DNA of 64,000 nucleotides from an uncultured Maribacter sp. (GCA_947498505.1 CANMKG010000001.1:62001-126000), one strand, 5' to 3'; positions 1 through 64,000 are shown, counted from the stretch's first letter. Translations and numbers: made by a program. Notes: generated by a model not told the origin, from the letters alone.

Positions 1-1329
1 TTTTTATCCGATGGATTGAATGATGATGGACTTACAGCATCAATATACAATAGACTAGGAAGGTTACACAGTTTTTTTAAAAGAAAAGAAAAAGCTTTTT
101 ATTATTTAAATAAAGCGCTCGAAATAAAAAAAGGGTTGGTAGAAAAGGGAGAATTAAATGAAGGAGATTTGGTAGAAAATTATTTTTTCATTTGTTCTAC
201 ATACAGAGAAATTGATGATACCGTAATGGGAAGAAAATATTTAGACAGTTGTTTTCTGTTAAATAAACGTTTTCCTGACAAAGTAAGCTTACCTTATTTA
301 AATTTTGAGAAGGCATATGTTTTATTTAAGGAGAATAAACATGAAGAGGCTTTAGTGACGTATAGAGAAACTGAACCTTGGTTTTTGAGATATGCTCCTG
401 CCTATTTGGTTTTATTGTATACCTATTGGGGAGACTTATATATTGATTTAAATGATTATGCAAAAGGTGAAAATATGTATGAAAAAGCTTTGGCAATTTC
501 TGACAAATACAATAGTCATATAGATTTTACTCCTCTTATTTATGAAAGACTCTCTAATACGCATTTAATAAACGGTGATTATAAAAAGTCCTTTGAGAAC
601 TTAAAAAAGGCAAAAGAGTTAGATGAGATTTTTTTTGATAGTAGAAGTGAAAAGAATAAGGCCTTTCTTGAAATTAAAGATGAGTATAGGATTGAAAAGG
701 AACGACAAGAAAAAGTAATACAAAAACAAAAAGTTGCTCAATTAATTCAAGAAGATAAAATTTCATTATTACAGCGTATTATTTTATTAGGTTCATTGGT
801 GTTTTTAGCTATCATTGGATTTATATATGTTAGACAATTAAGAGCTAAACATGAAGCGGAAAAACAACTTATAAGAAAAAATAAGGAACTTGAAATTAAT
901 AAAGCAAAAGAGTTATTAGAACTTAAAAATAAGGAGCTCGCGGCTTCAGCTTTACAATTGATAGAAAAGGATGAGTTTTTAAGATCGTTGAAAAATAACC
1001 TTAAGGAAAAAAGTTCTCCAAACGATGAAGAAATCAACAGAGTTATTAAATCAATATCATTGAACAATGATCAAAGTTGGGAAGAATTTAAATTGCGATT
1101 TACTGCTGTAAATAAGAAGTTTTATAAAAAACTTACTAAAGAGTTCCCTAATTTAAGTCAAGGAGATCAAAAAATATGTGCTTTAATTAAGCTTAACTTT
1201 TCTAGTAAAGATATGTCTCGTTTATTAGGTATTTCTGTAGAATCTGTGCATACCACAAGACATAGATTACGCAAAAAAATGAATCTTCCCAGAAGTACAA
1301 ATTTGGAAAACTTTATTGCTTCCTTATAA
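1..1329 (+). CDS. TPR-containing membrane regulator with LuxR-type HTH (5' end missing)
   Basis: The reading frame is open from base 1, so the true start lies left of the window; the first apparent start is only an in-frame TTG at 16. The N-terminal ~220 residues are alpha-helical TPR-like repeats (for example YYLNKALEIKK and MYEKALAISDKY). A charged coiled coil follows, then one transmembrane segment around IILLGSLVFLAIIGFIYV, a second coiled coil, and a C-terminal helix-turn-helix of the LuxR/GerE type (ICALIKLNFSSKDMSRLLGI, then VHTTRHRLRKKM). This is the layout of Bacteroidota inner-membrane sensor-regulators often found beside PULs. It converges with the SusCDE set at 1.7-8.2 kb and may sense a sugar for it, but that link is only positional. 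The ligand is unknown. Confidence 0.8.
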   Translation, partial: FLSDGLNDDGLTASIYNRLGRLHSFFKRKEKAFYYLNKALEIKKGLVEKGELNEGDLVENYFFICSTYREIDDTVMGRKYLDSCFLLNKRFPDKVSLPYLNFEKAYVLFKENKHEEALVTYRETEPWFLRYAPAYLVLLYTYWGDLYIDLNDYAKGENMYEKALAISDKYNSHIDFTPLIYERLSNTHLINGDYKKSFENLKKAKELDEIFFDSRSEKNKAFLEIKDEYRIEKERQEKVIQKQKVAQLIQEDKISLLQRIILLGSLVFLAIIGFIYVRQLRAKHEAEKQLIRKNKELEINKAKELLELKNKELAASALQLIEKDEFLRSLKNNLKEKSSPNDEEINRVIKSISLNNDQSWEEFKLRFTAVNKKFYKKLTKEFPNLSQGDQKICALIKLNFSSKDMSRLLGISVESVHTTRHRLRKKMNLPRSTNLENFIASL

Positions 1330-1730
1330 TTTTATTGTGGTGAAGAGAGAGGAGAAGAGCTATTATATATATTCTTTTTCTAACCTTGGCACATCGAAAA
1401 TTGCCAAAATAATAAAAATTACTACAGAGAGGTCTTGCTCATCTTCCTTGAGCTGAGTATGGTATAGAGTAATTGGTGTATATAAATACTATTGGAAGAT
1501 ACGTAGTAATGAAAAAATGATAGTTACGTATGGTTTCTGAAAGTAATTGTATGATTCTATTTCAAAACCATGATATTCAATTGAATCTACTCTTAGCTAA
1601 TATCTGCTGAGTTTACCTTTAGGGTTATTATTAACAAGAGTATGACTAAAAAACAAAAGGGCAATTAAACTTTCGTTTAATCACCCCCTTATTAACAAAC
1701 TAACTAACTCTACTAGTTAAAATTTAACCA
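1330..1730. other. Intergenic stretch between convergent genes
   Basis: About 400 bases separate the stop of the TPR regulator from the stop of the minus-strand SusE-like gene. I see no convincing coding frame. The only clear element is the minus-strand terminator at 1648-1688. A short TTGGC/GCCAA inverted repeat near 1385-1410 is too weak to call. No clear terminator for the plus-strand regulator was recognised. Confidence 0.5.
1648..1688 (-). terminator. Rho-independent terminator of the SusCDE operon
   Basis: Read on the minus strand, the arms ATTAAAC and GTTTAAT pair around the loop GAAA, with GGG/CCC clamping below, and a T-rich run (TTTTGTTTTTT) follows. It lies 43 bases downstream of the SusE-like stop codon and closes the minus-strand operon. 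Confidence 0.75.
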
Positions 1731-3347
1731 TTACGGTTGAGGTCTTAAGTTAAGTTGGCTTAACTTCATATTATCGATATAAAATTTAATAGGACCATTA
1801 TAGTTCGCATTTTGTCCTCTTATTAAGAATTTTATTTGTGAAGTGTTGCCTTGTTGCCAAGTTGCACTTTGGTAAATCCATTCACCAGCTGGCATATCTG
1901 GTTCAAAAACTGTACCTACTACATCTGCAAAAGACCAAGGTCCATCATAGAATCTAATATCTGATGCAGCATTACCAGTAGGGGCATCAGAAATTGGATC
2001 TACTAAATACAGCCAATAACTAATTTCATAAGTCTTTCCTCCTTCGATTGTGAATTCGGGTTGAGCTGCAATAATCATTCCTCCATTTGGTCTAAAATTT
2101 ATAAGCATACTTTTATCTCCTTCAAATGGAAGATCGAAATTAGTGCCTATATCATATTGGCCCCAATTGCCTCCCCAATTTTGATATGGCCAGTCACCTC
2201 CACCATCTTCAGGGCTATTAGCTGTTGTAGATTCAAAACCATAATCAACACCATTAAGAGCAAAAATGTTTTCAGGCTCGGTAAACTCAGTTACCAGCGC
2301 ATCAACGATAGCATCAGAAGCAACTTCGTCAGTAGTTGTTAAACCACCAGGAGTATAAGATACATAAATTTGATCATCAATATAAAGTGGTTCGTTATCT
2401 AATTCTAGAATAATAATTGTTGCCTCATTACTATCTACCGTGGCGGAAGTAACTGTAGGATTAAGCACAATAGGATTCATGTCATCCGTATTGTTTTCTA
2501 TTCTAACCGTAAAATCACTAGCATTAACAGTAGTATCATCTATTTCTCTACTAAATTCTAAGAGAATTTTATTGTCTTTTTCTTCTAGTCTATCTAGTGT
2601 TACAGGAGCAGAAGATGGAATTACTTTTATTAATTTTTCAAAGAAAAGGGTATCGGCGTCGGTAGGGCGAAATCTATCAGCTATGTATTGTAAATCCCAA
2701 GAGCCTAACTTACTAAATTTCATATCTACAAAATCATCTGTAAGCTCATGATTAATTTTATTGGGTTTACCACCCTCAGAAGACCAATTTATATTCTGAG
2801 GTTCTCCAATTGCTGTATAACTTAAACGAATGAAATTACTCGCTTCTAATTCATGTTCAGCATTATCTGCTAAATTTAGCTCCGTGCCAGTACTACCATC
2901 TGGATTAACACGATGTACCTTTAACACTGAAGTAATTGAATCTAGTACGGTTACTACAATGGTTGTATCTAACTCTCTAGTATCGCTAGGTTCGCTACTA
3001 TTTTCATTTCGAAAAACATTTCCTTTGAATTTTTGATTAAGTACAACATTATAAACACCTGCTTTATTAAATTTTGCTTTAATAAGACTTTCGGACGATG
3101 TCTGTCCATTTCCTCCAGAAACAATACTTCCATTGCTTGGAAGTGTCCATGTTCTAGATTCAACACCACGTGAAATATCCCCAAAATCTATATCACCACC
3201 AACAATTACTTTGTTTTCAAAGTTCATTTCGGAGGTAACAATAACTCGATGGTTCACATCACTTATATTCAAATCTTCTTGCTCTTCACAAGCTACAAAT
3301 AGTAGACTCATGACAAAGAGCATGCTTAAAAATTTATTTTGTTTCAT
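1731..3347 (-). CDS. SusE-like outer-membrane glycan-binding lipoprotein
   Basis: Probable surface glycan-binding protein, third gene of a SusC-SusD-SusE-like operon. I start at MKQNKF (3347) rather than the upstream Met at 3356 because this puts a normal lipoprotein signal first, with lipobox LLFVAC. Two PKD/Ig-like beta domains fill roughly the first half. A region around SREIDDTTVNASDFTV resembles SwmB-type beta domains, and the C-terminal ~170 residues form a Trp-rich jelly-roll-like module (DWPYQNWGGNWGQYD onward) that may bind carbohydrate. It begins 11 bases after the SusD stop. It is similar in length and domain order to the product at 25594-27222 (both keep VIPSS between the two halves), so the two are probably paralogues. 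No catalytic motif was seen. Specificity is inferred only from neighbours. Confidence 0.75.
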   Translation of the reverse strand: MKQNKFLSMLFVMSLLFVACEEQEDLNISDVNHRVIVTSEMNFENKVIVGGDIDFGDISRGVESRTWTLPSNGSIVSGGNGQTSSESLIKAKFNKAGVYNVVLNQKFKGNVFRNENSSEPSDTRELDTTIVVTVLDSITSVLKVHRVNPDGSTGTELNLADNAEHELEASNFIRLSYTAIGEPQNINWSSEGGKPNKINHELTDDFVDMKFSKLGSWDLQYIADRFRPTDADTLFFEKLIKVIPSSAPVTLDRLEEKDNKILLEFSREIDDTTVNASDFTVRIENNTDDMNPIVLNPTVTSATVDSNEATIIILELDNEPLYIDDQIYVSYTPGGLTTTDEVASDAIVDALVTEFTEPENIFALNGVDYGFESTTANSPEDGGGDWPYQNWGGNWGQYDIGTNFDLPFEGDKSMLINFRPNGGMIIAAQPEFTIEGGKTYEISYWLYLVDPISDAPTGNAASDIRFYDGPWSFADVVGTVFEPDMPAGEWIYQSATWQQGNTSQIKFLIRGQNANYNGPIKFYIDNMKLSQLNLRPQP

Positions 3348-3358
3348 ATCTAGCAATT

Positions 3359-5089
3359 TTAATTATTAAAATTTGGGTTATTTAACGTTTCCCCTGTAGG
3401 AATTGGGTAATAGTCGTGTTGATCCGATTGGTAGTTATCAGCGGACAGCAGAAAATCTTGTCGAACAAATCCCGGTATAAATAAAGGGGCTACGCCTTCA
3501 CCCGAAACGTCTAAATTCTCATTTCTCCAAACTTCATCAGCACGTAATTCGTCAAAAACCTCTTTAACGATGCCCCATCGAACTAAATCTTTGTAACGAT
3601 GCCCTTCAAAACAAAGCTCTATTTTTCGCTCTACTTTTTGAATATGTTCCATAACCGTTTGCGCATTAGGAGTAACAAAAGTTAGATTTCCATCATTAAC
3701 TTGTGGACTCACATGAAAAGCTGGAAACATTCCACCATTCATATCCATATACTGTTGTAAGGTATATACACCTGCACGACTTCGTACCATATCAATGTAT
3801 TGAATGGCAGTCATAAAATCACCACTATCATTGATTATAGCTTCAGCATACATTAATAGAACATCTGCATAGCGAATATGTCTAAAGTTTATTCCACTAC
3901 GTCCACGTAAAGGTTCATTCTCCATATGATACCAGTTAGAATGTTTTTTTACGTATGCACTTATTCCACCACCCCAGCTAGCTTTAGATTCAGCAAATGG
4001 TTCTAAATAATAATCACCTTCTCCATTTCTAGGAGCGATGGTATAATTCATTCTACGAGATTCTAAATTACCGTCGTTAATAGGGTTGTTTGGATCAACC
4101 TCGTCATGCACTAATAACTCATGCAAACTATACGAAGTAAGAACTGTGTTAAAAGCACCATGTGCAAGGGTACCTATTTCATTGGACATAGCAGAAGCTT
4201 CAGATCCTATAATGCCTGTTGTAGTATCATCTTTAAAAGCACCACCAGCTCCTGGGACTAAATCGAACGAGAAGTTTACTTCAAAAATAGATTCTTCATT
4301 AAACTCATTAAAATGCGTAAAATTATCTTCAATATTACGTGTTAAATCGTATATATCAGAATCTATTACTTCTTTGAATAAAGTTGCTGCTTGATCCCAT
4401 TGTTTGTCATATAAATACACTTTACCTAATAGTGAAGTTGCGGCTCCCCATGTAGCTCTACCTACTTGATCTGCTTCCCATGATTCAGGCAAGTTGTTCA
4501 TTGCAAATTCAAGATCTGGAATAATAATCTGCGTATTAACCTCAGCAATACTTGATATGGGTTGGCTCAATTCAGCTATAGACTGCGCCACACCATCATG
4601 AATCATTGCACCTCCATAGGTATGAACGATTTGAAAATAAAAGAACGCTCTCAAAAATCTCACTTCCCCTTCAATTCTTGCTTTAGCCTCATCATTTAAA
4701 ACATCTTCCTCAACAATTTCTAACTGCGTAAGTATGGTATTTGCTCTAAAAACACCCAGATACAACTCTTCCCACTTGTTAGTAACGTGATTTTGAGCGT
4801 TATTATATGTTAAATTTCTAAAAGGAGCAGGACGATACCAAGGTTGAGTACCAGCTATATCTCCTAGTACGAACTCCTGAACCAATTCAGAACCACTCAC
4901 CCCGCGGTTCTGTAAAGCACCATACACTGTAGTAAGTGCAGAATTAAAATGACCTTCTGTTTTCCAAAAGTTAGCTTCTGTAAGCGCATTTGGATTTTGT
5001 TCGTCTAAAAATGTGCTTTCGTTACAACCAGTAATAACTAGCGCAAGAAGAGCAAGACTTTTTATTATTATTTTATTCATTGATTTCAT
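3359..5089 (-). CDS. SusD/RagB-family nutrient-binding lipoprotein
   Basis: Surface lipoprotein that acts as the lid over its SusC porin and captures oligosaccharides. The signal peptide ends at lipobox LVITGC. The N-terminus shows the family signature FLDEQNPNALTEANFWKTE, followed by helical TPR-like segments (EARIEGEVRFLRAFFYFQIV) and the conserved C-terminal ERKIELCFEGHRYKDLVRWG block. Length, about 576 aa, is normal. It starts 10 bases after the SusC stop, so the two are surely co-transcribed. The ligand is probably an agar or porphyran oligosaccharide, judged from the adjacent GH117 and GH2 genes. That assignment is inference. Confidence 0.95.
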   Translation of the reverse strand: MKSMNKIIIKSLALLALVITGCNESTFLDEQNPNALTEANFWKTEGHFNSALTTVYGALQNRGVSGSELVQEFVLGDIAGTQPWYRPAPFRNLTYNNAQNHVTNKWEELYLGVFRANTILTQLEIVEEDVLNDEAKARIEGEVRFLRAFFYFQIVHTYGGAMIHDGVAQSIAELSQPISSIAEVNTQIIIPDLEFAMNNLPESWEADQVGRATWGAATSLLGKVYLYDKQWDQAATLFKEVIDSDIYDLTRNIEDNFTHFNEFNEESIFEVNFSFDLVPGAGGAFKDDTTTGIIGSEASAMSNEIGTLAHGAFNTVLTSYSLHELLVHDEVDPNNPINDGNLESRRMNYTIAPRNGEGDYYLEPFAESKASWGGGISAYVKKHSNWYHMENEPLRGRSGINFRHIRYADVLLMYAEAIINDSGDFMTAIQYIDMVRSRAGVYTLQQYMDMNGGMFPAFHVSPQVNDGNLTFVTPNAQTVMEHIQKVERKIELCFEGHRYKDLVRWGIVKEVFDELRADEVWRNENLDVSGEGVAPLFIPGFVRQDFLLSADNYQSDQHDYYPIPTGETLNNPNFNN

Positions 5090-5099
5090 AGTTTTTTTT

Positions 5100-8000
5100 T
5101 TAGAAACTTAATTGAACTCCCATCATAAATTGACGAGCGATTGGATAATTTCCATTATCTACTCCTCTCTCAAATAGACTATTCCCACCTACCTCAGGAT
5201 CATAACCCGTATAATTGGTAAACGTAAATGGATTTACAGAAGACAGGTATAATCTAATTTTTTCAACTCCATAATCCTGTGTGTTAGGAACTGTAAACCC
5301 TAAAGACATGGCTCTAATTCGCAAATACGTACCATCTTCTAAGAACCAATCTGAAAATGGTTGTACGTTAAAGTGTTGGTTACCTCTATGGGTAGGAATA
5401 TCAGAGTTTGAATTCTGAGGGGTCCATTGAAAAACTTGATCTTGATGACGCCCACCCTGATAAGCTAACACCTTATTACCATTATATATTTCTGCACCAT
5501 AGGCCAAATAACCTTGAACGCCTAAATCCCAATTTTTATAGCTAAAATCAAGATTCAAACCAGCTTCCCACTGCGGAATACCTGAACCAGAGAATAAACG
5601 GTCTTGATCATTAATGGCACCATCACCATTAATATCTTTAAACCTTATATCTCCCAATTCAGGTGAACCAATAGTTTGTGTATCCAATGCCTGGTACTCA
5701 GCCAATTCTTCCGGTGTTTTTATAACACCATCATGTTGATATAAGAAGAAAGCCCCAGCTGGTTCGTTTAATTTTAAAATAGTTGTTGAAAGGTTACTAG
5801 TACTACCATCAAAATTTCTAATTCTACCTCCATTAGCACCAAGTATTTTACCATTTAAATTGGTAATCTTGTTATCATTCAGCGTCCAAGTTCCAGAAAT
5901 TCCAAATTTAAAATCTTCAGCTATTGTACCTTTATAGTTAACAGCAATCTCAACACCCTTATTTACCATATTACCGGTATTGACAGGTATAGATCCGTAT
6001 ACATTTGTTGCTCGTGGTTGCCACAAACCAGCAGAAGGAGCAGTTAGCTCATTAAGTAACATGTCTTCCTTGTCATTTTTATAAACATCAGCTGTAATGT
6101 TTAACTTATTGTTAAACATGCCCAACTCAAAACCAATATTTGAAGAAACTTGAGTTTCCCATTGTACATCTGGGTTTGCAAATCTACGTTGCACTAAACC
6201 GTTCTGTAAATTTTCACCAGTACCAAAAGGATAATTCACCCCAGATTCAATTACGGGTATGAAACTGTAATCACCAATACCATTAAAACCTACTTGTGCC
6301 CAACTACCACGAATTTTTAAATTGCTAATAGCTTCCACATTAAACCATTCTTCATCGCTTACATTCCATCCTGCTTGAAAACCATAGAAGTTATTGTATC
6401 TGTTTTCTGAAGCAAATTTAGAAGAACCATCACGTCTAAAACTGGCACTGAAAAGATACTTACCATCATAATTGTATTGTATTCTACCTAATTTACCTGC
6501 CAAAGTATTGACATTTATATTTTCACTTGGAGTCTGTGGCTCAGCTCCAGCATTCAGTACTTGTACATCATTGGATGCATCCTCAGCAAAAACAGTACCT
6601 GTATTCAAGGTTCTAAATTGGAACTTTTCGTAAGAAGCTACTGCTAATAAATCTAAATTATGCTTTCCAAAAGATTTTTTATAATTTAAAATGTGTTCTA
6701 TAGTCTCTCTTTTAGAAAACCATTGATTGTATTGTAAACTAGCTTGTGGTGTAGAACCAGATATAACCGGATCTCCATTACGGTCTAAAGCTATATACTG
6801 GGGCTGAAAGAATTTTCTAAAATGCCGACCCTCATTACGACCAAGATTTAATTTGTAACTTAATCCATCTAAAATTTCGTACTCCGCATTTAAAGAAATA
6901 CTATTTCTTTTAGTTTCTCTATCATCAATATTATCTAACTGACGTGCTAAAAAGCCATAAAATATTGCGTTATCCACATCATCTAATTGTACTGTATTTT
7001 GACCATCAGGTTGAAATGCACTAAAAGGTGCTGTGTGGGGAGGGTTACCTATAGCAAATCCAAAGATATTCCAAGGTTCTTGCTTACGGTTTTCTGTTGT
7101 TAAACTAGCTGAGGCAAAAGCTTTAAATTTTCCTTTAGTAAACTGCCCAGTAATACGGTTTGTTAAACGATCAAAATCTGAATTGATTATAGTACCTTCT
7201 TGCTTGTAATAGGTGGTATTATAATTGTAAGTTAGGTTTTCAGAACCTCCAGATAAGTTTACATTAAAATTTTGTACAACAGCATTGTCGTTTTGTACTT
7301 CTTCAACAAAGTTTGTATCAAAATCTAAGGCGTTAGCATTTATTCTAAATGTTTGTGGCTCAATACCATTTACTTCATCAGAAGTCTCCCTAACGTAGAG
7401 AAAATCGGTTGTGCTTGATAATGGAGTTCCCGAAGTAATGTTTTGGATACCTGTAAACATATTTACGTCTACCTTCATTTTACCTTTTTTACCACGTTTT
7501 GTTGTAATCAAAATTACACCCCCTGCACCACGCACTCCATAAATAGAAGCTGATGCACCATCTTTAAGAATATCGATAGATTCAATTTGTTCTGGAGCCA
7601 AATTAGGATTGCCCTCTTGCGGGATATTATCTACTACATATAATGGCTCTCCCCCGTTTAAAGAGACTAATCCACGAATTTGCACGTTAGCAGCTTCACC
7701 TGGACGACCACTTGCAGCTTGGATGTTTACCCCAGCTACTTTACCTTGAATTGCGGCACCAATATCAGATACGGCAACCTTTACTAATTCTTCAGCTCCC
7801 ACTTTAGCAACAGCACCGGTTACTTCTTTCTTTTTCTGAGTACCGTAACCAACAACAACTACCTCTTCAAGGTATTGTGTGTCTTCATTCATTTGAATGT
7901 TTACAACATTCGATGTTCCAACTTTTCTTGTTTCCGTCTTAAATCCAATATACGAAAACTCTAGGACATCACCTTCAGATGCGGTAATACTATAATTACC

Positions 8001-8189
8001 ATCAATATCAGCGACCGCTCCATTTGTTGTGCCGGAAACAATTACAGTTACTCCTGGTAGAGGAATACCTTGGTCATCTAATACTTGTCCCGTAACGACG
8101 TCTTGTGCGTACATTTTCGGAACACTTAAGCATAGGAAAAACACTAGCATGTGAAGTGATTTTTTCCATAATTTCATTGTTCTTTTCAT
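5100..8189 (-). CDS. SusC/RagA-family TonB-dependent outer-membrane transporter
   Basis: TonB-dependent oligosaccharide importer. The start at 8189 (MKRTMKLWKK) gives a clean signal peptide ending near MYAQD; the longer frame to 8231 adds 14 residues lacking signal-peptide character. Order: carboxypeptidase-D-like beta domain (VVTGQVLDDQGIPLPGVTV, ~30-105), TonB-box-like EEVVVVGYGTQKKKEVTGAV, plug (~120-235, IESIDILKDGASASIYGVRG), then a 22-strand barrel ending in the aromatic FMMGVQLSF. Length, ~1029 aa, is normal. It is first in the operon with SusD and SusE-like genes and divergent from GH2. It is one of two complete SusC genes in the window; the other lies at 20658-23786 in opposite orientation. 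Confidence 0.95.
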   Translation of the reverse strand: MKRTMKLWKKSLHMLVFFLCLSVPKMYAQDVVTGQVLDDQGIPLPGVTVIVSGTTNGAVADIDGNYSITASEGDVLEFSYIGFKTETRKVGTSNVVNIQMNEDTQYLEEVVVVGYGTQKKKEVTGAVAKVGAEELVKVAVSDIGAAIQGKVAGVNIQAASGRPGEAANVQIRGLVSLNGGEPLYVVDNIPQEGNPNLAPEQIESIDILKDGASASIYGVRGAGGVILITTKRGKKGKMKVDVNMFTGIQNITSGTPLSSTTDFLYVRETSDEVNGIEPQTFRINANALDFDTNFVEEVQNDNAVVQNFNVNLSGGSENLTYNYNTTYYKQEGTIINSDFDRLTNRITGQFTKGKFKAFASASLTTENRKQEPWNIFGFAIGNPPHTAPFSAFQPDGQNTVQLDDVDNAIFYGFLARQLDNIDDRETKRNSISLNAEYEILDGLSYKLNLGRNEGRHFRKFFQPQYIALDRNGDPVISGSTPQASLQYNQWFSKRETIEHILNYKKSFGKHNLDLLAVASYEKFQFRTLNTGTVFAEDASNDVQVLNAGAEPQTPSENINVNTLAGKLGRIQYNYDGKYLFSASFRRDGSSKFASENRYNNFYGFQAGWNVSDEEWFNVEAISNLKIRGSWAQVGFNGIGDYSFIPVIESGVNYPFGTGENLQNGLVQRRFANPDVQWETQVSSNIGFELGMFNNKLNITADVYKNDKEDMLLNELTAPSAGLWQPRATNVYGSIPVNTGNMVNKGVEIAVNYKGTIAEDFKFGISGTWTLNDNKITNLNGKILGANGGRIRNFDGSTSNLSTTILKLNEPAGAFFLYQHDGVIKTPEELAEYQALDTQTIGSPELGDIRFKDINGDGAINDQDRLFSGSGIPQWEAGLNLDFSYKNWDLGVQGYLAYGAEIYNGNKVLAYQGGRHQDQVFQWTPQNSNSDIPTHRGNQHFNVQPFSDWFLEDGTYLRIRAMSLGFTVPNTQDYGVEKIRLYLSSVNPFTFTNYTGYDPEVGGNSLFERGVDNGNYPIARQFMMGVQLSF

Positions 8190-8801
8190 AAAATTAGTTT
8201 GAGTTAATAGATTTTTTAGACAAATACGCAATAAGAGGCTTTCTATTTTATTGATTTCGTATTTTATCCGCTGCTAATTTAAGAAGTCAACAAATGAGAT
8301 TAAGTTAAAGCCACTTGACAAAAACTTAACAGGGGTGTTTTTTTTTAAAATTATGTTAAAATTGAGTTTATGGGTGTTTGGATAAAAAGAGGACATTTTT
8401 TTTGATTGTCAAGAATTATTTACGGTTAAATCAAAGTTTTTTTAAAACATGTCATGTTTAATTATTTAAATTTTTCGACGTTAAGATTTTTGAAAATGAT
8501 TTATTTGGTTTTTTTTAACTGAATTTTAACGAAATCTTAGCTATATATACACTGCAAGCTTTGTCTCGATTGCTAAAATTGTTCATTAATTCATGTTTTT
8601 TCTTAAAATATTAAGGATTTAATAATTGTGTTTGGTTTGAGTAAACGTCTATTAGGTTGTCATGTTTTTAAAATAGAGAAAATTGTCATGTTTAGTTTTT
8701 GTCTAGTAATGTTTAGATATGTTTGTAAGGGAATATGGTTAATTTTAAAAGCTTGTGCTTAGCGCACGTTGTTATCAAAAACTTAAACCTTAAAACTCTT
8801 A
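8190..8801. other. Divergent intergenic region between SusC and GH2
   Basis: About 610 AT-rich bases with no coding frame. They must hold the leader and promoter of the minus-strand SusC operon and the promoter of GH2. Visible elements: a TTAAGTT/AACTTAA inverted repeat (8300-8329), a perfect AAACAT/ATGTTT inverted repeat (8445-8459), and repeats of TGTCATGTTT at 8450, 8658 and 8684. A GTGC/GCAC repeat lies at 8755-8767. I found no exact -7 match for the SusC promoter. Confidence 0.5.
8657..8725 (+). promoter_or_regulatory. Putative GH2 promoter with upstream direct repeats
   Basis: TATGTTTG at 8718-8725 matches the Bacteroidota -7 consensus TAnnTTTG and lies 76 bases before the GH2 start. 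Two direct repeats of TTGTCATGTTT (8657-8667 and 8683-8693), 26 bases apart, lie just upstream, the second near the -33 position. A third copy, inside the AAACATGTCATGTTT palindrome, is at 8445-8459. The spacing suggests an activator site. The binding protein is unknown. Confidence 0.45.
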
Positions 8802-11336
8802 ATGAAGAAAAAATTAATTTATGTTCTTTTGTTATTAACTTTTGTTACGGCATGTACGGAGGGGAATAAAAAAGAATTGACACAGAATCATGTAAGCCAA
8901 CAAGATTTTAACTTCGATTGGCAATTTAAACTAGTAGACACAGCTTTTGGTATTTCCACTAATGGATGGCAAAATGTTACTTTACCTCACGATTGGAGTA
9001 GAGAATATTCTTTTGATTCTATTAAAGGAGAAGGAGCTACAGGTTATTTGCCGGGTGGTTTAGGAATTTACAAGAAAAACTTCGCATTGCCTTTAGATGA
9101 AAATCAAAAAGCTTTTATTTTGTTTGATGGTGTATATAACAACGCAACCGTTAATTTAAATGGAACTGAATTAGGATTTCACCCTTATGGCTATTCTCCG
9201 TTTTTTTATGATATAACAAGTCATCTAAAAAGTAATGAAAATACTATTGAAGTTGAAGTTGATCATAATAGATATGCCGATAGTAGATGGTATACGGGTT
9301 CTGGAATTTATAGAAATGTAAAAATTGTAGTAAAAAATAAACTTCATATACCAATATGGGGAACATTTATAACAACGCCATCTGTAACTGATACTGAAGC
9401 TGAAGTTGCCATTGATGTAAAGGTTAAGAACGATTATAATGTAGAAAAATCGTTTAAAGTTGTTACCGAAATATTTAACAAAGATGATGCAAAGGTAGGA
9501 GAGTCAATTGATGAAGTTTCACTTCAAGCAGGAGAGGAAAAAACATTTAAATCCAATACAATAGTTGGTAATCCGGAACTTTGGGGAGTTGATAATCCGT
9601 ATTTGTACCGTGCTGTTTCAAGTGTTGTTGAAGCCGGGGAAAGTGTGGATGTTAAGGAAACCTCTTTTGGAATTAGAACAATACTTTTTGATGTGGATAA
9701 AGGGTTTTTCTTAAACGGAAAAAACATGAAAATAAAAGGCGTTTGTTTACACCATGATGGAGGTCTTGTTGGCTCTGCTGTACCAAAAGGGGTGTGGCGC
9801 AGAAGGTTTCAGAATTTAAAAGATGGTGGTTGTAATGCTATTAGAGTTTCTCATAATCCAGCTTCAAAAGAGTTTTTGGAGTTATGCGACGAGATGGGAA
9901 TTTTGGTTCAAGACGAGTTTTTTGACGAATGGGACAATCCAAAAGATAAAAGGTTAAATAAATGGGAAACTAAAGTAGATACTATTACTCAAGGGTATGG
10001 TCGTTACTTTCAAGACTGGGCTAAGAAAGATTTAACTAATACAATGCTTTCTCATCGTAATCACCCTTCGATAATTCAATGGAGTATTGGTAATGAAATT
10101 GAATGGACTTATCCAAATAGTCAAAAGGCTACTGGTTTCTTTGGTAATATGGAGTGGACAGGTAATTATTTCTGGGAAAAATCTCCATATTCAGTGGAAC
10201 AGGTAAAGGAAAAGATAGCAACGTTGCCAAAGGGTAAGTACGATGTTGGTGAAACTGCTAAAAAGTTATCTAAGTGGACAAAGGAATTAGATACTACTAG
10301 GTACGTAATAGCTAATTGTATACTTCCAACTGCTAGTTATGAAACTGGTTATGCGGATGCGTTAGATATTATTGGATTTAGTTATAGAAGAATTTTGTAC
10401 GACTATGGTCGTGAAAATTATCCTGATCTTCCTCTTATGGGAACTGAAAATTTAGGGCAATGGCATGAGTGGAAGGCTATTGAAGAGCGCGATCATGTTT
10501 CTGGAACATTCTTATGGACAGGTATTGATTATATGGGGGAATCTAATGGCCAATGGCCTAGAAAAACTTTAAATTCTGGTTTATTAGATCAGGCAGGATT
10601 TAAAAAACCTTCATTCTACATGTATAAATCATTGTGGTCTGAAGAGCCTTCAGTTTACATTGCAACTCAGAAGTTAGATTGGTCTATTAATAAAATTGAT
10701 GAAAAAACTGGCGAGTTAGTAGCTAAAGATCCAGAGGCGTGGAAAACTGCACTATGGATTTGGCATAATGTAAATAATCATTGGGATTATGATGATAATG
10801 AAATGGTGTCAGTTGAGGTTTATTCTAACTGTGATGAGGTTGAATTGTTTTTAGACGAAAAAAGTTTAGGTGTAAAAAAACTGGCAGATTTCGAAGATCA
10901 TATTTATAAATGGGCAGTACCATTTAGTGCTGGAAAATTGGTAGCTAAGGGAAGTGTAAACGGAAAACAAGTAAGTACTACGTTGATTACACCTGAAGAG
11001 GTTGCTGAAATAAAGCTAACCGTTGACAAAACAGATTTAAATGCGGATGGTTATGATGTTGCTCATGTTATAGCTCAACTAGTAGATAAAAATGGAAATG
11101 CAGTTAAAACGGATAATGTTAAGTTAAGCTTCAAATCAGAAGGAAATATAAAAATACTTGGTGTTGATAACGGAGCGGCTACCAATGTTCAAGATTATAA
11201 CACTAATCAAATAGTTACTGATAAAGGAAGATGTCTCTTAGTTGTTCAATCAATTAAAGGACTTTCTGGGGATGTAAGTATTTCTGCTAGTGCAACAAAT
11301 ATTAAAAGTAACACAATATCTATATCAACTAAATAA
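8802..11336 (+). CDS. GH2 family glycoside hydrolase, probable exo-beta-galactosidase (lipoprotein)
   Basis: Retaining exo-glycosidase, anchored as a lipoprotein (lipobox FVTAC). The N-terminal sugar-binding domain begins with the GH2 signature LPHDWSREY (~61-69), followed by an Ig-like domain and a TIM barrel (~300-620). Candidate acid/base is E432 in WSIGNE and nucleophile E549 in LMGTENL. C-terminal Ig-like domains (DUF4982/invasin-like) follow. At 844 aa it belongs to the shorter Bacteroidota GH2 type, not LacZ. GH117 begins 7 bases after its stop, so the pair probably acts together: GH117 removes anhydro-L-galactose from the non-reducing end and GH2 then removes the exposed D-galactose. 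The beta-galactosidase call rests on this context; beta-glucuronidase cannot be excluded from sequence alone. Confidence 0.85.
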
Positions 11337-11343
11337 TTTAAAC

Positions 11344-12582
11344 ATGATTTTAAAAACAAAAAATGTATTATATCTAGCATTGGCCTTAGCGGTTTCTTCT
11401 TGTAATATGCAGAATGCACCTAAAGAGGAGGTTGCTAAAGAGGAGTCTAATGTTGAAACAGAAATACCTGCGGATGTTGTTGATCATTTAGGAATTACCA
11501 ATGTGGATTCTTTAAGTGCAGCGACTAAGAGAGCACTAAAATGGCCAAGAGATTTAGGAAATGAATGGTTTATTCAGTTTGGTCCTTTACAACCTTTAAA
11601 AGGTGATTTGGCTTATGAGGAAGGTGTTGTTCGTAGAGATCCAAGTGCGATGATAAAAGAAAATGGAAAGTATTATGTGTGGTACTCTAGAAGTACGGGG
11701 CCTTCTCAAGGATTTGGTGGTGACGTAGAAAAGGATAAAGTGTTTCCATGGGATAGATGCGATATTTGGTATGCAACTTCTGAAGACGGTATTACATGGA
11801 AAGAAGAAGGTATGGCTGTCGGAAGAGGCGAAAAAGGTTCTTATGACGATCGTTCTGTTTTTACAGTAGAGATTATGAAGCATGAGGATAAATATTATTT
11901 ATGTTATCAAACAGTAAAATCTCCTTACTCTGTCAGAGTAAAAAATCAAGTAGGTTTAGCTTGGGCTAATTCTCCTGATGGACCATGGACAAAAAGTGAA
12001 GAGCCTATTTTGAGTCCTGCTGATAATGGTATTTGGGAAGGTGAAGAGCAAAACAGATTTATGGTAAAGAAAAAAGGTGATTTTGATAGTCATAAAGTTC
12101 ATGACCCATGCATCATTCCATACAAAGGAAAATTCTACCTATATTACAAAGGAGAACAAATGGGTGAGGCTATTACATTTGGTGGAAGACAAATTCGTCA
12201 CGGTGTTGCAATAGCGGATAATCCATTAGGACCTTATATAAAGTCTCCTTATAATCCTATTAGTAATAGTGGTCATGAGATATGTGTTTGGCCATATAAT
12301 GGTGGTATAGCTGCTTTAATTACTACTGATGGTCCAGAGAAAAATACCATTCAATGGTCTCCAGATGGTATTAACTTCGAGATTATGTCTGTTATACCTG
12401 GCGTAGATGCTCATGCGATTGGTCTTAACAGAACTTCAGATAACGAAAAAGAACCAACTGAAATTTTACGTTGGGGATTATCTCATGTATATAATAGCTG
12501 GAATTACCAAAGTATTATGAGCTTCACTTCTCAAAGAAAAAAACAGCACGTTGCTAAAGGAGCTAAAGGAACAAAGAAATAA
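11344..12582 (+). CDS. GH117 alpha-1,3-(3,6-anhydro)-L-galactosidase (neoagarobiose hydrolase)
   Basis: Hydrolyses the alpha-1,3 bond at the non-reducing end of neoagaro-oligosaccharides, releasing 3,6-anhydro-L-galactose. I place the start at ATG 11344, since it gives MILKTKNVLYLALALAVSSC, a lipoprotein signal; the longer frame from 11290 would overlap GH2. The protein is a five-bladed propeller resembling known GH117 sequences closely: EEGVVRRDPSAMI (D99), the HKVHDPCIIPY strand (D254), and SGHEICVW (H311, E312), which are the candidate catalytic and metal-binding residues. The mature N-terminus carries the helical SAATKRALKWP arm typical of GH117 dimers. This gene is the strongest single indicator that the locus targets agar or an agar-containing hybrid galactan. 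It is followed by a clear terminator. Confidence 0.92.
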   Translation: MILKTKNVLYLALALAVSSCNMQNAPKEEVAKEESNVETEIPADVVDHLGITNVDSLSAATKRALKWPRDLGNEWFIQFGPLQPLKGDLAYEEGVVRRDPSAMIKENGKYYVWYSRSTGPSQGFGGDVEKDKVFPWDRCDIWYATSEDGITWKEEGMAVGRGEKGSYDDRSVFTVEIMKHEDKYYLCYQTVKSPYSVRVKNQVGLAWANSPDGPWTKSEEPILSPADNGIWEGEEQNRFMVKKKGDFDSHKVHDPCIIPYKGKFYLYYKGEQMGEAITFGGRQIRHGVAIADNPLGPYIKSPYNPISNSGHEICVWPYNGGIAALITTDGPEKNTIQWSPDGINFEIMSVIPGVDAHAIGLNRTSDNEKEPTEILRWGLSHVYNSWNYQSIMSFTSQRKKQHVAKGAKGTKK

Positions 12583-12608
12583 TTTAGATTCTAACATAAT
12601 TGTGACGG

Positions 12609-12640
12609 GAGGGGTGATATTAATTACCCCTCTTTTTTTT
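12609..12640 (+). terminator. Rho-independent terminator after GH117
   Basis: The arms GAGGGGT.AT and AT.ACCCCTC form a GC-rich stem directly followed by eight T residues. It separates the GH2-GH117 transcript from iclR. Confidence 0.85.
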
Positions 12641-12668
12641 AGTTATTATTAAATTTTATAAATAATGC

Positions 12669-12676
12669 TAAATTTG
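12669..12676 (+). promoter_or_regulatory. Putative -7 element of the IclR gene
   Basis: TAAATTTG matches TAnnTTTG exactly and ends 19 bases before the IclR ATG. No clear -33 TTG was seen at the expected spacing. Confidence 0.45.
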
Positions 12677-12695
12677 AGAAATATGAGATTCTGTT

Positions 12696-13487
12696 ATGAG
12701 TAAGGCTAAAAACGATTTAAAATCCACATATAATGTTCCTAATTTGGAAAAAGGTCTTATGGTTATTGAGCTTTTGGCAACTAAAAAGAGTGGGCTTACA
12801 TTGGCAGAAATAACTGAGGCACTTGCGTTTACCAAAACTACTGCCTTTAGAGTTGTAAGTACTTTGATTTTTAAAAATTACTTGCAAAAAAACGAAACCA
12901 CCAAGAAAATAACACTTTCTAGAAAAATGCTCACTTTGGGTATATCTTCTATGAATGAGCAAAGTATTGTGGAGGTATCTATTGATGTTATGAGGGCATT
13001 GCGAGATGAAGTGAGAGAATCTGTAATGTTAGGTGTTTTGTTGGGGGTAAAAGGAGCTATTCTAGAGCAGGTGGCATCATCATATCCGGTGAAGTTATTT
13101 GTGGAACAGGGGACACAATTTAATCTGCACAGTTCGGTAGGGGGTAAAAGTATTTTGGCTAACCTTCCTGAAGAAGAATCTAATGCAATTCTTAAAAAAA
13201 TAACCTTAACCAAGTATACTAAAAATACTATTGTATCTAAAAAAGAGTTTCGAGAGCAGTTAAAGGAAATAAAGCAAAATGGGTATGCTATAGATAACGG
13301 AGAAGATATACAAGGGATACATTGCGTTGGAGCGCCCATTTATAATGAATATGGTTATCCAGTTGCGGCTCTTTGGATTACAGCTCCTCATGGTAGACTG
13401 CCTCACGAAGAATTTGAGGAAAAAGGAAAAATTGTAGCTAAATATGCTACCGAAATATCTGTTAAATTGGGTTATTTAACACAATAA
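12696..13487 (+). CDS. IclR-family transcriptional regulator
   Basis: Cytoplasmic regulator with an N-terminal winged helix-turn-helix (~15-75; GLTLAEITEALAFTKTTAFR) and a C-terminal IclR effector-binding domain (~90-255; SSVGGKSILANLPEEE, GYAIDNGEDIQGIHCVGAPI). Length, 263 aa, is normal. It sits upstream of and in line with the anhydrogalactose operon, from which a 214-base gap holding a long near-palindrome separates it. IclR members such as KdgR respond to 2-keto-3-deoxy-sugar acids. The operon it precedes makes exactly such intermediates (2-keto-3-deoxy-L-galactonate, KDG), so a KdgR-like pathway sensor is plausible. The effector is inferred. Confidence 0.9.
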   Translation: MSKAKNDLKSTYNVPNLEKGLMVIELLATKKSGLTLAEITEALAFTKTTAFRVVSTLIFKNYLQKNETTKKITLSRKMLTLGISSMNEQSIVEVSIDVMRALRDEVRESVMLGVLLGVKGAILEQVASSYPVKLFVEQGTQFNLHSSVGGKSILANLPEEESNAILKKITLTKYTKNTIVSKKEFREQLKEIKQNGYAIDNGEDIQGIHCVGAPIYNEYGYPVAALWITAPHGRLPHEEFEEKGKIVAKYATEISVKLGYLTQ

Positions 13488-13652
13488 AACTGATGTTTGT
13501 GGTGTATTTTAAAAGTATTTTTTATTACTTTTAAGATGTATAATATTACTTTTCTGTTTTTATATACTAAGCGTTGATTATCTTCTTGTTAAGGGTGTAA
13601 AAATGTATTTTTTTATCTAGATAATATCACTGTAATTTCGAGCAAAATATTG

Positions 13653-13693
13653 TATATTTGTTTCAAATAAGAAACTGGTTTATTATTTGAAAC
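13653..13693 (+). promoter_or_regulatory. Promoter and 34-bp near-palindromic operator of the AHG operon
   Basis: TATATTTG at 13653-13660 is an exact -7 match. Overlapping its last base is an inverted repeat: arms GTTTCAAATAA (13660-13670) and TTATTTGAAAC (13683-13693), with an inner AAAC-TG-GTTT core. Only one base pair of the 34 breaks the symmetry, apart from the two central bases. The arrangement suggests a repressor blocking initiation. It resembles KdgR/IclR-type boxes (AAAC..GTTT cores flanked by AT-rich arms), and the adjacent IclR is the obvious candidate. Confidence 0.7.
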
Positions 13694-13701
13694 TAAAATA
13701 A

Positions 13702-14718
13702 ATGAAAGCAACAAGGTATGAAGGTAATAAAACCTTCAGTGTTATTGAAAAGGAAGTAGAAGCACCTAAAGAAGGAGAAGTGCGTATTAAAGTCGCTTAT
13801 TCTGGTGTTTGTGGAACAGACGTGCATATCTATCATGGAATGATGGATAAACGTGTTTCCATACCTGTTACCATTGGTCATGAAATGTCCGGAGTTATTG
13901 ATGCTGTTGGAGAAGGAGTGTCTGGTTACTCAGAAGGGGAAAAAGTGGTTGTAAGACCATTAGATGATCGTGGAGCTAAGCCTTCTGATAAAGGGTTTAA
14001 CCACGTTTGTGAAGACTTAAAGTTTATTGGTATAGATAGTCCTGGTTCAATGCAGCAGTATTGGAATGTGCCAGCCTTTACACTACATAAATTAAAAGCA
14101 GAAACCGATTTAAAACTTGCTGCTCTTATAGAGCCACTTTCTGTAGCTGTGCATGATGTGCGATTAAGTGGACTTCAAGCTGGCGAAACTGCAGTTGTTT
14201 TAGGTGGTGGGCCAATTGGTTTATTAGTGGCAATGGTTGCAAAAGATACAGGTGCAAATGTTATTATTTCAGAGGTTAATGAAAATAGAATAGCAAAGGC
14301 TAAAGAATTAGGTTTTGATGCTGTAAATCCAATCAACACTGATTTAGTTGCTTATGTAAAGGAGCAAACTGAAGGTCGTTTAGCTGATGTTGTTTTTGAG
14401 GTTGCTGGAGTTCAGCCTGCTCTTGATGTTATGACGGAAGTTGCAGGAATTAGAGGTCGTATCGTTATGGTTGCAATTCATGGAGAACCAAAACCTGTTA
14501 ATTTATTCAAATTTTTCTGGAAGGAGCTAAAACTAATCGGAGCTCGTGTATACGAAAAAGAAGATTATGAAAAGTCAATTGCTTTAATTACAGCAAATGA
14601 ATTACCATTTGAAGAAATGATTACTGATGTTCAACCATTATCTAATATTCAACAGGTTTTCGAAAATATCGATAATAACCCTGATGGATTAAAAGTTTTA
14701 ATGGATTGTCAATTATAA
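13702..14718 (+). CDS. Zn-dependent medium-chain dehydrogenase, probable 2-keto-3-deoxy-L-galactonate 5-dehydrogenase
   Basis: Proposed to oxidise C5 of 2-keto-3-deoxy-L-galactonate to the 2,5-diketo acid that the next gene reduces to KDG. It is an MDR of the threonine/sorbitol dehydrogenase type: catalytic-zinc residues C37 in GVCGTD and H60-E61 in IGHE, and a Rossmann motif VVLGGGPIGLL (~165-175). The structural-zinc lobe is degenerate: where relatives carry four cysteines, this protein (~84-104) has only C103. It starts 8 bases after a near-palindromic operator and heads an operon with the KduD-like and aldehyde dehydrogenase genes. The MDR call is firm; the exact substrate is inferred from the operon and from the known AHG pathway. 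Confidence 0.75.
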   Translation: MKATRYEGNKTFSVIEKEVEAPKEGEVRIKVAYSGVCGTDVHIYHGMMDKRVSIPVTIGHEMSGVIDAVGEGVSGYSEGEKVVVRPLDDRGAKPSDKGFNHVCEDLKFIGIDSPGSMQQYWNVPAFTLHKLKAETDLKLAALIEPLSVAVHDVRLSGLQAGETAVVLGGGPIGLLVAMVAKDTGANVIISEVNENRIAKAKELGFDAVNPINTDLVAYVKEQTEGRLADVVFEVAGVQPALDVMTEVAGIRGRIVMVAIHGEPKPVNLFKFFWKELKLIGARVYEKEDYEKSIALITANELPFEEMITDVQPLSNIQQVFENIDNNPDGLKVLMDCQL

Positions 14719-14773
14719 TTTCAGAAAATAAGTTACCGTAAATCATTATATAAATAGATATAATAATAAGATA

Positions 14774-15544
14774 ATGAGTATATTAAATAGTTTTAGTTTA
14801 GAAGGAAAAGTAGCCATTGTTACAGGTTGTAAACGTGGTATAGGTAAAGGTATGGCTATAGCTTTGGCTGAAGCAGGTGCTGATATTATTGGTGTTTCCG
14901 CTTCTTTAGAGTTAGAAGGAAGTGACATTGAAAAAGAAGTTACTGCAAGAGGTAAAAAGTTTACAGCTTACCAATGTGATTTTTCAGATAGAAAATCACT
15001 TTATGCATTTATCAAAGAAGTAAAAGCAAATCATGCTCAAATAGATATTTTAATTAATAATGCAGGAACCATTTTAAGAACTCCTGCTGCAGAGCACCCA
15101 GATGAAATGTGGGATAAGGTAATTGAGGTAAATCAAAATGCTCAATTTATTTTAACCAGAGAAATTGGGAAAGACATGATTGCTCGTGGTTCTGGTAAAA
15201 TAGTGTTTACGGCTTCTTTATTAACGTACCAAGGGGGTATCACTGTTCCTGGTTATGCGGCAAGTAAAGGTGCAATTGGTCAAATGATTATGGCTTTTGC
15301 TAACGAATGGGCTGGTAAAGGAGTAAACGTAAATGGAATAGCTCCAGGTTATATCGCAACTGATAATACTGAGGCATTACGCAACAATCCAGAAAGAGCA
15401 GACTCTATTTTAGCTCGTATTCCAGCGGGTCGTTGGGGTGAGCCAACTGATTTTGCAGGGCCAGTAGTTTTCTTGTCTTCAAAAGCTTCTGATTATATGC
15501 ATGGTTCTATTACACTTGTAGATGGTGGTTGGATGGGCCGATAA
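14774..15544 (+). CDS. kduD: KduD-like SDR, 2,5-diketo-3-deoxy-hexonate reductase forming KDG
   Basis: NAD(P)H-dependent reductase of the classical SDR family, close to 2-deoxy-D-gluconate 3-dehydrogenase KduD. It shows the glycine-rich GCKRGIGKG motif (~18-26), NNAG at ~95-98, and the catalytic S148, Y161 and K165 (YAASK). The C-terminus TLVDGGWMGR is typical of KduD. In pectin and alginate pathways KduD reduces 3-deoxy-D-glycero-2,5-hexodiulosonate to KDG; the same compound is expected from C5 oxidation of 2-keto-3-deoxy-L-galactonate, which explains its place after the Zn-dehydrogenase. It could also act with KduI, encoded 17 kb away. Confidence 0.82.
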   Translation: MSILNSFSLEGKVAIVTGCKRGIGKGMAIALAEAGADIIGVSASLELEGSDIEKEVTARGKKFTAYQCDFSDRKSLYAFIKEVKANHAQIDILINNAGTILRTPAAEHPDEMWDKVIEVNQNAQFILTREIGKDMIARGSGKIVFTASLLTYQGGITVPGYAASKGAIGQMIMAFANEWAGKGVNVNGIAPGYIATDNTEALRNNPERADSILARIPAGRWGEPTDFAGPVVFLSSKASDYMHGSITLVDGGWMGR

Positions 15545-15574
15545 AACAAATTCAAACTAAAAAAACGATTAGCA

Positions 15575-17029
15575 ATGGCAGATATTAAAGAATACAAATT
15601 ATTTATCAATGGGGAATGGGTAAAGTCTACTTCAGGAGAAACTATTGATATTATTAGTCCATCTACGGAAGAGATAGTAGCAAGAGTACAAAATGGTACT
15701 GCAGAAGAAGCATTACAAACTTTAGAAGCGGCTGACAAGGCTCAAAAAGAATGGAAAAAGTTACCAGCAAGATCACGTGCAGACTTATTATATAAATTAG
15801 CTGATGAAATTGATGCGAACAATGAAGAGTTAGCTCAGTTGTTGGTAAAGGAACAAGGAAAACTTTTAAAAGTAGCTCGTTTTGAAGTAGCCGTGGGCGC
15901 TTCATTTATTAGGTACGCTTGTGAAGGAGCAAGAAGAATAGAAGGAGATATTATTCCTTCTGATAATGCTAATGAGCAAATTTGGATTCAAAAAGTACCA
16001 AGAGGGGTTGTTGTTGCAATTACTGCTTGGAACTTTCCTTTTGCGTTAGCTGGTCGTAAATTAGGACCTGCTTTAGTTGCTGGTAACACCATCGTTATTA
16101 AGCCTACATCAGAAACTCCATTAGCAACTTTAGAGCTGGGTAATTTAGCTCAGAAAGTAGGTATCCCTGCTGGAGTAATCAATATTTTAACTGGTCCAGG
16201 TAGAGCTATGGGTAATGCACTAGTAGAAAGCCCTATTTGCAAAATGGTAACCATGACTGGTTCCACACCTGTAGGTCAATCTATTGCTCGTGCAGCAGCG
16301 CAAAATTTAACACATGTTCAATTAGAACTAGGTGGTAAAGCTCCTTTTATTGTTTTTGAAGATGCTGATATTGATGCAGCTGTAGATGCAGCATTACATT
16401 CTCGTTTCGATAACTGTGGACAAGTTTGTACTTGTAACGAGCGTATGTATATACACGAAGGTATATATGATACTTTTATGGAAAAATTCCTTGCAAAAGT
16501 AGCAGAAATAAAAGTTGGCGATCCAATGTTAGAGGAAACAGATATGGGTCCTAAAGTAAATGGATCTGAGCTAAAACATATGGAGCATTTAGTAGAAGTT
16601 TCAGTAAAAGAAGGAGCTACAATTGCCGCAGGTGGTAAACGTCCTGAAGGAGCTGAGTTCCAAAAAGGATTCTGGTTTGAACCAACCGTTTTAACTGGTG
16701 TTACACAAGATATGACAATCGTTCACGAAGAATCTTTTGGTCCAATATTGCCTGTATTGAAGTTTAAAACTTTTGAAGAAGTTATTGGCTATGCTAACGA
16801 TTGTGAATATGGTTTAGCTGCAATGGTTTTCACAAATGACATGAATACAATCATGAAATGTAATGATGAATTAGAATACGGTGAAATCTACGTGAATAGA
16901 GGACATGGTGAGCAACATCAAGGATTCCATAATGGATATAAATTATCAGGTTCAGGAGGTGAAGATGGTAAATATGGCTTTGAGCAGTACATGGAGAAGA
17001 AAACTTTCTACGTAAGACACAAAGCATAA
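15575..17029 (+). CDS. NAD(P)-dependent aldehyde dehydrogenase, probable 3,6-anhydro-L-galactose dehydrogenase
   Basis: Oxidises an aldehyde to an acid in the cytoplasm. ALDH landmarks are intact: N153 in TAWNFPFA, K176 in IKPTSET, the LELGGK glutamate E251, and the catalytic C285 in NCGQVC. The sequence is closest in style to lactaldehyde/succinate-semialdehyde dehydrogenases, a group that includes the AHG dehydrogenases of agarolytic bacteria. It lies 30 bases after the KduD-like gene and before the enolase-superfamily gene, so the natural reaction is AHG to 3,6-anhydro-L-galactonate. L-lactaldehyde oxidation is an alternative, less likely because no L-fuculose or L-rhamnulose aldolase is present. 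Confidence 0.8.
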   Translation: MADIKEYKLFINGEWVKSTSGETIDIISPSTEEIVARVQNGTAEEALQTLEAADKAQKEWKKLPARSRADLLYKLADEIDANNEELAQLLVKEQGKLLKVARFEVAVGASFIRYACEGARRIEGDIIPSDNANEQIWIQKVPRGVVVAITAWNFPFALAGRKLGPALVAGNTIVIKPTSETPLATLELGNLAQKVGIPAGVINILTGPGRAMGNALVESPICKMVTMTGSTPVGQSIARAAAQNLTHVQLELGGKAPFIVFEDADIDAAVDAALHSRFDNCGQVCTCNERMYIHEGIYDTFMEKFLAKVAEIKVGDPMLEETDMGPKVNGSELKHMEHLVEVSVKEGATIAAGGKRPEGAEFQKGFWFEPTVLTGVTQDMTIVHEESFGPILPVLKFKTFEEVIGYANDCEYGLAAMVFTNDMNTIMKCNDELEYGEIYVNRGHGEQHQGFHNGYKLSGSGGEDGKYGFEQYMEKKTFYVRHKA

Positions 17030-17040
17030 TAAAGTTAAAA

Positions 17041-17076
17041 ACAGTCTGTGGTATTATATTGCAGGCTGTTTTTTTT
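17041..17076 (+). terminator. Intra-operon terminator-like hairpin
   Basis: ACAGTCTG pairs with CAGGCTGT (one G-T wobble) across an AT-rich loop and is followed by eight T residues. It lies between the aldehyde dehydrogenase stop and the cycloisomerase start 17 bases further on. Either it is partially read through, giving lower expression of the distal genes, or the distal genes have their own promoter, which I could not see. Confidence 0.6.
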
Positions 17077-17092
17077 AATTTATTTTTATTAG

Positions 17093-18187
17093 ATGAGCAC
17101 AAAAATTTCAAAAATAGAATCTAAGTTGTTTAAAGTTCCGTTACCGGAAGTTTTAAATGATGCTAAACACGGTGATCACACCCATTTTGAGTTAGTAACC
17201 ACTACGGTGACTTTGGAAGATGGTAGTGAAGGAACCGGATATACTTATACAGGAGGAAAAGGAGGTCATGCTATAAAAGCAATGGTTGATTATGATTTTA
17301 CTCCTGCGTTAATTGGTCAAGATGGAACGGACATTGACGGCCTTTATGATTTCATGGAATGGCATATTCATTATGTTGGTCGTGGAGGAATAGCTTCTTT
17401 TGCTATTTCCACTATAGATATTGCTTTATGGGATATCAAAAGTAAAAAAGCGGAATTACCATTATGGAAAATGGTCGGAGGAGCAGGAAATACATGTAAA
17501 GCATATTGTGGTGGTATAGATTTACAATTTCCAATTCCCAAATTGTTAAAGAATATGGAAGGTTATTTAGCCGCAGGTTTTAATGCCGTGAAAATTAAAA
17601 TCGGCCGTGAAAATCTAGAAGAAGATTTAGAAAGAATAAGAGCTGTAAGAGAATTTATTGGTCCCGACATTACTTTTATGGTAGATGCTAATTACTCTAT
17701 GAGTAAGGAAAAGGCAATAAAAGCGATAGAAGGTTTTAAAGACCAAAATATAACTTGGTTCGAAGAACCCATTATTCCAGATGACTATAAAGGTTTTGGA
17801 GAAATAGTAGATAAAACTGGATTCCCTTTGGCTATGGGTGAAAACCTACATACCATTCATGAATTTGAATATGCTTTTGATCAAGCTAAACTATCTTTTA
17901 TACAGCCTGATGCATCTAATTGTGGTGGAATCACTGGATGGTTGGCTGCTGCAAGGTTAGCCGATAAACACGGAATACCTGTATGCTCTCATGGTATGCA
18001 AGAACTTCATGTAAGTTTGGTGTCCTCTCAACCCAACTCCGGTTGGTTAGAAGTACATAGCTTTCCTATTGACCAATATACTACTAGACCATTAGTTGTT
18101 GAAAATCATAGAGCAGTAGCTCCTGATTATCCTGGTACTGGAGTAATTTTTAATTGGGAAAAACTAGCGCCACATCAAGTAAAATAA
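17093..18187 (+). CDS. Enolase-superfamily enzyme, probable 3,6-anhydro-L-galactonate cycloisomerase
   Basis: Proposed to open the anhydro ring of 3,6-anhydro-L-galactonate to give 2-keto-3-deoxy-L-galactonate. It is a mandelate-racemase-type protein with a KxK base motif (K167, K169 in VKIKIG), metal ligands D198 (MVDAN), E224 (WFEEP) and E250 (GENLH), and the H300 base (CSHGM) partnered with D273. At 364 aa it matches the AHG cycloisomerase size and is too short for a typical L-fuconate dehydratase (~430 aa). Its place right after the AHG dehydrogenase supports the call. A galactonate or other sugar-acid dehydratase of the same subgroup is the main alternative. Confidence 0.8.
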
Positions 18188-18205
18188 TATTAAAAAATAA
18201 TCAAA

Positions 18206-19243
18206 ATGAGTATCAAAACAACAGAGTTTGGCGTTTTTAACGGTGAAAACGTTCAATTATATACTTTAAGTAATAGTAATGGGGTTCAAGTTCAAATAAC
18301 CAATTACGGAGCAACTATAACTACTTTAGAGGTTCCCAATTCTAAGGGAATTGTAGAAAACATAGCCTGTGGTTTTGATACTCTTGATGGTTATTTCGGA
18401 AAAGAGTATGTTGAAAATTCCCCGTATTTTGGAGGGACTATTGGTAGGTATTGCTCTCAGATTAAAAATTCTAAGTTCACCTTAAATGGAAAAGAATATA
18501 ATTTAGCAAAAAATTGCGGAGAAAACAATCTGCATGGTGGTGCAACTGGTTTTGACAAAAAAATATGGAATGTAGAAAGCGTGAGCGACAATGCTTTAAA
18601 AATGTCATTGCTAAGTAAAGATTTAGAAGAAGGTTTCCCAGGTAACGTTCAAATTTCAGTTGTTTTTACATTAACAGAGAGTAATGAGGTGAAAATTGAT
18701 TACTCAGGACTTCCTGATCAAGATACTCCTTTGTCAATGACTAATCATACGTATTTTAATTTGGATGCTTTTTCTTCAACAGTTGAAAGCCATATTGCAC
18801 AGGTAAATACAAACAATAGGCAAGTGATGGACGATACTGGGGCTGGTACCGGTGAAGTTATTGATATAACTGGTAAGCCGGATGACTTGACTAAAGGAAA
18901 AGAAATAGGGGATGCTCATTTAGGCATGGGAGACGGATTTGAAAATTTTTATGTTTTTGATAACCCTAATTTCAAGCTAAAAGAGGTTGCAAATGTTAGG
19001 TCAGAAGAATCGGGAAGGAAATTAACCGTTTTAAGCACCGAGCCCTGTATGTTGTTGTATACTGGTAAGTATACTTCAGATGCTATTAAAAGGGAAAATG
19101 GAGAACAATATGGAAAGTACAAAGGATTTTGTTGCGAAACACATCGTTATCAGAATGGTCCCAATATTGCAAACTCTCCTGGAACAATCACTAAAGCTGG
19201 AGAAAAATTTAAGAGTACTACTATTTTTAAGCTTGAATGGTAG
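18206..19243 (+). CDS. galM: Aldose 1-epimerase (mutarotase)
   Basis: Interconverts alpha and beta anomers of aldoses such as D-galactose, which GH2 cleavage releases. It is a GalM-type beta-sandwich of 345 aa. Visible landmarks are TNYGATITTLEVPN near the N-terminus, NNLHGGATGFDKKIW (substrate His), NHTYFNLDA (catalytic His region), and the C-terminal GFCCETHRYQNGPN with the catalytic glutamate. No signal peptide is apparent, so it is cytoplasmic. It sits 18 bases after the cycloisomerase gene and 37 bases before the transporter, in the same operon. It may feed galactose into a Leloir pathway encoded elsewhere; no galactokinase is present in the window. Confidence 0.92.
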   Translation: MSIKTTEFGVFNGENVQLYTLSNSNGVQVQITNYGATITTLEVPNSKGIVENIACGFDTLDGYFGKEYVENSPYFGGTIGRYCSQIKNSKFTLNGKEYNLAKNCGENNLHGGATGFDKKIWNVESVSDNALKMSLLSKDLEEGFPGNVQISVVFTLTESNEVKIDYSGLPDQDTPLSMTNHTYFNLDAFSSTVESHIAQVNTNNRQVMDDTGAGTGEVIDITGKPDDLTKGKEIGDAHLGMGDGFENFYVFDNPNFKLKEVANVRSEESGRKLTVLSTEPCMLLYTGKYTSDAIKRENGEQYGKYKGFCCETHRYQNGPNIANSPGTITKAGEKFKSTTIFKLEW

Positions 19244-19280
19244 TTTTAAATATTAACTAATAACCAAAAAACAAAAAATT

Positions 19281-20300
19281 ATGATTACAGGTGTTTTATT
19301 TGCAATCCTAGCAGGTCTTCTGCTTGGGTTATATGCTTTGCCGGAAAAGTTTACTAAGGACTATGAATTTGAAAATACGTGGAGTATGTTTTTCGCGATT
19401 AACACATTTGTTGTTCCTAATGTGGCTGCGTTTTTGTTAATAGATGGATTTTCAGATGTTTTAGCGGCCATACCTACAAAGCCATTAATGATTATGATTG
19501 TGTGTAGTGTTCTCTGGGGAATAGGAGCAATGATGTGGGGTAAAGCTATTAATTATATTGGATTATCGTTAGGTTTTTCAATTTTTATTGGTACAATAAT
19601 TCTTGTGGGGTCACTTTTACCTTTTATACAAGTAGGTTTGCCAAAAACAAACGTGCTACTTACTATTTTAGCAGGTTTGGCTGTTGTTCTTGTTGGAGTA
19701 ATGGCGAACGGAAGAGCGGGAATAATACGTCAAAAGGATGAAGAGGTAAATAAGGATATTGAAGAGAAAAAAGGAGGTTCCGTAATTACTGGAATTTTAA
19801 TAGCAATAATTGGTGGTTTATTAGCAACTGGTTTTAGTTATGCCTATGCAGCAGGAGGAGAAATAATTGATGCTGCTTCTCAGGCACAAGGAAATGAGCC
19901 TTGGAAAAGTGCAATAGCCGTTATGTATGTTATATATATGGCTGGTGGCGTAGCAATTGCTATCTATTTTGCTCAGCAGTTATCGGCTAAAAAATTATGG
20001 GGAAAATTTAAAACACCTCATTTAGGCAAAAATATAATGCTTACAACTGTGATGGGAGTATTCAATTTTGCAGCATCGGTGGTATTTGCTTACGCTGGTT
20101 TTAAACTAGGGAAGGAATTAGGAGGAAGTGTTGGTTATGCCATTTTTAATACTGCATGCGTGGTAACGGCCATTGTGAGTGGATTAATTACTAAAGAATG
20201 GGTAAAGGCGTCTTCTAAAGCAAAAAACTTTTTATATCTAGGTTTAACATGTATGGTAGTTGGTATTGTAATTATTGCCTACAGTAATAGTTTAGCTTAA
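19281..20300 (+). CDS. RhaT-type (DMT superfamily) sugar/H+ symporter
   Basis: Inner-membrane sugar permease with about ten hydrophobic helices (the first is GVLFAILAGLLLGLYALP) and a cytoplasmic loop rich in charged residues near 150-165. It looks like the L-rhamnose-proton symporter RhaT family, with the conserved block AMMWGKAINYIGLSLGFSIF. No rhamnose catabolic gene is nearby. As the last gene of the AHG operon it probably imports AHG or D-galactose released in the periplasm. The substrate is inferred from context. A strong terminator follows. Confidence 0.8.
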   Translation: MITGVLFAILAGLLLGLYALPEKFTKDYEFENTWSMFFAINTFVVPNVAAFLLIDGFSDVLAAIPTKPLMIMIVCSVLWGIGAMMWGKAINYIGLSLGFSIFIGTIILVGSLLPFIQVGLPKTNVLLTILAGLAVVLVGVMANGRAGIIRQKDEEVNKDIEEKKGGSVITGILIAIIGGLLATGFSYAYAAGGEIIDAASQAQGNEPWKSAIAVMYVIYMAGGVAIAIYFAQQLSAKKLWGKFKTPHLGKNIMLTTVMGVFNFAASVVFAYAGFKLGKELGGSVGYAIFNTACVVTAIVSGLITKEWVKASSKAKNFLYLGLTCMVVGIVIIAYSNSLA

Positions 20301-20657
20301 GAAAAGTAAACTAGTAATCGTTTTAAAGATTATATAAGAAGTGCTGTCTTGAAAAAGGCAGCACTTTTTTCATTTATATATTAATTGAATTTTACTTTCC
20401 AAGTGGTATTATCAAAACTTGATTATTTGAAAAGGTAAAGAATATCAACCCGTTAATTTTATCTAAAACATAAAGTATTAGAAGTAAAATTATCGGTTCA
20501 ATAATTATTTAGGTTCGTTTTTAGAACATTAATAAAGCCTTGTTAATATTAACGTTTTGTTAGGATTTTGATCATATGTACTATTTTAAAAGACATTTCT
20601 ACAACTGTTAGCTTTTAATTATTTCAACATTTGTTGGCATAATTATAAACTAACAAA
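20301..20657 (+). promoter_or_regulatory. Terminator of the AHG operon and leader of the second SusC operon
   Basis: A rho-independent terminator lies at 20339-20370: AGTGCTG and CAGCACT arms followed by six T residues. The remaining ~290 bases are AT-rich without a coding frame and should contain the SusC promoter. I found no exact TAnnTTTG match. A perfect 12-base palindrome GTTAATATTAAC at 20542-20553 is a candidate regulator site. Confidence 0.65.
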
Positions 20658-23600
20658 ATGAAAAATTATTTATTAGCTAATTTAAAACTCAAGGCTTGGA
20701 TAGTATGCTTGCTATTCTTTGGTTTTGGCGTAGTCCAGGCGCAAACGCAGGTTAAAGGTGTTGTAACATCCGAAGGGGAACCTTTGCCGGGAGCTAGCGT
20801 TGTAGTAAAAGGAACATCTAACGGAACGGTTACCGACTTTGATGGTAATTATGAAATTAAAGCCAACGTAGGTGATAACCTTGTTTTTAGTTACATAGGT
20901 TATAAGGACAAACAAATTGTAATTGAGGGTGATAATTCTACCATCAATGTAGTTCTTGAAGCAGATGTGGCCGCATTAGAAGAGGTTGTCGTAGTTGGTT
21001 ACGGTGTCCAAAAAAAGAAAGAGGTAACGGGTGCTGTGGCTCAAGTGAAAGCAGAATCCATAGAGAATATTGCTACCTCTGATTTAGGTACTGCCCTACA
21101 AGGGCAAATTGCGGGAGTAACCGTTGTTGCAAGTTCTGGTGCTCCTGGAGCAGAAGCAAATGTGCAAATTCGTGGATTAACCTCAGTATTTGGTGGAAAT
21201 AGTCCCTTATATGTAGTAGATGGTGTCCCTTTTAACGGAGATCCAAGATTAAGTATGTCTGAAATTGAAACCATTGATGTTTTGAAAGATGCTGCCTCAG
21301 CAGCCATATATGGAACAAGAGGAGCAGCAGGAGTTATATTGATAACCACTAAAAAGGGAAAGGAAGGGAAAATGAATATTAGCTTAAATAGTTATTATGG
21401 GACCCAAAATATTACATCAGGAATTCCTACCCTAGATAAAGAAGATGGTTTATATAGACTGTTTTTAACTTCTAATGCTCAAAATGGTTCTGTTTACGGA
21501 AACACTTGGACCGTTATTGAGAGGTCTCCGCACCAGTTAACCAACAATACTAGTCTAGTAGATGTAATTGAAAATGATAATGCTGTAATTCAAAATCATA
21601 GTTTAAATGTTTCCGGGGGTAGAGAAGGTTTAGCTTATAGTGTAAACGCTAACTTTTATAATCAAGAAGGGTCAATTATTAACTCGGGTCTAGAAAGGTT
21701 TAATGTTCGAGCTAATACACAATATAACAAAGGCAAGTGGAAATTAGATACTGGAATCTCGTTTAGAATAGAAGAGCAAGAGCATGCTCCTTGGGGAATA
21801 ACTAAAGAAGTTATTAGTTATTCTCCTTTACAACCTGCTATAGATCCTAATGTTACAGAACGAAGTGATGCAGGAGATGGGAGTGGAGCTGCAAATTTAT
21901 CTAACTTAGGATATAGGTTAATTCAAAGAGATAATGCGGAAAATCAATACTTTGATGGAAATTTAGGGATTAGTTATGACATTACTGATAACTTAAACTT
22001 CACTTCAAGAGGGTCCTTAAGTGCTGATAATGGTACCAGACGAAGAATAAATCCTCAGTATATAGTTTTTGATGATGAAGGAAAGCAAATAGCAACGCAA
22101 CGATCCTTAATTTATAATGAAAGTTATTTAGATAAGAAAACAACTTGGGAGCAAATTTTAAATTATCATAAGGAATTCGGTAATCATAGTGTAAACCTTA
22201 CAGGCGTATATTCGGCAGAAAAGTATACCTATTCTCAGTTTTGGGGACAAAGAGCAAATATTTTTAATAATAATATAACGGTTTTAAATGGTGGAACTTC
22301 AGATCCAAATGCAGGGTCTGGAAATTCTAGATGGACGGAAGATAGAGTAACCACATTTAATGGAATGTTAGGAAGGTTGCAATATAATTATAAAGAAAAG
22401 TACTTATTAAGTGTTAGTGTTAGAAGAGATGGAAGTAGTAGGTTTGAAAAAGAACCTTGGGGTGTTTTTCCTTCCATGTCTATGGGTTGGAATGTTTCAG
22501 ATGAAAAGTTTTGGAAGTACTTGGAGAATACAGTTTCTTCATTTAAACTAAGAGCAAGTAGAGGTACAACTGGAAATTCAGCAATTGCTGATTATGGTTT
22601 TGCACCAATAATTACTCTTGAAAATGATGTGGTTTTTGGATCAGACAATGATGAAAACCTTCAGTTAGGAGCTGTTCAACAGGCATATAAAAACGGAGAT
22701 TTAAAATGGGAAACTTCAATTTCAACAAATTTTGGATATGACATCTCTTTTTTAGATAACAGATTGACATTTTCTTCAGATGTGTATACTACAAAAAAGA
22801 AGGATATGTTGTCTCAGGTGTTACTTCCACCATCACAGGGGGTAAATGGTAACGATGCCATACTAATTGTGAATGTTGGTGATATGGAAAATAAAGGATT
22901 TGAAATGGCTGCTAATTATAGACACGACGGCAAATTTTCATGGAATCTGGGAATAACATATTCTGAAAATGACAACGTTGTTACGAGAATGAGTGATAAT
23001 GTAAAATCTATTTATTTTGAGGATAGCGAAATCTCTGGTACAGATAACGATACGGATAAAGTGACCATCCTTCGCGAAGGGCTTGAAGCTGGTGCTTTTA
23101 TGTTAGTTAAAACGGATGGTGTTATCCAAACCGAAGATGAATTGGCAGAATATTTGGAAGAATACCCTACAAGCGGAGCTAAATTAGGAGATTTAAAATT
23201 ACTTGACGCCTTAACCGAGGATACTGATGGAGATGGTGTTGCAGATGCTGGAGACGGAGTAATTGATGTAAATGACCAACAATATGCAGGTAGCGGTGCT
23301 CCAGAGTTTGAAATGGGGCTAAATTTTTCTGCGAATTACAAAAATTTTGATTTTACAACTCAAATTTATGGTTCATTTGGCGCTGAAATCATTAACGGAA
23401 ACAAAGCGTTTGCTTATCAAGTAGGAACTCATCGAGATCTTAAGTATGGTTGGTCCCCTGCAAATCCAGAATCAGAGATTCCTATTTATAGAGGTAGTAC
23501 TACACATAACAATGTAAGAGGATTTTCAGATTACTGGTTAGAAGATGGCACCTTTGTCAGATTCAGAAATATAACACTGGGCTATAGTTACCCTAAAAGT

Positions 23601-23786
23601 CGTTTAGAAAAAATAGGAGTTTCAAAATTGCGATTATATGTTACTGGTCAAAACCTGATTACATTAACTAAGTATGACGGATATGATCCAGAAGTGGGTA
23701 ATAATGGTTTAAGTACTAGAGGTATAGATAAAGGTACTTACCCTATTTCTTCACAAATACGTGTTGGTTTACAGTTAGAATTTTAA
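20658..23786 (+). CDS. SusC/RagA-family TonB-dependent outer-membrane transporter (second set)
   Basis: Oligosaccharide importer of the outer membrane. The signal peptide ends around GVVQAQT, followed by a carboxypeptidase-D-like domain (VKGVVTSEGEPLPGASVVV, ~32-105), TonB-box-like EEVVVVGYGVQKKKEVTGAV, the plug (IETIDVLKDAASAAIYGTRG, ~115-230), and a barrel ending in IRVGLQLEF. Length is 1042 aa. A calcium-site-like DTDGDGVADAGDGVIDVND segment occurs in a late extracellular loop, as in many SusC proteins. SusD starts 12 bases downstream. It is related to, but clearly diverged from, the SusC at 5100-8189, suggesting different oligosaccharide preferences. Confidence 0.95.
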   Translation: MKNYLLANLKLKAWIVCLLFFGFGVVQAQTQVKGVVTSEGEPLPGASVVVKGTSNGTVTDFDGNYEIKANVGDNLVFSYIGYKDKQIVIEGDNSTINVVLEADVAALEEVVVVGYGVQKKKEVTGAVAQVKAESIENIATSDLGTALQGQIAGVTVVASSGAPGAEANVQIRGLTSVFGGNSPLYVVDGVPFNGDPRLSMSEIETIDVLKDAASAAIYGTRGAAGVILITTKKGKEGKMNISLNSYYGTQNITSGIPTLDKEDGLYRLFLTSNAQNGSVYGNTWTVIERSPHQLTNNTSLVDVIENDNAVIQNHSLNVSGGREGLAYSVNANFYNQEGSIINSGLERFNVRANTQYNKGKWKLDTGISFRIEEQEHAPWGITKEVISYSPLQPAIDPNVTERSDAGDGSGAANLSNLGYRLIQRDNAENQYFDGNLGISYDITDNLNFTSRGSLSADNGTRRRINPQYIVFDDEGKQIATQRSLIYNESYLDKKTTWEQILNYHKEFGNHSVNLTGVYSAEKYTYSQFWGQRANIFNNNITVLNGGTSDPNAGSGNSRWTEDRVTTFNGMLGRLQYNYKEKYLLSVSVRRDGSSRFEKEPWGVFPSMSMGWNVSDEKFWKYLENTVSSFKLRASRGTTGNSAIADYGFAPIITLENDVVFGSDNDENLQLGAVQQAYKNGDLKWETSISTNFGYDISFLDNRLTFSSDVYTTKKKDMLSQVLLPPSQGVNGNDAILIVNVGDMENKGFEMAANYRHDGKFSWNLGITYSENDNVVTRMSDNVKSIYFEDSEISGTDNDTDKVTILREGLEAGAFMLVKTDGVIQTEDELAEYLEEYPTSGAKLGDLKLLDALTEDTDGDGVADAGDGVIDVNDQQYAGSGAPEFEMGLNFSANYKNFDFTTQIYGSFGAEIINGNKAFAYQVGTHRDLKYGWSPANPESEIPIYRGSTTHNNVRGFSDYWLEDGTFVRFRNITLGYSYPKSRLEKIGVSKLRLYVTGQNLITLTKYDGYDPEVGNNGLSTRGIDKGTYPISSQIRVGLQLEF

Positions 23787-23797
23787 AAAAAAAGAAT

Positions 23798-25582
23798 ATG
23801 AAAAAAGTATTTAACTTAAAAATAACCTTGGTGCTTGCACTGTTTTTAACATTGGTAGGGTGTAAAGAGGATTTTTTAGAAGAGACAAATCCAAATAATT
23901 TATCAACAGGAAGTTTTTGGAAAAATGTTTTAGATCTTGAACAAGGTTTAGTAGCAGCATATAAAGGAATGTCCAGTCCGCATAACGTGAATTTGGTTAA
24001 TGAGTTGTCTAGGTCTGACTTAGCATGGTCTAGCGGATGGCAGAGACCAAATAATAATAATGAATATTATTTACAAACATTTAATAACGCCTCAGGAGCA
24101 CCTATAAACAAATGGGCAGCTTTGTATAGAACAATTTTTAGAGCTAATCAGGTAATTGAGGCGGCTGAAAATTTAATGGGTACGCATGGAAATGAAGAGG
24201 ATGAAGAAAGGGCACTAGTTATTTCGGCTGAAGCAAGATTTATAAGAGGGTATTCGTATTTTATGTTACATAACTCTTTTAATCAAGGCTCTGTAACACT
24301 TATTACTGGAGTTTCTAAAGGAGGGTCAGAGTTTTATCAACCACTATCTTCTGCGGAGGAGATTAGAAATTTTTATATACAGGATTTGGAGTTCGCTGCC
24401 GAAAACTTACCCTCAACATGGAATGATGTTCAGCAGGGAAGAGTTACTGCAGGGGCGGCTGTAGCAGTTTTAGGGCAATCTGAATTATATGCCGGAAACT
24501 ATGATCAAGCAGCCACATATTTTAAAAGTGTTATTGATGATTTTGGATATGCATTAACTCCAGATATTGGAAGTAATTTTACTACTAGAGATGAGTTAAA
24601 TGAAGAGTCTATTCTTGAGCTAACATATTCTACTGATTTTAAAAATGAGTTAAATCCTTGGGATTCAAGAGATGTAGCGTCTACTAGCGGGTATCAAAAA
24701 TTGTTTACTGGAGCACCTGGTCAATGGTTTGGTGCTGTGTGTGCAAACTGGCTAATATTAGAATATAGAAATGATACTCCTGATTTTTCTGACCCAAGAA
24801 ATATTATTAGAGAAGATGATGGTTCTGAAAGATTTCGAAAATTTAGTTTAAGAACTTCTGCCTCAGTTGCTTTGGTTGATGATGATGATACTGAGTATTA
24901 TGGAAGCCCAAGAACAGGTCAAGCTGCGAATTTTAATGTTAAAATGACCGCCTTTTGGAGAAAACATACGAATTGGGATTTAGGATTTGATAGAGAAGAA
25001 GCTATATCTCCAGGTAAAGTACGTACAGGAATAAATGAAAGATTAATTCGTTTAGCTGAAATTTATTTACAGTACGCGGAAGCTGTTATTAAAGGAGGTA
25101 CCGATGAAAGTGGAGTTGAAGAAGCAATGTTGTACATTAATAAAGTAAGAAGACGTTCAGCTGTTCAATTGCTAGGACCAAATGGTTCAGGTGAGTTCCC
25201 TGGAAATGACCATGACAATGTTGTTTATACAGCACAAAGTTTAATGGAACATTTAATGTTTAAAGAATATCCTTTAGAGTTATCTGCCGAAGGTGACGGA
25301 AACCGAAACATCGATTTAAGAAGATGGGGAATCAAAGCAGAAAGGTTTAGAGAATTAGCTATGCGGAGATATTACGGTGATCATTATGAGGTTACAAAAG
25401 AAGATGGAGATACAGTTACAAGATGGGAGTCTATTGTAAACGAAACAACTCCAGATGATCCCTTGGTTAACGATGCTTGGAATGAGTTTCAGGAGGCATC
25501 TGTGAATTACAATGAAGCTTCACACGCTTATTGGCCGATACCAAATAGTGAAATTATCACTAATCCAGAATTATATAATTAA
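23798..25582 (+). CDS. SusD/RagB-family nutrient-binding lipoprotein (second set)
   Basis: Surface lipoprotein partner of the preceding SusC. Lipobox LTLVGC ends the signal peptide, followed by the SusD signature DFLEETNPNNLSTGSFWK. Helical repeats (AEARFIRGYSYFMLHN) and the C-terminal block YPLELSAEGDGNRNIDLRRWG are present. At 594 aa it is a normal-sized SusD. It lies 12 bases after SusC and 12 before the SusE-like gene. The nearest downstream enzymes are GH16 and the DUF1080 protein, so its ligand is probably a longer galactan fragment made by GH16. That is inference. Confidence 0.95.
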   Translation: MKKVFNLKITLVLALFLTLVGCKEDFLEETNPNNLSTGSFWKNVLDLEQGLVAAYKGMSSPHNVNLVNELSRSDLAWSSGWQRPNNNNEYYLQTFNNASGAPINKWAALYRTIFRANQVIEAAENLMGTHGNEEDEERALVISAEARFIRGYSYFMLHNSFNQGSVTLITGVSKGGSEFYQPLSSAEEIRNFYIQDLEFAAENLPSTWNDVQQGRVTAGAAVAVLGQSELYAGNYDQAATYFKSVIDDFGYALTPDIGSNFTTRDELNEESILELTYSTDFKNELNPWDSRDVASTSGYQKLFTGAPGQWFGAVCANWLILEYRNDTPDFSDPRNIIREDDGSERFRKFSLRTSASVALVDDDDTEYYGSPRTGQAANFNVKMTAFWRKHTNWDLGFDREEAISPGKVRTGINERLIRLAEIYLQYAEAVIKGGTDESGVEEAMLYINKVRRRSAVQLLGPNGSGEFPGNDHDNVVYTAQSLMEHLMFKEYPLELSAEGDGNRNIDLRRWGIKAERFRELAMRRYYGDHYEVTKEDGDTVTRWESIVNETTPDDPLVNDAWNEFQEASVNYNEASHAYWPIPNSEIITNPELYN

Positions 25583-25593
25583 AAAAAATAGAT

Positions 25594-27222
25594 ATGAAAT
25601 ATAAAATAGCAATAATAGTACTTGTTTTAGCCGGTGTAATTTTAGGCTGTCAAGATGATGACTACGATGCACCAAATGATTTAGCGGCTATTGCGTTTTA
25701 TTCAAGCGCAGGAAGATCAACCGAGTTGCAAATAGGAATATTTGACTATATGTCTTTTTCTGATTTATCTCAAGGAACAATAGAACATTTATGGACTATT
25801 GATGAAGGCAATTCTTTTTTAGAGGGTCCTTTTGGATTTAAAGATTCTACAGAAGTATTTGAACAAAATATTATTTATCCCGGGGAGTTAGAAACTGAAG
25901 ATAAAACAATTCATGTGTTTTTTCAAAAATCAGGATTACAAAAAGTCAGGTTAAGAAATGTTTTCGAAAAATATGTTGAGTTTGTAGGGTATAACGGAGA
26001 AGAAGAATATACATTTCCGGCAGTGGAAGAAGGCGATAAATGGGTTATTGATACAACGTTTACCATTAAGGTTTTTGATACGATTATTCCTAATATAGAG
26101 GTTAGACAAGCTGGAGAGTTATTAGATCAAAATAGTTTGGATACTATATATGTCGAGGCTGGAGACGAATTAGAGTTTAAAGATTTGTCTACGATCGGAG
26201 AACCAAATGGACGTTGGTGGTTTGCGAGAAACCCTAAAAGAGAAGGTGTGGAACAGACTGAAGATGATATTGTAGCTTCAAGCTCCGATTCAATTGCCAA
26301 TTTAGTTTTTAAGAAATTGGGTGTTTTCGAAGCGGGGGTAAATGTAAGTAGAACAGGGCAATTTATACCTCAAGATAATGATCAATATGTTCTACCAAGA
26401 CCAATCAAAGTAATTCCTTCTTCAAAACCTTTTGTTTTGACAGGAGATATAGCAGAACAGGAGGACGAAACGATTTTTGTTCCTTTTAATGGAGAATTTG
26501 CACCATTTATTGGACAAGAGGACTTTTTTACGGTAACAGTTAATGGAGATGAGTTTGAAATTGAATCTGTAACTATTAATGCTACTGACGCAACAATTTT
26601 GGAAATTAAATTGATAGAGCCAATATATAGACCAGATGTCATTACGGTTTCTTATAATGGAGCTGGTACGTTGCAATCAACAGATACGCGCTCTCCTGTA
26701 GCCTTTACTGATGAGATGGTTGTTATGCATGACGTGAATATGTTACCAATAAATGTAGCAAGTTTTGAAGATGGAGGTTTGAGATGGGGGCCTTTTACTC
26801 CTGCATGGGGTGAAAACCAAGGAGAAATAGAGTATACTACAGATAGGGCTTTTGATGGAGAATACAGTATGAAATTGTCAACAGAGGCGGGGCAACGGAG
26901 TGCAGTAACATCTTTCTTAGAAGGTGGAGAGGTTATTAATTTTGAAGCAGGAAAACAATATGTAATGAGGTTTTCTATGTATTTAGAGTCTTCAAGTGTT
27001 TTACCAGCCGAAATTAGTTGGTGGAGGCTACATGAATGGACTCAACAATGGGTTTCACCTGATCAAGTAATGGGAGAATGGATTACTCTAGAACATCAAT
27101 TCACTTCTGGAGGGGAATTGGCCCAGTTATACTTTAGAATACTACCAAATGGTGCTGGGGATTCTGATTACGTGGCTTATTTTGATGATTTTTACATTAA
27201 TGAGGTAGAAACAAGACCATAA
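25594..27222 (+). CDS. SusE-like surface glycan-binding lipoprotein (second set)
   Basis: Third gene of the second Sus set, 542 aa, with lipobox LAGVILGC. It has two PKD/Ig-like domains in the first half (EHLWTIDEGNSFLEGPFGF, and FQKSGLQKVRLRNVFEKY), then the linker IKVIPSSKP, a SwmB-like domain (~285-380), and a C-terminal jelly-roll-like carbohydrate-binding region (~390-540). The layout and length mirror the product at 1731-3347, consistent with duplication of the whole Sus set. No catalytic residues were seen. A terminator follows at once. Confidence 0.75.
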   Translation: MKYKIAIIVLVLAGVILGCQDDDYDAPNDLAAIAFYSSAGRSTELQIGIFDYMSFSDLSQGTIEHLWTIDEGNSFLEGPFGFKDSTEVFEQNIIYPGELETEDKTIHVFFQKSGLQKVRLRNVFEKYVEFVGYNGEEEYTFPAVEEGDKWVIDTTFTIKVFDTIIPNIEVRQAGELLDQNSLDTIYVEAGDELEFKDLSTIGEPNGRWWFARNPKREGVEQTEDDIVASSSDSIANLVFKKLGVFEAGVNVSRTGQFIPQDNDQYVLPRPIKVIPSSKPFVLTGDIAEQEDETIFVPFNGEFAPFIGQEDFFTVTVNGDEFEIESVTINATDATILEIKLIEPIYRPDVITVSYNGAGTLQSTDTRSPVAFTDEMVVMHDVNMLPINVASFEDGGLRWGPFTPAWGENQGEIEYTTDRAFDGEYSMKLSTEAGQRSAVTSFLEGGEVINFEAGKQYVMRFSMYLESSSVLPAEISWWRLHEWTQQWVSPDQVMGEWITLEHQFTSGGELAQLYFRILPNGAGDSDYVAYFDDFYINEVETRP

Positions 27223-27241
27223 AATTAATATTGATTTTTAT

Positions 27242-27270
27242 AGCCTGTGAGTAAAATCACAGGCTTTTTC
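27242..27270 (+). terminator. Rho-independent terminator of the second Sus operon
   Basis: Perfect nine-base arms AGCCTGTGA and TCACAGGCT with a six-base loop, followed by T5. It separates the Sus genes from GH16. Confidence 0.85.
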
Positions 27271-27303
27271 GTTTAGAGTCATTTACATTTAAACATTTAG
27301 AAA

Positions 27304-28140
27304 ATGAAAGCACTTGTATATTTATGTAGCATGTTTTTAATAGCAGTAGGGTATGGACAAACACCTGAAGCGCCCAATGGTTATAAATGGGTGAAGAATG
27401 AAAAATTTTCAGATGAATTTAATGATAGTATTTTAGATGCAACAAAATGGTATGACCGTTCTCCCTATTGGGTAAATGGTCGCCCACCAGCTACTTTCAG
27501 GGCGTATTCAGTATCAGTAAAGGATGGTGCTCTTCAAATAAAAAATTCGGTTTTAGAAGGAGATGAAAAATACAATATAGCCGGAGGTGCAGTAGCTTCT
27601 GTTGCCAAGGATGCATTTTATGGTTATTACGAAACTAAAATGCTAGCGTCTAGTATTTCCATGTCATCTACTTTTTGGTTAAAAAATAAACCGGTTTCTG
27701 ATGATTGTCCACAGGAACAATTGGAACTTGATATTTTGGAAGTAGTAGGGCAGCAAAAAAAAGGAGGAGATTTTAGAGAAACTATGAGGTCAAATGCTCA
27801 TATTTTCCATCGTAATTGTAAAGGAGAAAAGGAGGTAAAGTCAACTACGGGTCCTGGAGCAGTTATTTCGCCTCCAGCAAATGAAGCATATCATGTATAT
27901 GGGTGTTGGTGGGTAGATGCTAAAACGCTTCATTTTTATTTAGATGGAGAATTTCAATATACCATAAACCCAAGTACATTTTATAGAGAAAACCCATTTA
28001 ATAGACCAATGTATATGCATATGGTAACGGAAACGTATTATTGGGAAACACCGCCTACACCAAAGGAATTGGCAGACGACACTAAAAACACTACATATTA
28101 CGATTGGGTAAGATCTTACAAATTAGAGAAAATAGAGTAA
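27304..28140 (+). CDS. GH16 endo-galactanase (beta-agarase or beta-porphyranase type)
   Basis: Retaining endo-hydrolase with a type I signal peptide (cleavage near VGYGQ) and a single jelly-roll GH16 domain; no CBM and no type IX sorting domain are visible in its 278 aa. The catalytic ExDxxE motif is ELDILE: nucleophile E141, assisting D143, acid/base E146. The N-terminal SDEFNDSILDATKW and GRPPATFRAYSVSV blocks are those of agarase, porphyranase and kappa-carrageenase subfamilies rather than laminarinases. It probably cuts beta-1,4 bonds of agar or porphyran in the periplasm or at the surface. The choice between agarase and porphyranase depends on subsite residues I cannot settle by eye. Confidence 0.85.
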   Translation: MKALVYLCSMFLIAVGYGQTPEAPNGYKWVKNEKFSDEFNDSILDATKWYDRSPYWVNGRPPATFRAYSVSVKDGALQIKNSVLEGDEKYNIAGGAVASVAKDAFYGYYETKMLASSISMSSTFWLKNKPVSDDCPQEQLELDILEVVGQQKKGGDFRETMRSNAHIFHRNCKGEKEVKSTTGPGAVISPPANEAYHVYGCWWVDAKTLHFYLDGEFQYTINPSTFYRENPFNRPMYMHMVTETYYWETPPTPKELADDTKNTTYYDWVRSYKLEKIE

Positions 28141-28167
28141 ATTAGAACTCACATTAAAACTTATACC

Positions 28168-29040
28168 TTGAAACATAACCTATTAATTTATACTCTAAGC
28201 ATTTTTTTATCATTTGGAGCGTACGCTCAAAAGAAAGAATGGACACCATTATTGGATAAAAACTTTACGAATTGGGATAAATTTCTTGGAGTACCTCATT
28301 ATTCGGTAGAGGGAATAGATAGTATTCCAAAAGGAGATGGTAAAGAAGGAGCGAAACCTTTAGGTCTTAATAATGACCCTCTTGATGTTTTTAAGATGAT
28401 TGAGATTGGTGGTGAACCTGTTCTTCATATTAGCGGACAAATTTATGGTGCATTGACATCCAAAGAAGTTTACAAAAACTACCATTTAAAAATGGAATTT
28501 AAATGGGGAGATAAAAAGTGGGAGCCGAGGTTAAATGATAAAAAAGATAATGGACTTTTGTACCATTGCAATGGCAATCACGGAGCTTTTTGGAATGTAT
28601 GGATGGAGTCTCAGGAATTTCAAGTACAGGTTGGTGATATGGGAGATTACTTTGGACTGGCTGGAGGTGTAAACAATATTAATTCAACTAAAAGAGAGGA
28701 TGGTTTTTGCGTATACAATCCAGATGGTGAGGAAAACAAACTAGGAACTGCTGTTGAAGGTAAAAAAATGTATCGATGTGTGCGTAGTGTAGACTATGAA
28801 AAACCACATGGTGAATGGAATACATTGGAGTTAATTTGTTTTGAAGGAAAATCATATCATATCGTAAATGGACATGTGGTTATGATTTTGAACAATGCTG
28901 AACGCAAAACAGACAATGGTTTTGAACCAGTTACAAGTGGAAAATTACAGATACAATCTGAGGCCGCTGAAGCTTTTTACAGAAGAATTCAAATAAAATC
29001 AATAACCGCTTCTGACCTACCAGAGAATAAGGGCAATTAG
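28168..29040 (+). CDS. DUF1080 (3-keto-disaccharide hydrolase domain) secreted protein
   Basis: Secreted protein of the DUF1080 family, a concanavalin-like fold; some members act on 3-keto-glycosides. It begins with TTG (28168): no in-frame ATG exists back to the stop at 28138-28140, and the TTG start gives a good signal peptide ending at FGAYAQ. Visible family features are WTPLLDKNFTNWDKFLG, DNGLLYHCNGNHG and the C-terminal GKLQIQSEAAEAFYRRIQIK. It lies 27 bases after GH16, likely in the same transcript. Its substrate here is unknown. Its last four bases overlap the tail of the convergent esterase gene. Confidence 0.8.
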   Translation: MKHNLLIYTLSIFLSFGAYAQKKEWTPLLDKNFTNWDKFLGVPHYSVEGIDSIPKGDGKEGAKPLGLNNDPLDVFKMIEIGGEPVLHISGQIYGALTSKEVYKNYHLKMEFKWGDKKWEPRLNDKKDNGLLYHCNGNHGAFWNVWMESQEFQVQVGDMGDYFGLAGGVNNINSTKREDGFCVYNPDGEENKLGTAVEGKKMYRCVRSVDYEKPHGEWNTLELICFEGKSYHIVNGHVVMILNNAERKTDNGFEPVTSGKLQIQSEAAEAFYRRIQIKSITASDLPENKGN

Positions 29041-29837
29041 CCCAAGTTAGCGTTAAAAAAAAGTAAGGTTTTTTTGATGTGTTCCTCCCAATAAGACCAT
29101 TCATGAGCACCTGGAAACTCCTCATAAATATGCTCAATAGCATGCTCTTTTAGCTGTTGGTGTAACTTGCGGTTATGTTCAATTAATAAATCAGTAGAAC
29201 CGCAATCAAATCTAAATCTAGGGAGTTTTTCTTTTTGATTTAAAACAGTTTCTATCACAGAGTTAGGCTCATCTTTTTGATTATCATACGCTTCAAGAGG
29301 CTCTTCTACAAACAAGGCCATTTGGTCAAAAGCCGTAATAGAAGAATGTCCGGAAACAGCTGAAAATTTGGATGCGTATTTTAACCCTATTCTAAGAGCT
29401 CCGTAGCCGCCCATAGACAAACCAGAAATAAAGAGTTTAGAATTCGGACTTGACTGAGGTATATTTTCAATTACAGCTTGTGGAACATCTTCGGTAATCC
29501 ACTTTTCGTAATTACTATTGTTATGTGGTAAATATGCAGAACCATCTCCCCATAATCCGTCAGAAGGCATAGCAATAATCATTGGTGATAACGAGCCTTC
29601 CTGTATCATTTTTAAAGCAGAAATGTGGACACCAGCTTTTTGTGACCAAACCCAAGAACTACCGTATACTCCATGAAGCAATATAACTATGGGAATATCC
29701 TTTAAATTATCCAGAGGAGGAACAAAAAGACAAATATCTCCTCGACCTTTTAAGTTTTTTGTTTTAACAGTTATAAACCTCAAGTTGTTACTTTCAAACT
29801 CAGGCTGGGATAACTCGGTAGTTTTAAATTTGCTCAT
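29037..29837 (-). CDS. EstD/S-formylglutathione-hydrolase-like alpha/beta esterase
   Basis: Cytoplasmic alpha/beta hydrolase without signal peptide (266 aa). The nucleophile Ser lies in GLSMGGYGAL, the oxyanion region in VILLHGVYGSS, the acid probably in the Asp of FDCGSTDLL, and the His in PGAHEWSYW. It resembles esterase D and S-formylglutathione hydrolase proteins. Its ATG shares one base with the stop of the dehydrogenase upstream (TAATG), indicating translational coupling. Pairing with a class III-like alcohol dehydrogenase recalls glutathione-dependent formaldehyde oxidation, but flavobacteria often lack glutathione. A deacylase or sugar-ester hydrolase remains possible. Confidence 0.75.
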   Translation of the reverse strand: MSKFKTTELSQPEFESNNLRFITVKTKNLKGRGDICLFVPPLDNLKDIPIVILLHGVYGSSWVWSQKAGVHISALKMIQEGSLSPMIIAMPSDGLWGDGSAYLPHNNSNYEKWITEDVPQAVIENIPQSSPNSKLFISGLSMGGYGALRIGLKYASKFSAVSGHSSITAFDQMALFVEEPLEAYDNQKDEPNSVIETVLNQKEKLPRFRFDCGSTDLLIEHNRKLHQQLKEHAIEHIYEEFPGAHEWSYWEEHIKKTLLFFNANLG

Positions 29838-30958
29838 TATGAATTAAAAACTATTACACCTTTTGCATTTTTTCCACTTAGCATATCGTCAAAAGCTTGT
29901 TGTAAGTCTTTCAATTCGTATGTGTTAGTAATCATTTCATCAAGCTTTAATTTACCTTGCTCATATAAATTAACAAGCTTTGGGAAGTCAATGTTTGGAT
30001 TACATCCACCATATAATGGGTTAATATAAATTTTATCCCATTCAAAAAGATTCATATCTATTGTAATTTCTTCTTCAATACCACTTACCTGTACAGCAGT
30101 TCCAGCGTTTCTTACCATAGCTAATGGAGCAGCACCAAGAGCAGGAACGGCAGTACATTCAAAAGCAAAATCAGCACCACGATCTTCGGTCATTGCTTTT
30201 ACTTTTTCAGCAGCATTTAATAATCCAACGTCATTTTTATCTGCAAGAATAAGGTGAGTTGCACCAAACTCTTTTGCCATTTCTAACCTTTTTTCATTAA
30301 TATCAATAGCAATAATTTTGGTTGCTTTACTAATTTTAGCTCCTTGTATAACACTAATACCAACACCACCTGTTCCTAATACAACTACCGAACTATTTGG
30401 AGTAACTTTAGCCGAATTTACTGCGGAACCAAACCCCGTCATAACACCACAACTTATTATGCTTGCAGAGGGAAAAGGCATTTTGTCTGAGGTGTTTTTA
30501 ACAACGGCTGATGCTTTAACCAAAGTATATTCAGATAGTGTACCAATATTAAAAGAACGTTCAATAGGGTTGTTTTGCCATGTAGTACCGTCAATATGCG
30601 CATGACCATCAGTATAACCATTTCCACCAGCAACAACAGGAGAATTATTTTCACATATATGCTGATTGCCTAAATTACATTGCAAGCAGTTTTCACATGG
30701 TGTGGCCCAATTAAGTATAACGGAGTCTCCAATATTTATGTTTTCTACATTGTCGCCAATTGCAGAAACTATTCCTGCTCCCTCATGACCTAGAACTATT
30801 GGTTTACCCCAATGTAAAGAATCATGATCGGTGTGGCATAAACCAGCTGCTTTCATTTGAACTAAAACTTCATCTGGCTTTGGCTTTTGTATTGTAATGG
30901 AGTCTATAATAAAACCTCCTTTTCCATCTGCAATTGCTGCATTACACTGTATAGACAT
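29837..30958 (-). CDS. Zn-dependent alcohol dehydrogenase, class III-like
   Basis: MDR alcohol dehydrogenase of 373 aa with the catalytic zinc set (Cys in GLCHTDHDS, His-Glu in VLGHEGAG) and an intact structural-zinc lobe with four Cys in CENCLQCNLGNQHIC. The Rossmann motif is VVVLGTGGVGISVIQGA. Sequence style is that of class III (formaldehyde/aryl-alcohol) dehydrogenases. Zn-ADH genes of unclear reaction are reported to be conserved in porphyran loci of Flavobacteriia, beside the P450 that demethylates 6-O-methyl-D-galactose; no P450 is visible here. It is first in a two-gene unit with the esterase and divergent from an AraC regulator. Confidence 0.8.
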   Translation of the reverse strand: MSIQCNAAIADGKGGFIIDSITIQKPKPDEVLVQMKAAGLCHTDHDSLHWGKPIVLGHEGAGIVSAIGDNVENINIGDSVILNWATPCENCLQCNLGNQHICENNSPVVAGGNGYTDGHAHIDGTTWQNNPIERSFNIGTLSEYTLVKASAVVKNTSDKMPFPSASIISCGVMTGFGSAVNSAKVTPNSSVVVLGTGGVGISVIQGAKISKATKIIAIDINEKRLEMAKEFGATHLILADKNDVGLLNAAEKVKAMTEDRGADFAFECTAVPALGAAPLAMVRNAGTAVQVSGIEEEITIDMNLFEWDKIYINPLYGGCNPNIDFPKLVNLYEQGKLKLDEMITNTYELKDLQQAFDDMLSGKNAKGVIVFNS

Positions 30959-30988
30959 TTAAATATTTGTTTGCTTTTTAATACGGCT

Positions 30989-31000
30989 AAAACTAGTTTT
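30989..31000. promoter_or_regulatory. Palindrome in the ADH/AraC divergent promoter region
   Basis: AAAACTAGTTTT is a perfect 12-base palindrome in the 160-base gap between the divergent alcohol dehydrogenase and AraC genes. It is a candidate operator. A longer-spaced AACTTAT/ATAAGTT inverted repeat (31051-31094) also lies here. Neither has independent support. Confidence 0.35.
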
Positions 31001-31118
31001 TTTACTGAAGATACAAATATCCTAAAATAGACTAAACAATACCCTATATTAACTTATAAAGTTTGGTTTTGAATTTTTTGCGTTTAAATAAGTTATTTTA
31101 ATTTCATATTTTGGGCGA

Positions 31119-31979
31119 ATGAAAGCGCAATTAGAAAAAATAACAAGCCTTCCGCAAAGCTCATTCAAGGTATTTAAATATGAAAATCAATCTTTTGATG
31201 CACCTTGGCACTTTCATCCTGAATATGAGTTGGTTTTTATTGAAAAAAGTAACGGTATTAGGTATGTAGGTGATAGTGTTATGGAGTTTGAAGAGAACGA
31301 TTTGGTTCTGTTAGGGTCTAATTTGCCTCACTGTTGGAAGAATACCGAAGAAAATAAAAGCACTGCAAAATCTATAGTTGTTCAATGGAGAAGTGACTTT
31401 ATGGGAAAAGGATGGAATGAAGGAGTTGAATTTACGACCATAAAAAAAATGCTCAAGCGATCATCTAGAGGGATTCATTTTAAAGGTGAAACTGTTGAAA
31501 AAATTGCTGTTTTGTTAAGGGCTATGTTGAACCAACGACCTTTTGAGAAAACTATTACCCTTTTAAAAGTTTTAGATATTTTGTCCGAATCTAAAGAAAA
31601 CGTGTTACTTTCTGGAGATAATTTTGCAGCAAAACTTAATCATAAAACTAACGAAAGAATAAACGTCATTCATAATTTTGTTAGTGAAAATTATAATAGA
31701 CAGATTACTCTTTCCGAAATGGCAAATTTAGTAGCTATGAACGAAGAGTCGTTTTGTAGATTTTTTAAAAAAACATTCAATAAGTCTTTTTTTACTTTTT
31801 TGAACGAGTATAAAATTAAGTTGGCATGTAAAATGTTAATCGAATCTGATAAGCAGGTATCGGAAATTGCCTTTCGTTCAGGGTATGAAAGTCTACCTTT
31901 TTTTTACAGGCAGTTTAACAAATTTATAGGATGTTCCCCTTTGGTTTATCAGCAGAAGTATAAAAGAGCTTTTAGTTAG
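31119..31979 (+). CDS. AraC-family transcriptional regulator with cupin sensor domain
   Basis: 286 aa cytoplasmic regulator. The N-terminal cupin (PWHFHPEYELVFIEKSNG, then GDSVMEFEENDLVLLGSNLP) probably binds a sugar. The C-terminal ~100 residues carry two helix-turn-helix units (ITLSEMANLVAMNEESFCRF and VSEIAFRSGYESLPFFYRQF). It is divergent from the alcohol dehydrogenase-esterase pair and convergent with kduI, so the ADH unit is the likely target. It is close to the AraC at 36792-37661, with the same cupin motif, so the two are probably paralogues with different effectors. Confidence 0.9.
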   Translation: MKAQLEKITSLPQSSFKVFKYENQSFDAPWHFHPEYELVFIEKSNGIRYVGDSVMEFEENDLVLLGSNLPHCWKNTEENKSTAKSIVVQWRSDFMGKGWNEGVEFTTIKKMLKRSSRGIHFKGETVEKIAVLLRAMLNQRPFEKTITLLKVLDILSESKENVLLSGDNFAAKLNHKTNERINVIHNFVSENYNRQITLSEMANLVAMNEESFCRFFKKTFNKSFFTFLNEYKIKLACKMLIESDKQVSEIAFRSGYESLPFFYRQFNKFIGCSPLVYQQKYKRAFS

Positions 31980-32039
31980 AAAAAGCCGCTAAGTTTTTAA
32001 TCTAAACGACTTTTTCGATATCTATTAACAGTAACCTTA

Positions 32040-32879
32040 TTATTTTAAATCTTTGATTTTGGCTACATCCATATCGGTATAGTCTAAATTTTCTCCCGCC
32101 ATTCCCCATATAAATGTATAGTTTGATGTTCCTGACCCACAATGGATAGACCATGGTGGTGATATAACTGCTTGATGATTGTGCATCCAGATATGTCTTG
32201 TTTCGTTTGGTTGCCCCATAAAATGGCATACAGCCTGTTCTTCTGGAATATCTAAGTAAAAGTAAATTTCCATTCTACGATCGTGAACATGAGCAGGCAT
32301 AGTATTCCAAACACTACCCGTTTTAAGCTCGGTCATACCCATTTGCAGTTGACAAGAAGTAATAACACCTCCAATAATCATTTGACTAACCGTTCTATGA
32401 TTTGCAGTTTCAAGGGATCCAAGTTCTAGTTTGTTGGCCTCTTCAAGACTAACTTTTTTTGTTGGGTAGTTGGTATGAGCAGGGGCTGAGTTTAAATAAA
32501 ACTTAGCAGGCTCTTTTGAGTCATCACTTTTAAAAACAACCGATTTTATTCCCATGCCCACATATAATGCATCTTTATGATTTAACTTAATAACCTCTCC
32601 ATCAACTTCAACAGAGCCTTTGCCTCCAACATTAATGATACCAAGCTCCCTTCGTTCTAGAAAAAAGTTCGCCTTTAAAGGATCAATAGCTTCCAATGTA
32701 AGTGAATTGGTTGGTACGGCGGATCCTACAATATATCGGTCGTAATGTGTATAAGTAAGGTTTATTTTTCCTTCTTGCATTAGGTTATCAACCAAAAATT
32801 CGTCCCGTAATTGAGTTGTATCGTATTTTTTTACAGCTTCGGGACTAGAAGCGTACCTGTTTTCATAAAATGTATTCAT
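32040..32879 (-). CDS. kduI: 5-keto-4-deoxyuronate isomerase KduI
   Basis: Bicupin isomerase that converts 5-keto-4-deoxyuronate (4-deoxy-L-threo-5-hexosulose uronate) to 3-deoxy-D-glycero-2,5-hexodiulosonate, the substrate of KduD. The zinc ligands H197, H199, E204 (PAHVHDRRMEIY) and H246 (PPWSIHCG) are all present, and length (279 aa) is as expected. It is divergent from lacI across a strong palindrome. No polysaccharide lyase or unsaturated glucuronyl hydrolase is present in the window, so the usual source of its substrate is missing here. It may serve lyases elsewhere or act on hexuronates, an activity reported for E. coli KduI. Confidence 0.93.
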   Translation of the reverse strand: MNTFYENRYASSPEAVKKYDTTQLRDEFLVDNLMQEGKINLTYTHYDRYIVGSAVPTNSLTLEAIDPLKANFFLERRELGIINVGGKGSVEVDGEVIKLNHKDALYVGMGIKSVVFKSDDSKEPAKFYLNSAPAHTNYPTKKVSLEEANKLELGSLETANHRTVSQMIIGGVITSCQLQMGMTELKTGSVWNTMPAHVHDRRMEIYFYLDIPEEQAVCHFMGQPNETRHIWMHNHQAVISPPWSIHCGSGTSNYTFIWGMAGENLDYTDMDVAKIKDLK

Positions 32880-32916
32880 AACTATGAGATGTATATAATT
32901 GGTTTGTATTTCAAAA

Positions 32917-32989
32917 CAAACTTAATCAAAATATACAAAAAATACAATCGATTGTATTTTTGTATATTTATAGAAAATTATAATATTTG
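32917..32989. promoter_or_regulatory. Divergent kduI/lacI promoters with LacI-type operator
   Basis: A perfect 24-base palindrome spans 32938-32961, with a LacI-type CG centre (ACAATCGATTGT), and extends to about 32931-32969 with one extra A on the left. For kduI (minus), TAAGTTTG at 32917-32924 is an exact -7 match, and a TTG inside the palindrome sits about 20 bases upstream. For lacI (plus), AATATTTG at 32982-32989 is a 7/8 match with TTTG at 32959-32962, 19 bases upstream. Binding would cover both -33 regions. Confidence 0.7.
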
Positions 32990-32999
32990 AGATTATTCA

Positions 33000-34022
33000 A
33001 TGGAGAATAATTCTATGACAATACATGATATAGCAAAAGCTTTGGGCATTGACAGCTCAACAGTATCTAGAGCTTTAAATGACAGCGACCGGGTTACAAA
33101 GAAGACAAAGGATAAAATACTTGAAAAGGCTAAGGAGTTAGGCTATCAACGAAATTTGTTAGCCTCTAATTTAAGAAAGAACAAAACCTTTACTATTGGT
33201 GTTATAGTTCCAAGAATATCAAGGCATTTTTTTTCGTCTGCAATTGCGGGTATTGAGGAAATGGCTTTCGAAAAAGGGTACAGAGTTGTTATATGCCAAT
33301 CTTTAGAACAGTTAGATAGGGAACAAAATTTAATAGAAACGTTAGTTGCGAATAGAGTAGATGGTGTGATTATGTCCATTTCCATGGAAACCCTAAATTA
33401 TAAGCATTTAGATATTCTTAAAACTAATAACATCCCAATTTTGTTTTTCGATAGGCATTGCGATATTCCTGGGAACAGTAACGTATTGTTAGATGATTTT
33501 GAAGGAGGGTATTTAGGAACCAGTCATTTAATCTCTAAAGGATGCAATAGAATAGTACATTTTTCAGGGCCTAGAAATTTAAAGATGTATCAAAATCGAT
33601 TTCAAGGATATATAACGGCTTTAGAAGAAAATAACATTCCTTTTGATGAGAGTTTAGTGTTAAGCTCTCATTTAATGGAGAAGGATGGGGCTTTGCTTGC
33701 GAAAAAAATACTATCCATGCCAATACAAGTAGATGGTGTTTTTTCAGCGAATGATGTTGCTGCAATTGGTGCCATGCAATATTTAAAAAGTAAAGGGGTG
33801 TTGATTCCTGAAGATATTGCATTCGCGGGTTTTAGTAATGAACCCACTTCTAGAGTAATTGAACCTTCATTAACTACAATTGATCAGTCCGGTAGTCAAA
33901 TGGGGAAATTGGCAATGGAATTATTGCTAAAACAGGTAGATAACAAACAAGATTCTATTTCGCCTGAAACTATTGTGTTGAAACCATCATTGATTGCACG
34001 AGAATCTTCTAATAAAAAATAA
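33000..34022 (+). CDS. LacI-family transcriptional regulator
   Basis: 340 aa repressor with an N-terminal LacI helix-turn-helix (MTIHDIAKALGIDSSTVSRALN) and hinge, and a periplasmic-binding-protein-like effector domain (FTIGVIVPRISRHFFSSAIAGIE onward, then DGVFSANDVAAIGAMQYLKSKG). It is first in line with the three TRAP genes (21-base gap) and divergent from kduI, with a CG-centred palindrome between. It therefore likely controls both kduI and TRAP uptake, and itself. The effector is probably a uronate, aldonate or keto-deoxy acid carried by the TRAP system; this is inference. Confidence 0.93.
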   Translation: MENNSMTIHDIAKALGIDSSTVSRALNDSDRVTKKTKDKILEKAKELGYQRNLLASNLRKNKTFTIGVIVPRISRHFFSSAIAGIEEMAFEKGYRVVICQSLEQLDREQNLIETLVANRVDGVIMSISMETLNYKHLDILKTNNIPILFFDRHCDIPGNSNVLLDDFEGGYLGTSHLISKGCNRIVHFSGPRNLKMYQNRFQGYITALEENNIPFDESLVLSSHLMEKDGALLAKKILSMPIQVDGVFSANDVAAIGAMQYLKSKGVLIPEDIAFAGFSNEPTSRVIEPSLTTIDQSGSQMGKLAMELLLKQVDNKQDSISPETIVLKPSLIARESSNKK

Positions 34023-34043
34023 TTAAAGATAAAATTAAAGTTC

Positions 34044-35021
34044 ATGCGTAGTTTAACAATACTTATACTTTTTATAATTGGAATAGGGGTTAGCAGTTGT
34101 AATAAGTTGGTTCAAAAAAAGACCTTAAAGTTAGCTCATGGCTTAGATGTTGGACATTCCGTGCATAAAGCAATGGTGAAAATGGGCGAAGATTTAGAAA
34201 AATTATCTGGTGGAAAAATGACAATTGAAATATACCCAAGTCAGCAGTTAGGAACAGAAAGACAGTGTTTGGAGTTGTTACAAATTGGTAGTTTGGATAT
34301 GACTAAGGTTTCGGTAGGAGTGTTGGAAAATTTTGCACCTAAAATGAAAGTTTTGGGACTCCCTTTTTTGTTTAGAGATAGAGCACATTCTTTTAAAGTT
34401 TTAGATGGACCCATTGGTCAACAATTACTGAATGATGGAGAGCAATATTGGTTAAAAGGTTTAGGGTATTATGATGCTGGGAGCAGAAGTTTTTATACCA
34501 AAGATAAACCAGTAAACTCTCCTGAAGATTTAATAGGCCTTAAAATTAGAGTAATGGAGAGTGTTACGGCTATGGATATGGTAAATAAGTTAGGAGGGGC
34601 TCCAACTCCAATATCGTGGGGGGAACTATATACATCGTTACAGCAAGGAGTTGTCGATGGAGCAGAAAATAATCCACCAAGTTTTTATCTGTCAAGACAT
34701 TATGAAGTATGTAAATACTATAGTTTAGATGAGCATACGGTTTTACCCGATGTGTTGATTGCTGGAACACATTTATGGGAAAAACTTAATGATGAAGAAA
34801 AAGGGTGGTTAAAAGAAGCAGTTAAGAGGTCCATTGATTATCAAAGAAAATTATGGATTGACGCGGAAAAAGAGGCATTATCTGCTGTAGAAGCAGCTGG
34901 GGTGAAAATTGTTAGGCCTAACAAAGCACTTTTTTTAGAAAAGACGAAAAGCATATTTGAACAGTATAAAGAGGATAAAGTGTTATACAAATTAATTCAG
35001 GATATTCAGCAAACGAAGTAA
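34044..35021 (+). CDS. dctP: TRAP transporter solute-binding lipoprotein (DctP family)
   Basis: Extracytoplasmic solute receptor for a carboxylated substrate. The signal peptide ends in lipobox GVSSC, so the protein is lipid-anchored rather than free periplasmic. DctP features include LKLAHGLDVGHSVHKAM, the IEIYPSQQLGTERQCLELLQ block, and GLKIRVMES, whose Arg is the usual carboxylate anchor. ISWGELYTSLQQGVVDGAEN completes the ligand site. Length is 325 aa. Sugar-acid-binding DctP proteins (uronates, aldonates) share this type; given the downstream LgoD/UxaB/UxaA genes, L-galactonate or a hexuronate is the likely ligand. The identity is not proven by sequence. Confidence 0.9.
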   Translation: MRSLTILILFIIGIGVSSCNKLVQKKTLKLAHGLDVGHSVHKAMVKMGEDLEKLSGGKMTIEIYPSQQLGTERQCLELLQIGSLDMTKVSVGVLENFAPKMKVLGLPFLFRDRAHSFKVLDGPIGQQLLNDGEQYWLKGLGYYDAGSRSFYTKDKPVNSPEDLIGLKIRVMESVTAMDMVNKLGGAPTPISWGELYTSLQQGVVDGAENNPPSFYLSRHYEVCKYYSLDEHTVLPDVLIAGTHLWEKLNDEEKGWLKEAVKRSIDYQRKLWIDAEKEALSAVEAAGVKIVRPNKALFLEKTKSIFEQYKEDKVLYKLIQDIQQTK

Positions 35022-35022
35022 T

Positions 35023-35481
35023 ATGGAATTAAGAAATAAGATTGATAAAATTTTAGGAAACCTGTTAATTGTAATAATGGGGGTAATGGTACTAAATGTA
35101 TTATGGCAAGTATTTAGTAGGTACTTTTTAGGGGCTCCAAGTTCTTTTACCGATGAACTAGCAAGATATCTTATGATTTGGGTTGGAGTTTTAGGTGCAG
35201 CTTATGTTTCAGGTAAAAACAAACATGTGGCAATTGACGTTTTGCCTGCAAAGTTTAGTAAAAAAGTACAGAAAAGACTAAAAGTTACCGTTCAGGTTTT
35301 AATAATTCTTTTTTGCCTTTTTGCTTTAGTAATTGGAGGAGCCAGGTTAGTATTTATTACATATGTTTTAAAACAATACTCTCCCGCGTTGCAGGTGCCA
35401 TTGGCAGCTGTATATATTGTATTACCAATAAGTGGAATTTTAATTATTTATTACAAAACCTCTGATATTTTAAAAAACTAG
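35023..35481 (+). CDS. dctQ: TRAP transporter small membrane subunit (DctQ family)
   Basis: 152 aa with four hydrophobic helices: LLIVIMGVMVLNVLWQVFSR, the ELARYLMIWVGVLGAAYVSG segment, VTVQVLIILFCLFALVIGG, and a last helix near YIVLPISGILIIYY. The FSRYFLGAPSSFTDELARYL motif is typical of DctQ. It begins one base after the DctP stop and ends five bases before the DctM start, so the three are translated as a unit. It holds the small subunit role in the sodium-driven complex. Confidence 0.9.
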   Translation: MELRNKIDKILGNLLIVIMGVMVLNVLWQVFSRYFLGAPSSFTDELARYLMIWVGVLGAAYVSGKNKHVAIDVLPAKFSKKVQKRLKVTVQVLIILFCLFALVIGGARLVFITYVLKQYSPALQVPLAAVYIVLPISGILIIYYKTSDILKN

Positions 35482-35486
35482 TCAGC

Positions 35487-36782
35487 ATGGAATATTTACC
35501 AATTCTCGTTTTAGCCATTAGTTTCATTTGTCTTCTTGCTATTGGAACTCCAGTTGCGTGGAGCATTACAATATCGTCGCTATTAACAATGCTAGTTAGT
35601 ATTCCTTCTTTGCCCGCTTTTACCACCGTAGCTCAACGTATTGGAACGGGTCTTGATAGTTTTGCTTTGTTGGCCATCCCATTTTTTATTCTTTCGGGAG
35701 AATTAATGAATAAAGGAGGTATAGCACATAGATTAATAGCTTTTGCAAAAACTTTAGTGGGAGCTTTACCTGGAGGGCTTGCCTTAATTAATGTTATATC
35801 TGCAATGCTAATGGGGGCAATAGCGGGTTCAGCAATGGCATCTGCATCTGCAATGGGGAGTATTTTAGGCCCAGAAATGGAAAAAGAAGGATATTCAAAA
35901 GAGTTTGGTGCAGCCGTTAACATAACATCGGCCACAACAGGGTTAATAATTCCTCCTAGTAATGTATTAATTGTTTATTCATTAGCAAGTGGAGGAGCAT
36001 CTATTGCTGCATTGTTTTTAGCAGGGTATATTCCAGGAATTCTTACCGGACTGTTTTTAATGATAGTAGCTTCAATTTGGGCTAAAAAGAAGAAATACAA
36101 AATAGGAGAAAAAAGTAAACTAAAGGATGTATTCAAAACATTCGTCGTTGCTTTACCGAGCTTATTTATGCTAGTCGTTGTTATTGGTGGTATTGTTACG
36201 GGTGTATTTACAGCCACAGAAGCTTCTGCAATAGCGGTTTTGTATAGCTTGATTTTAGGATTTGTTTACAAAGAAATATCACTTAAAAGTTTACCAAAAA
36301 TTTTGTTAGATTCTTCGGCAACAACTGCAATTGTAATGTTGCTAATAGGAGCTTCAATGAGTATGTCTTGGGCATTGTCTTATGAGAACATACCTCAAGA
36401 TATTAGTACAGGGTTGTTAAGTTTAAGTGAAAATAAAATAGCCATATTACTTATTATAAACTTACTATTACTAGTTGTGGGTATATTTATGGATATGACA
36501 CCGGCGGTGTTAATATTTACACCGATATTTTTACCTGTAGTTACCAAATTAGGCTTAGATCCAGTACATTTTGGAATAATAATGATTCTTAATTTATGCA
36601 TTGGTCTATGTACTCCGCCGGTCGGTTCGGTTTTGTTTGTTGGTGTTGGTGTGGCAAAAACTACCATCGAGAAAGTAGTTAAGCCACTTTTACCACTATT
36701 TGTTGCAATGATTATAGCATTATTTTTGGTAACATATTTTCCGCAACTAAGTTTATGGTTGCCAAGTTTGTTTAACCTTTAA
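35487..36782 (+). CDS. dctM: TRAP transporter large permease subunit (DctM family)
   Basis: 431 aa inner-membrane permease with about eleven to twelve helices. Conserved DctM features: the N-terminal GTPVAWSITISSLLTML, the LDSFALLAIPFFILSGELMN block, GAIAGSAMASASAMGSIL, and C-terminal GLCTPPVGSVLFVGVGVAK. It is the sodium-dependent translocating subunit taking solute from DctP. It ends 9 bases before the tail of the convergent AraC gene; no terminator is visible between them. Confidence 0.93.
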   Translation: MEYLPILVLAISFICLLAIGTPVAWSITISSLLTMLVSIPSLPAFTTVAQRIGTGLDSFALLAIPFFILSGELMNKGGIAHRLIAFAKTLVGALPGGLALINVISAMLMGAIAGSAMASASAMGSILGPEMEKEGYSKEFGAAVNITSATTGLIIPPSNVLIVYSLASGGASIAALFLAGYIPGILTGLFLMIVASIWAKKKKYKIGEKSKLKDVFKTFVVALPSLFMLVVVIGGIVTGVFTATEASAIAVLYSLILGFVYKEISLKSLPKILLDSSATTAIVMLLIGASMSMSWALSYENIPQDISTGLLSLSENKIAILLIINLLLLVVGIFMDMTPAVLIFTPIFLPVVTKLGLDPVHFGIIMILNLCIGLCTPPVGSVLFVGVGVAKTTIEKVVKPLLPLFVAMIIALFLVTYFPQLSLWLPSLFNL

Positions 36783-36791
36783 AAACGTGGT

Positions 36792-37661
36792 TTATTCAAT
36801 TTCTGTATAATGGCGTAAATATTCAGACGGTGATTTGAGTGTTATTTTTTTGAATTGCCTATTAAAATTAGAAATATTGTTAAAACCAGATTCGTAGCAT
36901 ATGGTTGCAATATTTCCGCGCTGTTCAATGAGCTGATTACAAGCGTATCCAATACGTACTTCATTTAAATATGTTGAAAATGTTTTTCTGTTTATTCGTT
37001 TGAAATATCTACTGAAGGAAGAGGGGTTCATCTTTGCTACATTCGCTACATCTTCCAAAGAAATGGGCTTATTAAAATTTTCAAAAATATATTCGTAGGT
37101 GTTATCCAACGTTACGTTTTTTGTTTTATTAAACGTTTTTATGTACCCTTCACTTGAAAGTATTTCATAGTCGTTGTTTAGGGCAAGAGTATTTAAAATA
37201 GTTAATAAGTTAATAGTTCTTTCAAAGCTACTTAAGGTAGTCATTGTTTTTATTTTGTCAAGAACATCGTCACTAACCGAAAGAAATTTAATTCCAAATT
37301 TAGCTCTATGTATAAGTCTGCCAATAGGTTTCATTTCTTTGGTTTCAAAAAAATCTTTACCTAAAAACTCTTCTTTAAAATGAATAACGACATCCTCTGC
37401 AATTAAACCAGAGTTAGCTTCAAAATAACAATCATCATTTACCCACATATGGGGTAAATTTTTTCCAATAAGCACTAAATCACCTTCTTGAAATATTTTA
37501 ATACTATCTCCAACAAATCTGGATCCGGTACTTTTTAGGGTAAGTACTAGTTCTAACTCGGGATGGTAGTGCCAAACCTTTAAAAAAGAGGGCTCTCTAT
37601 GATGTGTAATCATAACAGAGTCGTTCTCTAAATTATCTCTACTTATTAAATGTAGTTTCAT
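36792..37661 (-). CDS. AraC-family transcriptional regulator with cupin sensor domain
   Basis: 289 aa, with an N-terminal cupin (LKVWHYHPELELVLTLKSTG, GDLVLIGKNLPHMW) and C-terminal double helix-turn-helix (ISLEDVANVAKMNPSSFSRY; ATICYESGFNNISNFNRQF). It is divergent from the LgoD-KdgK-KdgA-UxaA-UxaB operon across 176 bases that hold a perfect palindrome and a -7 match, so it is the natural regulator of that operon. It resembles the AraC at 31119-31979 in both domains. Confidence 0.9.
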   Translation of the reverse strand: MKLHLISRDNLENDSVMITHHREPSFLKVWHYHPELELVLTLKSTGSRFVGDSIKIFQEGDLVLIGKNLPHMWVNDDCYFEANSGLIAEDVVIHFKEEFLGKDFFETKEMKPIGRLIHRAKFGIKFLSVSDDVLDKIKTMTTLSSFERTINLLTILNTLALNNDYEILSSEGYIKTFNKTKNVTLDNTYEYIFENFNKPISLEDVANVAKMNPSSFSRYFKRINRKTFSTYLNEVRIGYACNQLIEQRGNIATICYESGFNNISNFNRQFKKITLKSPSEYLRHYTEIE

Positions 37662-37677
37662 AGGTGTTTGACTAAAA

Positions 37678-37798
37678 AAAACAGCTGTTTTATTGCAAAT
37701 AAAAACAAATTTAAGATTTAAAAGTATGTAACGGCAAAAATAGTATCATAATGGGTGGAATTTGTGGTAGCTATTCCATTTTTGTCAATTTATATTTG
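37678..37798 (+). promoter_or_regulatory. Promoter region of the L-galactonate/KDG operon
   Basis: AAAACAGCTGTTTT (37678-37691) is a perfect 14-base palindrome just outside the start of the divergent AraC gene. TATATTTG (37791-37798) is an exact -7 match for the plus-strand operon, 39 bases before its ATG. No TTG at the -33 spacing was found, which fits activator dependence. Confidence 0.5.
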
Positions 37799-37837
37799 CC
37801 ATAATTATTAAATCGTAAGAAAAAGCATCATATAAAT

Positions 37838-38848
37838 ATGATATATATAGTTTGTGAAACTCCAGGTACTTTTTTATTGAAAGAAAAAGAAGCACCTCAG
37901 AAAGTAAAAGGTGAAGCACTTTTAAAGGTTAAAAAAGTAGGGATATGCGGTACAGATTTGCATGCCTATGGAGGTAATCAAGCTTTTTTTGAATATCCAC
38001 GAATTTTGGGTCATGAATTGGCTACAGAAGTAATGGAGATTGAAGAAAATCCTCAGGGGATTAAGTCAGGTGATAAAGTTGTGGTAATGCCATATGTCAG
38101 TTGTAAAAAGTGTATTGCATGCAGAAACGGCAAAACAAATTGTTGTACAAATATTAAAGTTTTAGGAGTACATACTGATGGAGGTATGCAAGAAATTATA
38201 TCTGTACCAACAGATTTGCTTATTCCTGCAAATAATTTAAGTGATGATCAAATGGCCATTGTAGAGCCCCTTGCTATAGGAGCCCATGCAATAAGAAGGT
38301 CTCAATTAACTAAAGGAGAAACTGTAGTAGTTGTAGGTTGCGGACCAATTGGAATAGGTATAATGAAATTAGCTCAGATAAAGGGAGCTAAGGTTATTGC
38401 TATAGATATGAATCAGCAACGATTAGACTATGCCAAAGAAAAAATAGGTGTGGACCATATTGTATTGGGAGGAAAAGATGCTGTTAATCAAATTGAAGAA
38501 ATAACTAATGGCGATATGGCAACGGCAGTATATGATGCTACTGGTCATAAAGGAGCTTTAGAAGCAGGGCCAAATTATATGTCACATGGCGGAAGATATG
38601 TTTTGGTTGGTTTATCTAAAGGAGAGTTAACCTTTACGCACCCTGCAATCCATGCAAAAGAAACTACAGTAATGTGCAGCAGAAATGCAACATTAGAAGA
38701 TTTTGAACATGTTATAAATGTTTTGGATCAGTTTCCTACAGAATCATTCATTACGCACAATGTAGATTCATCAAAAATGATTGAAAATTTTGACAGTTGG
38801 TTAGACCCTACTACCGGGGTGATTAAAGCAACTGTTAACTTTAATTAA
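37838..38848 (+). CDS. lgoD: LgoD/YjjN-like L-galactonate 5-dehydrogenase
   Basis: MDR dehydrogenase proposed to oxidise L-galactonate at C5 to D-tagaturonate. It has catalytic-zinc residues in VGICGTDLHAYGG and ILGHE, a full structural-zinc lobe (CKKCIACRNGKTNCC), and the Rossmann motif VVVVGCGPIGIGIMKLA. From memory it resembles E. coli LgoD (YjjN) along its length, including GGNQAFFEYPRILGHE, VLGVHTDGGMQE and KETTVMCSRNATLEDF. Length is 336 aa. It heads an operon ending in UxaA and UxaB, which take tagaturonate to altronate and KDG; no uronate isomerase is present, so this enzyme would supply the tagaturonate. Another polyol or aldonate dehydrogenase of the same clade is the alternative. 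Confidence 0.78.
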   Translation: MIYIVCETPGTFLLKEKEAPQKVKGEALLKVKKVGICGTDLHAYGGNQAFFEYPRILGHELATEVMEIEENPQGIKSGDKVVVMPYVSCKKCIACRNGKTNCCTNIKVLGVHTDGGMQEIISVPTDLLIPANNLSDDQMAIVEPLAIGAHAIRRSQLTKGETVVVVGCGPIGIGIMKLAQIKGAKVIAIDMNQQRLDYAKEKIGVDHIVLGGKDAVNQIEEITNGDMATAVYDATGHKGALEAGPNYMSHGGRYVLVGLSKGELTFTHPAIHAKETTVMCSRNATLEDFEHVINVLDQFPTESFITHNVDSSKMIENFDSWLDPTTGVIKATVNFN

Positions 38849-38891
38849 AATAAACTCAAAACTAAGAAACTAATTTTTAAAAGTAAAACAA

Positions 38892-39938
38892 ATGAAAAAA
38901 GTAGTAACCTTCGGAGAGATAATGCTAAGATTAGCACCTCAGGGATTTTTAAGATTTTCACAGGCCAATAACTTCGATGTTATCTATGGAGGAGGAGAAT
39001 CTAATGTTGCGGTATCTTTAGCCAACTATGGTGTACCAGTTGATTTTGTTACGCGTTTGCCAAAAAACGATATTGGTGAATGTGCAATGATGGAAATGCG
39101 TAAGCGTGGAGTAGGTGTTGACAAAATCGTATATGGTGGAGATCGTTTAGGAATTTATTTCTTAGAAACAGGCGCTGTTAGTAGAGGAAGCAAGGTTGTT
39201 TATGATAGAGCACATTCAGCAATGTCTGAGATAGAATCAGGTATGATTGATTGGGATGCGGTTTTTGAAGGAGTAGAGTGGTTTCACTGGACAGGAATAA
39301 CTCCTGCAATTTCACAAGGGTCAGCAGACGTTTGTTTAGAAGCTGTTAAAGCTGCAAGTGCTAAAGGAATTACAATTTCTACGGACTTAAATTATAGAGC
39401 TAAATTATGGAAGTACTGTAGTGATAAGCACAGAGAAGATGTAATGACCGAATTAACATCATACTGTGATATTGTTTTAGGAAACGAAGAAGATGCAGAA
39501 ATGCACTTTGGTATTAAGCCAGAAGGTATTAGCGTTCAAACTGAAGGCCATAATGTAAAGGCAGAGGCTTTCTTATCTGTTTGTGAGCAAATGATGAAGA
39601 AATTCCCTAAAGCTAAAAAGGTAATTACAACCTTAAGAGGTTCAATTTCTGCTTCTCATAATACTTGGGCGGGTGTTTTATATGATGGTACTACATTATA
39701 TCAAACGCGTCAATATCAAATCACTGATATCGTAGATAGAGTAGGTGGAGGAGATTCGTTTATGGGTGGATTGATTTACGGATTGTTAAAATACCCTGAG
39801 GATGACCAAAATGCATTAGATTTTGCAGTAGCTGCATCATGTTTAAAGCATACGATTAAAGGTGATGCTAACTTAGTTACTGTTGCCGAAGTAGAAAAGT
39901 TAATGGGAGGTGATGCGTCTGGACGTGTTGCTAGATAA
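38892..39938 (+). CDS. kdgK: 2-keto-3-deoxygluconate kinase
   Basis: PfkB-family kinase that phosphorylates KDG to KDPG with ATP. Visible motifs: the N-terminal VTFGEIMLRLAPQG, the GGGESNVAVSLANYG sugar-binding block, and the C-terminal VDRVGGGDSFMGGLIYGL with the catalytic Asp and anion hole (~288-305). Length, 348 aa, is slightly above the usual ~310-340. It follows LgoD by 43 bases. It is the only KDG kinase in the window, so both the AHG branch (via the KduD-like enzyme) and the L-galactonate branch (via UxaA) would converge here. Confidence 0.93.
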   Translation: MKKVVTFGEIMLRLAPQGFLRFSQANNFDVIYGGGESNVAVSLANYGVPVDFVTRLPKNDIGECAMMEMRKRGVGVDKIVYGGDRLGIYFLETGAVSRGSKVVYDRAHSAMSEIESGMIDWDAVFEGVEWFHWTGITPAISQGSADVCLEAVKAASAKGITISTDLNYRAKLWKYCSDKHREDVMTELTSYCDIVLGNEEDAEMHFGIKPEGISVQTEGHNVKAEAFLSVCEQMMKKFPKAKKVITTLRGSISASHNTWAGVLYDGTTLYQTRQYQITDIVDRVGGGDSFMGGLIYGLLKYPEDDQNALDFAVAASCLKHTIKGDANLVTVAEVEKLMGGDASGRVAR

Positions 39939-39957
39939 TTTAAAAAACAATTTAAAA

Positions 39958-39985
39958 AAGTCCTCCTCATTTATGGGGAGGACTT
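39958..39985 (+). other. Strong hairpin between kdgK and kdgA
   Basis: Perfect nine-base arms AAGTCCTCC and GGAGGACTT with a ten-base loop, 19 bases after the kdgK stop and 11 before the kdgA start. It is not followed by T residues on the plus strand, so it is a poor plus-strand terminator; on the minus strand it is followed by T6. An mRNA processing or stability element, or an attenuator, is more likely. Confidence 0.6.
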
Positions 39986-39996
39986 AACTATAAATT

Positions 39997-40665
39997 ATGG
40001 CACAGTTTTCAAGAATAGAAGTTGCAGCGGCAATGAAAGAAACAGGGATGATTCCTTTGTTTTTTAATAACGATATTGAATTAAGTAAAAAGGTATTAAA
40101 AGCTTGTTACGATGGTGGAGCAAGATTAATGGAATTTACTGCTCGTGGTGATTTTGCTCATGAAGTATTTGGAGAGTTAACCAAATATGCTATTGCAGAG
40201 TTACCAGGTATGATAATGGGAGTTGGTTCGGTTACTGATGGTGCGGCTGCGTCATTATATATGGCGTTAGGAGCTAATTTTATCGTTACGCCTGTTTTAA
40301 GAGAAGATATTGCAATAGCTTGTAACCGTAAAAAAGTGTTATGGTCACCAGGTTGTGGTACCTTAACAGAAATTGCTAGAGCCGAGGAATTAGGATGCGA
40401 AATCGTAAAATTATTCCCGGGAGATATATACGGACCTCAGTTTGTAAAAGGTATAAAAGGACCACAGCCGTGGACCTCTATTATGCCAACAGGCGGTGTG
40501 TCTCCAACCGAAGAAAATTTAAAAGGTTGGTTTGATGCAGGTGTTACATGTGTTGGTATGGGCTCTAAATTAATTTCAAAAGAAATTATCGCAAATAAAG
40601 ACTATGCTAAACTAGAACAAGATGTTAAAAAAGCACTTGCAATAGTTAAAGCGGTTAGAAAATAA
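39997..40665 (+). CDS. kdgA: KDPG/KHG aldolase
   Basis: Class I aldolase (Eda family) that splits 2-keto-3-deoxy-6-phosphogluconate to pyruvate and glyceraldehyde-3-phosphate. The Schiff-base lysine is K138 in CEIVKLFPGD, the catalytic Glu is E46 in LMEFTARGD, and phosphate-binding segments GVGSVTD and MPTGGVSPTEENL are present. Length, 222 aa, is normal. It lies 58 bases after kdgK and 11 before uxaA. It finishes the pathway for both proposed sugar branches. Confidence 0.95.
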   Translation: MAQFSRIEVAAAMKETGMIPLFFNNDIELSKKVLKACYDGGARLMEFTARGDFAHEVFGELTKYAIAELPGMIMGVGSVTDGAAASLYMALGANFIVTPVLREDIAIACNRKKVLWSPGCGTLTEIARAEELGCEIVKLFPGDIYGPQFVKGIKGPQPWTSIMPTGGVSPTEENLKGWFDAGVTCVGMGSKLISKEIIANKDYAKLEQDVKKALAIVKAVRK

Positions 40666-40676
40666 CATAAATATAG

Positions 40677-42329
40677 ATGTCCAAGAGTTACGTTCAAATA
40701 GACCCTAGAGATAATATTATTGTAGCAGTTCATAACCTTGAGAAAGGAACCAGGGTGAATATTGCAGGAGAGAGTCTTGATTTACAAGAAGATATCAAAG
40801 GGAAACACAAATTTGCTTTGTATGATTTTGTTATTGGAGATGAAATTCACATGTATGGCGTACTCATTGGTAAAGCAGTACAACCAATTAAAAAAGGTTG
40901 TGCAATTACCATTGAAAATGTAAAGCATGCTTCAGCTCAATTTAATGATAAAACCGAAAAATTTGTTTGGACGGCTCCTGATGCGTCAAAATTTAAAGGA
41001 AGAACTTTTAATGGTTATCACCGTGCTGACGGTAATGTTGGCACGGAAAACCATTGGTTGGTAATTCCGTTAGTGTTTTGTGAAAACAGAAATGTAGATG
41101 TGCTTGAAGGTGCATTAGCTGAGGTCTTGGGTTACGAAACAAAAAAAGATTTTGCAGTAGATACCAGTAAACTTATAGAAAAGTATAAAGCGGGTGCTAC
41201 AAGTGAAGAACTATATACAACACCAATTATTACTACCAGGGAGGAAATGTCTAAAAATAGGGTGTTTCCAAATGTAGATGGTATTAAGTTTTTAAAACAT
41301 GATGGTGGATGTGGAGGAATTCGACAAGACGCCGAAGTACTTTGTAATTTATTGGCAGGATATATAAATCATCCGAATGTTGCAGGGGCAACTGTGTTTA
41401 GTCTTGGTTGTCAAAATGCACAAGTAGAAATGCTCCAAAAGGCTATAGCTAATAAAAATTCTAATTTTTCAAAGCCTGTTCATTATATAGAACAGCAAAA
41501 ATCGGAAAGTGAACGTAAACTTATAGAAGAGGCAGTAAAACATACTTTTGTTGGTCTGGTTGAAGCAAATAAAATAGAACGTAAACCTGCTCCTTTAAGT
41601 AAATTGGTTTTAGGACTAGAATGTGGAGGCTCAGATGGTTTTTCTGGTATTTCAGCTAATCCTGCTTTAGGTTATGCTTCAGATTTATTAGTAGCTTTAG
41701 GTGGAGCCCCTGTATTAGCAGAGTTTCCAGAGTTAAATGGAGTAGAGCAAGAATTAATAACAAGGTGCGAGAAAGAAGAAGATGCCAAGAAGTTTGCTAG
41801 TTTAATGCGCTCCTATTCTGCTGCTGCTGTTGCAGTAGGTTCTGGATTTGAAAACAACCCTTCTCCTGGTAATATAAAAGATGGACTGATTACTGATGCG
41901 ATGAAATCTGCTGGTGCAGCTAAAAAAGGAGGCACTTCTCCAGTTGTTGAAGTACTGGACTATGCAGAATCTGTTACCAAATCTGGTTTAAATTTACTGT
42001 GTACGCCTGGAAACGATGTTGAAAGTACCACAGGACTTGCTGGATCTGGATGTAATGTTATTGTATTTACTACTGGTTTAGGTACACCAACAGGTAATCC
42101 AATTGCTCCGGTACTTAAAATGTCTAGTAATACGCATTTATATGAAAAAATGAATGACATTATTGATATTAATGCAGGAACAGTAATTACTGGCGAAGAT
42201 ACCATTGAGAGTATGGGAGAAAAAGTACTTGAGCATATTATTAAGGTTGCTAGTGGTGAGGTTGCTGCCAAGGCAAATATTAAAGGGCAAAACGATTTTA
42301 TTCCTTGGAAAAGAGGAATTTCACTATAA
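40677..42329 (+). CDS. uxaA: D-altronate dehydratase
   Basis: Iron-dependent lyase that converts D-altronate to KDG. The N-terminal ~90 residues are the SAF domain (ALYDFVIGDEIHMYGVLIGK), followed by the catalytic UxaA domain: TFNGYHRADGNVGTENHWLV, the cysteine-bearing FLKHDGGCGGIRQD, LGLECGGSDGFSGISANPAL, and a C-terminal TGLGTPTGNPIAPVLK. At 550 aa it is somewhat longer than E. coli UxaA (~495) but holds both domains in one chain. It is between kdgA and uxaB, 11 and 8 bases from each. Galactarate dehydratase is a related family; the uxaB neighbour favours altronate. Confidence 0.93.
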   Translation: MSKSYVQIDPRDNIIVAVHNLEKGTRVNIAGESLDLQEDIKGKHKFALYDFVIGDEIHMYGVLIGKAVQPIKKGCAITIENVKHASAQFNDKTEKFVWTAPDASKFKGRTFNGYHRADGNVGTENHWLVIPLVFCENRNVDVLEGALAEVLGYETKKDFAVDTSKLIEKYKAGATSEELYTTPIITTREEMSKNRVFPNVDGIKFLKHDGGCGGIRQDAEVLCNLLAGYINHPNVAGATVFSLGCQNAQVEMLQKAIANKNSNFSKPVHYIEQQKSESERKLIEEAVKHTFVGLVEANKIERKPAPLSKLVLGLECGGSDGFSGISANPALGYASDLLVALGGAPVLAEFPELNGVEQELITRCEKEEDAKKFASLMRSYSAAAVAVGSGFENNPSPGNIKDGLITDAMKSAGAAKKGGTSPVVEVLDYAESVTKSGLNLLCTPGNDVESTTGLAGSGCNVIVFTTGLGTPTGNPIAPVLKMSSNTHLYEKMNDIIDINAGTVITGEDTIESMGEKVLEHIIKVASGEVAAKANIKGQNDFIPWKRGISL

Positions 42330-42337
42330 CATTTTAA

Positions 42338-43771
42338 ATGAAAACATTAAATAGAAACGCAGTATCAGTAAACACATATACCGAAAGAATTTTACAATTT
42401 GGAGAGGGTAATTTTTTAAGAGCCTTTGCCGATTGGATGATTCATGAAATGAACAAAAAAGCAAATTTTGATGCTGGTATAGTGGTGGTACAACCTATAA
42501 ATCAGGGTTTGGTTAAAATGTTGAATGACCAAGATGGTTTATATACGTTATATCTTAATGGAATAAAAAGTGGAAAAGCAATCAGTCAGCATGAAGTTAT
42601 TGATTGCATCCAACGAGCAATTAATCCGTATGAGAATTTTACAGGCTATTTAGCTAACGCAACAAACCCTAATTTACGTTTCGTAATTTCTAATACCACC
42701 GAGGCTGGCATAGCTTATAATGAAGGAGATAGATTAGAAGATGCTCCTCAAAAAAGCTTTCCGGGTAAACTAACAGCTTTACTTTATAAAAGGTTTCAGA
42801 CATTCCAAGGAGCTTCAGATAAAGGTTTAATCATTATTCCTTGTGAGTTGATAGACCGTAATGGAGATAACCTAAAAAAAATAATTCTAAAGTATGCTAA
42901 CGATTGGAAGTTAGGTGAAGCGTTTATAAATTGGATTAATGAGGATAATGTTTTTTGCAATACTTTGGTAGATAGAATAGTACCGGGGTACCCTAGAGAT
43001 AAAATGGATGCAATTACCAAAGAACTTGGATATCAAGATAATTTGGTTGTTGAAGGAGAACAGTTTCACCTTTGGGTTATAGAAGGACCAAAAGAAGTAA
43101 AAGAAGAATTTCCTTCAGAGGCATGTGGACTCAATGTTGTTTTTACAGATGATATGGAGCCCTATAGAACCCGTAAAGTTCGAATTTTAAATGGAGCGCA
43201 CACCACATTGGTTCCTGTTGGGTATTTGTATGGTATAGAAAAAGTAAGAGAGTCGCTGGAAGATGATGTTGTTGGTGAATTCCTTAAAAATGCTATTTTT
43301 GAGGAAATTTGTCCTACTCTTGATTTGCCAGAAGAAGAGCTAAATACGTTTTCTAATGATGTTTTAGATCGCTTTAGAAATCCTTATTTAGAACATGCTT
43401 TAATGAGTATTTCGTTAAACTCAATTTCTAAATACAAAACAAGGGTATTACCATCTGTTTTGGAATATGTAAAACGAAAAAATGAGTTGCCAAATAGATT
43501 ATTGTTTTCATTAGCAGCTTTAATTGCATTTTACAAAGGAGAGCGTAATGGTGAAAAAATAGCTTTAAAGGATAATGTTGAAGTCTTGGATTTTTTCAAA
43601 AATCAGTGGAGTAAAAATGACTACGCTGAAATCGTAAATTCGGTGTTAAGTAATACTAATTTTTGGGGAACAGATTTAACGCAGGTAAGCGGATTAGAAG
43701 AGTTGGTTAAAAATCATCTTGAAGTAATTATCACAAAAGGGATAGATGTAGCTATTAAAACTATTGTATAG
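42338..43771 (+). CDS. uxaB: Tagaturonate reductase (altronate oxidoreductase)
   Basis: NADH-dependent reductase of the long-chain mannitol dehydrogenase family that reduces D-tagaturonate to D-altronate. The N-terminal ILQFGEGNFLRAFADWMIHE is the nucleotide-binding motif; the catalytic Lys/Asn/His set lies around RKVRILNGAHTTLVPVGYLYG. Length, 477 aa, fits E. coli UxaB (~483). It is the last gene of the operon. Tagaturonate would normally come from D-galacturonate by UxaC; no uxaC is present, while an LgoD-like enzyme begins the same operon. Confidence 0.93.
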   Translation: MKTLNRNAVSVNTYTERILQFGEGNFLRAFADWMIHEMNKKANFDAGIVVVQPINQGLVKMLNDQDGLYTLYLNGIKSGKAISQHEVIDCIQRAINPYENFTGYLANATNPNLRFVISNTTEAGIAYNEGDRLEDAPQKSFPGKLTALLYKRFQTFQGASDKGLIIIPCELIDRNGDNLKKIILKYANDWKLGEAFINWINEDNVFCNTLVDRIVPGYPRDKMDAITKELGYQDNLVVEGEQFHLWVIEGPKEVKEEFPSEACGLNVVFTDDMEPYRTRKVRILNGAHTTLVPVGYLYGIEKVRESLEDDVVGEFLKNAIFEEICPTLDLPEEELNTFSNDVLDRFRNPYLEHALMSISLNSISKYKTRVLPSVLEYVKRKNELPNRLLFSLAALIAFYKGERNGEKIALKDNVEVLDFFKNQWSKNDYAEIVNSVLSNTNFWGTDLTQVSGLEELVKNHLEVIITKGIDVAIKTIV

Positions 43772-44015
43772 TTTTTTTGTTCTTAACTGTTTGATTTTTA
43801 ATATCAAAAGTGTTTCTATAAGCGATTATTCGCTTAATATATTCTTTATGAGCGTAACATTGGTTCTATTGTACTAACCATATGTTATACTCTTAAGAAC
43901 AATTTTTGCGTTTTTGGGAGGTCAATTAAACTACTTTGGCGTACCGTAAGATTAAACGCAGCAATAAATAATTTTTTAGGCAATGTTTTATTGCCGAAAC
44001 TAACGAATTAATATT
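43772..44015 (+). promoter_or_regulatory. Control region upstream of the GH29 operon
   Basis: No coding frame in these 244 bases. Three inverted repeats stand out: TAAGCGA/TCGCTTA (43819-43836), possibly a weak terminator for uxaB; GTA.TAAC/GTTATAC (43871-43890), an operator candidate; and GGCAAT/ATTGCC (43979-43995), close to the GH29 start. TACTTTGG near 43932 is a 7/8 match to the -7 consensus. Confidence 0.4.
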
Positions 44016-45560
44016 ATGAAATTAACCTATATAAAAACTTTAGCACTTTCTGCATCTATGTTGGCGGTTTCTTGCGGAGAAGAAAAATCAGAAAATGCCA
44101 TAGAAAAAGAGGTAAAACAAATTGTAATCGAAAATCCTTATACTGAAGACTGGGAATCTCTTGGTAAACATAATGAGTCTCCAGAATGGTTTAAAGATGC
44201 AAAACTTGGAATATATTTTCATTGGGGAGTATATTCTGTTCCTGCATTTCACTCAGAGTGGTATCCTCGAAATATGCACTTTGAAGATCACAAAGTATAT
44301 AAACACCATGTTGAAAAATATGGGGAACCTTCTGAATTTGGTTACCATGATTTTGTGCCTATGTTTAAAGCGGAAAATTTTAATCCAAAAGAGTGGGTAG
44401 ATCTTTTTTACGAAGCAGGGGCAAAGTTTGCAGGTCCAGTGGCGGAGCATCATGATGGTTTTTCCATGTGGGATAGTGAAGTTACTCCATGGAATGTAGT
44501 GGACAGGGGACCAAAGAGAGACATTACTGGAGAGATTGAAAAAGAAATTCGTAAGCGAGATATGAAACTCATAACTACATTTCATCACTCTAAAAATTTA
44601 CAGTTAAGTAAGGAGTTAGGCAAAGAAAATCCTAATAGCCATTTTCCATATTTTGATGGGATGCCTCCAAGTTCTAATGACCCGGAGTTGCAGCTTATGT
44701 ACGGTAATATGGAACCTGAAAAATGGTATAAAGAAATATGGTTCCCTAAGTTGAAAGAGGTGATAGATAAATATAGCCCAGATATTGTTTGGTTTGATTA
44801 TGTTTTGGGCGATATTCCAGAAAAATATAGGAAAGAATTTGCAGCGTATTACTTAAACGAGGCAAAAAAAGATGACAAAGAAGTTGTTATAGTTCGCAAG
44901 CAACACGATTTACCGTTAAATATGAGTGTTGAGGATTTAGAACAATCACGTAAAAATGTTATTGGTACAAAAACTTGGATGACCGATGCTACCATTAGTG
45001 ATGGTAGCTGGTCATATACTGATGATTTAGGTGTTAAAGAGGCTAAAGATGTTTTACATATTCTTATAGACATAACAAGTAAGAACGGAGTGTTATTGCT
45101 AAATGTTTCTCCAAAAGCAGATGGGACAATTCCAGAAGATCAAAAAGAAAGTTTATTGAGCATGGGGAGCTGGTTGAAAAAGTATGGTGAAGCTATTTAT
45201 GGAACAGAAGCTTGGTATACTTTTGGAGAAGGACCAACGAAAGAACCTAAAGGTCATTTTAAAAATCATAAAGATTTTATGAAGCTTAAGTATTCTAATA
45301 AAGATATTAGGTATACAACAAAAGATTATAATATTTATGCCATTGTATTAGGAGATATCTCGGCAAACAAGGAGTTGTTACTAACTTCTTTTGCAACAGA
45401 TAAGGTTCATGATAAACCGTCTATAGAAAGTGTTTCTTTTTTAGGAAGTAATGAAAAAATAGAATGGGCTTTGGATGAAGAAAAAGGATTAAAAGTAAAG
45501 GCTCCATCTAATCCAGTAGATGAAATGGCCACGGTAATTAAAATAACTATTTCTCAATAA
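44016..45560 (+). CDS. GH29 alpha-L-fucosidase-family lipoprotein, possibly an alpha-L-galactosidase
   Basis: Retaining exo-glycosidase. Lipobox LAVSC anchors it to a membrane facing the periplasm or surface. The GH29 barrel starts at PEWFKDAKLGIYFHWGVYS (~57-75), with the AEHHDGFSMWDS block (~143-154) and the nucleophile D261 in IVWFDY. A C-terminal beta domain follows from ~400. GH29 enzymes act on alpha-L-fucose, and alpha-L-galactosidase activity is also reported for the family; L-galactose is 6-hydroxy-L-fucose. Since porphyran carries L-galactose and the following operon genes would oxidise L-fucose or L-galactose, an alpha-L-galactosidase is plausible. Subsite evidence for accepting O6 was not checked. 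Confidence 0.88.
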   Translation: MKLTYIKTLALSASMLAVSCGEEKSENAIEKEVKQIVIENPYTEDWESLGKHNESPEWFKDAKLGIYFHWGVYSVPAFHSEWYPRNMHFEDHKVYKHHVEKYGEPSEFGYHDFVPMFKAENFNPKEWVDLFYEAGAKFAGPVAEHHDGFSMWDSEVTPWNVVDRGPKRDITGEIEKEIRKRDMKLITTFHHSKNLQLSKELGKENPNSHFPYFDGMPPSSNDPELQLMYGNMEPEKWYKEIWFPKLKEVIDKYSPDIVWFDYVLGDIPEKYRKEFAAYYLNEAKKDDKEVVIVRKQHDLPLNMSVEDLEQSRKNVIGTKTWMTDATISDGSWSYTDDLGVKEAKDVLHILIDITSKNGVLLLNVSPKADGTIPEDQKESLLSMGSWLKKYGEAIYGTEAWYTFGEGPTKEPKGHFKNHKDFMKLKYSNKDIRYTTKDYNIYAIVLGDISANKELLLTSFATDKVHDKPSIESVSFLGSNEKIEWALDEEKGLKVKAPSNPVDEMATVIKITISQ

Positions 45561-45564
45561 TATT

Positions 45565-46392
45565 ATGATTATAGATTCTCATCAGCATTTTTGGAAATAC
45601 GAAGCTGAAAAACATAGTTGGATAGATGATGATATGTCTGTCATTAGACGTGATTTTTTACCTTCAGATTTAGAAAAAGTATATGAAGAAAATGGTGTGG
45701 ATGGATGCGTAGTCGTACAGGCTGATCAGACAATTGAAGAGAATACTTTTTTATTGGAATTAGCCAAACAACATAGTTTTATAAAAGGTATAGTTGGTTG
45801 GGTTGATTTACGAAGTAATACTGTTGAAAAAAAATTGGAAGAGTATAGTCAACAGGTCAAAATAAAGGGGTTTAGACATGTGGTACAAGGAGAGCCCGAT
45901 CATAATTTTTTACTTAGGCCAAATTTTTTAAGAGGTATTTCTAATTTAGAAAAATTCAACTTTGTTTATGATATATTGGTGTTTCCACATCAATTAGGAG
46001 CGGTTTTAGAGTTTGTTAAGCTATTTCCAAATCAAAAATTTGTTATAGATCATATTGCTAAACCTTATATAAAGGATGGTTTTTTTGAAGGATGGGCAAC
46101 ATTAATGAGTGCAATAGCAAAACATGAAAATGTATATTGCAAGTTGTCAGGTATGGTTACTGAAGCCGATTATAAAACTTGGACAGAAATTCAATTAGAG
46201 CCATACATGAATCACGTTTTAAATATTTTTGGAAGTGATAGAGTATTGTTTGGTTCAGATTGGCCAGTATGTCTTGTTGCTTCCAATTATACAAGAATGA
46301 AAAATACCTTATCAAATTTTATAGCAAGTTTAAGCCAAACGGAACAAGATGCTATAATGGGCAGTAACGCGGTTGAATTTTATAATTTATAA
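45565..46392 (+). CDS. Amidohydrolase-family sugar lactonase (L-fucono/L-galactono-lactonase type)
   Basis: 275 aa cytoplasmic TIM-barrel hydrolase of the COG3618 type, opening a 1,4- or 1,5-lactone to the aldonate. Motifs: N-terminal DSHQHFWKYE (metal-binding His pair), FRHVVQGEPD, FVIDHIAKP, and the C-terminal LFGSDWPV with the catalytic Asp. It starts 4 bases after the GH29 stop and is followed 8 bases later by an SDR dehydrogenase, which would make the lactone. L-fucono-, L-galactono- and L-rhamnono-lactonases are all in this group; the operon suggests the first two. Confidence 0.85.
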   Translation: MIIDSHQHFWKYEAEKHSWIDDDMSVIRRDFLPSDLEKVYEENGVDGCVVVQADQTIEENTFLLELAKQHSFIKGIVGWVDLRSNTVEKKLEEYSQQVKIKGFRHVVQGEPDHNFLLRPNFLRGISNLEKFNFVYDILVFPHQLGAVLEFVKLFPNQKFVIDHIAKPYIKDGFFEGWATLMSAIAKHENVYCKLSGMVTEADYKTWTEIQLEPYMNHVLNIFGSDRVLFGSDWPVCLVASNYTRMKNTLSNFIASLSQTEQDAIMGSNAVEFYNL

Positions 46393-46400
46393 AAATTGCT

Positions 46401-47192
46401 ATGGATTTAAATTTAAAAGGAAAAGTAGTAGTAATCAGTGGGGCAGCAGGTATAAAAGGCAGCATCGGAGAAACTATTTTGCAAAAACTAGCAGAAGAAG
46501 GGGCTATTCCCGCGGTTATCGATAGAAATGCAAGAGGTTTTGAATATGTAAAAGAGCTTCAAGAAAAAGGTGTAGACGCGACCTTTTATCAAACCGATGT
46601 AACTAAACCAGATCAAATACAAAATGCGGTAGAAGCTATTTCTAAAAAATATGGAACTATAGATATTGTTATCAACAATGTGGGAGTTAATGATGGTGCG
46701 GGATTAGATGCTTCTTACGAAGAGTTTATGAACTCTCTTAAGTTGAATATGGTAAGCTATTTTCTTATCGTAAAACATGCGTTACCACTGCTGAAAAAAT
46801 CAAAAGGAAATATCTTAAATATAGGCTCAAAAGTAGGATTAACCGGTCAGGGAGGAACCTCTGGATATGCTGCTGCTAAAGGAGGTGTTTTAGGTTTAAC
46901 AAGAGAATGGGCAGTTGATTTAATTAAAGAAGGTATTCGTGTAAATGCAATTATTATTGCTGAAAGTTGGACTCCCGCTTATGACAATTGGATAAAAACA
47001 CTTGAAAATGGGGAGGAAAAATTAAAATCAATTGTAAAGAAAATTCCTTTAGAAAATAGAATGACTACTCCTAAGGAAATTGCGAACACATGTTTGTTTA
47101 CAATATCAGAGAAGTCATCTCATACCACGGGGCAGTTTATTACTGTAGATGGAGGTTATGTGCATTTGGATAGGTCATTATTAACAGAATAA
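46401..47192 (+). CDS. SDR dehydrogenase, L-fucose/L-galactose dehydrogenase type
   Basis: Classical SDR of 263 aa that would oxidise the C1 of a free L-sugar to its lactone. It shows a somewhat extended glycine motif (SGAAGIKGSIGE, ~13-24), NNVG near 94, a Ser in LNIGSKVGLTG, and the YAAAK catalytic pair. Similar enzymes in the oxidative L-fucose pathway often accept L-galactose. The gene is between the lactonase and a FucP-type permease. The rest of the oxidative L-fucose route (L-fuconate dehydratase, 2-keto-3-deoxy-L-fuconate dehydrogenase and hydrolase) is not seen. Confidence 0.8.
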   Translation: MDLNLKGKVVVISGAAGIKGSIGETILQKLAEEGAIPAVIDRNARGFEYVKELQEKGVDATFYQTDVTKPDQIQNAVEAISKKYGTIDIVINNVGVNDGAGLDASYEEFMNSLKLNMVSYFLIVKHALPLLKKSKGNILNIGSKVGLTGQGGTSGYAAAKGGVLGLTREWAVDLIKEGIRVNAIIIAESWTPAYDNWIKTLENGEEKLKSIVKKIPLENRMTTPKEIANTCLFTISEKSSHTTGQFITVDGGYVHLDRSLLTE

Positions 47193-47261
47193 ATATGTAT
47201 TCTGTTCATTAGACGAATTAGATATTACATTTATAAACCAACTTAAAATAATAAAATAATT

Positions 47262-48584
47262 ATGAGCGCAGAAAGTAAAGTCCCTGTAGTAGCAAAATCT
47301 ATTTTAATTCCGTTTATACTCATTACCTCTTTATTTGCCTTGTGGGGGTTGGCTAATGATATGACGAATCCTATGGTAAGAGGGTTTCAGAAGGTGTTAG
47401 AGCTTACAAATGTGCAAGCATCATTAGTGCAACTAGCATTTTACGGAGGGTATTTTACAATGGCAATTCCTGCAGCATTATTTGTAAACAAGTTTTCATA
47501 TAAAAAGGGAGTACTTGTTGGTTTAGCTTTATACGCTTGTGGCGCGTTACTATTTTACCCTGCAGCGGCAAACGAAAGTTATGCATTCTTTTTAGCAGCA
47601 TTGTACATTTTAACTTTTGGACTAGCATTTTTGGAAACAACAGCAAACCCTTACGTATTATCAATGGGAGCGGAGGAAACTGCTACTAGACGTTTAAATT
47701 TTGCTCAAATGTTTAATCCAATGGGATCTATTACGGGTTTACTTATAGCACAAAACTTTGTTTTAGGGGCGTTACAATCCGATGATACTACCGCAGACGG
47801 TACAGCTATTTACGATACCCTTTCTGAAACAGCTAAGGCGGCAATACGAACTTCTGATTTAGCTGTTATTCGTAATCCATATGTTATTTTAGGAATTGTA
47901 GTTTTGGTATTTTTTATTCTGATAAGTATTTTAAAAATGCCAGAAAATAAAACTCAAGGGGCAAAGGTCAAATTTTCTGAATCGGTACAGAGATTATGGA
48001 AACAACCAAAGTTTTCTTTTGGAGTAATTGCTCAGGCATTTTATGTAGGGGCTCAAATTATGTGTTGGACATACGTATATCAATATGCTGAAACTCTAGG
48101 AATAGATAGTAAATCCGCTGTTACATATGGTTTGGCAGGGTATATTGTTTTTCTAGTTGGTAGAACGGTCGGCACTGCTTTAATGGCAAAAATGGATTCA
48201 GGTAAATTACTTATGTTTTTTGGATTAGGAGCAATGACAACTGTTTTGGGAGCAATCTTTTTACCAGGAATGACAGGTATTTATTCATTGGTAGCAACAT
48301 CCTTCTTTTTGTCAATTATGTTTCCAACGATTTATGGTATTGCATTAGAGGGGCAAGGTGAAGATGCTAAATTTGGCGCTGCGTTTTTGGTAATGGCAAT
48401 AGTTGGTGGAGCTTTATTACCTTACCTTAAAGGGTATATTTTAGATTTTGGAGGTAGCGGGTACGAAGACACTTTGTTTTTAGGAGTAACCGAAATGAGA
48501 TATTCGTTTTTTCTTTCGTTAGTATGTTTACTTGTGGTAACTCTTTACGGAAGAAAGGTTTATAAAGTATATAATAAGAAGTAA
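47262..48584 (+). CDS. fucP: FucP-type L-fucose/H+ symporter (MFS)
   Basis: 440 aa, twelve predicted helices, in the major facilitator FHS group. Features include the N-terminal LITSLFALWGLANDMTNPM, the helix LAFYGGYFTMAIPAALFVNK, and FLETTANPYVLSMG with the Thr-Asn pair seen in FucP. It probably imports L-fucose or L-galactose (the E. coli protein also transports L-galactose) after GH29 cleavage in the periplasm. It starts 69 bases after the SDR and is followed by the mutarotase one base later. Confidence 0.9.
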   Translation: MSAESKVPVVAKSILIPFILITSLFALWGLANDMTNPMVRGFQKVLELTNVQASLVQLAFYGGYFTMAIPAALFVNKFSYKKGVLVGLALYACGALLFYPAAANESYAFFLAALYILTFGLAFLETTANPYVLSMGAEETATRRLNFAQMFNPMGSITGLLIAQNFVLGALQSDDTTADGTAIYDTLSETAKAAIRTSDLAVIRNPYVILGIVVLVFFILISILKMPENKTQGAKVKFSESVQRLWKQPKFSFGVIAQAFYVGAQIMCWTYVYQYAETLGIDSKSAVTYGLAGYIVFLVGRTVGTALMAKMDSGKLLMFFGLGAMTTVLGAIFLPGMTGIYSLVATSFFLSIMFPTIYGIALEGQGEDAKFGAAFLVMAIVGGALLPYLKGYILDFGGSGYEDTLFLGVTEMRYSFFLSLVCLLVVTLYGRKVYKVYNKK

Positions 48585-48585
48585 T

Positions 48586-48930
48586 ATGAGCGTAGTAAAG
48601 CGATATTGTCTTTCATGTGATTTAAAAGATGACCCTAAATTAATAGCAGAGTATAAAAACTATCATGCGGCTGGAAATGCGTGGCCTGAAATCACGAAAA
48701 GTATAAAAGATGCGGGTATATTAGATATGCAGATTTATTTAACAGGAAATCGCATGTTTATGATAATGGAGGTGAATGAGACTTTTGATCCAAATAAAAA
48801 GGCGGAAATGGATGCTAATAATCCAAAAGTACAGGAGTGGGAACAATTGATGTGGAACTATCAACAAGAACTACCTTGGGCTAAAAAAGGAGAGAAGTGG
48901 ATTGAAATGGAAAAGGTATTTCAGTTGTAA
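48586..48930 (+). CDS. L-rhamnose mutarotase-family protein (RhaM/YiiL type)
   Basis: 114 aa small ferredoxin-like enzyme that would speed anomer exchange of a 6-deoxy- or L-hexose. It begins YCLSCDLKDDPKLIAEYKNY with the family's conserved H in YHAAGNAWPEI and the C-terminal WEQLMWNYQQELPWAKKGEKW. In this operon it likely supplies the L-fucose or L-galactose anomer used by the SDR dehydrogenase. FucU is the usual L-fucose mutarotase, but this is not FucU-like. It ends in a strong bidirectional terminator. Confidence 0.88.
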   Translation: MSVVKRYCLSCDLKDDPKLIAEYKNYHAAGNAWPEITKSIKDAGILDMQIYLTGNRMFMIMEVNETFDPNKKAEMDANNPKVQEWEQLMWNYQQELPWAKKGEKWIEMEKVFQL

Positions 48931-48950
48931 ACACCGATGCAGATATAGAA

Positions 48951-48988
48951 AACAAAAAAGCTAGTGAATTTTCACTAGCTTTTTTGTT
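48951..48988. terminator. Bidirectional rho-independent terminator
   Basis: Eighteen-base arms (AACAAAAAAGCTAGTGAA and its complement, two bases apart) make a long stem with A-rich and T-rich ends on both strands. It closes the GH29-to-mutarotase operon on the plus strand and the sulfatase-GH2 operon on the minus strand. Confidence 0.9.
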
Positions 48989-49008
48989 TTGGTAACGCTT
49001 GTAAGTTA

Positions 49009-52290
<3,282 letters not shown>

Positions 52291-52304
52291 TTAAGGATGG
52301 TTTG

Positions 52305-53990
52305 TTAATCGTTCCAGTGTTCATCAATTACTTTTTGAATGTGCGGATAATTAGCATCTGTTTCATTGAGATTTTCTCTCATTGTAATTAATTGAGCCTT
52401 CAATTTACCAATAATATCCTTATACTTTGGATTATTGTAAGCGTTATTCATTTCTTTTGGGTCATTTTTTAAATCATAAAACTCCCAAGATACAGGTGTA
52501 TGATTAGCAAAATCGTTACCCCAACTTTCTTTGTTATATTCTGCGTTAGGGTTATCTGTATCTACCCAATATTTTCCGTAGTAAAAAATGAGCTTATGTT
52601 CTTTAGTGCGTATACCAAAGTGGGCAGGGTTTTGGTGTCGGTGCGCTAAATGCATCCAATAGCGGTAGTAGGTTGCTTGTTGCCAATTTTCAGGCTCTTT
52701 TCCAGTTTCCAGTATGGATTTAAAGCTATTTCCTTGCATATACGCCGGTTTTTCTCCACCAGCAAGTTGTATTAGGGTCGGAGCAAAATCAGTGTTGTTT
52801 ATTATAGCATCAGTTCTAGAACCTGGAGTAATAGATTTTGGATAGCGCACAAAAAATGGCATTCGCATGGATTCTTCATACATCCAACGCTTATCAATAT
52901 AATCGTGTTCACCAAGCATGAATCCTTGGTCACCGGTGTAAACAATAATGGTGTTTTCTAATAAGTTTTCTGCTTCTAAATAATCCAATAGGCGCTTTAC
53001 GTTATCGTCGACGCCCTTTACACATCTCAAATATTTTTTTAAATAATCCTGATAAACTTTACTTGTATATGTTTTTTCATCGGCAGTTAATTCAAATTTT
53101 GCATATTCATTGGGCTGAATGTCCCTAGCATTTCTATATTGTTTATAAATAGTGCTATCGTTCCAATAAATATTCATAGCCTGGTTACGAATATGGTTTC
53201 TATGAGATACAGATGATCCAATTATTCGTGTTAAGGAGTCGTTTACTCCTCTAGTAGCAACGGAACCATTGTTTTTGTTATCGTATAGACTCTCTGGCTC
53301 AGGTATAAAAGTGTTTGCTAGATAATTTTCGTATCGCGGAGCATATTCAAAATCGTCATGGGGAGCTTTAAAGTGATGCATTAAAAAGAAAGGTTTATCT
53401 GGATTTCTTTCTTTCTTTAGCCAGTTAAGAGCTATATCTGTAACGTTATCAGAAGAGTGTCCTTTTCTTTTTTCAATATTTTCAGGCCAAGGTTTGTCTC
53501 CTTGAATTCTGAACTCAGGGTCAAAGTACTTTCCTTGAGCTGGAAATACTTTGTAGTAATCAAAAGCAGCAGGTTCTTCATGTAAATGCCATTTACCAAT
53601 CATTGCCGTTTCATAACCTAATTTTTTCATTTCTTTTGGTAAATATTGCTTTTCCGGAGGTAGTACTCCTTCTAAATCAATGACACCATTAGTTTGCGCA
53701 CGTTGACCCGTCATTATTGCCGCTCTACTGGGTACACATATGGAGTTGTTTACAAAACAATTGTCAAAAATTATTCCATCGTTCGCTAATTTATCCAAGG
53801 TTGGAGTAGGGTTTAAGCTAGCCAGTCGGCTGCCATAAATGCCAAAAGCCTGACTGGTGTGGTCATCTGCCATAATATAGATTATGTTTGGCTTTTGTGC
53901 GGTTTTTTCTGTTTTTTCAGCACAGGAATGTAGCACTAAAAGAATTATAAAAATTACGTAGAATAGGAGCTTTTTAACCAACGTTAGCAT
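52305..53990 (-). CDS. Family S1 formylglycine sulfatase (lipoprotein)
   Basis: 561 aa arylsulfatase-type enzyme with a lipoprotein signal (lipobox VLHSC). The maturation motif is CVPSRAAIMTG: C85 should become formylglycine, with R89 beside it. Calcium ligands are the D42-D43 pair in MADDHTS and DQ in YTGDQGFMLGEHD; a further His sits in IGKWHLHEEP. Sequence style suggests the S1_11-like group (GlcNAc-6-sulfatase-related), which contains a sulfatase acting on L-galactose-6-sulfate in porphyran. The group assignment is by eye. No formylglycine-generating enzyme or anSME is in the window. It is 143 bases after the cytochrome gene, upstream of GH2. Confidence 0.9.
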   Translation of the reverse strand: MLTLVKKLLFYVIFIILLVLHSCAEKTEKTAQKPNIIYIMADDHTSQAFGIYGSRLASLNPTPTLDKLANDGIIFDNCFVNNSICVPSRAAIMTGQRAQTNGVIDLEGVLPPEKQYLPKEMKKLGYETAMIGKWHLHEEPAAFDYYKVFPAQGKYFDPEFRIQGDKPWPENIEKRKGHSSDNVTDIALNWLKKERNPDKPFFLMHHFKAPHDDFEYAPRYENYLANTFIPEPESLYDNKNNGSVATRGVNDSLTRIIGSSVSHRNHIRNQAMNIYWNDSTIYKQYRNARDIQPNEYAKFELTADEKTYTSKVYQDYLKKYLRCVKGVDDNVKRLLDYLEAENLLENTIIVYTGDQGFMLGEHDYIDKRWMYEESMRMPFFVRYPKSITPGSRTDAIINNTDFAPTLIQLAGGEKPAYMQGNSFKSILETGKEPENWQQATYYRYWMHLAHRHQNPAHFGIRTKEHKLIFYYGKYWVDTDNPNAEYNKESWGNDFANHTPVSWEFYDLKNDPKEMNNAYNNPKYKDIIGKLKAQLITMRENLNETDANYPHIQKVIDEHWND

Positions 53991-54133
53991 GAGTTATTCT
54001 TTTTATGTGATTATAGAAGTATGTTGTTATTGTAAAAATAGGGAATATCTTTCCCATAATAGGGATAGATACATTCATTAGAATAACACAAATGGTTTTC
54101 GTAAAGAAAACAGAAGTAATAAAGACTACTGTT

Positions 54134-55528
54134 TTAAAGCCCTAAACTTATTTTTGGTGCGTTTTCATTGCCTTTAAAGGTTGACGTGATATCGTCATTT
54201 TTTATTGCTGTTTTCCAGGCATAAACGTTTTGTAAATTTTTCATTTTAGTAAAAGAAACTAAACTTTTTTTCGTGACCTTAGTTCCATAAAGGTTAACGC
54301 TATTTAGAAAAGCATGATTCTCAAAAGCAGCTATACCGTTATCTGTTATAGGGTTGCTGTTTATATTTAGTTTTTGGAGGTTTACAAATTCTGATATTAA
54401 CTTTAAATGCGAGTCGTTAATACTATTATTTTCGGCATAAAACCATAAAATATTTTCTTTAATACCAGTTAAAAGAGCAAGTTTTTTATCTAGTTCATTT
54501 GAATTTTTAGCTGTAATTGTTTTAGGAGGCAGCACAACCTCATAAATATTAGATTCAAAGACTAATTCCCTAATTTGAAAACCTTCCTTTTTTATTGCTA
54601 TTAACGTTTCCTCATTAATAGGATTTACTGTAGGAAGCTTAGTAGTTCCTTTTTCGCCTTCAATAGGAATTTCTAAGAAATTAGAAGCAATTTTGGTAAT
54701 ATTTTCAGGTGTTTCAATACCTTTTATTTGAGAAGAAAAGTCGGCATTTGCATTATCTATCCAATACATTAGAATAGCTACTTCTTCTTCGGTTAAGGGT
54801 GTTTTTCCTTCCGGAGGCATAAAATCATCATGATGTGGGTCTAATAAAACTCTTTTTATCATTTCAGATTTACTAGAGTTGCCTGGAATGAGCGCATCTC
54901 CATTTTTTCCACCGGCAAGAATTGCTGTACTGTCCACGAATGAAAGGCCTCCTTTTTTCTTACTTGGATTGTGGCAGCTGGTACACTTATTTTGAAGAAT
55001 GGGGTCCACTAAATAATCATATACCCCTGCATCTTCAATTTTAGATATAGCTGGAAGCTCCTTTTTGGGCTCTTTTCCAAAAGGTAAATATTTTACAAGA
55101 TAATCACTTCCATGAGTTAAATTACCTCCATAATGTCCAGTAACGCTAAGTAAAACCACAATTAAAGTAAGCGTTGAAATATTGGCTTTTACAGTATTTG
55201 TATTTGGAATATTAAGTTTTTCAATTCTAATTAGCCATGCAACAAATGCAACTACAGTGGTGGCAATACCAAACCAAAAATGAATATCAACAGCACTTTC
55301 GTCGTAGTCTCCACTTAACGAAAGCATGTAGCCCAAGATACAACTACCCAAAGCACTTAGCGCACCTAATAATAATGCTAATGGTATGGCTGTGGTAAGG
55401 CTTGGATTCTTTTTCCACTTGCTGATTACTTCAAGCAGAAACGCAAAAAATAAGAATCCTATCGGTAGGTGCACTAAAAGTGGGTGAAATCTTCCAAAAA
55501 ATAAGACAATGTCTGATACTTCGTTCAT
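54134..55528 (-). CDS. DUF2231 membrane domain + cytochrome c + LRR-like domain protein
   Basis: 464 aa membrane protein in three parts. Residues 1-140 hold four helices of the DUF2231 type (FGRFHPLLVHLPIGFLFF). Residues ~165-265 form a planctomycete-type cytochrome c (PSCyt1) with haem motif CTSCH (182-186) and likely axial M237 in DFMPPEG. Residues ~340-460 have leucine-rich-repeat-like units (LQKLNINSNPITDNGI; LNSVNLYGTKVTKKSL). It would be anchored in the inner membrane with haem and LRR outside. It follows the NHL gene by 22 bases. Function is unknown; electron transfer or a sensing role is possible. Confidence 0.8.
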   Translation of the reverse strand: MNEVSDIVLFFGRFHPLLVHLPIGFLFFAFLLEVISKWKKNPSLTTAIPLALLLGALSALGSCILGYMLSLSGDYDESAVDIHFWFGIATTVVAFVAWLIRIEKLNIPNTNTVKANISTLTLIVVLLSVTGHYGGNLTHGSDYLVKYLPFGKEPKKELPAISKIEDAGVYDYLVDPILQNKCTSCHNPSKKKGGLSFVDSTAILAGGKNGDALIPGNSSKSEMIKRVLLDPHHDDFMPPEGKTPLTEEEVAILMYWIDNANADFSSQIKGIETPENITKIASNFLEIPIEGEKGTTKLPTVNPINEETLIAIKKEGFQIRELVFESNIYEVVLPPKTITAKNSNELDKKLALLTGIKENILWFYAENNSINDSHLKLISEFVNLQKLNINSNPITDNGIAAFENHAFLNSVNLYGTKVTKKSLVSFTKMKNLQNVYAWKTAIKNDDITSTFKGNENAPKISLGL

Positions 55529-55550
55529 TAAAATGTGGTGTTAATAGCTT

Positions 55551-56657
55551 TTAAACTCTTTCTAGTTTTAAAGGAGCTGAATGATTTGCATTCCATTGAC
55601 AGATATAAAGATTTTTGTCTTCGTCAACACAAACATCATGACCGTGTAAAATAGGTTTATTTGGTAATTGATAGGACTTTTGAAGTTCACCATTTTTGTA
55701 TTCTGGAGATGTTCCTCCGGGATTGGACACAACTTTATCTCCTTCTAGGATGGTAACAAAACCTGTGTGTTCCTTCCAGCTTGTCTTGCCCTCTTTAGGT
55801 TGAGACCAACATACTCCTGCGTATAAATTAACATCATCAAAAACAGGTCGGCAAACTTGCATGTTAGGCAGGTGAAGTGTTTTTATATATTTACCGTCTA
55901 GAGTAAACCATTTAAAGCATTTGTCAGCTCTAGAAGTGATTACTAGCATTGGGTTGTTTTTTTCACGGTAATCTATTGCAATTCCATGAGCGCAGTTAAA
56001 ATTGTAGTTTTTATCTTCATTGTTATGTCCTCCCCAATGCCTTTTGTATTGCCCATTAGCATCGTATTGGATAATTACATCTTGACCATAACCATCGGCA
56101 ACATAAATATCACCGTTAGGACCAACAGCGACTTCCGTAGGACAATAATGCTGTCCAGGCTCGTAAATGCCAATAGTTTGCGGATGACCTATATCAAAAA
56201 TAACTCGCCCGTCTGTAGTTGTTTTAGATACACGTCCGTTGTGTTTTGTCCATTTTCCCGTTTTATTCAAAAACCACCCGGAATCCGCTAAAAAAAGAAA
56301 ATCTTCTCCTCCTTCATTAGAAATAGTTAAACCATGTCCACCAGGATAAGCGGTTCCCCAATAATCTATAACTTTACCAGATTTGTCAAAAATTATGATA
56401 TTGTTTTTTGGATGATCCCCTATCATAATTAGTCTCCCTTTACTATCCATCTGCATTTCATGGCAATTGAGAAGAGGATTACGAACAGAACTAATTTTTC
56501 CCCAATCCTTAACCAATTTGTATTGGTAATCACCATGACCTAATATGGTTTCTTCTGGTTGACTTTTTTTCAAAATATTGAATCCAAAAGAAGGAGTAGC
56601 GGTAAGGGCTGCTCCAGCTAAACCCGTTTTTTTTATAAAGTTTCGTCTACTTGACAT
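55551..56657 (-). CDS. Tat-exported NHL-repeat six-bladed propeller protein
   Basis: 368 aa. The N-terminus SSRRNFIKKTGLAGAAL is a twin-arginine signal, so the protein is exported folded. The rest is an NHL/SMP-30-like beta-propeller with blades around GRLIMIGDHPKNNIIIFDKS, YVADGYGQDVIIQYDANGQY and YICQWNANHSA. Relatives include peptidyl-amidating-lyase-like propellers; no catalytic residue can be assigned. It lies 15 bases after the DUF1501 gene and 22 before the DUF2231-cytochrome gene. A structural or binding role in the same complex is a guess. Confidence 0.8.
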   Translation of the reverse strand: MSSRRNFIKKTGLAGAALTATPSFGFNILKKSQPEETILGHGDYQYKLVKDWGKISSVRNPLLNCHEMQMDSKGRLIMIGDHPKNNIIIFDKSGKVIDYWGTAYPGGHGLTISNEGGEDFLFLADSGWFLNKTGKWTKHNGRVSKTTTDGRVIFDIGHPQTIGIYEPGQHYCPTEVAVGPNGDIYVADGYGQDVIIQYDANGQYKRHWGGHNNEDKNYNFNCAHGIAIDYREKNNPMLVITSRADKCFKWFTLDGKYIKTLHLPNMQVCRPVFDDVNLYAGVCWSQPKEGKTSWKEHTGFVTILEGDKVVSNPGGTSPEYKNGELQKSYQLPNKPILHGHDVCVDEDKNLYICQWNANHSAPLKLERV

Positions 56658-56672
56658 TTTATTAAATTGCTA

Positions 56673-58190
56673 TTAGGTTAATAAATCTTTTACAACATTA
56701 CCATGTACATCGGTCAATCTATAGCGCCTTCCTTGATGCTTAAACGTAAGTCGTTCGTGGTCAACTCCAAATAAATGTAGTAGAGTTGCATGAAAATCAT
56801 GAACATGAACAGGGTCTTTTACAACATTGTAACTAAAATCATCCGTTTCTCCATAGGTGAATCCTGGTTTTACACCTGCACCAGCCATCCACATGGTAAA
56901 AGCTTTTGGGTGATGGTCACGACCATAATTATCTTCGGTTAATTGCCCTTGAGAATATACGGTACGACCAAATTCTCCTCCCCAAATTACTAAGGTATCG
57001 TCAAGCATACCACGTTGTTTTAAGTCTTTAATAAGGGCGGCATTGGCTTGGTCAGTATTTTTACTTTGATTTTTAACTCCGCCTGGACATCCAATATGTT
57101 GATCCCAACCTTGGTGGTACAGTTGTATAAATTTTACTCCTTTTTCTAAAAGTTTTCTTGCCATTAAACAATTGGCTGCGTATGTGCCCGGATCTCTACT
57201 ATCTTTTCCGTACAAATCAAAAATATGCTCTGGTTCGTCCGATAAATCAGCAACCTCAGGAACAGATGTTTGCATTTTAAATGCCATTTCGTATTGCGCC
57301 ATTCTTGCCTGAATTTCAGGATCTCCATAAGCATCATTCTGAATTTCATTTAAATGACCTAGATAATCTAACATATGTCTCCGGTCATTACCGTCGTAAT
57401 TTTCAGGGTCACTTAAATACAACACTGGGTCCTTACCAGATCTAAATTGTACACCTTGATGTTCAGTTGGTAAAAAACCATTTCCCCATAAACTTGCTGT
57501 TAAAGGCTGCCCTTTACCGTTTTTGGATATAAGGGTAATAAAAGTTGGTAAATTTTCATTGTCAGAGCCTAAACCATAGCTTAACCATGAGCCAATTGAA
57601 GGTCTACCTGGTAGTTGATGACCGGTTTGCATAAATGAAATAGCAGGGGTGTGGTTTATTTGGTCGGTTTGCATTCCTTTTACAAAACACAAATCGTCCA
57701 CAACTTCAGATAAATAAGGCATGGCATCACTAACCCATGCTCTAGATTCTCCATATTGTTTAAAATTAAATGAGGAGGGAGCGACGGGTAGTGTACTTTG
57801 ACTACCACTCATTCCGGTAAGTCTTTGACCTCCAATAACAGATTCTGGTAATTCTTTACCAAACATATCTACTAATTTTGGCTTATAATCAAACAAATCC
57901 ATTTGTGAAGGACCTCCACTTTGAAACAAATAAATTATACGTTTTGCTTTTGGTAAGTGGTGCGGTAAACCAAGTCTATTTTTATTGTAATTGTTTAGCA
58001 CAGCCTCCTGGACATTTTTATCACCTAAGTTGGCCATTAAGTTTTCAGAGCCTAAAAGGCTTCCTAAAGCCATAGCTCCAAGCCCCAAAGATGTTTTCTT
58101 TAGAAAATGTCTTCTATCAATTTGTTTTTCAATTTCTTGAAGGTCTCTATTGTTAGAAGTTAGTTTGCTGTGTTCGTGATTATTACACAT
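56673..58190 (-). CDS. DUF1501 Tat-exported protein (alkaline-phosphatase-like fold)
   Basis: 505 aa. A cytoplasmic leader precedes the twin-arginine signal DRRHFLKKTSLGLGAMALG (~25-43). The body is DUF1501: IYLFQSGGPSQMDLFDYKP, SWLSYGLGSDNENLPTFI, HQGWDQHIGCPGG, and WGGEFGRTVYSQ with RDHHPKAFTMWMAGAGVKPG, which look like metal-binding positions of the alkaline phosphatase/sulfatase superfamily to which DUF1501 belongs. Family function is unknown. It is paired with the DUF1549/DUF1553 protein 24 bases upstream, an association abundant in Planctomycetes and Verrucomicrobia. Confidence 0.9.
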   Translation of the reverse strand: MCNNHEHSKLTSNNRDLQEIEKQIDRRHFLKKTSLGLGAMALGSLLGSENLMANLGDKNVQEAVLNNYNKNRLGLPHHLPKAKRIIYLFQSGGPSQMDLFDYKPKLVDMFGKELPESVIGGQRLTGMSGSQSTLPVAPSSFNFKQYGESRAWVSDAMPYLSEVVDDLCFVKGMQTDQINHTPAISFMQTGHQLPGRPSIGSWLSYGLGSDNENLPTFITLISKNGKGQPLTASLWGNGFLPTEHQGVQFRSGKDPVLYLSDPENYDGNDRRHMLDYLGHLNEIQNDAYGDPEIQARMAQYEMAFKMQTSVPEVADLSDEPEHIFDLYGKDSRDPGTYAANCLMARKLLEKGVKFIQLYHQGWDQHIGCPGGVKNQSKNTDQANAALIKDLKQRGMLDDTLVIWGGEFGRTVYSQGQLTEDNYGRDHHPKAFTMWMAGAGVKPGFTYGETDDFSYNVVKDPVHVHDFHATLLHLFGVDHERLTFKHQGRRYRLTDVHGNVVKDLLT

Positions 58191-58214
58191 AATATTATAT
58201 TTTAGAATAGCCAG

Positions 58215-61200
58215 TTACCTTTTAGTAATACTAGCATCTGAATTCATAATTGTACTTGCCACAACAGCGTTAGCCGCTATCAAAGCTTCATCACCTCCAG
58301 AAGTGATTTTATGTTCGCCAAGACTAATCCAACCTTTAGCTTTTATATTGTTTTTTCTAAATTTTTCCAGCTCTGACTTTTGCAAAGCAGCTAAAACTTC
58401 CAACTCTTTAGTCTTTATTTTTCTACCGGTAAGTTTTCTAAACGCATCCGAAATTCCCTTCTCCACATCCTCATATGAACTGATACTTATTCCTAAAACT
58501 CTGGATGCCTCAATAAAGGTAGGGTCATTTAGTAATACCAATGCCTGAAGAGGAGTATTTGTTTCTTGTCTTCTTGTAGTACACAAATCTCTAGTGGGAG
58601 CATCAAAGGTAGAAATGGTTGGATGTGGAACGGTTCTTTTCCAGATAGTATACATACTTCTTCTATATAAATCTTCCCCTGAACTAGGTTTGTATCTATC
58701 GCCATTTACAAGCCAAAGTCCTGGAGGTTGGTACGGACTAACACTTTCGCCTCCAATTTTTTTACTTAATAATCCAGAGGCAAATAATGCATTATCTCTT
58801 AACATTTCTCCAGATAGTCTTTTTGCAGGACCTCTTGCTAAAAGTCTGTTTTCTTTATCCATATTTAATAATTCTTCACTAACTCTACTACTTTGTTGAT
58901 ATGTGTTAGACAGCATTATTAATTTATGAAGTGCTTTTACGTCCCAGCCAGATTCTACAAAGTTAACAGCTAACCAGTCTAAAAGTTTTGGATGACTCGG
59001 TAATTCTCCTTGGTTACCAAAGTCTTCTGAGGTTTTAACCAAACCTCTTCCAAAAATGTTCTGCCAATATCTATTTACAGTAACTCTTGCCGTTAACGGG
59101 TTGTCCTTGTGGGTTATCCATTTAGATAATCCAATTCTGTTTTTTGGTAAGCTATCAGGAAATGGAAATATTTTTTCAGGTACGTTGGGAAAAACAGAGT
59201 CAGTAGGAGAGTCATATTGCCCCCTATCTAAAACGTATGCCTGTCTTGGTGTTTCCATTTCTTTCATCACCATGATTTCTTTTACGGGTTCTATACTATC
59301 AACATAAGTAGCTCTGGTTTTTGCTAATTCTTCCATTGACTTTTTATAGCTGGAAGATTTATGAACTAAATAATATTTTGTAAGCAAACTTTTTTCCTTT
59401 TGAGAAATAGCATTATTGGACTTTGAAAGTAATTGGTCTAGTCCTTTTTTATTGGCTATTTGCATTATTTCAATTTGAGTTAGCTCACGGTTAAAAACCA
59501 TAATATCATCAACTGCACCATTTCTTAAACCTTTTCCTCTCCATATAGCTCCAATTCTTAAACCGGGTTCGGTTTTTCCCTTATAAAGCCCTATATCCTG
59601 TTTTCTAAAAACAATATCTTTATAAAGGTTATCTACTTTGGTTTCTGTTTCTAGCTTTTCACCATCTAAATAAATAGAGACTCCACTTGCTTTACTAGAA
59701 CCATCATATGACATAGTTAGTTGTATCCATTTATTCTTAGGAACATCTTTTAAAGATTGCGTAACCACAGCATTGTCTGGCCATACATGAGCTAATAGCG
59801 CTTCTACTTTATTATCTTTAATATTTAAGTGATACCCTCTATAACTGTGTAGTTCAGGCCCTTGCATTTTATGAAAAATAACACCGTTTTCTAAGTCTTC
59901 AGGAATATATGCCTTAATACCGATGGTAAAAGCGTCACTTCTATTATAAATACCAATTTCATCTAAATCTAACCAAGTGTCTCCATCCATACTTAATCCG
60001 TATCCAGAAGCACCTTCTTGATAAACTGTTTTTTGATTATCAGCATACTGTTGACGCATTCTAATATTAAGTTTTTTTCTTTGAGGTAGTTTGTCTTTTA
60101 ACTTCTTGTCGTTAAAATCAAAATGAGATACTAGACCTGTTGGATAGTTTTTTGTATTTATTGTTTTATACGTTTCATTAGCTATCCAATCTTGAGCATT
60201 TTTAGATTCCTTGTTTGTTACGTCATTTACAATTTTTTCTTTGTCCTCAACCAGAGTCTCCAAATAAGCAAGAACTTTTTCTTGCTCTTCAGTAGGGAGT
60301 AACATATTGGGCACTGGTGTAGCTAAATCCCAAGGAATTAAACCTGTTTCATTAACGTTATTGAAAAAACTAAATAATTCAAAATGATCTTTTTGTGAAA
60401 TAGGATCATATTTATGATCATGGCATTTGGCGCAAGCCACAGTTAATCCTAAAAAGGCTTGGCTTACGGTTGCTGTTCGATCAGCTACATATTCAACACG
60501 AAATTCTTCATCAATTATACCGCCTTCAAGGTTTTGAGGGTGAAGTCTGTTAAAAGTTGTTGCTAAACGCTGCTCTCTGGTAGCGTTAGGTAACATGTCA
60601 CCTGCCATTTGCCATAAAACAAATTCATCATAAGGCATGTTTTCGTTAAAGGATTTTATTACCCAATCTTTCCAAGGAGAAACATCTCTAAACCAATCCA
60701 CACTATAACCATGTGTATCTGCATATCTTGCTAAATCCATCCAGTCAAGTGTGCGTTGCTCACCGTAGTGGGGAGATGCTAAAAGACGGTCAATTTGCTT
60801 TTCGTATGCGTCAGGGGAATTGTCGTTTAAAAAAGCATCAAGTTCTTCAATAGTAGGAGGTAGGCCAGTTAGGTCTAAAGACGCTCTACGCAACAACAAT
60901 TCTTTGTCTGCTTTTGGAGCAAATTTCAGGTCGTTAAGTTCTAGCTCTTCTAGAACAAAATTATCAATTACATTTGCTACTAAATCCGTGTTTTTGACCT
61001 CTGGTACTTTTTCCTTTATAGGTTTAATAAAAGCCCAATGGTCTTTATATTCAGCCCCGTCTTCTATCCATTTAATTAATATTGCCTTTTCATAATCCGA
61101 TAGAGATAGATGAGAGTCTGGTTCGGGCATTACATATTTTGGGTCATCCGTAATAATACGATGAAAAAACTCACTTTTATTTAGATTTCCAGGTTTAATA

Positions 61201-61460
61201 GCATATTTACCAGGAGATTCTGATAGCTCCGCATAAGCTAACTCTGGGGAGTGAAGTTGTAAGCCACCTTTTATATTGGCTTTATCAGGTCCATGACATA
61301 AGTAGCATTTATCTGATAATATAGGTTTTACATGTTGATTGAAGTCTATTTTTTCGGGAATACTCGTATAGGCTTGCGCTACAGAGTCCGGTAATTCTGG
61401 ACCTCCGCAGGAAATCAATAAAATTGCTAAAAAAGAAAAAACTATGCTATTTTTTATCAT
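58215..61460 (-). CDS. PSCyt1-DUF1549-LamG-DUF1553 dihaem lipoprotein
   Basis: About 1081 aa from the chosen start at 61460 (MIKNSIVFSF), which gives a lipoprotein signal with lipobox LLISC; a longer frame back to 61532 would run through the promoter inverted repeat. Domains: PSCyt1 with haem motif CYLCH (52-56) and M111 ligand candidate; DUF1549 with a second motif CAKCH (343-347) followed by DHKYDPI; an inserted LamG/concanavalin domain (~430-650, DAFTIGIKAYIP); and C-terminal DUF1553 (KNRIGLSKWITHKDNPLTARVTVNRYWQ split across ~770-800 onward). First gene of the minus-strand operon, divergent from tandem AraC genes. The family has no established reaction; redox chemistry on a polysaccharide is often suggested. 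Confidence 0.88.
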   Translation of the reverse strand: MIKNSIVFSFLAILLISCGGPELPDSVAQAYTSIPEKIDFNQHVKPILSDKCYLCHGPDKANIKGGLQLHSPELAYAELSESPGKYAIKPGNLNKSEFFHRIITDDPKYVMPEPDSHLSLSDYEKAILIKWIEDGAEYKDHWAFIKPIKEKVPEVKNTDLVANVIDNFVLEELELNDLKFAPKADKELLLRRASLDLTGLPPTIEELDAFLNDNSPDAYEKQIDRLLASPHYGEQRTLDWMDLARYADTHGYSVDWFRDVSPWKDWVIKSFNENMPYDEFVLWQMAGDMLPNATREQRLATTFNRLHPQNLEGGIIDEEFRVEYVADRTATVSQAFLGLTVACAKCHDHKYDPISQKDHFELFSFFNNVNETGLIPWDLATPVPNMLLPTEEQEKVLAYLETLVEDKEKIVNDVTNKESKNAQDWIANETYKTINTKNYPTGLVSHFDFNDKKLKDKLPQRKKLNIRMRQQYADNQKTVYQEGASGYGLSMDGDTWLDLDEIGIYNRSDAFTIGIKAYIPEDLENGVIFHKMQGPELHSYRGYHLNIKDNKVEALLAHVWPDNAVVTQSLKDVPKNKWIQLTMSYDGSSKASGVSIYLDGEKLETETKVDNLYKDIVFRKQDIGLYKGKTEPGLRIGAIWRGKGLRNGAVDDIMVFNRELTQIEIMQIANKKGLDQLLSKSNNAISQKEKSLLTKYYLVHKSSSYKKSMEELAKTRATYVDSIEPVKEIMVMKEMETPRQAYVLDRGQYDSPTDSVFPNVPEKIFPFPDSLPKNRIGLSKWITHKDNPLTARVTVNRYWQNIFGRGLVKTSEDFGNQGELPSHPKLLDWLAVNFVESGWDVKALHKLIMLSNTYQQSSRVSEELLNMDKENRLLARGPAKRLSGEMLRDNALFASGLLSKKIGGESVSPYQPPGLWLVNGDRYKPSSGEDLYRRSMYTIWKRTVPHPTISTFDAPTRDLCTTRRQETNTPLQALVLLNDPTFIEASRVLGISISSYEDVEKGISDAFRKLTGRKIKTKELEVLAALQKSELEKFRKNNIKAKGWISLGEHKITSGGDEALIAANAVVASTIMNSDASITKR

Positions 61461-61470
61461 AAAATGATGT

Positions 61471-61512
61471 TTATCATTCATTAAAACAAAAATAAATTTA
61501 ATGAAGTGATAA
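61471..61512 (-). promoter_or_regulatory. Inverted-repeat operator enclosing the -7 element of the DUF1553 operon
   Basis: Arms TTATCATTCATTAAA (61471-61485) and TTTAATGAAGTGATAA (61497-61512) are complementary over 15 pairs with one bulged base. The 11-base spacer contains, on the minus strand, TATTTTTG (61487-61494), an exact TAnnTTTG match 26 bases from the start codon. A protein on the repeat would cover the promoter. The adjacent AraC pair is the candidate binder. Confidence 0.65.
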
Positions 61513-61634
61513 TTTCTATCTAAATCAGTCAAAAATATGTATATTTCCGACTATTTGTTTTTGAGCCCCTTATTTTATTTGGGGTAATGTTGTTGTAATT
61601 GGTATATTATGATTAACGAAAGTATTTGGGAATT

Positions 61635-62495
61635 ATGGCAAATTTTTTACAGAATATAAATTGTAATCTTCTTCATACAGGATATGCGGAGTTGGACGAT
61701 AAATGGAATTACAGTAATGTCATAAGCACTTTTGTACGATTGTTTTTTATTACTAAGGGGGCGGGAGAAATGGTGCATTCAGGAAAAACTTATGTTTTTA
61801 AGCCTGGTTGCATGTATTTAATACCTAGCTATACATATAACAATTATAGAAGTATAGAGTATCACGAGCAATTTTATACTGGTTTTTTTGAAGAGGTAAC
61901 TTACGGTGTTTCCATATTTAATTTGTTAGCGTTTACCTATGAGGTTAAGGCGAGTAAAATGGATAAAAGGCTTTTTAAGCGCTTGTTAGAAATACACCCC
62001 AATAAAATGGTTAAAAATTCGGACCCTAAAGTTTTTATTAACGGCGGACTAATAAAAAAAACAGAGAATTCTCAGAGTGATTTAAAGAATAAGCTTGAGA
62101 CGAAATCAATTTTAGAAATATTGCTTTCTAGGTTTGTTGTTGAAGGAGACATAAGTGTTTCAAAAAAGGATAAGGGAGATTTAAATAAAGTGTTAGTTTA
62201 CATTGCTGAAAACTTATCTGGGAATCTTTCCGTGGAGGATTTGTCGAATTTTTGTAATTTAAATACTGATTATTTCTCAAGAAGTTTTAAAGCTAAATAT
62301 GGTATAAGACCAATTAGATTTATTCAATTAAAACGAATAGAACGTTCTCAGTTTTTATTGCTTACCACTAAAAAATCATTAAAACAAATAGCCGAAGAGG
62401 TAGGTATGTATGATGTTGCTTACTTTTCAAAGACTTTTAAAAAGTTAACGGGAGTTACTCCTGCTGGTTTTAGAAAACAACAATTAAACAATTAG
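61635..62495 (+). CDS. AraC-family transcriptional regulator (first of tandem pair)
   Basis: About 286 aa. The ATG at 61635 is preferred to the in-frame TTG at 61626. The N-terminal half is a cupin-like ligand domain (YVFKPGCMYLIPSYTYNNY); the C-terminal 100 residues have two helix-turn-helix units (LSVEDLSNFCNLNTDYFSRS; LKQIAEEVGMYDVAYFSKTF). It is divergent from the DUF1553-DUF1501-sulfatase-GH2 operon. It is clearly paralogous to the next gene, 5 bases downstream, sharing WNY.NVIS.F.RL..ITKG and the EVKASK block. Confidence 0.9.
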   Translation: MANFLQNINCNLLHTGYAELDDKWNYSNVISTFVRLFFITKGAGEMVHSGKTYVFKPGCMYLIPSYTYNNYRSIEYHEQFYTGFFEEVTYGVSIFNLLAFTYEVKASKMDKRLFKRLLEIHPNKMVKNSDPKVFINGGLIKKTENSQSDLKNKLETKSILEILLSRFVVEGDISVSKKDKGDLNKVLVYIAENLSGNLSVEDLSNFCNLNTDYFSRSFKAKYGIRPIRFIQLKRIERSQFLLLTTKKSLKQIAEEVGMYDVAYFSKTFKKLTGVTPAGFRKQQLNN

Positions 62496-62500
62496 TTTAT

Positions 62501-63376
62501 ATGTTTTTACCTATAGAATCATTAAAGGTTAGCTTGTTAAATATTGGATACGCCAAACTGGATAGTAATTGGAACTATGTTAATGTTATAAGTCCGTTTA
62601 CACGATTGTATTTAATTACAAAAGGAGAAGCAAATGTTTATCATAATAACAAAGAGTATGTTCTTAAGCCAGGAAATTTGTACTTAATACCAAGTTATAC
62701 CTATAGCAGTTACAAATGCAATTTACATCACGAACAATACTACATAAGTTTTTTTGAAGAGATGGAGAATGGTTTGTCCATTTATAATTTAATGCATTTT
62801 TTGTATGAGGTTAAAGCGAGTAAATTGGACGTTAAGTGTTTTAAGCGACTTCTTAAAATAAATCCGGGAAGAGATTTAGTTCAAAGTAACCCAGAAAGTT
62901 ATGATAACTACCCAGCTTTGTATTCATTTCAGAAGAAAAACGAACTTTTATCAACCAATAAGTTTATAGAAACTCAAGCTATTATAAAGCTTTTGTTGTC
63001 AAAGTTTATAGACTACAGGTTTAAACCTAAAAAAAAGAACGAACATAATTTAACTAGGGTTTTAAATTATATTTCTGAACACTTACATGAAACAATTACG
63101 TTAGATGTTTTGGCGGCATATTGTAATTTAAGTAAGGATTATTTTTCTAGAAGTTTTAAAAAGCAATATGGTTTGGGGCCAAATCAATATATCCAGCTAA
63201 AACGCATAGAAAGAGCTCAACTTTTATTATTGACTACGGATGATTCTTTAAAGGAAATTTCTAATAAAGTAGGGTTCTATAACTTTTCTTATTTTTCTAA
63301 GTTATTTAAAAAAATAACAGGGCAAACTCCTGTTTATTTTCGAAAGCAAGGACTTAATAAATATCAATCAAAATAG
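62501..63376 (+). CDS. AraC-family transcriptional regulator (second of tandem pair)
   Basis: 291 aa paralogue of the preceding gene, with the same layout: cupin-like N-terminal half (YVLKPGNLYLIPSYTYSSY) and C-terminal double helix-turn-helix (ITLDVLAAYCNLSKDYFSRS; LKEISNKVGFYNFSYFSKLF). Probably a tandem duplication followed by divergence of the ligand domain. The two are translated in one transcript and could form heterodimers or respond to different sugars. The 3' end overlaps the convergent DUF6786-type gene by 13 bases. Confidence 0.9.
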   Translation: MFLPIESLKVSLLNIGYAKLDSNWNYVNVISPFTRLYLITKGEANVYHNNKEYVLKPGNLYLIPSYTYSSYKCNLHHEQYYISFFEEMENGLSIYNLMHFLYEVKASKLDVKCFKRLLKINPGRDLVQSNPESYDNYPALYSFQKKNELLSTNKFIETQAIIKLLLSKFIDYRFKPKKKNEHNLTRVLNYISEHLHETITLDVLAAYCNLSKDYFSRSFKKQYGLGPNQYIQLKRIERAQLLLLTTDDSLKEISNKVGFYNFSYFSKLFKKITGQTPVYFRKQGLNKYQSK

Positions 63377-64000
63377 AGATCTTTTAATTCTATATTAAAA
63401 AGTTTTGAGCACAGTTTATTAAGTTCTTTTTTATCTCCGGTAAAATGAAATGTTTTGTGCGTATGCGATATTCGTTCATTACTTTTTAGTGTTTTGCCAT
63501 GAGCAGCACTTTCCAATTCAAAAAAAGTAGCATTTCCCTGTTCATTTAGTCCATTATTATATGAATTTGTAACATCTCCATTCCAGAGACCACTTTTTAA
63601 ATCTCTATCATCTGAACTTAAAAAACGTTCCTTTTTGTTGAAGGAAAACGTTATAACGGTAAGCACTTTATTGATGTCATCGTAGTTTCCGAAAATCGGG
63701 AGTGCGTTTTTTGGTTTAAGTCCAATTTTACTTCGGTAAGCACCGTCGGTTTTAAATAAAATGTTTCCCTTTTTACGAATTAACCTATCTGTTTTTATAT
63801 CATTTAAATATGTAGAAATTTTAACAGAAGTTGAATCCGTCTCTTTATATGGAAAAATAGCTGTTGATTTTTTATTCCCCTTAAACATGCCCAATACCCA
63901 TGGAGCTATAAGTCCTTTTTCTTCAGACCAATCAGTTCCTAGATTAGTAATTGTATGTTTAGATTGAAAACCAACAAAATTTATTACGGAACTGATTTCT
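63364..64000 (-). CDS. DUF6786-family protein (5' end beyond the window)
   Basis: The frame stays open to the right edge; the apparent start at 63894 is only an internal TTG. The visible ~212 residues include KHTITNLGTDWSEEKGLIAP, WVLGMFKGNKKSTAIFPYKE, YRSKIGLKPKNALPIFGNYD, and SAAHGKTLKSNERISHTHKT. These match my memory of DUF6786, an aldose-epimerase-like beta-sandwich family common near Bacteroidota PULs. Function is not established. The N-terminal signal, if any, is outside the window. It is convergent with the tandem AraC genes. Confidence 0.7.
   Translation of the reverse strand, partial: EISSVINFVGFQSKHTITNLGTDWSEEKGLIAPWVLGMFKGNKKSTAIFPYKETDSTSVKISTYLNDIKTDRLIRKKGNILFKTDGAYRSKIGLKPKNALPIFGNYDDINKVLTVITFSFNKKERFLSSDDRDLKSGLWNGDVTNSYNNGLNEQGNATFFELESAAHGKTLKSNERISHTHKTFHFTGDKKELNKLCSKLFNIELKDLYFD

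Follow-up and report, generated by a model that had tools for sequence, protein, structure and literature searches.

Gene layout at 37838-48930

The window analysed here, a 64,000-nucleotide stretch of DNA from an uncultured Maribacter sp., holds ten + strand open reading frames at 37838-48930. All ten genes are real, and the ORF check returned the coordinates and families of the original prediction, with the lactonase model scoring below cut-off and the kinase having no NCBIfam model over cut-off. The intergenic gaps in order are 43, 58, 11, 8, 244, 4, 8, 69 and 1 bases. This series makes the predicted pair of adjacent operons plausible, with the boundary in the 244-base gap between 43771 and 44016. 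A terminator-like hairpin was found at 43819-43836, in a scan that gave 6 sites against 6.3 in shuffles. An AraC-type protein (36792..37661, - strand, PF12833) is encoded divergently from the lgoD operon and is likely its regulator; homologues (53-62%) lie upstream of lgoD in loci L065, L070, L086, L087 and L089.

The first unit starts with a member of the Zn alcohol dehydrogenase family (37838..38848). Compared with 8 chosen E. coli MDR paralogues, it matched LgoD at 41% and 276 bits, 113 bits ahead of the runner-up RspB (163 bits). The protein fell into one clade with EcLgoD (support 97/98) and is predicted to be an L-galactonate 5-dehydrogenase, which converts L-galactonate to D-tagaturonate. 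Relatives from loci with a 2,4-diketo-3-deoxy hydrolase (FAH) and a paralogue on contig C5 are also inside this clade, and the LgoDs of the FAH loci L077, L087 and L089 are about 70% identical to that of the window, so kinship with LgoD alone is no proof of L-galactonate as substrate. A KdgK-like PfkB kinase follows (38892..39938, PF00294), predicted to convert KDG to KDPG; KDG kinase models match it, all below cut-off, and its top NCBIfam match, also below cut-off, covers the kinase portion of a fused KDPG aldolase/kinase. The KDPG aldolase KdgA/Eda (39997..40665) scored 382 bits with NF005499 (cut-off 275). UxaB, the D-tagaturonate reductase (42338..43771), scored 709 bits with NF002969 (cut-off 359) and is 49% identical to E. 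coli UxaB versus 26% to UxuB. Between them lies a predicted D-altronate dehydratase of the UxaA/GarD family (40677..42329, PF20629/PF04295/PF08666), the sole PF04295 match in the genome. Its identity to E. coli UxaA (31%, 261 bits) does not appear to set it apart from GarD (34%, 236 bits), and its match to the NCBIfam galactarate model was below cut-off. The dehydratase of the C. jejuni fuc locus is presumably UxaA-like too.

The second unit starts with a GH29 protein with a lipoprotein-like start (44016..45560, PF01120). The next gene (45565..46392) encodes an amidohydrolase (PF04909, 1e-46; closest solved chain 4dlf, 5.2e-52), a predicted L-galactono-1,5-lactonase whose score with the L-fuconolactonase model NF052480, 266 bits, is below the cut-off of 400. 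The SDR at 46401..47192, a predicted L-galactose 1-dehydrogenase, belongs to the L-fucose dehydrogenase family (NF052481, 363 bits, cut-off 300), with 4gkb as the closest solved chain. A FucP-type sugar:H+ symporter (47262..48584; TIGR00885, 514 bits, cut-off 280) and a RhaM-family sugar mutarotase (48586..48930; PF05336, 7.4e-33) complete the unit. By family assignment, no AKR-type L-galactose 1-dehydrogenase of the P. vulgatus kind is present in the cassette and its slot is filled by the SDR; the cluster of LguA, BVU_0219 and plant GalDH we take to be AKRs. That the models for both SDR and lactonase are L-fucose models counts against L-galactose as the substrate. Moreover, the SDRs of Burkholderia and Campylobacter are described as weakly active on L-galactose, and the growth of C. 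jejuni as not improved by it, in the account given by PMC6946681.

GH29 and the probable agaran neighbours

Red seaweed contains L-galactose, an uncommon sugar of mirror-image form, and the cluster lies beside genes for the second such uncommon sugar of seaweed. The top solved chain for the window GH29 was 7snk (labelled alpha-L-fucosidase; 39%, taken as BpGH29), followed by 7ljj, 7lk7 and 7lnp (exo-alpha-L-galactosidase). Asp261 is a candidate nucleophile; its counterpart in the alignment with chain 7lnp is N. In the tree, the protein fell outside the BpGH29-like clade, whose member in this genome, a 43% relative, is on contig C2 adjoining a GH16 gene. An alpha-L-galactosidase of BpGH29 type was not recognised in the window, and the window GH29 may be either an alpha-L-galactosidase or an alpha-L-fucosidase.

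Two - strand genes lie downstream. A LacZ-type GH2 beta-galactosidase (49009..52281; NF052611, 1019 bits, cut-off 999) has a hydrophobic N-terminus and is probably exported. The sulfatase at 52305..53990, with a CxPxR motif from residue 85, is a predicted exo-L-galactose-6-sulfatase, an activity that belongs to the terminal saccharification of porphyran along with GH29 and GH2: its top solved chains were 7lha/7lj2 ("Exo-L-galactose-6-sulfatase", 1.7e-182) and 7snj (5.8e-182), and the first chain past these and 7sno appeared only at 3.4e-108. Upstream, an agarose module (8802..12582, + strand) encodes GH2 domains and a GH117 3,6-anhydro-alpha-L-galactosidase (3p2n, 2.7e-237). An anhydro-L-galactose operon that ends at KDG (13702..18187, + strand) comprises a Zn-ADH and an aldehyde dehydrogenase, both assigned by Pfam, a KduD-like SDR (TIGR01832, 317 bits, below the cut-off of 338.85) and, at 17093-18187, the enolase-superfamily 3,6-anhydro-L-galactonate cycloisomerase (5xd7, 6.9e-187). 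The sulfatase and this operon point to agarans.

Conservation and alternative substrates

UxaB and KdgK would lack a function in a route for L-fucose, which has no hydroxyl group on C6. The original prediction held that the gene set is incomplete for L-fucose, and most of this stood. FucI of the isomerase route was not found (PF02952, 0 matches genome-wide; E. coli control positive). For the oxidative route, the SDR is present, but the profile search gave no enolase-type L-fuconate dehydratase at 37838-48930, and no full-length FAH (about 284 aa) was found in the genome, where the search returned two frames only (206-207 aa, 36-40% within residues 72-252). What weakens the claim is that a distant L-fuconate dehydratase may be encoded elsewhere: of 8 enolase-superfamily matches (PF13378) in the genome, two were closely examined and classified, the cycloisomerase in the window and an enolase on contig C5. 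The latter lies in a second locus with an SDR, an AKR, the LgoD paralogue and a FucP; its best solved match is anhydrogalactonate cycloisomerase (4.3e-47), and no L-fuconate dehydratase was among the 29 solved chains matching it at E <= 1e-25.

Conservation was compared in 80 named loci around LgoD relatives, a set outside which P. vulgatus lies. UxaB occurred without FAH in 33 loci, FAH without UxaB in 12, both in 1 and neither in 34, figures that are not independent because the UxaB and FAH labels cluster on the LgoD tree with 2 changes. FAH was found in 13 loci altogether, a KDF-type SDR in 11, and UxaA in 31 of the 34 UxaB-bearing loci. Homologues of LgoD, the SDR and the lactonase are also found together with downstream genes of L-fucose type, which counts against the L-galactose reading. 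Among the 33 loci with UxaB and no FAH, 25 had the SDR and 4 an AKR, never both together; in L052, L053, L062 and L068 the AKR sits exactly at the SDR position. The order lgoD, uxaA, uxaB, lactonase, SDR/AKR, fucP was mostly kept, and its recurrence around relatives from other genera shows that it is not due to chance alone. The flavobacterial cassette lgoD-(kdgK-kdgA)-uxaA-uxaB-(GH29)-lactonase-SDR-fucP-rhaM is conserved. Genome-wide, a sulfatase of at least 60% identity was present in 21 of 32 UxaB-type versus 0 of 12 FAH-type genomes, and the cycloisomerase in 21 of 32 versus 1 of 12. The cycloisomerase was lacking in 11 of the 32 UxaB-type genomes. Likewise 11 had no sulfatase of at least 60% over most of its length; 3 of these carried full-length relatives of 42-50% and 1 carried pieces of 63%.

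A less likely alternative is that the cluster is of mixed use, in which the SDR-lactonase-FucP-RhaM-GH29 unit takes L-fucose too (or instead), with L-fuconate used elsewhere in the cell, and lgoD-kdgK-kdgA-uxaA-uxaB takes L-galactonate. The SDR and FucP pass L-fucose models and the lactonase approaches one, the SDR kin prefer L-fucose according to PMC6946681, the genome has 10 GH29 matches, homologous cassettes with FAH exist, and the contig C5 locus might handle L-fuconate. However, the lack of FucI and full-length FAH, the solved matches of the C5 enolase and the 33 UxaB loci that lack FAH, of which 25 carry the SDR, argue against it.

UxaC, which the original prediction held to be absent, was missing only among the scanned window proteins: a uxaC gene (652 bits; 49% identical to E. 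coli UxaC) was found on another contig at C2:642407-643786. Since uxaC is in the genome, UxaA and UxaB could serve D-galacturonate too. This leads to a second, unlikely alternative, a hexuronate module that has an unrelated fucose operon next to it and in which kdgK-kdgA-uxaA-uxaB would process D-galacturonate via this UxaC, with the DctP-type TRAP protein and KduI encoded upstream at 32040-35021, and the Zn dehydrogenase would have another substrate. The genome indeed has no second UxaA. On the other hand, uxaC shares a row with genes for UxuA and an SDR, a glucuronate-type operon; lgoD comes first in the cluster and the relatives mostly keep one order from lgoD to fucP; and marker matches were found for uxaC in only 1 of the 80 loci (L104), for KduI in 3 and for DctP in 1. 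A Campylobacter-like L-fucose route, with the UxaA-like protein as L-fuconate dehydratase and its product cleaved without phosphorylation, is very improbable: the C. jejuni fuc locus is described as SDR FucX, FucP, hydrolase, mutarotase and dehydratase (PMC6946681) and a UxaA homologue (61%) adjoins the FAH clusters in L087 and L089, but UxaB, KdgK and LgoD would have no role, the aldolase is KDPG-type and not DapA-like, and UxaA goes with UxaB in nearly all UxaB-bearing loci.

Proposed L-galactose route and known systems

L-galactose is the best-supported substrate of the cassette, which is probably an L-galactose catabolic module within an agaran (porphyran/agarose) utilisation region. From gene families, order, conservation and neighbours we infer substrates, reactions, localisation and regulation in this organism as follows. 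Outside the cytoplasm, the sulfatase would remove the 6-sulfate of L-galactose at chain ends, and a GH29, GH2 and GH117 would act as the glycosidases that free L-galactose, D-galactose and 3,6-anhydro-L-galactose. L-galactose would be taken up by FucP, its anomers equilibrated by the RhaM-family protein, and the sugar oxidised by the SDR to L-galactono-1,5-lactone, which the amidohydrolase would open to L-galactonate. The LgoD-like enzyme would oxidise C5 of L-galactonate to give D-tagaturonate, UxaB would reduce this to D-altronate, turning C5 from L to D, and UxaA would dehydrate D-altronate to KDG. KdgK and KdgA would convert KDG via KDPG to pyruvate and glyceraldehyde 3-phosphate. The upstream operon would likewise oxidise and then reduce C5 and end in KDG, so KdgK and KdgA can be common to both L-sugars. 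This reading supplies a role for every gene of the cassette (LgoD kin, UxaB, UxaA, KdgK and KdgA) and agrees with the neighbours, the kin of exo-L-galactose-6-sulfatases and the anhydro-L-galactose operon; the window GH29, outside the BpGH29-like clade, is only a candidate for its step. At roughly even chances, the cluster is a module of marine Bacteroidota in which an SDR replaced an AKR (or vice versa) in a fixed gene order, with its own L-galactoside GH29 subclade, and which forms one island with the anhydro-L-galactose operon, where both agaran L-sugars enter the D-series via C5 and meet at KDG. If so, the fate of red-algal L-galactose would become directly testable in Zobellia and relatives.

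Hobbs et al. are said to have included BVU_0220 in the L-galactose pathway of Phocaeicola (Bacteroides) vulgatus in 2014. The first enzyme of the cassette seems to differ from that of other bacteria's L-galactose routes. For the flavobacterial gene set, the literature search turned up no description of such a pathway, in line with the original prediction, but the kind of route is already known, because the same chemistry is described for P. vulgatus and Luteolibacter sp. LG18 (PMC12632266). What is new is the flavobacterial cassette with an L-fucose dehydrogenase-family SDR in the slot held by an AKR in four relatives. For P. vulgatus, of the same phylum, PMC12632266 cites the conversion of L-galactose via lactone and L-galactonate to D-tagaturonate (BVU_0219, BVU_0222), followed by hexuronate enzymes. 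The window has the corresponding predicted LgoD-kin Zn dehydrogenase and amidohydrolase lactonase. Compared by description, the first enzyme there belongs with the known L-galactose dehydrogenases LguA and BVU_0219, which cluster with plant GalDH (PMC12632266), whereas here it is an SDR, and hexuronate enzymes, transporter and mutarotase are clustered together beside agaran enzymes. In Luteolibacter sp. LG18, a member of Verrucomicrobiota, enzymes and gene disruptions established a dual L-glucose/L-galactose pathway, lguABCDEF, according to PMC12632266. One cluster likewise holds the dehydrogenase, LgoD-type step, tagaturonate reductase, altronate dehydratase and KDPG aldolase, but the dehydrogenase is from the BVU_0219 cluster, the PPi-preferring KDG kinase LguH is encoded outside, and the figure legend lists no lactonase, FucP, RhaM or GH29. 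The E. coli LgoD-UxaB-UxaA-KdgK-Eda steps after L-galactonate, as cited in PMC12632266, are the same as those proposed here, and UxaB and KDPG aldolase for D-tagaturonate to pyruvate are both recognisable in the window; in E. coli, however, entry is at L-galactonate via its own transporter LgoT, and lgoD, uxaA and uxaB are annotated at three places. The oxidative L-fucose pathway of Burkholderia and Campylobacter, as PMC6946681 outlines it, shares SDR, FucP, mutarotase and hydrolase/lactonase, but needs no UxaB, KdgK or LgoD step and has another dehydratase and route end. The porphyran PUL of Bacteroides plebeius includes BpS1_11, BpGH29 and BpGH2C in the description of PMC12316285; the nearest matches of the sulfatase in the window are BpS1_11 (7snj, 7sno) and 7lha/7lj2, and a GH2 beta-galactosidase adjoins it, whereas the counterpart of BpGH29 is the contig C2 protein. 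Finally, the agarose/3,6-anhydro-L-galactose genes tabled for Aquimarina sp. ERC-38 (PMC10163077) correspond to 8802-18187 of the window, which repeats both the enzymes and their order, with an IclR gene in between; in that table the KDG kinase and KDPG aldolase lie elsewhere, whereas here they are within the L-galactose operon.

Gene content and probable agaran setting of the cassette

All ten genes of the original prediction (lgoD, kdgK, kdgA, uxaA, uxaB, a GH29 gene, a lactonase gene, an SDR gene, fucP and rhaM) were recovered on the + strand at 37838-48930, and family searches matched the proposed names. Curated NCBIfam cut-offs were exceeded by UxaB, the KDPG aldolase, the SDR L-fucose dehydrogenase and FucP; the lactonase and kinase models scored below theirs. 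The intergenic gaps are, in order, 43, 58, 11, 8, 244, 4, 8, 69 and 1 bases, and these sizes fit two units, the first ending with uxaB and the second starting with the GH29 gene. At 43819-43836 lies a hairpin that would be apt for a terminator, though such matches are at chance level; promoter and terminator scans gave results no better than chance. An AraC-type regulator gene (36792-37661) is divergent from the cassette. Beyond it, 32040-36782 encodes KduI, a LacI regulator, a DctP-type TRAP protein and then two ORFs resembling TRAP membrane subunits, probably a uronate-type module, which is seldom kept with the cassette in relatives. A PF06439 (3-keto-disaccharide hydrolase domain) protein lies further upstream (28168-29040).

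The sulfatase encoded at 52305-53990 carries a CxPxR motif. Its nearest solved chains are 7lha and 7lj2, named exo-L-galactose-6-sulfatase, and 7snj and 7sno (E ~1e-182 to 1e-180), and the next chain beyond those four follows at E = 3.4e-108. The available text of PMC12316285 gives 7snj and 7sno as chains of BpS1_11 from Bacteroides plebeius. A LacZ-type GH2 beta-galactosidase is encoded between the cassette and this sulfatase. Upstream of the cassette lie genes for a GH117 3,6-anhydro-alpha-L-galactosidase (11290-12582; 3p2n, 2.7e-237) and a 3,6-anhydro-L-galactonate cycloisomerase (17093-18187; 5xd7, 6.9e-187), with a Zn dehydrogenase, a KduD-like SDR and an aldehyde dehydrogenase between them. 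With GH2, IclR, GalM and a RhaT-like transporter they form an agarose end-module (8802-20300). Its agarose-sugar operon, from GH117 to the cycloisomerase, has the enzyme order given for Aquimarina sp. ERC-38 in the accessible part of PMC10163077. This module runs down to KDG, and the kinase and aldolase for KDG sit in the L-galactose operon. Because the sulfatase, GH2, GH117 and the agarose-sugar operon surround the cassette, the region looks like an agaran rather than a fucoidan type. Beside the sulfatase, 54134-61532 encodes a row of planctomycete-type cytochrome and DUF1501/DUF1549/DUF1553 proteins (PSCyt1, PSCyt2, PSD1), together with an NHL-repeat protein on the - strand.

Predicted pathway enzymes and the proposed first-oxidation slot

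The LgoD-like protein was compared with eight chosen E. coli medium-chain dehydrogenases, and the best was LgoD (41%, 276 bits; RspB, 163 bits). A tree placed it with E. coli LgoD in one clade (97/98), away from RspB, Tdh, GatD, IdnD and others. However, membership of this clade alone would not fix the substrate, since it also includes a paralogue on contig C5 of this genome and relatives from clusters of the FAH type (with a diketo-sugar hydrolase, FAH, and without UxaB), and the tree, of 26 chosen rows, has several long branches. UxaB shares 49% identity with its E. coli namesake, against 26% with UxuB. UxaA, the sole such gene in the genome, is 31% identical to E. coli UxaA versus 34% to GarD, which does not separate the two; the bit score favours UxaA. 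UxaC had been thought absent, but the genome has one uxaC, on contig C2, lined up with uxuA and an SDR gene in the manner of a glucuronate operon. Its presence does not refute the L-galactose route, but with it D-galacturonate could be a further input to UxaB and UxaA of the window.

LgoD relatives at E <= 1e-70 were found in 15 of 295 sampled genomes of the class, the window's own genome counted, and a separate LgoD tree held 8 of the 14 relatives fetched from this sample. A scan of named genomes gave at least 80 loci around LgoD relatives, with the top matches falling in Zobellia, Arenibacter, Lutibacter, Mariniflexile, Maribacter, Wenyingzhuangia and Aquimarina among other genera; several of these are known degraders of algal polysaccharides. 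All locus counts refer to these 80, annotated by means of marker proteins (those of the window plus a small number of additional ones) and counted by identity thresholds, with some loci cut by contig ends. UxaB without FAH (the UxaB type) occurred in 33, FAH without UxaB in 12, both in one (L104, Belliella) and neither in 34. The 33 UxaB-type loci held UxaA in 30 cases, the lactonase in 28, the SDR in 25 and an aldo-keto reductase (AKR) in 4, and a sulfatase (at least 55%) lay inside the fetched stretch in 8. The order lgoD-uxaA-uxaB-lactonase-SDR-fucP-rhaM was most frequent (10/33), followed by the same order with kdgK-kdgA behind lgoD (6/33).

The four AKRs lie between the lactonase gene and fucP, the exact slot of the SDR, in Lutibacter agarilyticus (L052), Mariniflexile (L053), Wenyingzhuangia (L062) and Flavobacterium sp. 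UMI-01 (L068). They are 51-52% identical to an aldo-keto reductase (PF00248) of a second locus in this genome, on C5, and below the cut-off for every NCBIfam model. The L-galactose dehydrogenases LguA and BVU_0219 and plant GalDH belong to the AKR superfamily. The three share one cluster according to the available portion of PMC12632266, and we infer that the slot AKR is an L-galactose dehydrogenase. The strongest hint that this slot serves the first oxidation step of one and the same sugar is its occupation, within a single gene order, by two unrelated sugar dehydrogenases. Searching the family of genome G114 for an AKR gave matches in 7 of 201 genomes; 5 of the 7 places were fetched, and each AKR adjoined an enolase instead.

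Genome-wide association was measured in the 49 genomes from which the UxaB-type loci, the FAH-type loci and a small number of further loci came. The sulfatase (at least 60%, most of its length) was present in 21/32 UxaB-type versus 0/12 FAH-type genomes (Fisher p 8e-5), two of the latter having 45-47% relatives, and the cycloisomerase in 21/32 versus 1/12 (Fisher p 1.5e-3). These counts are not independent events, because just 2 changes on the LgoD tree, and 3 on that of the SDR, suffice to explain the UxaB/FAH labels, and habitat may follow lineage. As 11 UxaB-type genomes were without such a sulfatase and 11 without the cycloisomerase, porphyran is unlikely to be the sole use of the cassette.

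L-fucose as a possible alternative sugar and the role of GH29

FAH was found in 13 of the 80 listed loci and a KDF-type SDR in 11, and LgoD, SDR and lactonase relatives occur there too. Clusters with FAH and often the KDF-type SDR suit L-fucose use. Three FAH loci (Confluentibacter and two Aestuariibaculum) encode an LgoD ~70% identical to that of the window, so that either both sugars are handled there or the LgoD relative serves a different function in these clusters. Flavobacterium clusters (L035, 10487-12122; L114-L126) combine FAH, mostly the KDF-type SDR, an LgoD relative, SDR and lactonase; the L035 FAH scored 368 bits against the 2,4-didehydro-3-deoxy-L-rhamnonate hydrolase model (cut-off 500), and reading L035 by eye recognised no L-fuconate dehydratase. 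In the genome of the window, neither a full-length FAH-type hydrolase nor FucI was found, and 8 enolase-superfamily genes were counted, of which 2 were classified. The gene at 17093-18187 was ruled out as the missing L-fuconate dehydratase, being the cycloisomerase. L-galactose gave C. jejuni no growth gain, according to the accessible text of PMC6946681.

The second locus (L028, G000:C5:254500-274000; 7032-12341 and 16981-18492) encodes an enolase, an SDR, the AKR, the LgoD paralogue (41%) and FucP, then GH29 proteins. Its run of enolase, SDR, AKR and ADH is found again in another family (L153; 80, 77 and 66% plus an LgoD relative), and the locus could serve L-galactose or L-fucose by a route that begins with a dehydratase. 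A 157-aa frame at 13546-14019, upstream of a full-length GH29 gene, matches the GH29 C-terminal part alone and looks like a remnant.

The solved chains nearest to the window GH29 are 7snk, named alpha-L-fucosidase, then three named exo-alpha-L-galactosidase. We take 7snk as probably BpGH29, the B. plebeius alpha-L-galactosidase, because its printed stretch resembles that of 7ljj. The chain search hinted that the window GH29 was a BpGH29 orthologue, which was ruled out by a 38-row tree (35 rows being distinct). Proteins 42-47% identical to 7snk formed a clade of 15 rows, coming from 13/80 listed loci (at most ~3 kb upstream of lgoD) and from C2 (fetched twice), with 7snk on an unresolved fork. 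The window GH29 grouped elsewhere, in a clade shared with three GH29 proteins from the same uxaB-lactonase slot (L065, L070, L120); at 65% identity or more, GH29 occurred in 3/80 listed loci, every one UxaB-type, and L070 has both GH29 types. From this placement, the window GH29 may cut a different L-galactosidic bond or act as a fucosidase.

The GH86 porphyranase model PF18206 gave 0 matches in the genome, and likewise 0 in every control. For GH16, three frames held 4 matched stretches between them; one of these frames, of 288 aa, adjoins the C2 member of the 15-row clade and scored 89 bits with the kappa-carrageenase model (cut-off 350), too low to assign a subfamily. It belongs to a possible porphyran locus (L142, G000:C2:252500-272400; 5272-13902), with the BpGH29-like GH29, a second GH29 and GH2-like and sulfatase-like proteins.

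Comparison with known systems

L-galactose 6-sulfate is abundant in porphyran, whose depolymerisation has been studied thoroughly. A conserved cassette close to a putative exo-L-galactose-6-sulfatase gene offers a concrete route for L-galactose that is open to test, and the labels 'L-fucose dehydrogenase', 'fuconolactonase', 'FucP' and 'alpha-L-fucosidase' in algal degraders may stand for L-galactose. The SDR-for-AKR swap is a case for study of sugar-specificity evolution.

In the portions of openly licensed PMC papers covered, no description was found of the gene set in flavobacteria or of the fate of released L-galactose in marine flavobacteria. The excerpted text of a Maribacter proteome study lists a tagaturonate reductase among the proteins of a sugar-acid operon and leaves L-galactose unmentioned (PMC11036162), and that of PMC5943477 reports an unexplained GH29 in a Paraglaciecola agarolytic cluster. 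The original prediction knew of no described flavobacterial pathway of such form. The available part of PMC12632266 presents the same reaction chain in Luteolibacter, backed by enzymes and gene disruptions, with reference also to P. vulgatus BVU_0219 and BVU_0222. The pathway is thus of a known kind, and the flavobacterial cassette, the SDR/AKR exchange and the agaran-island setting are new.
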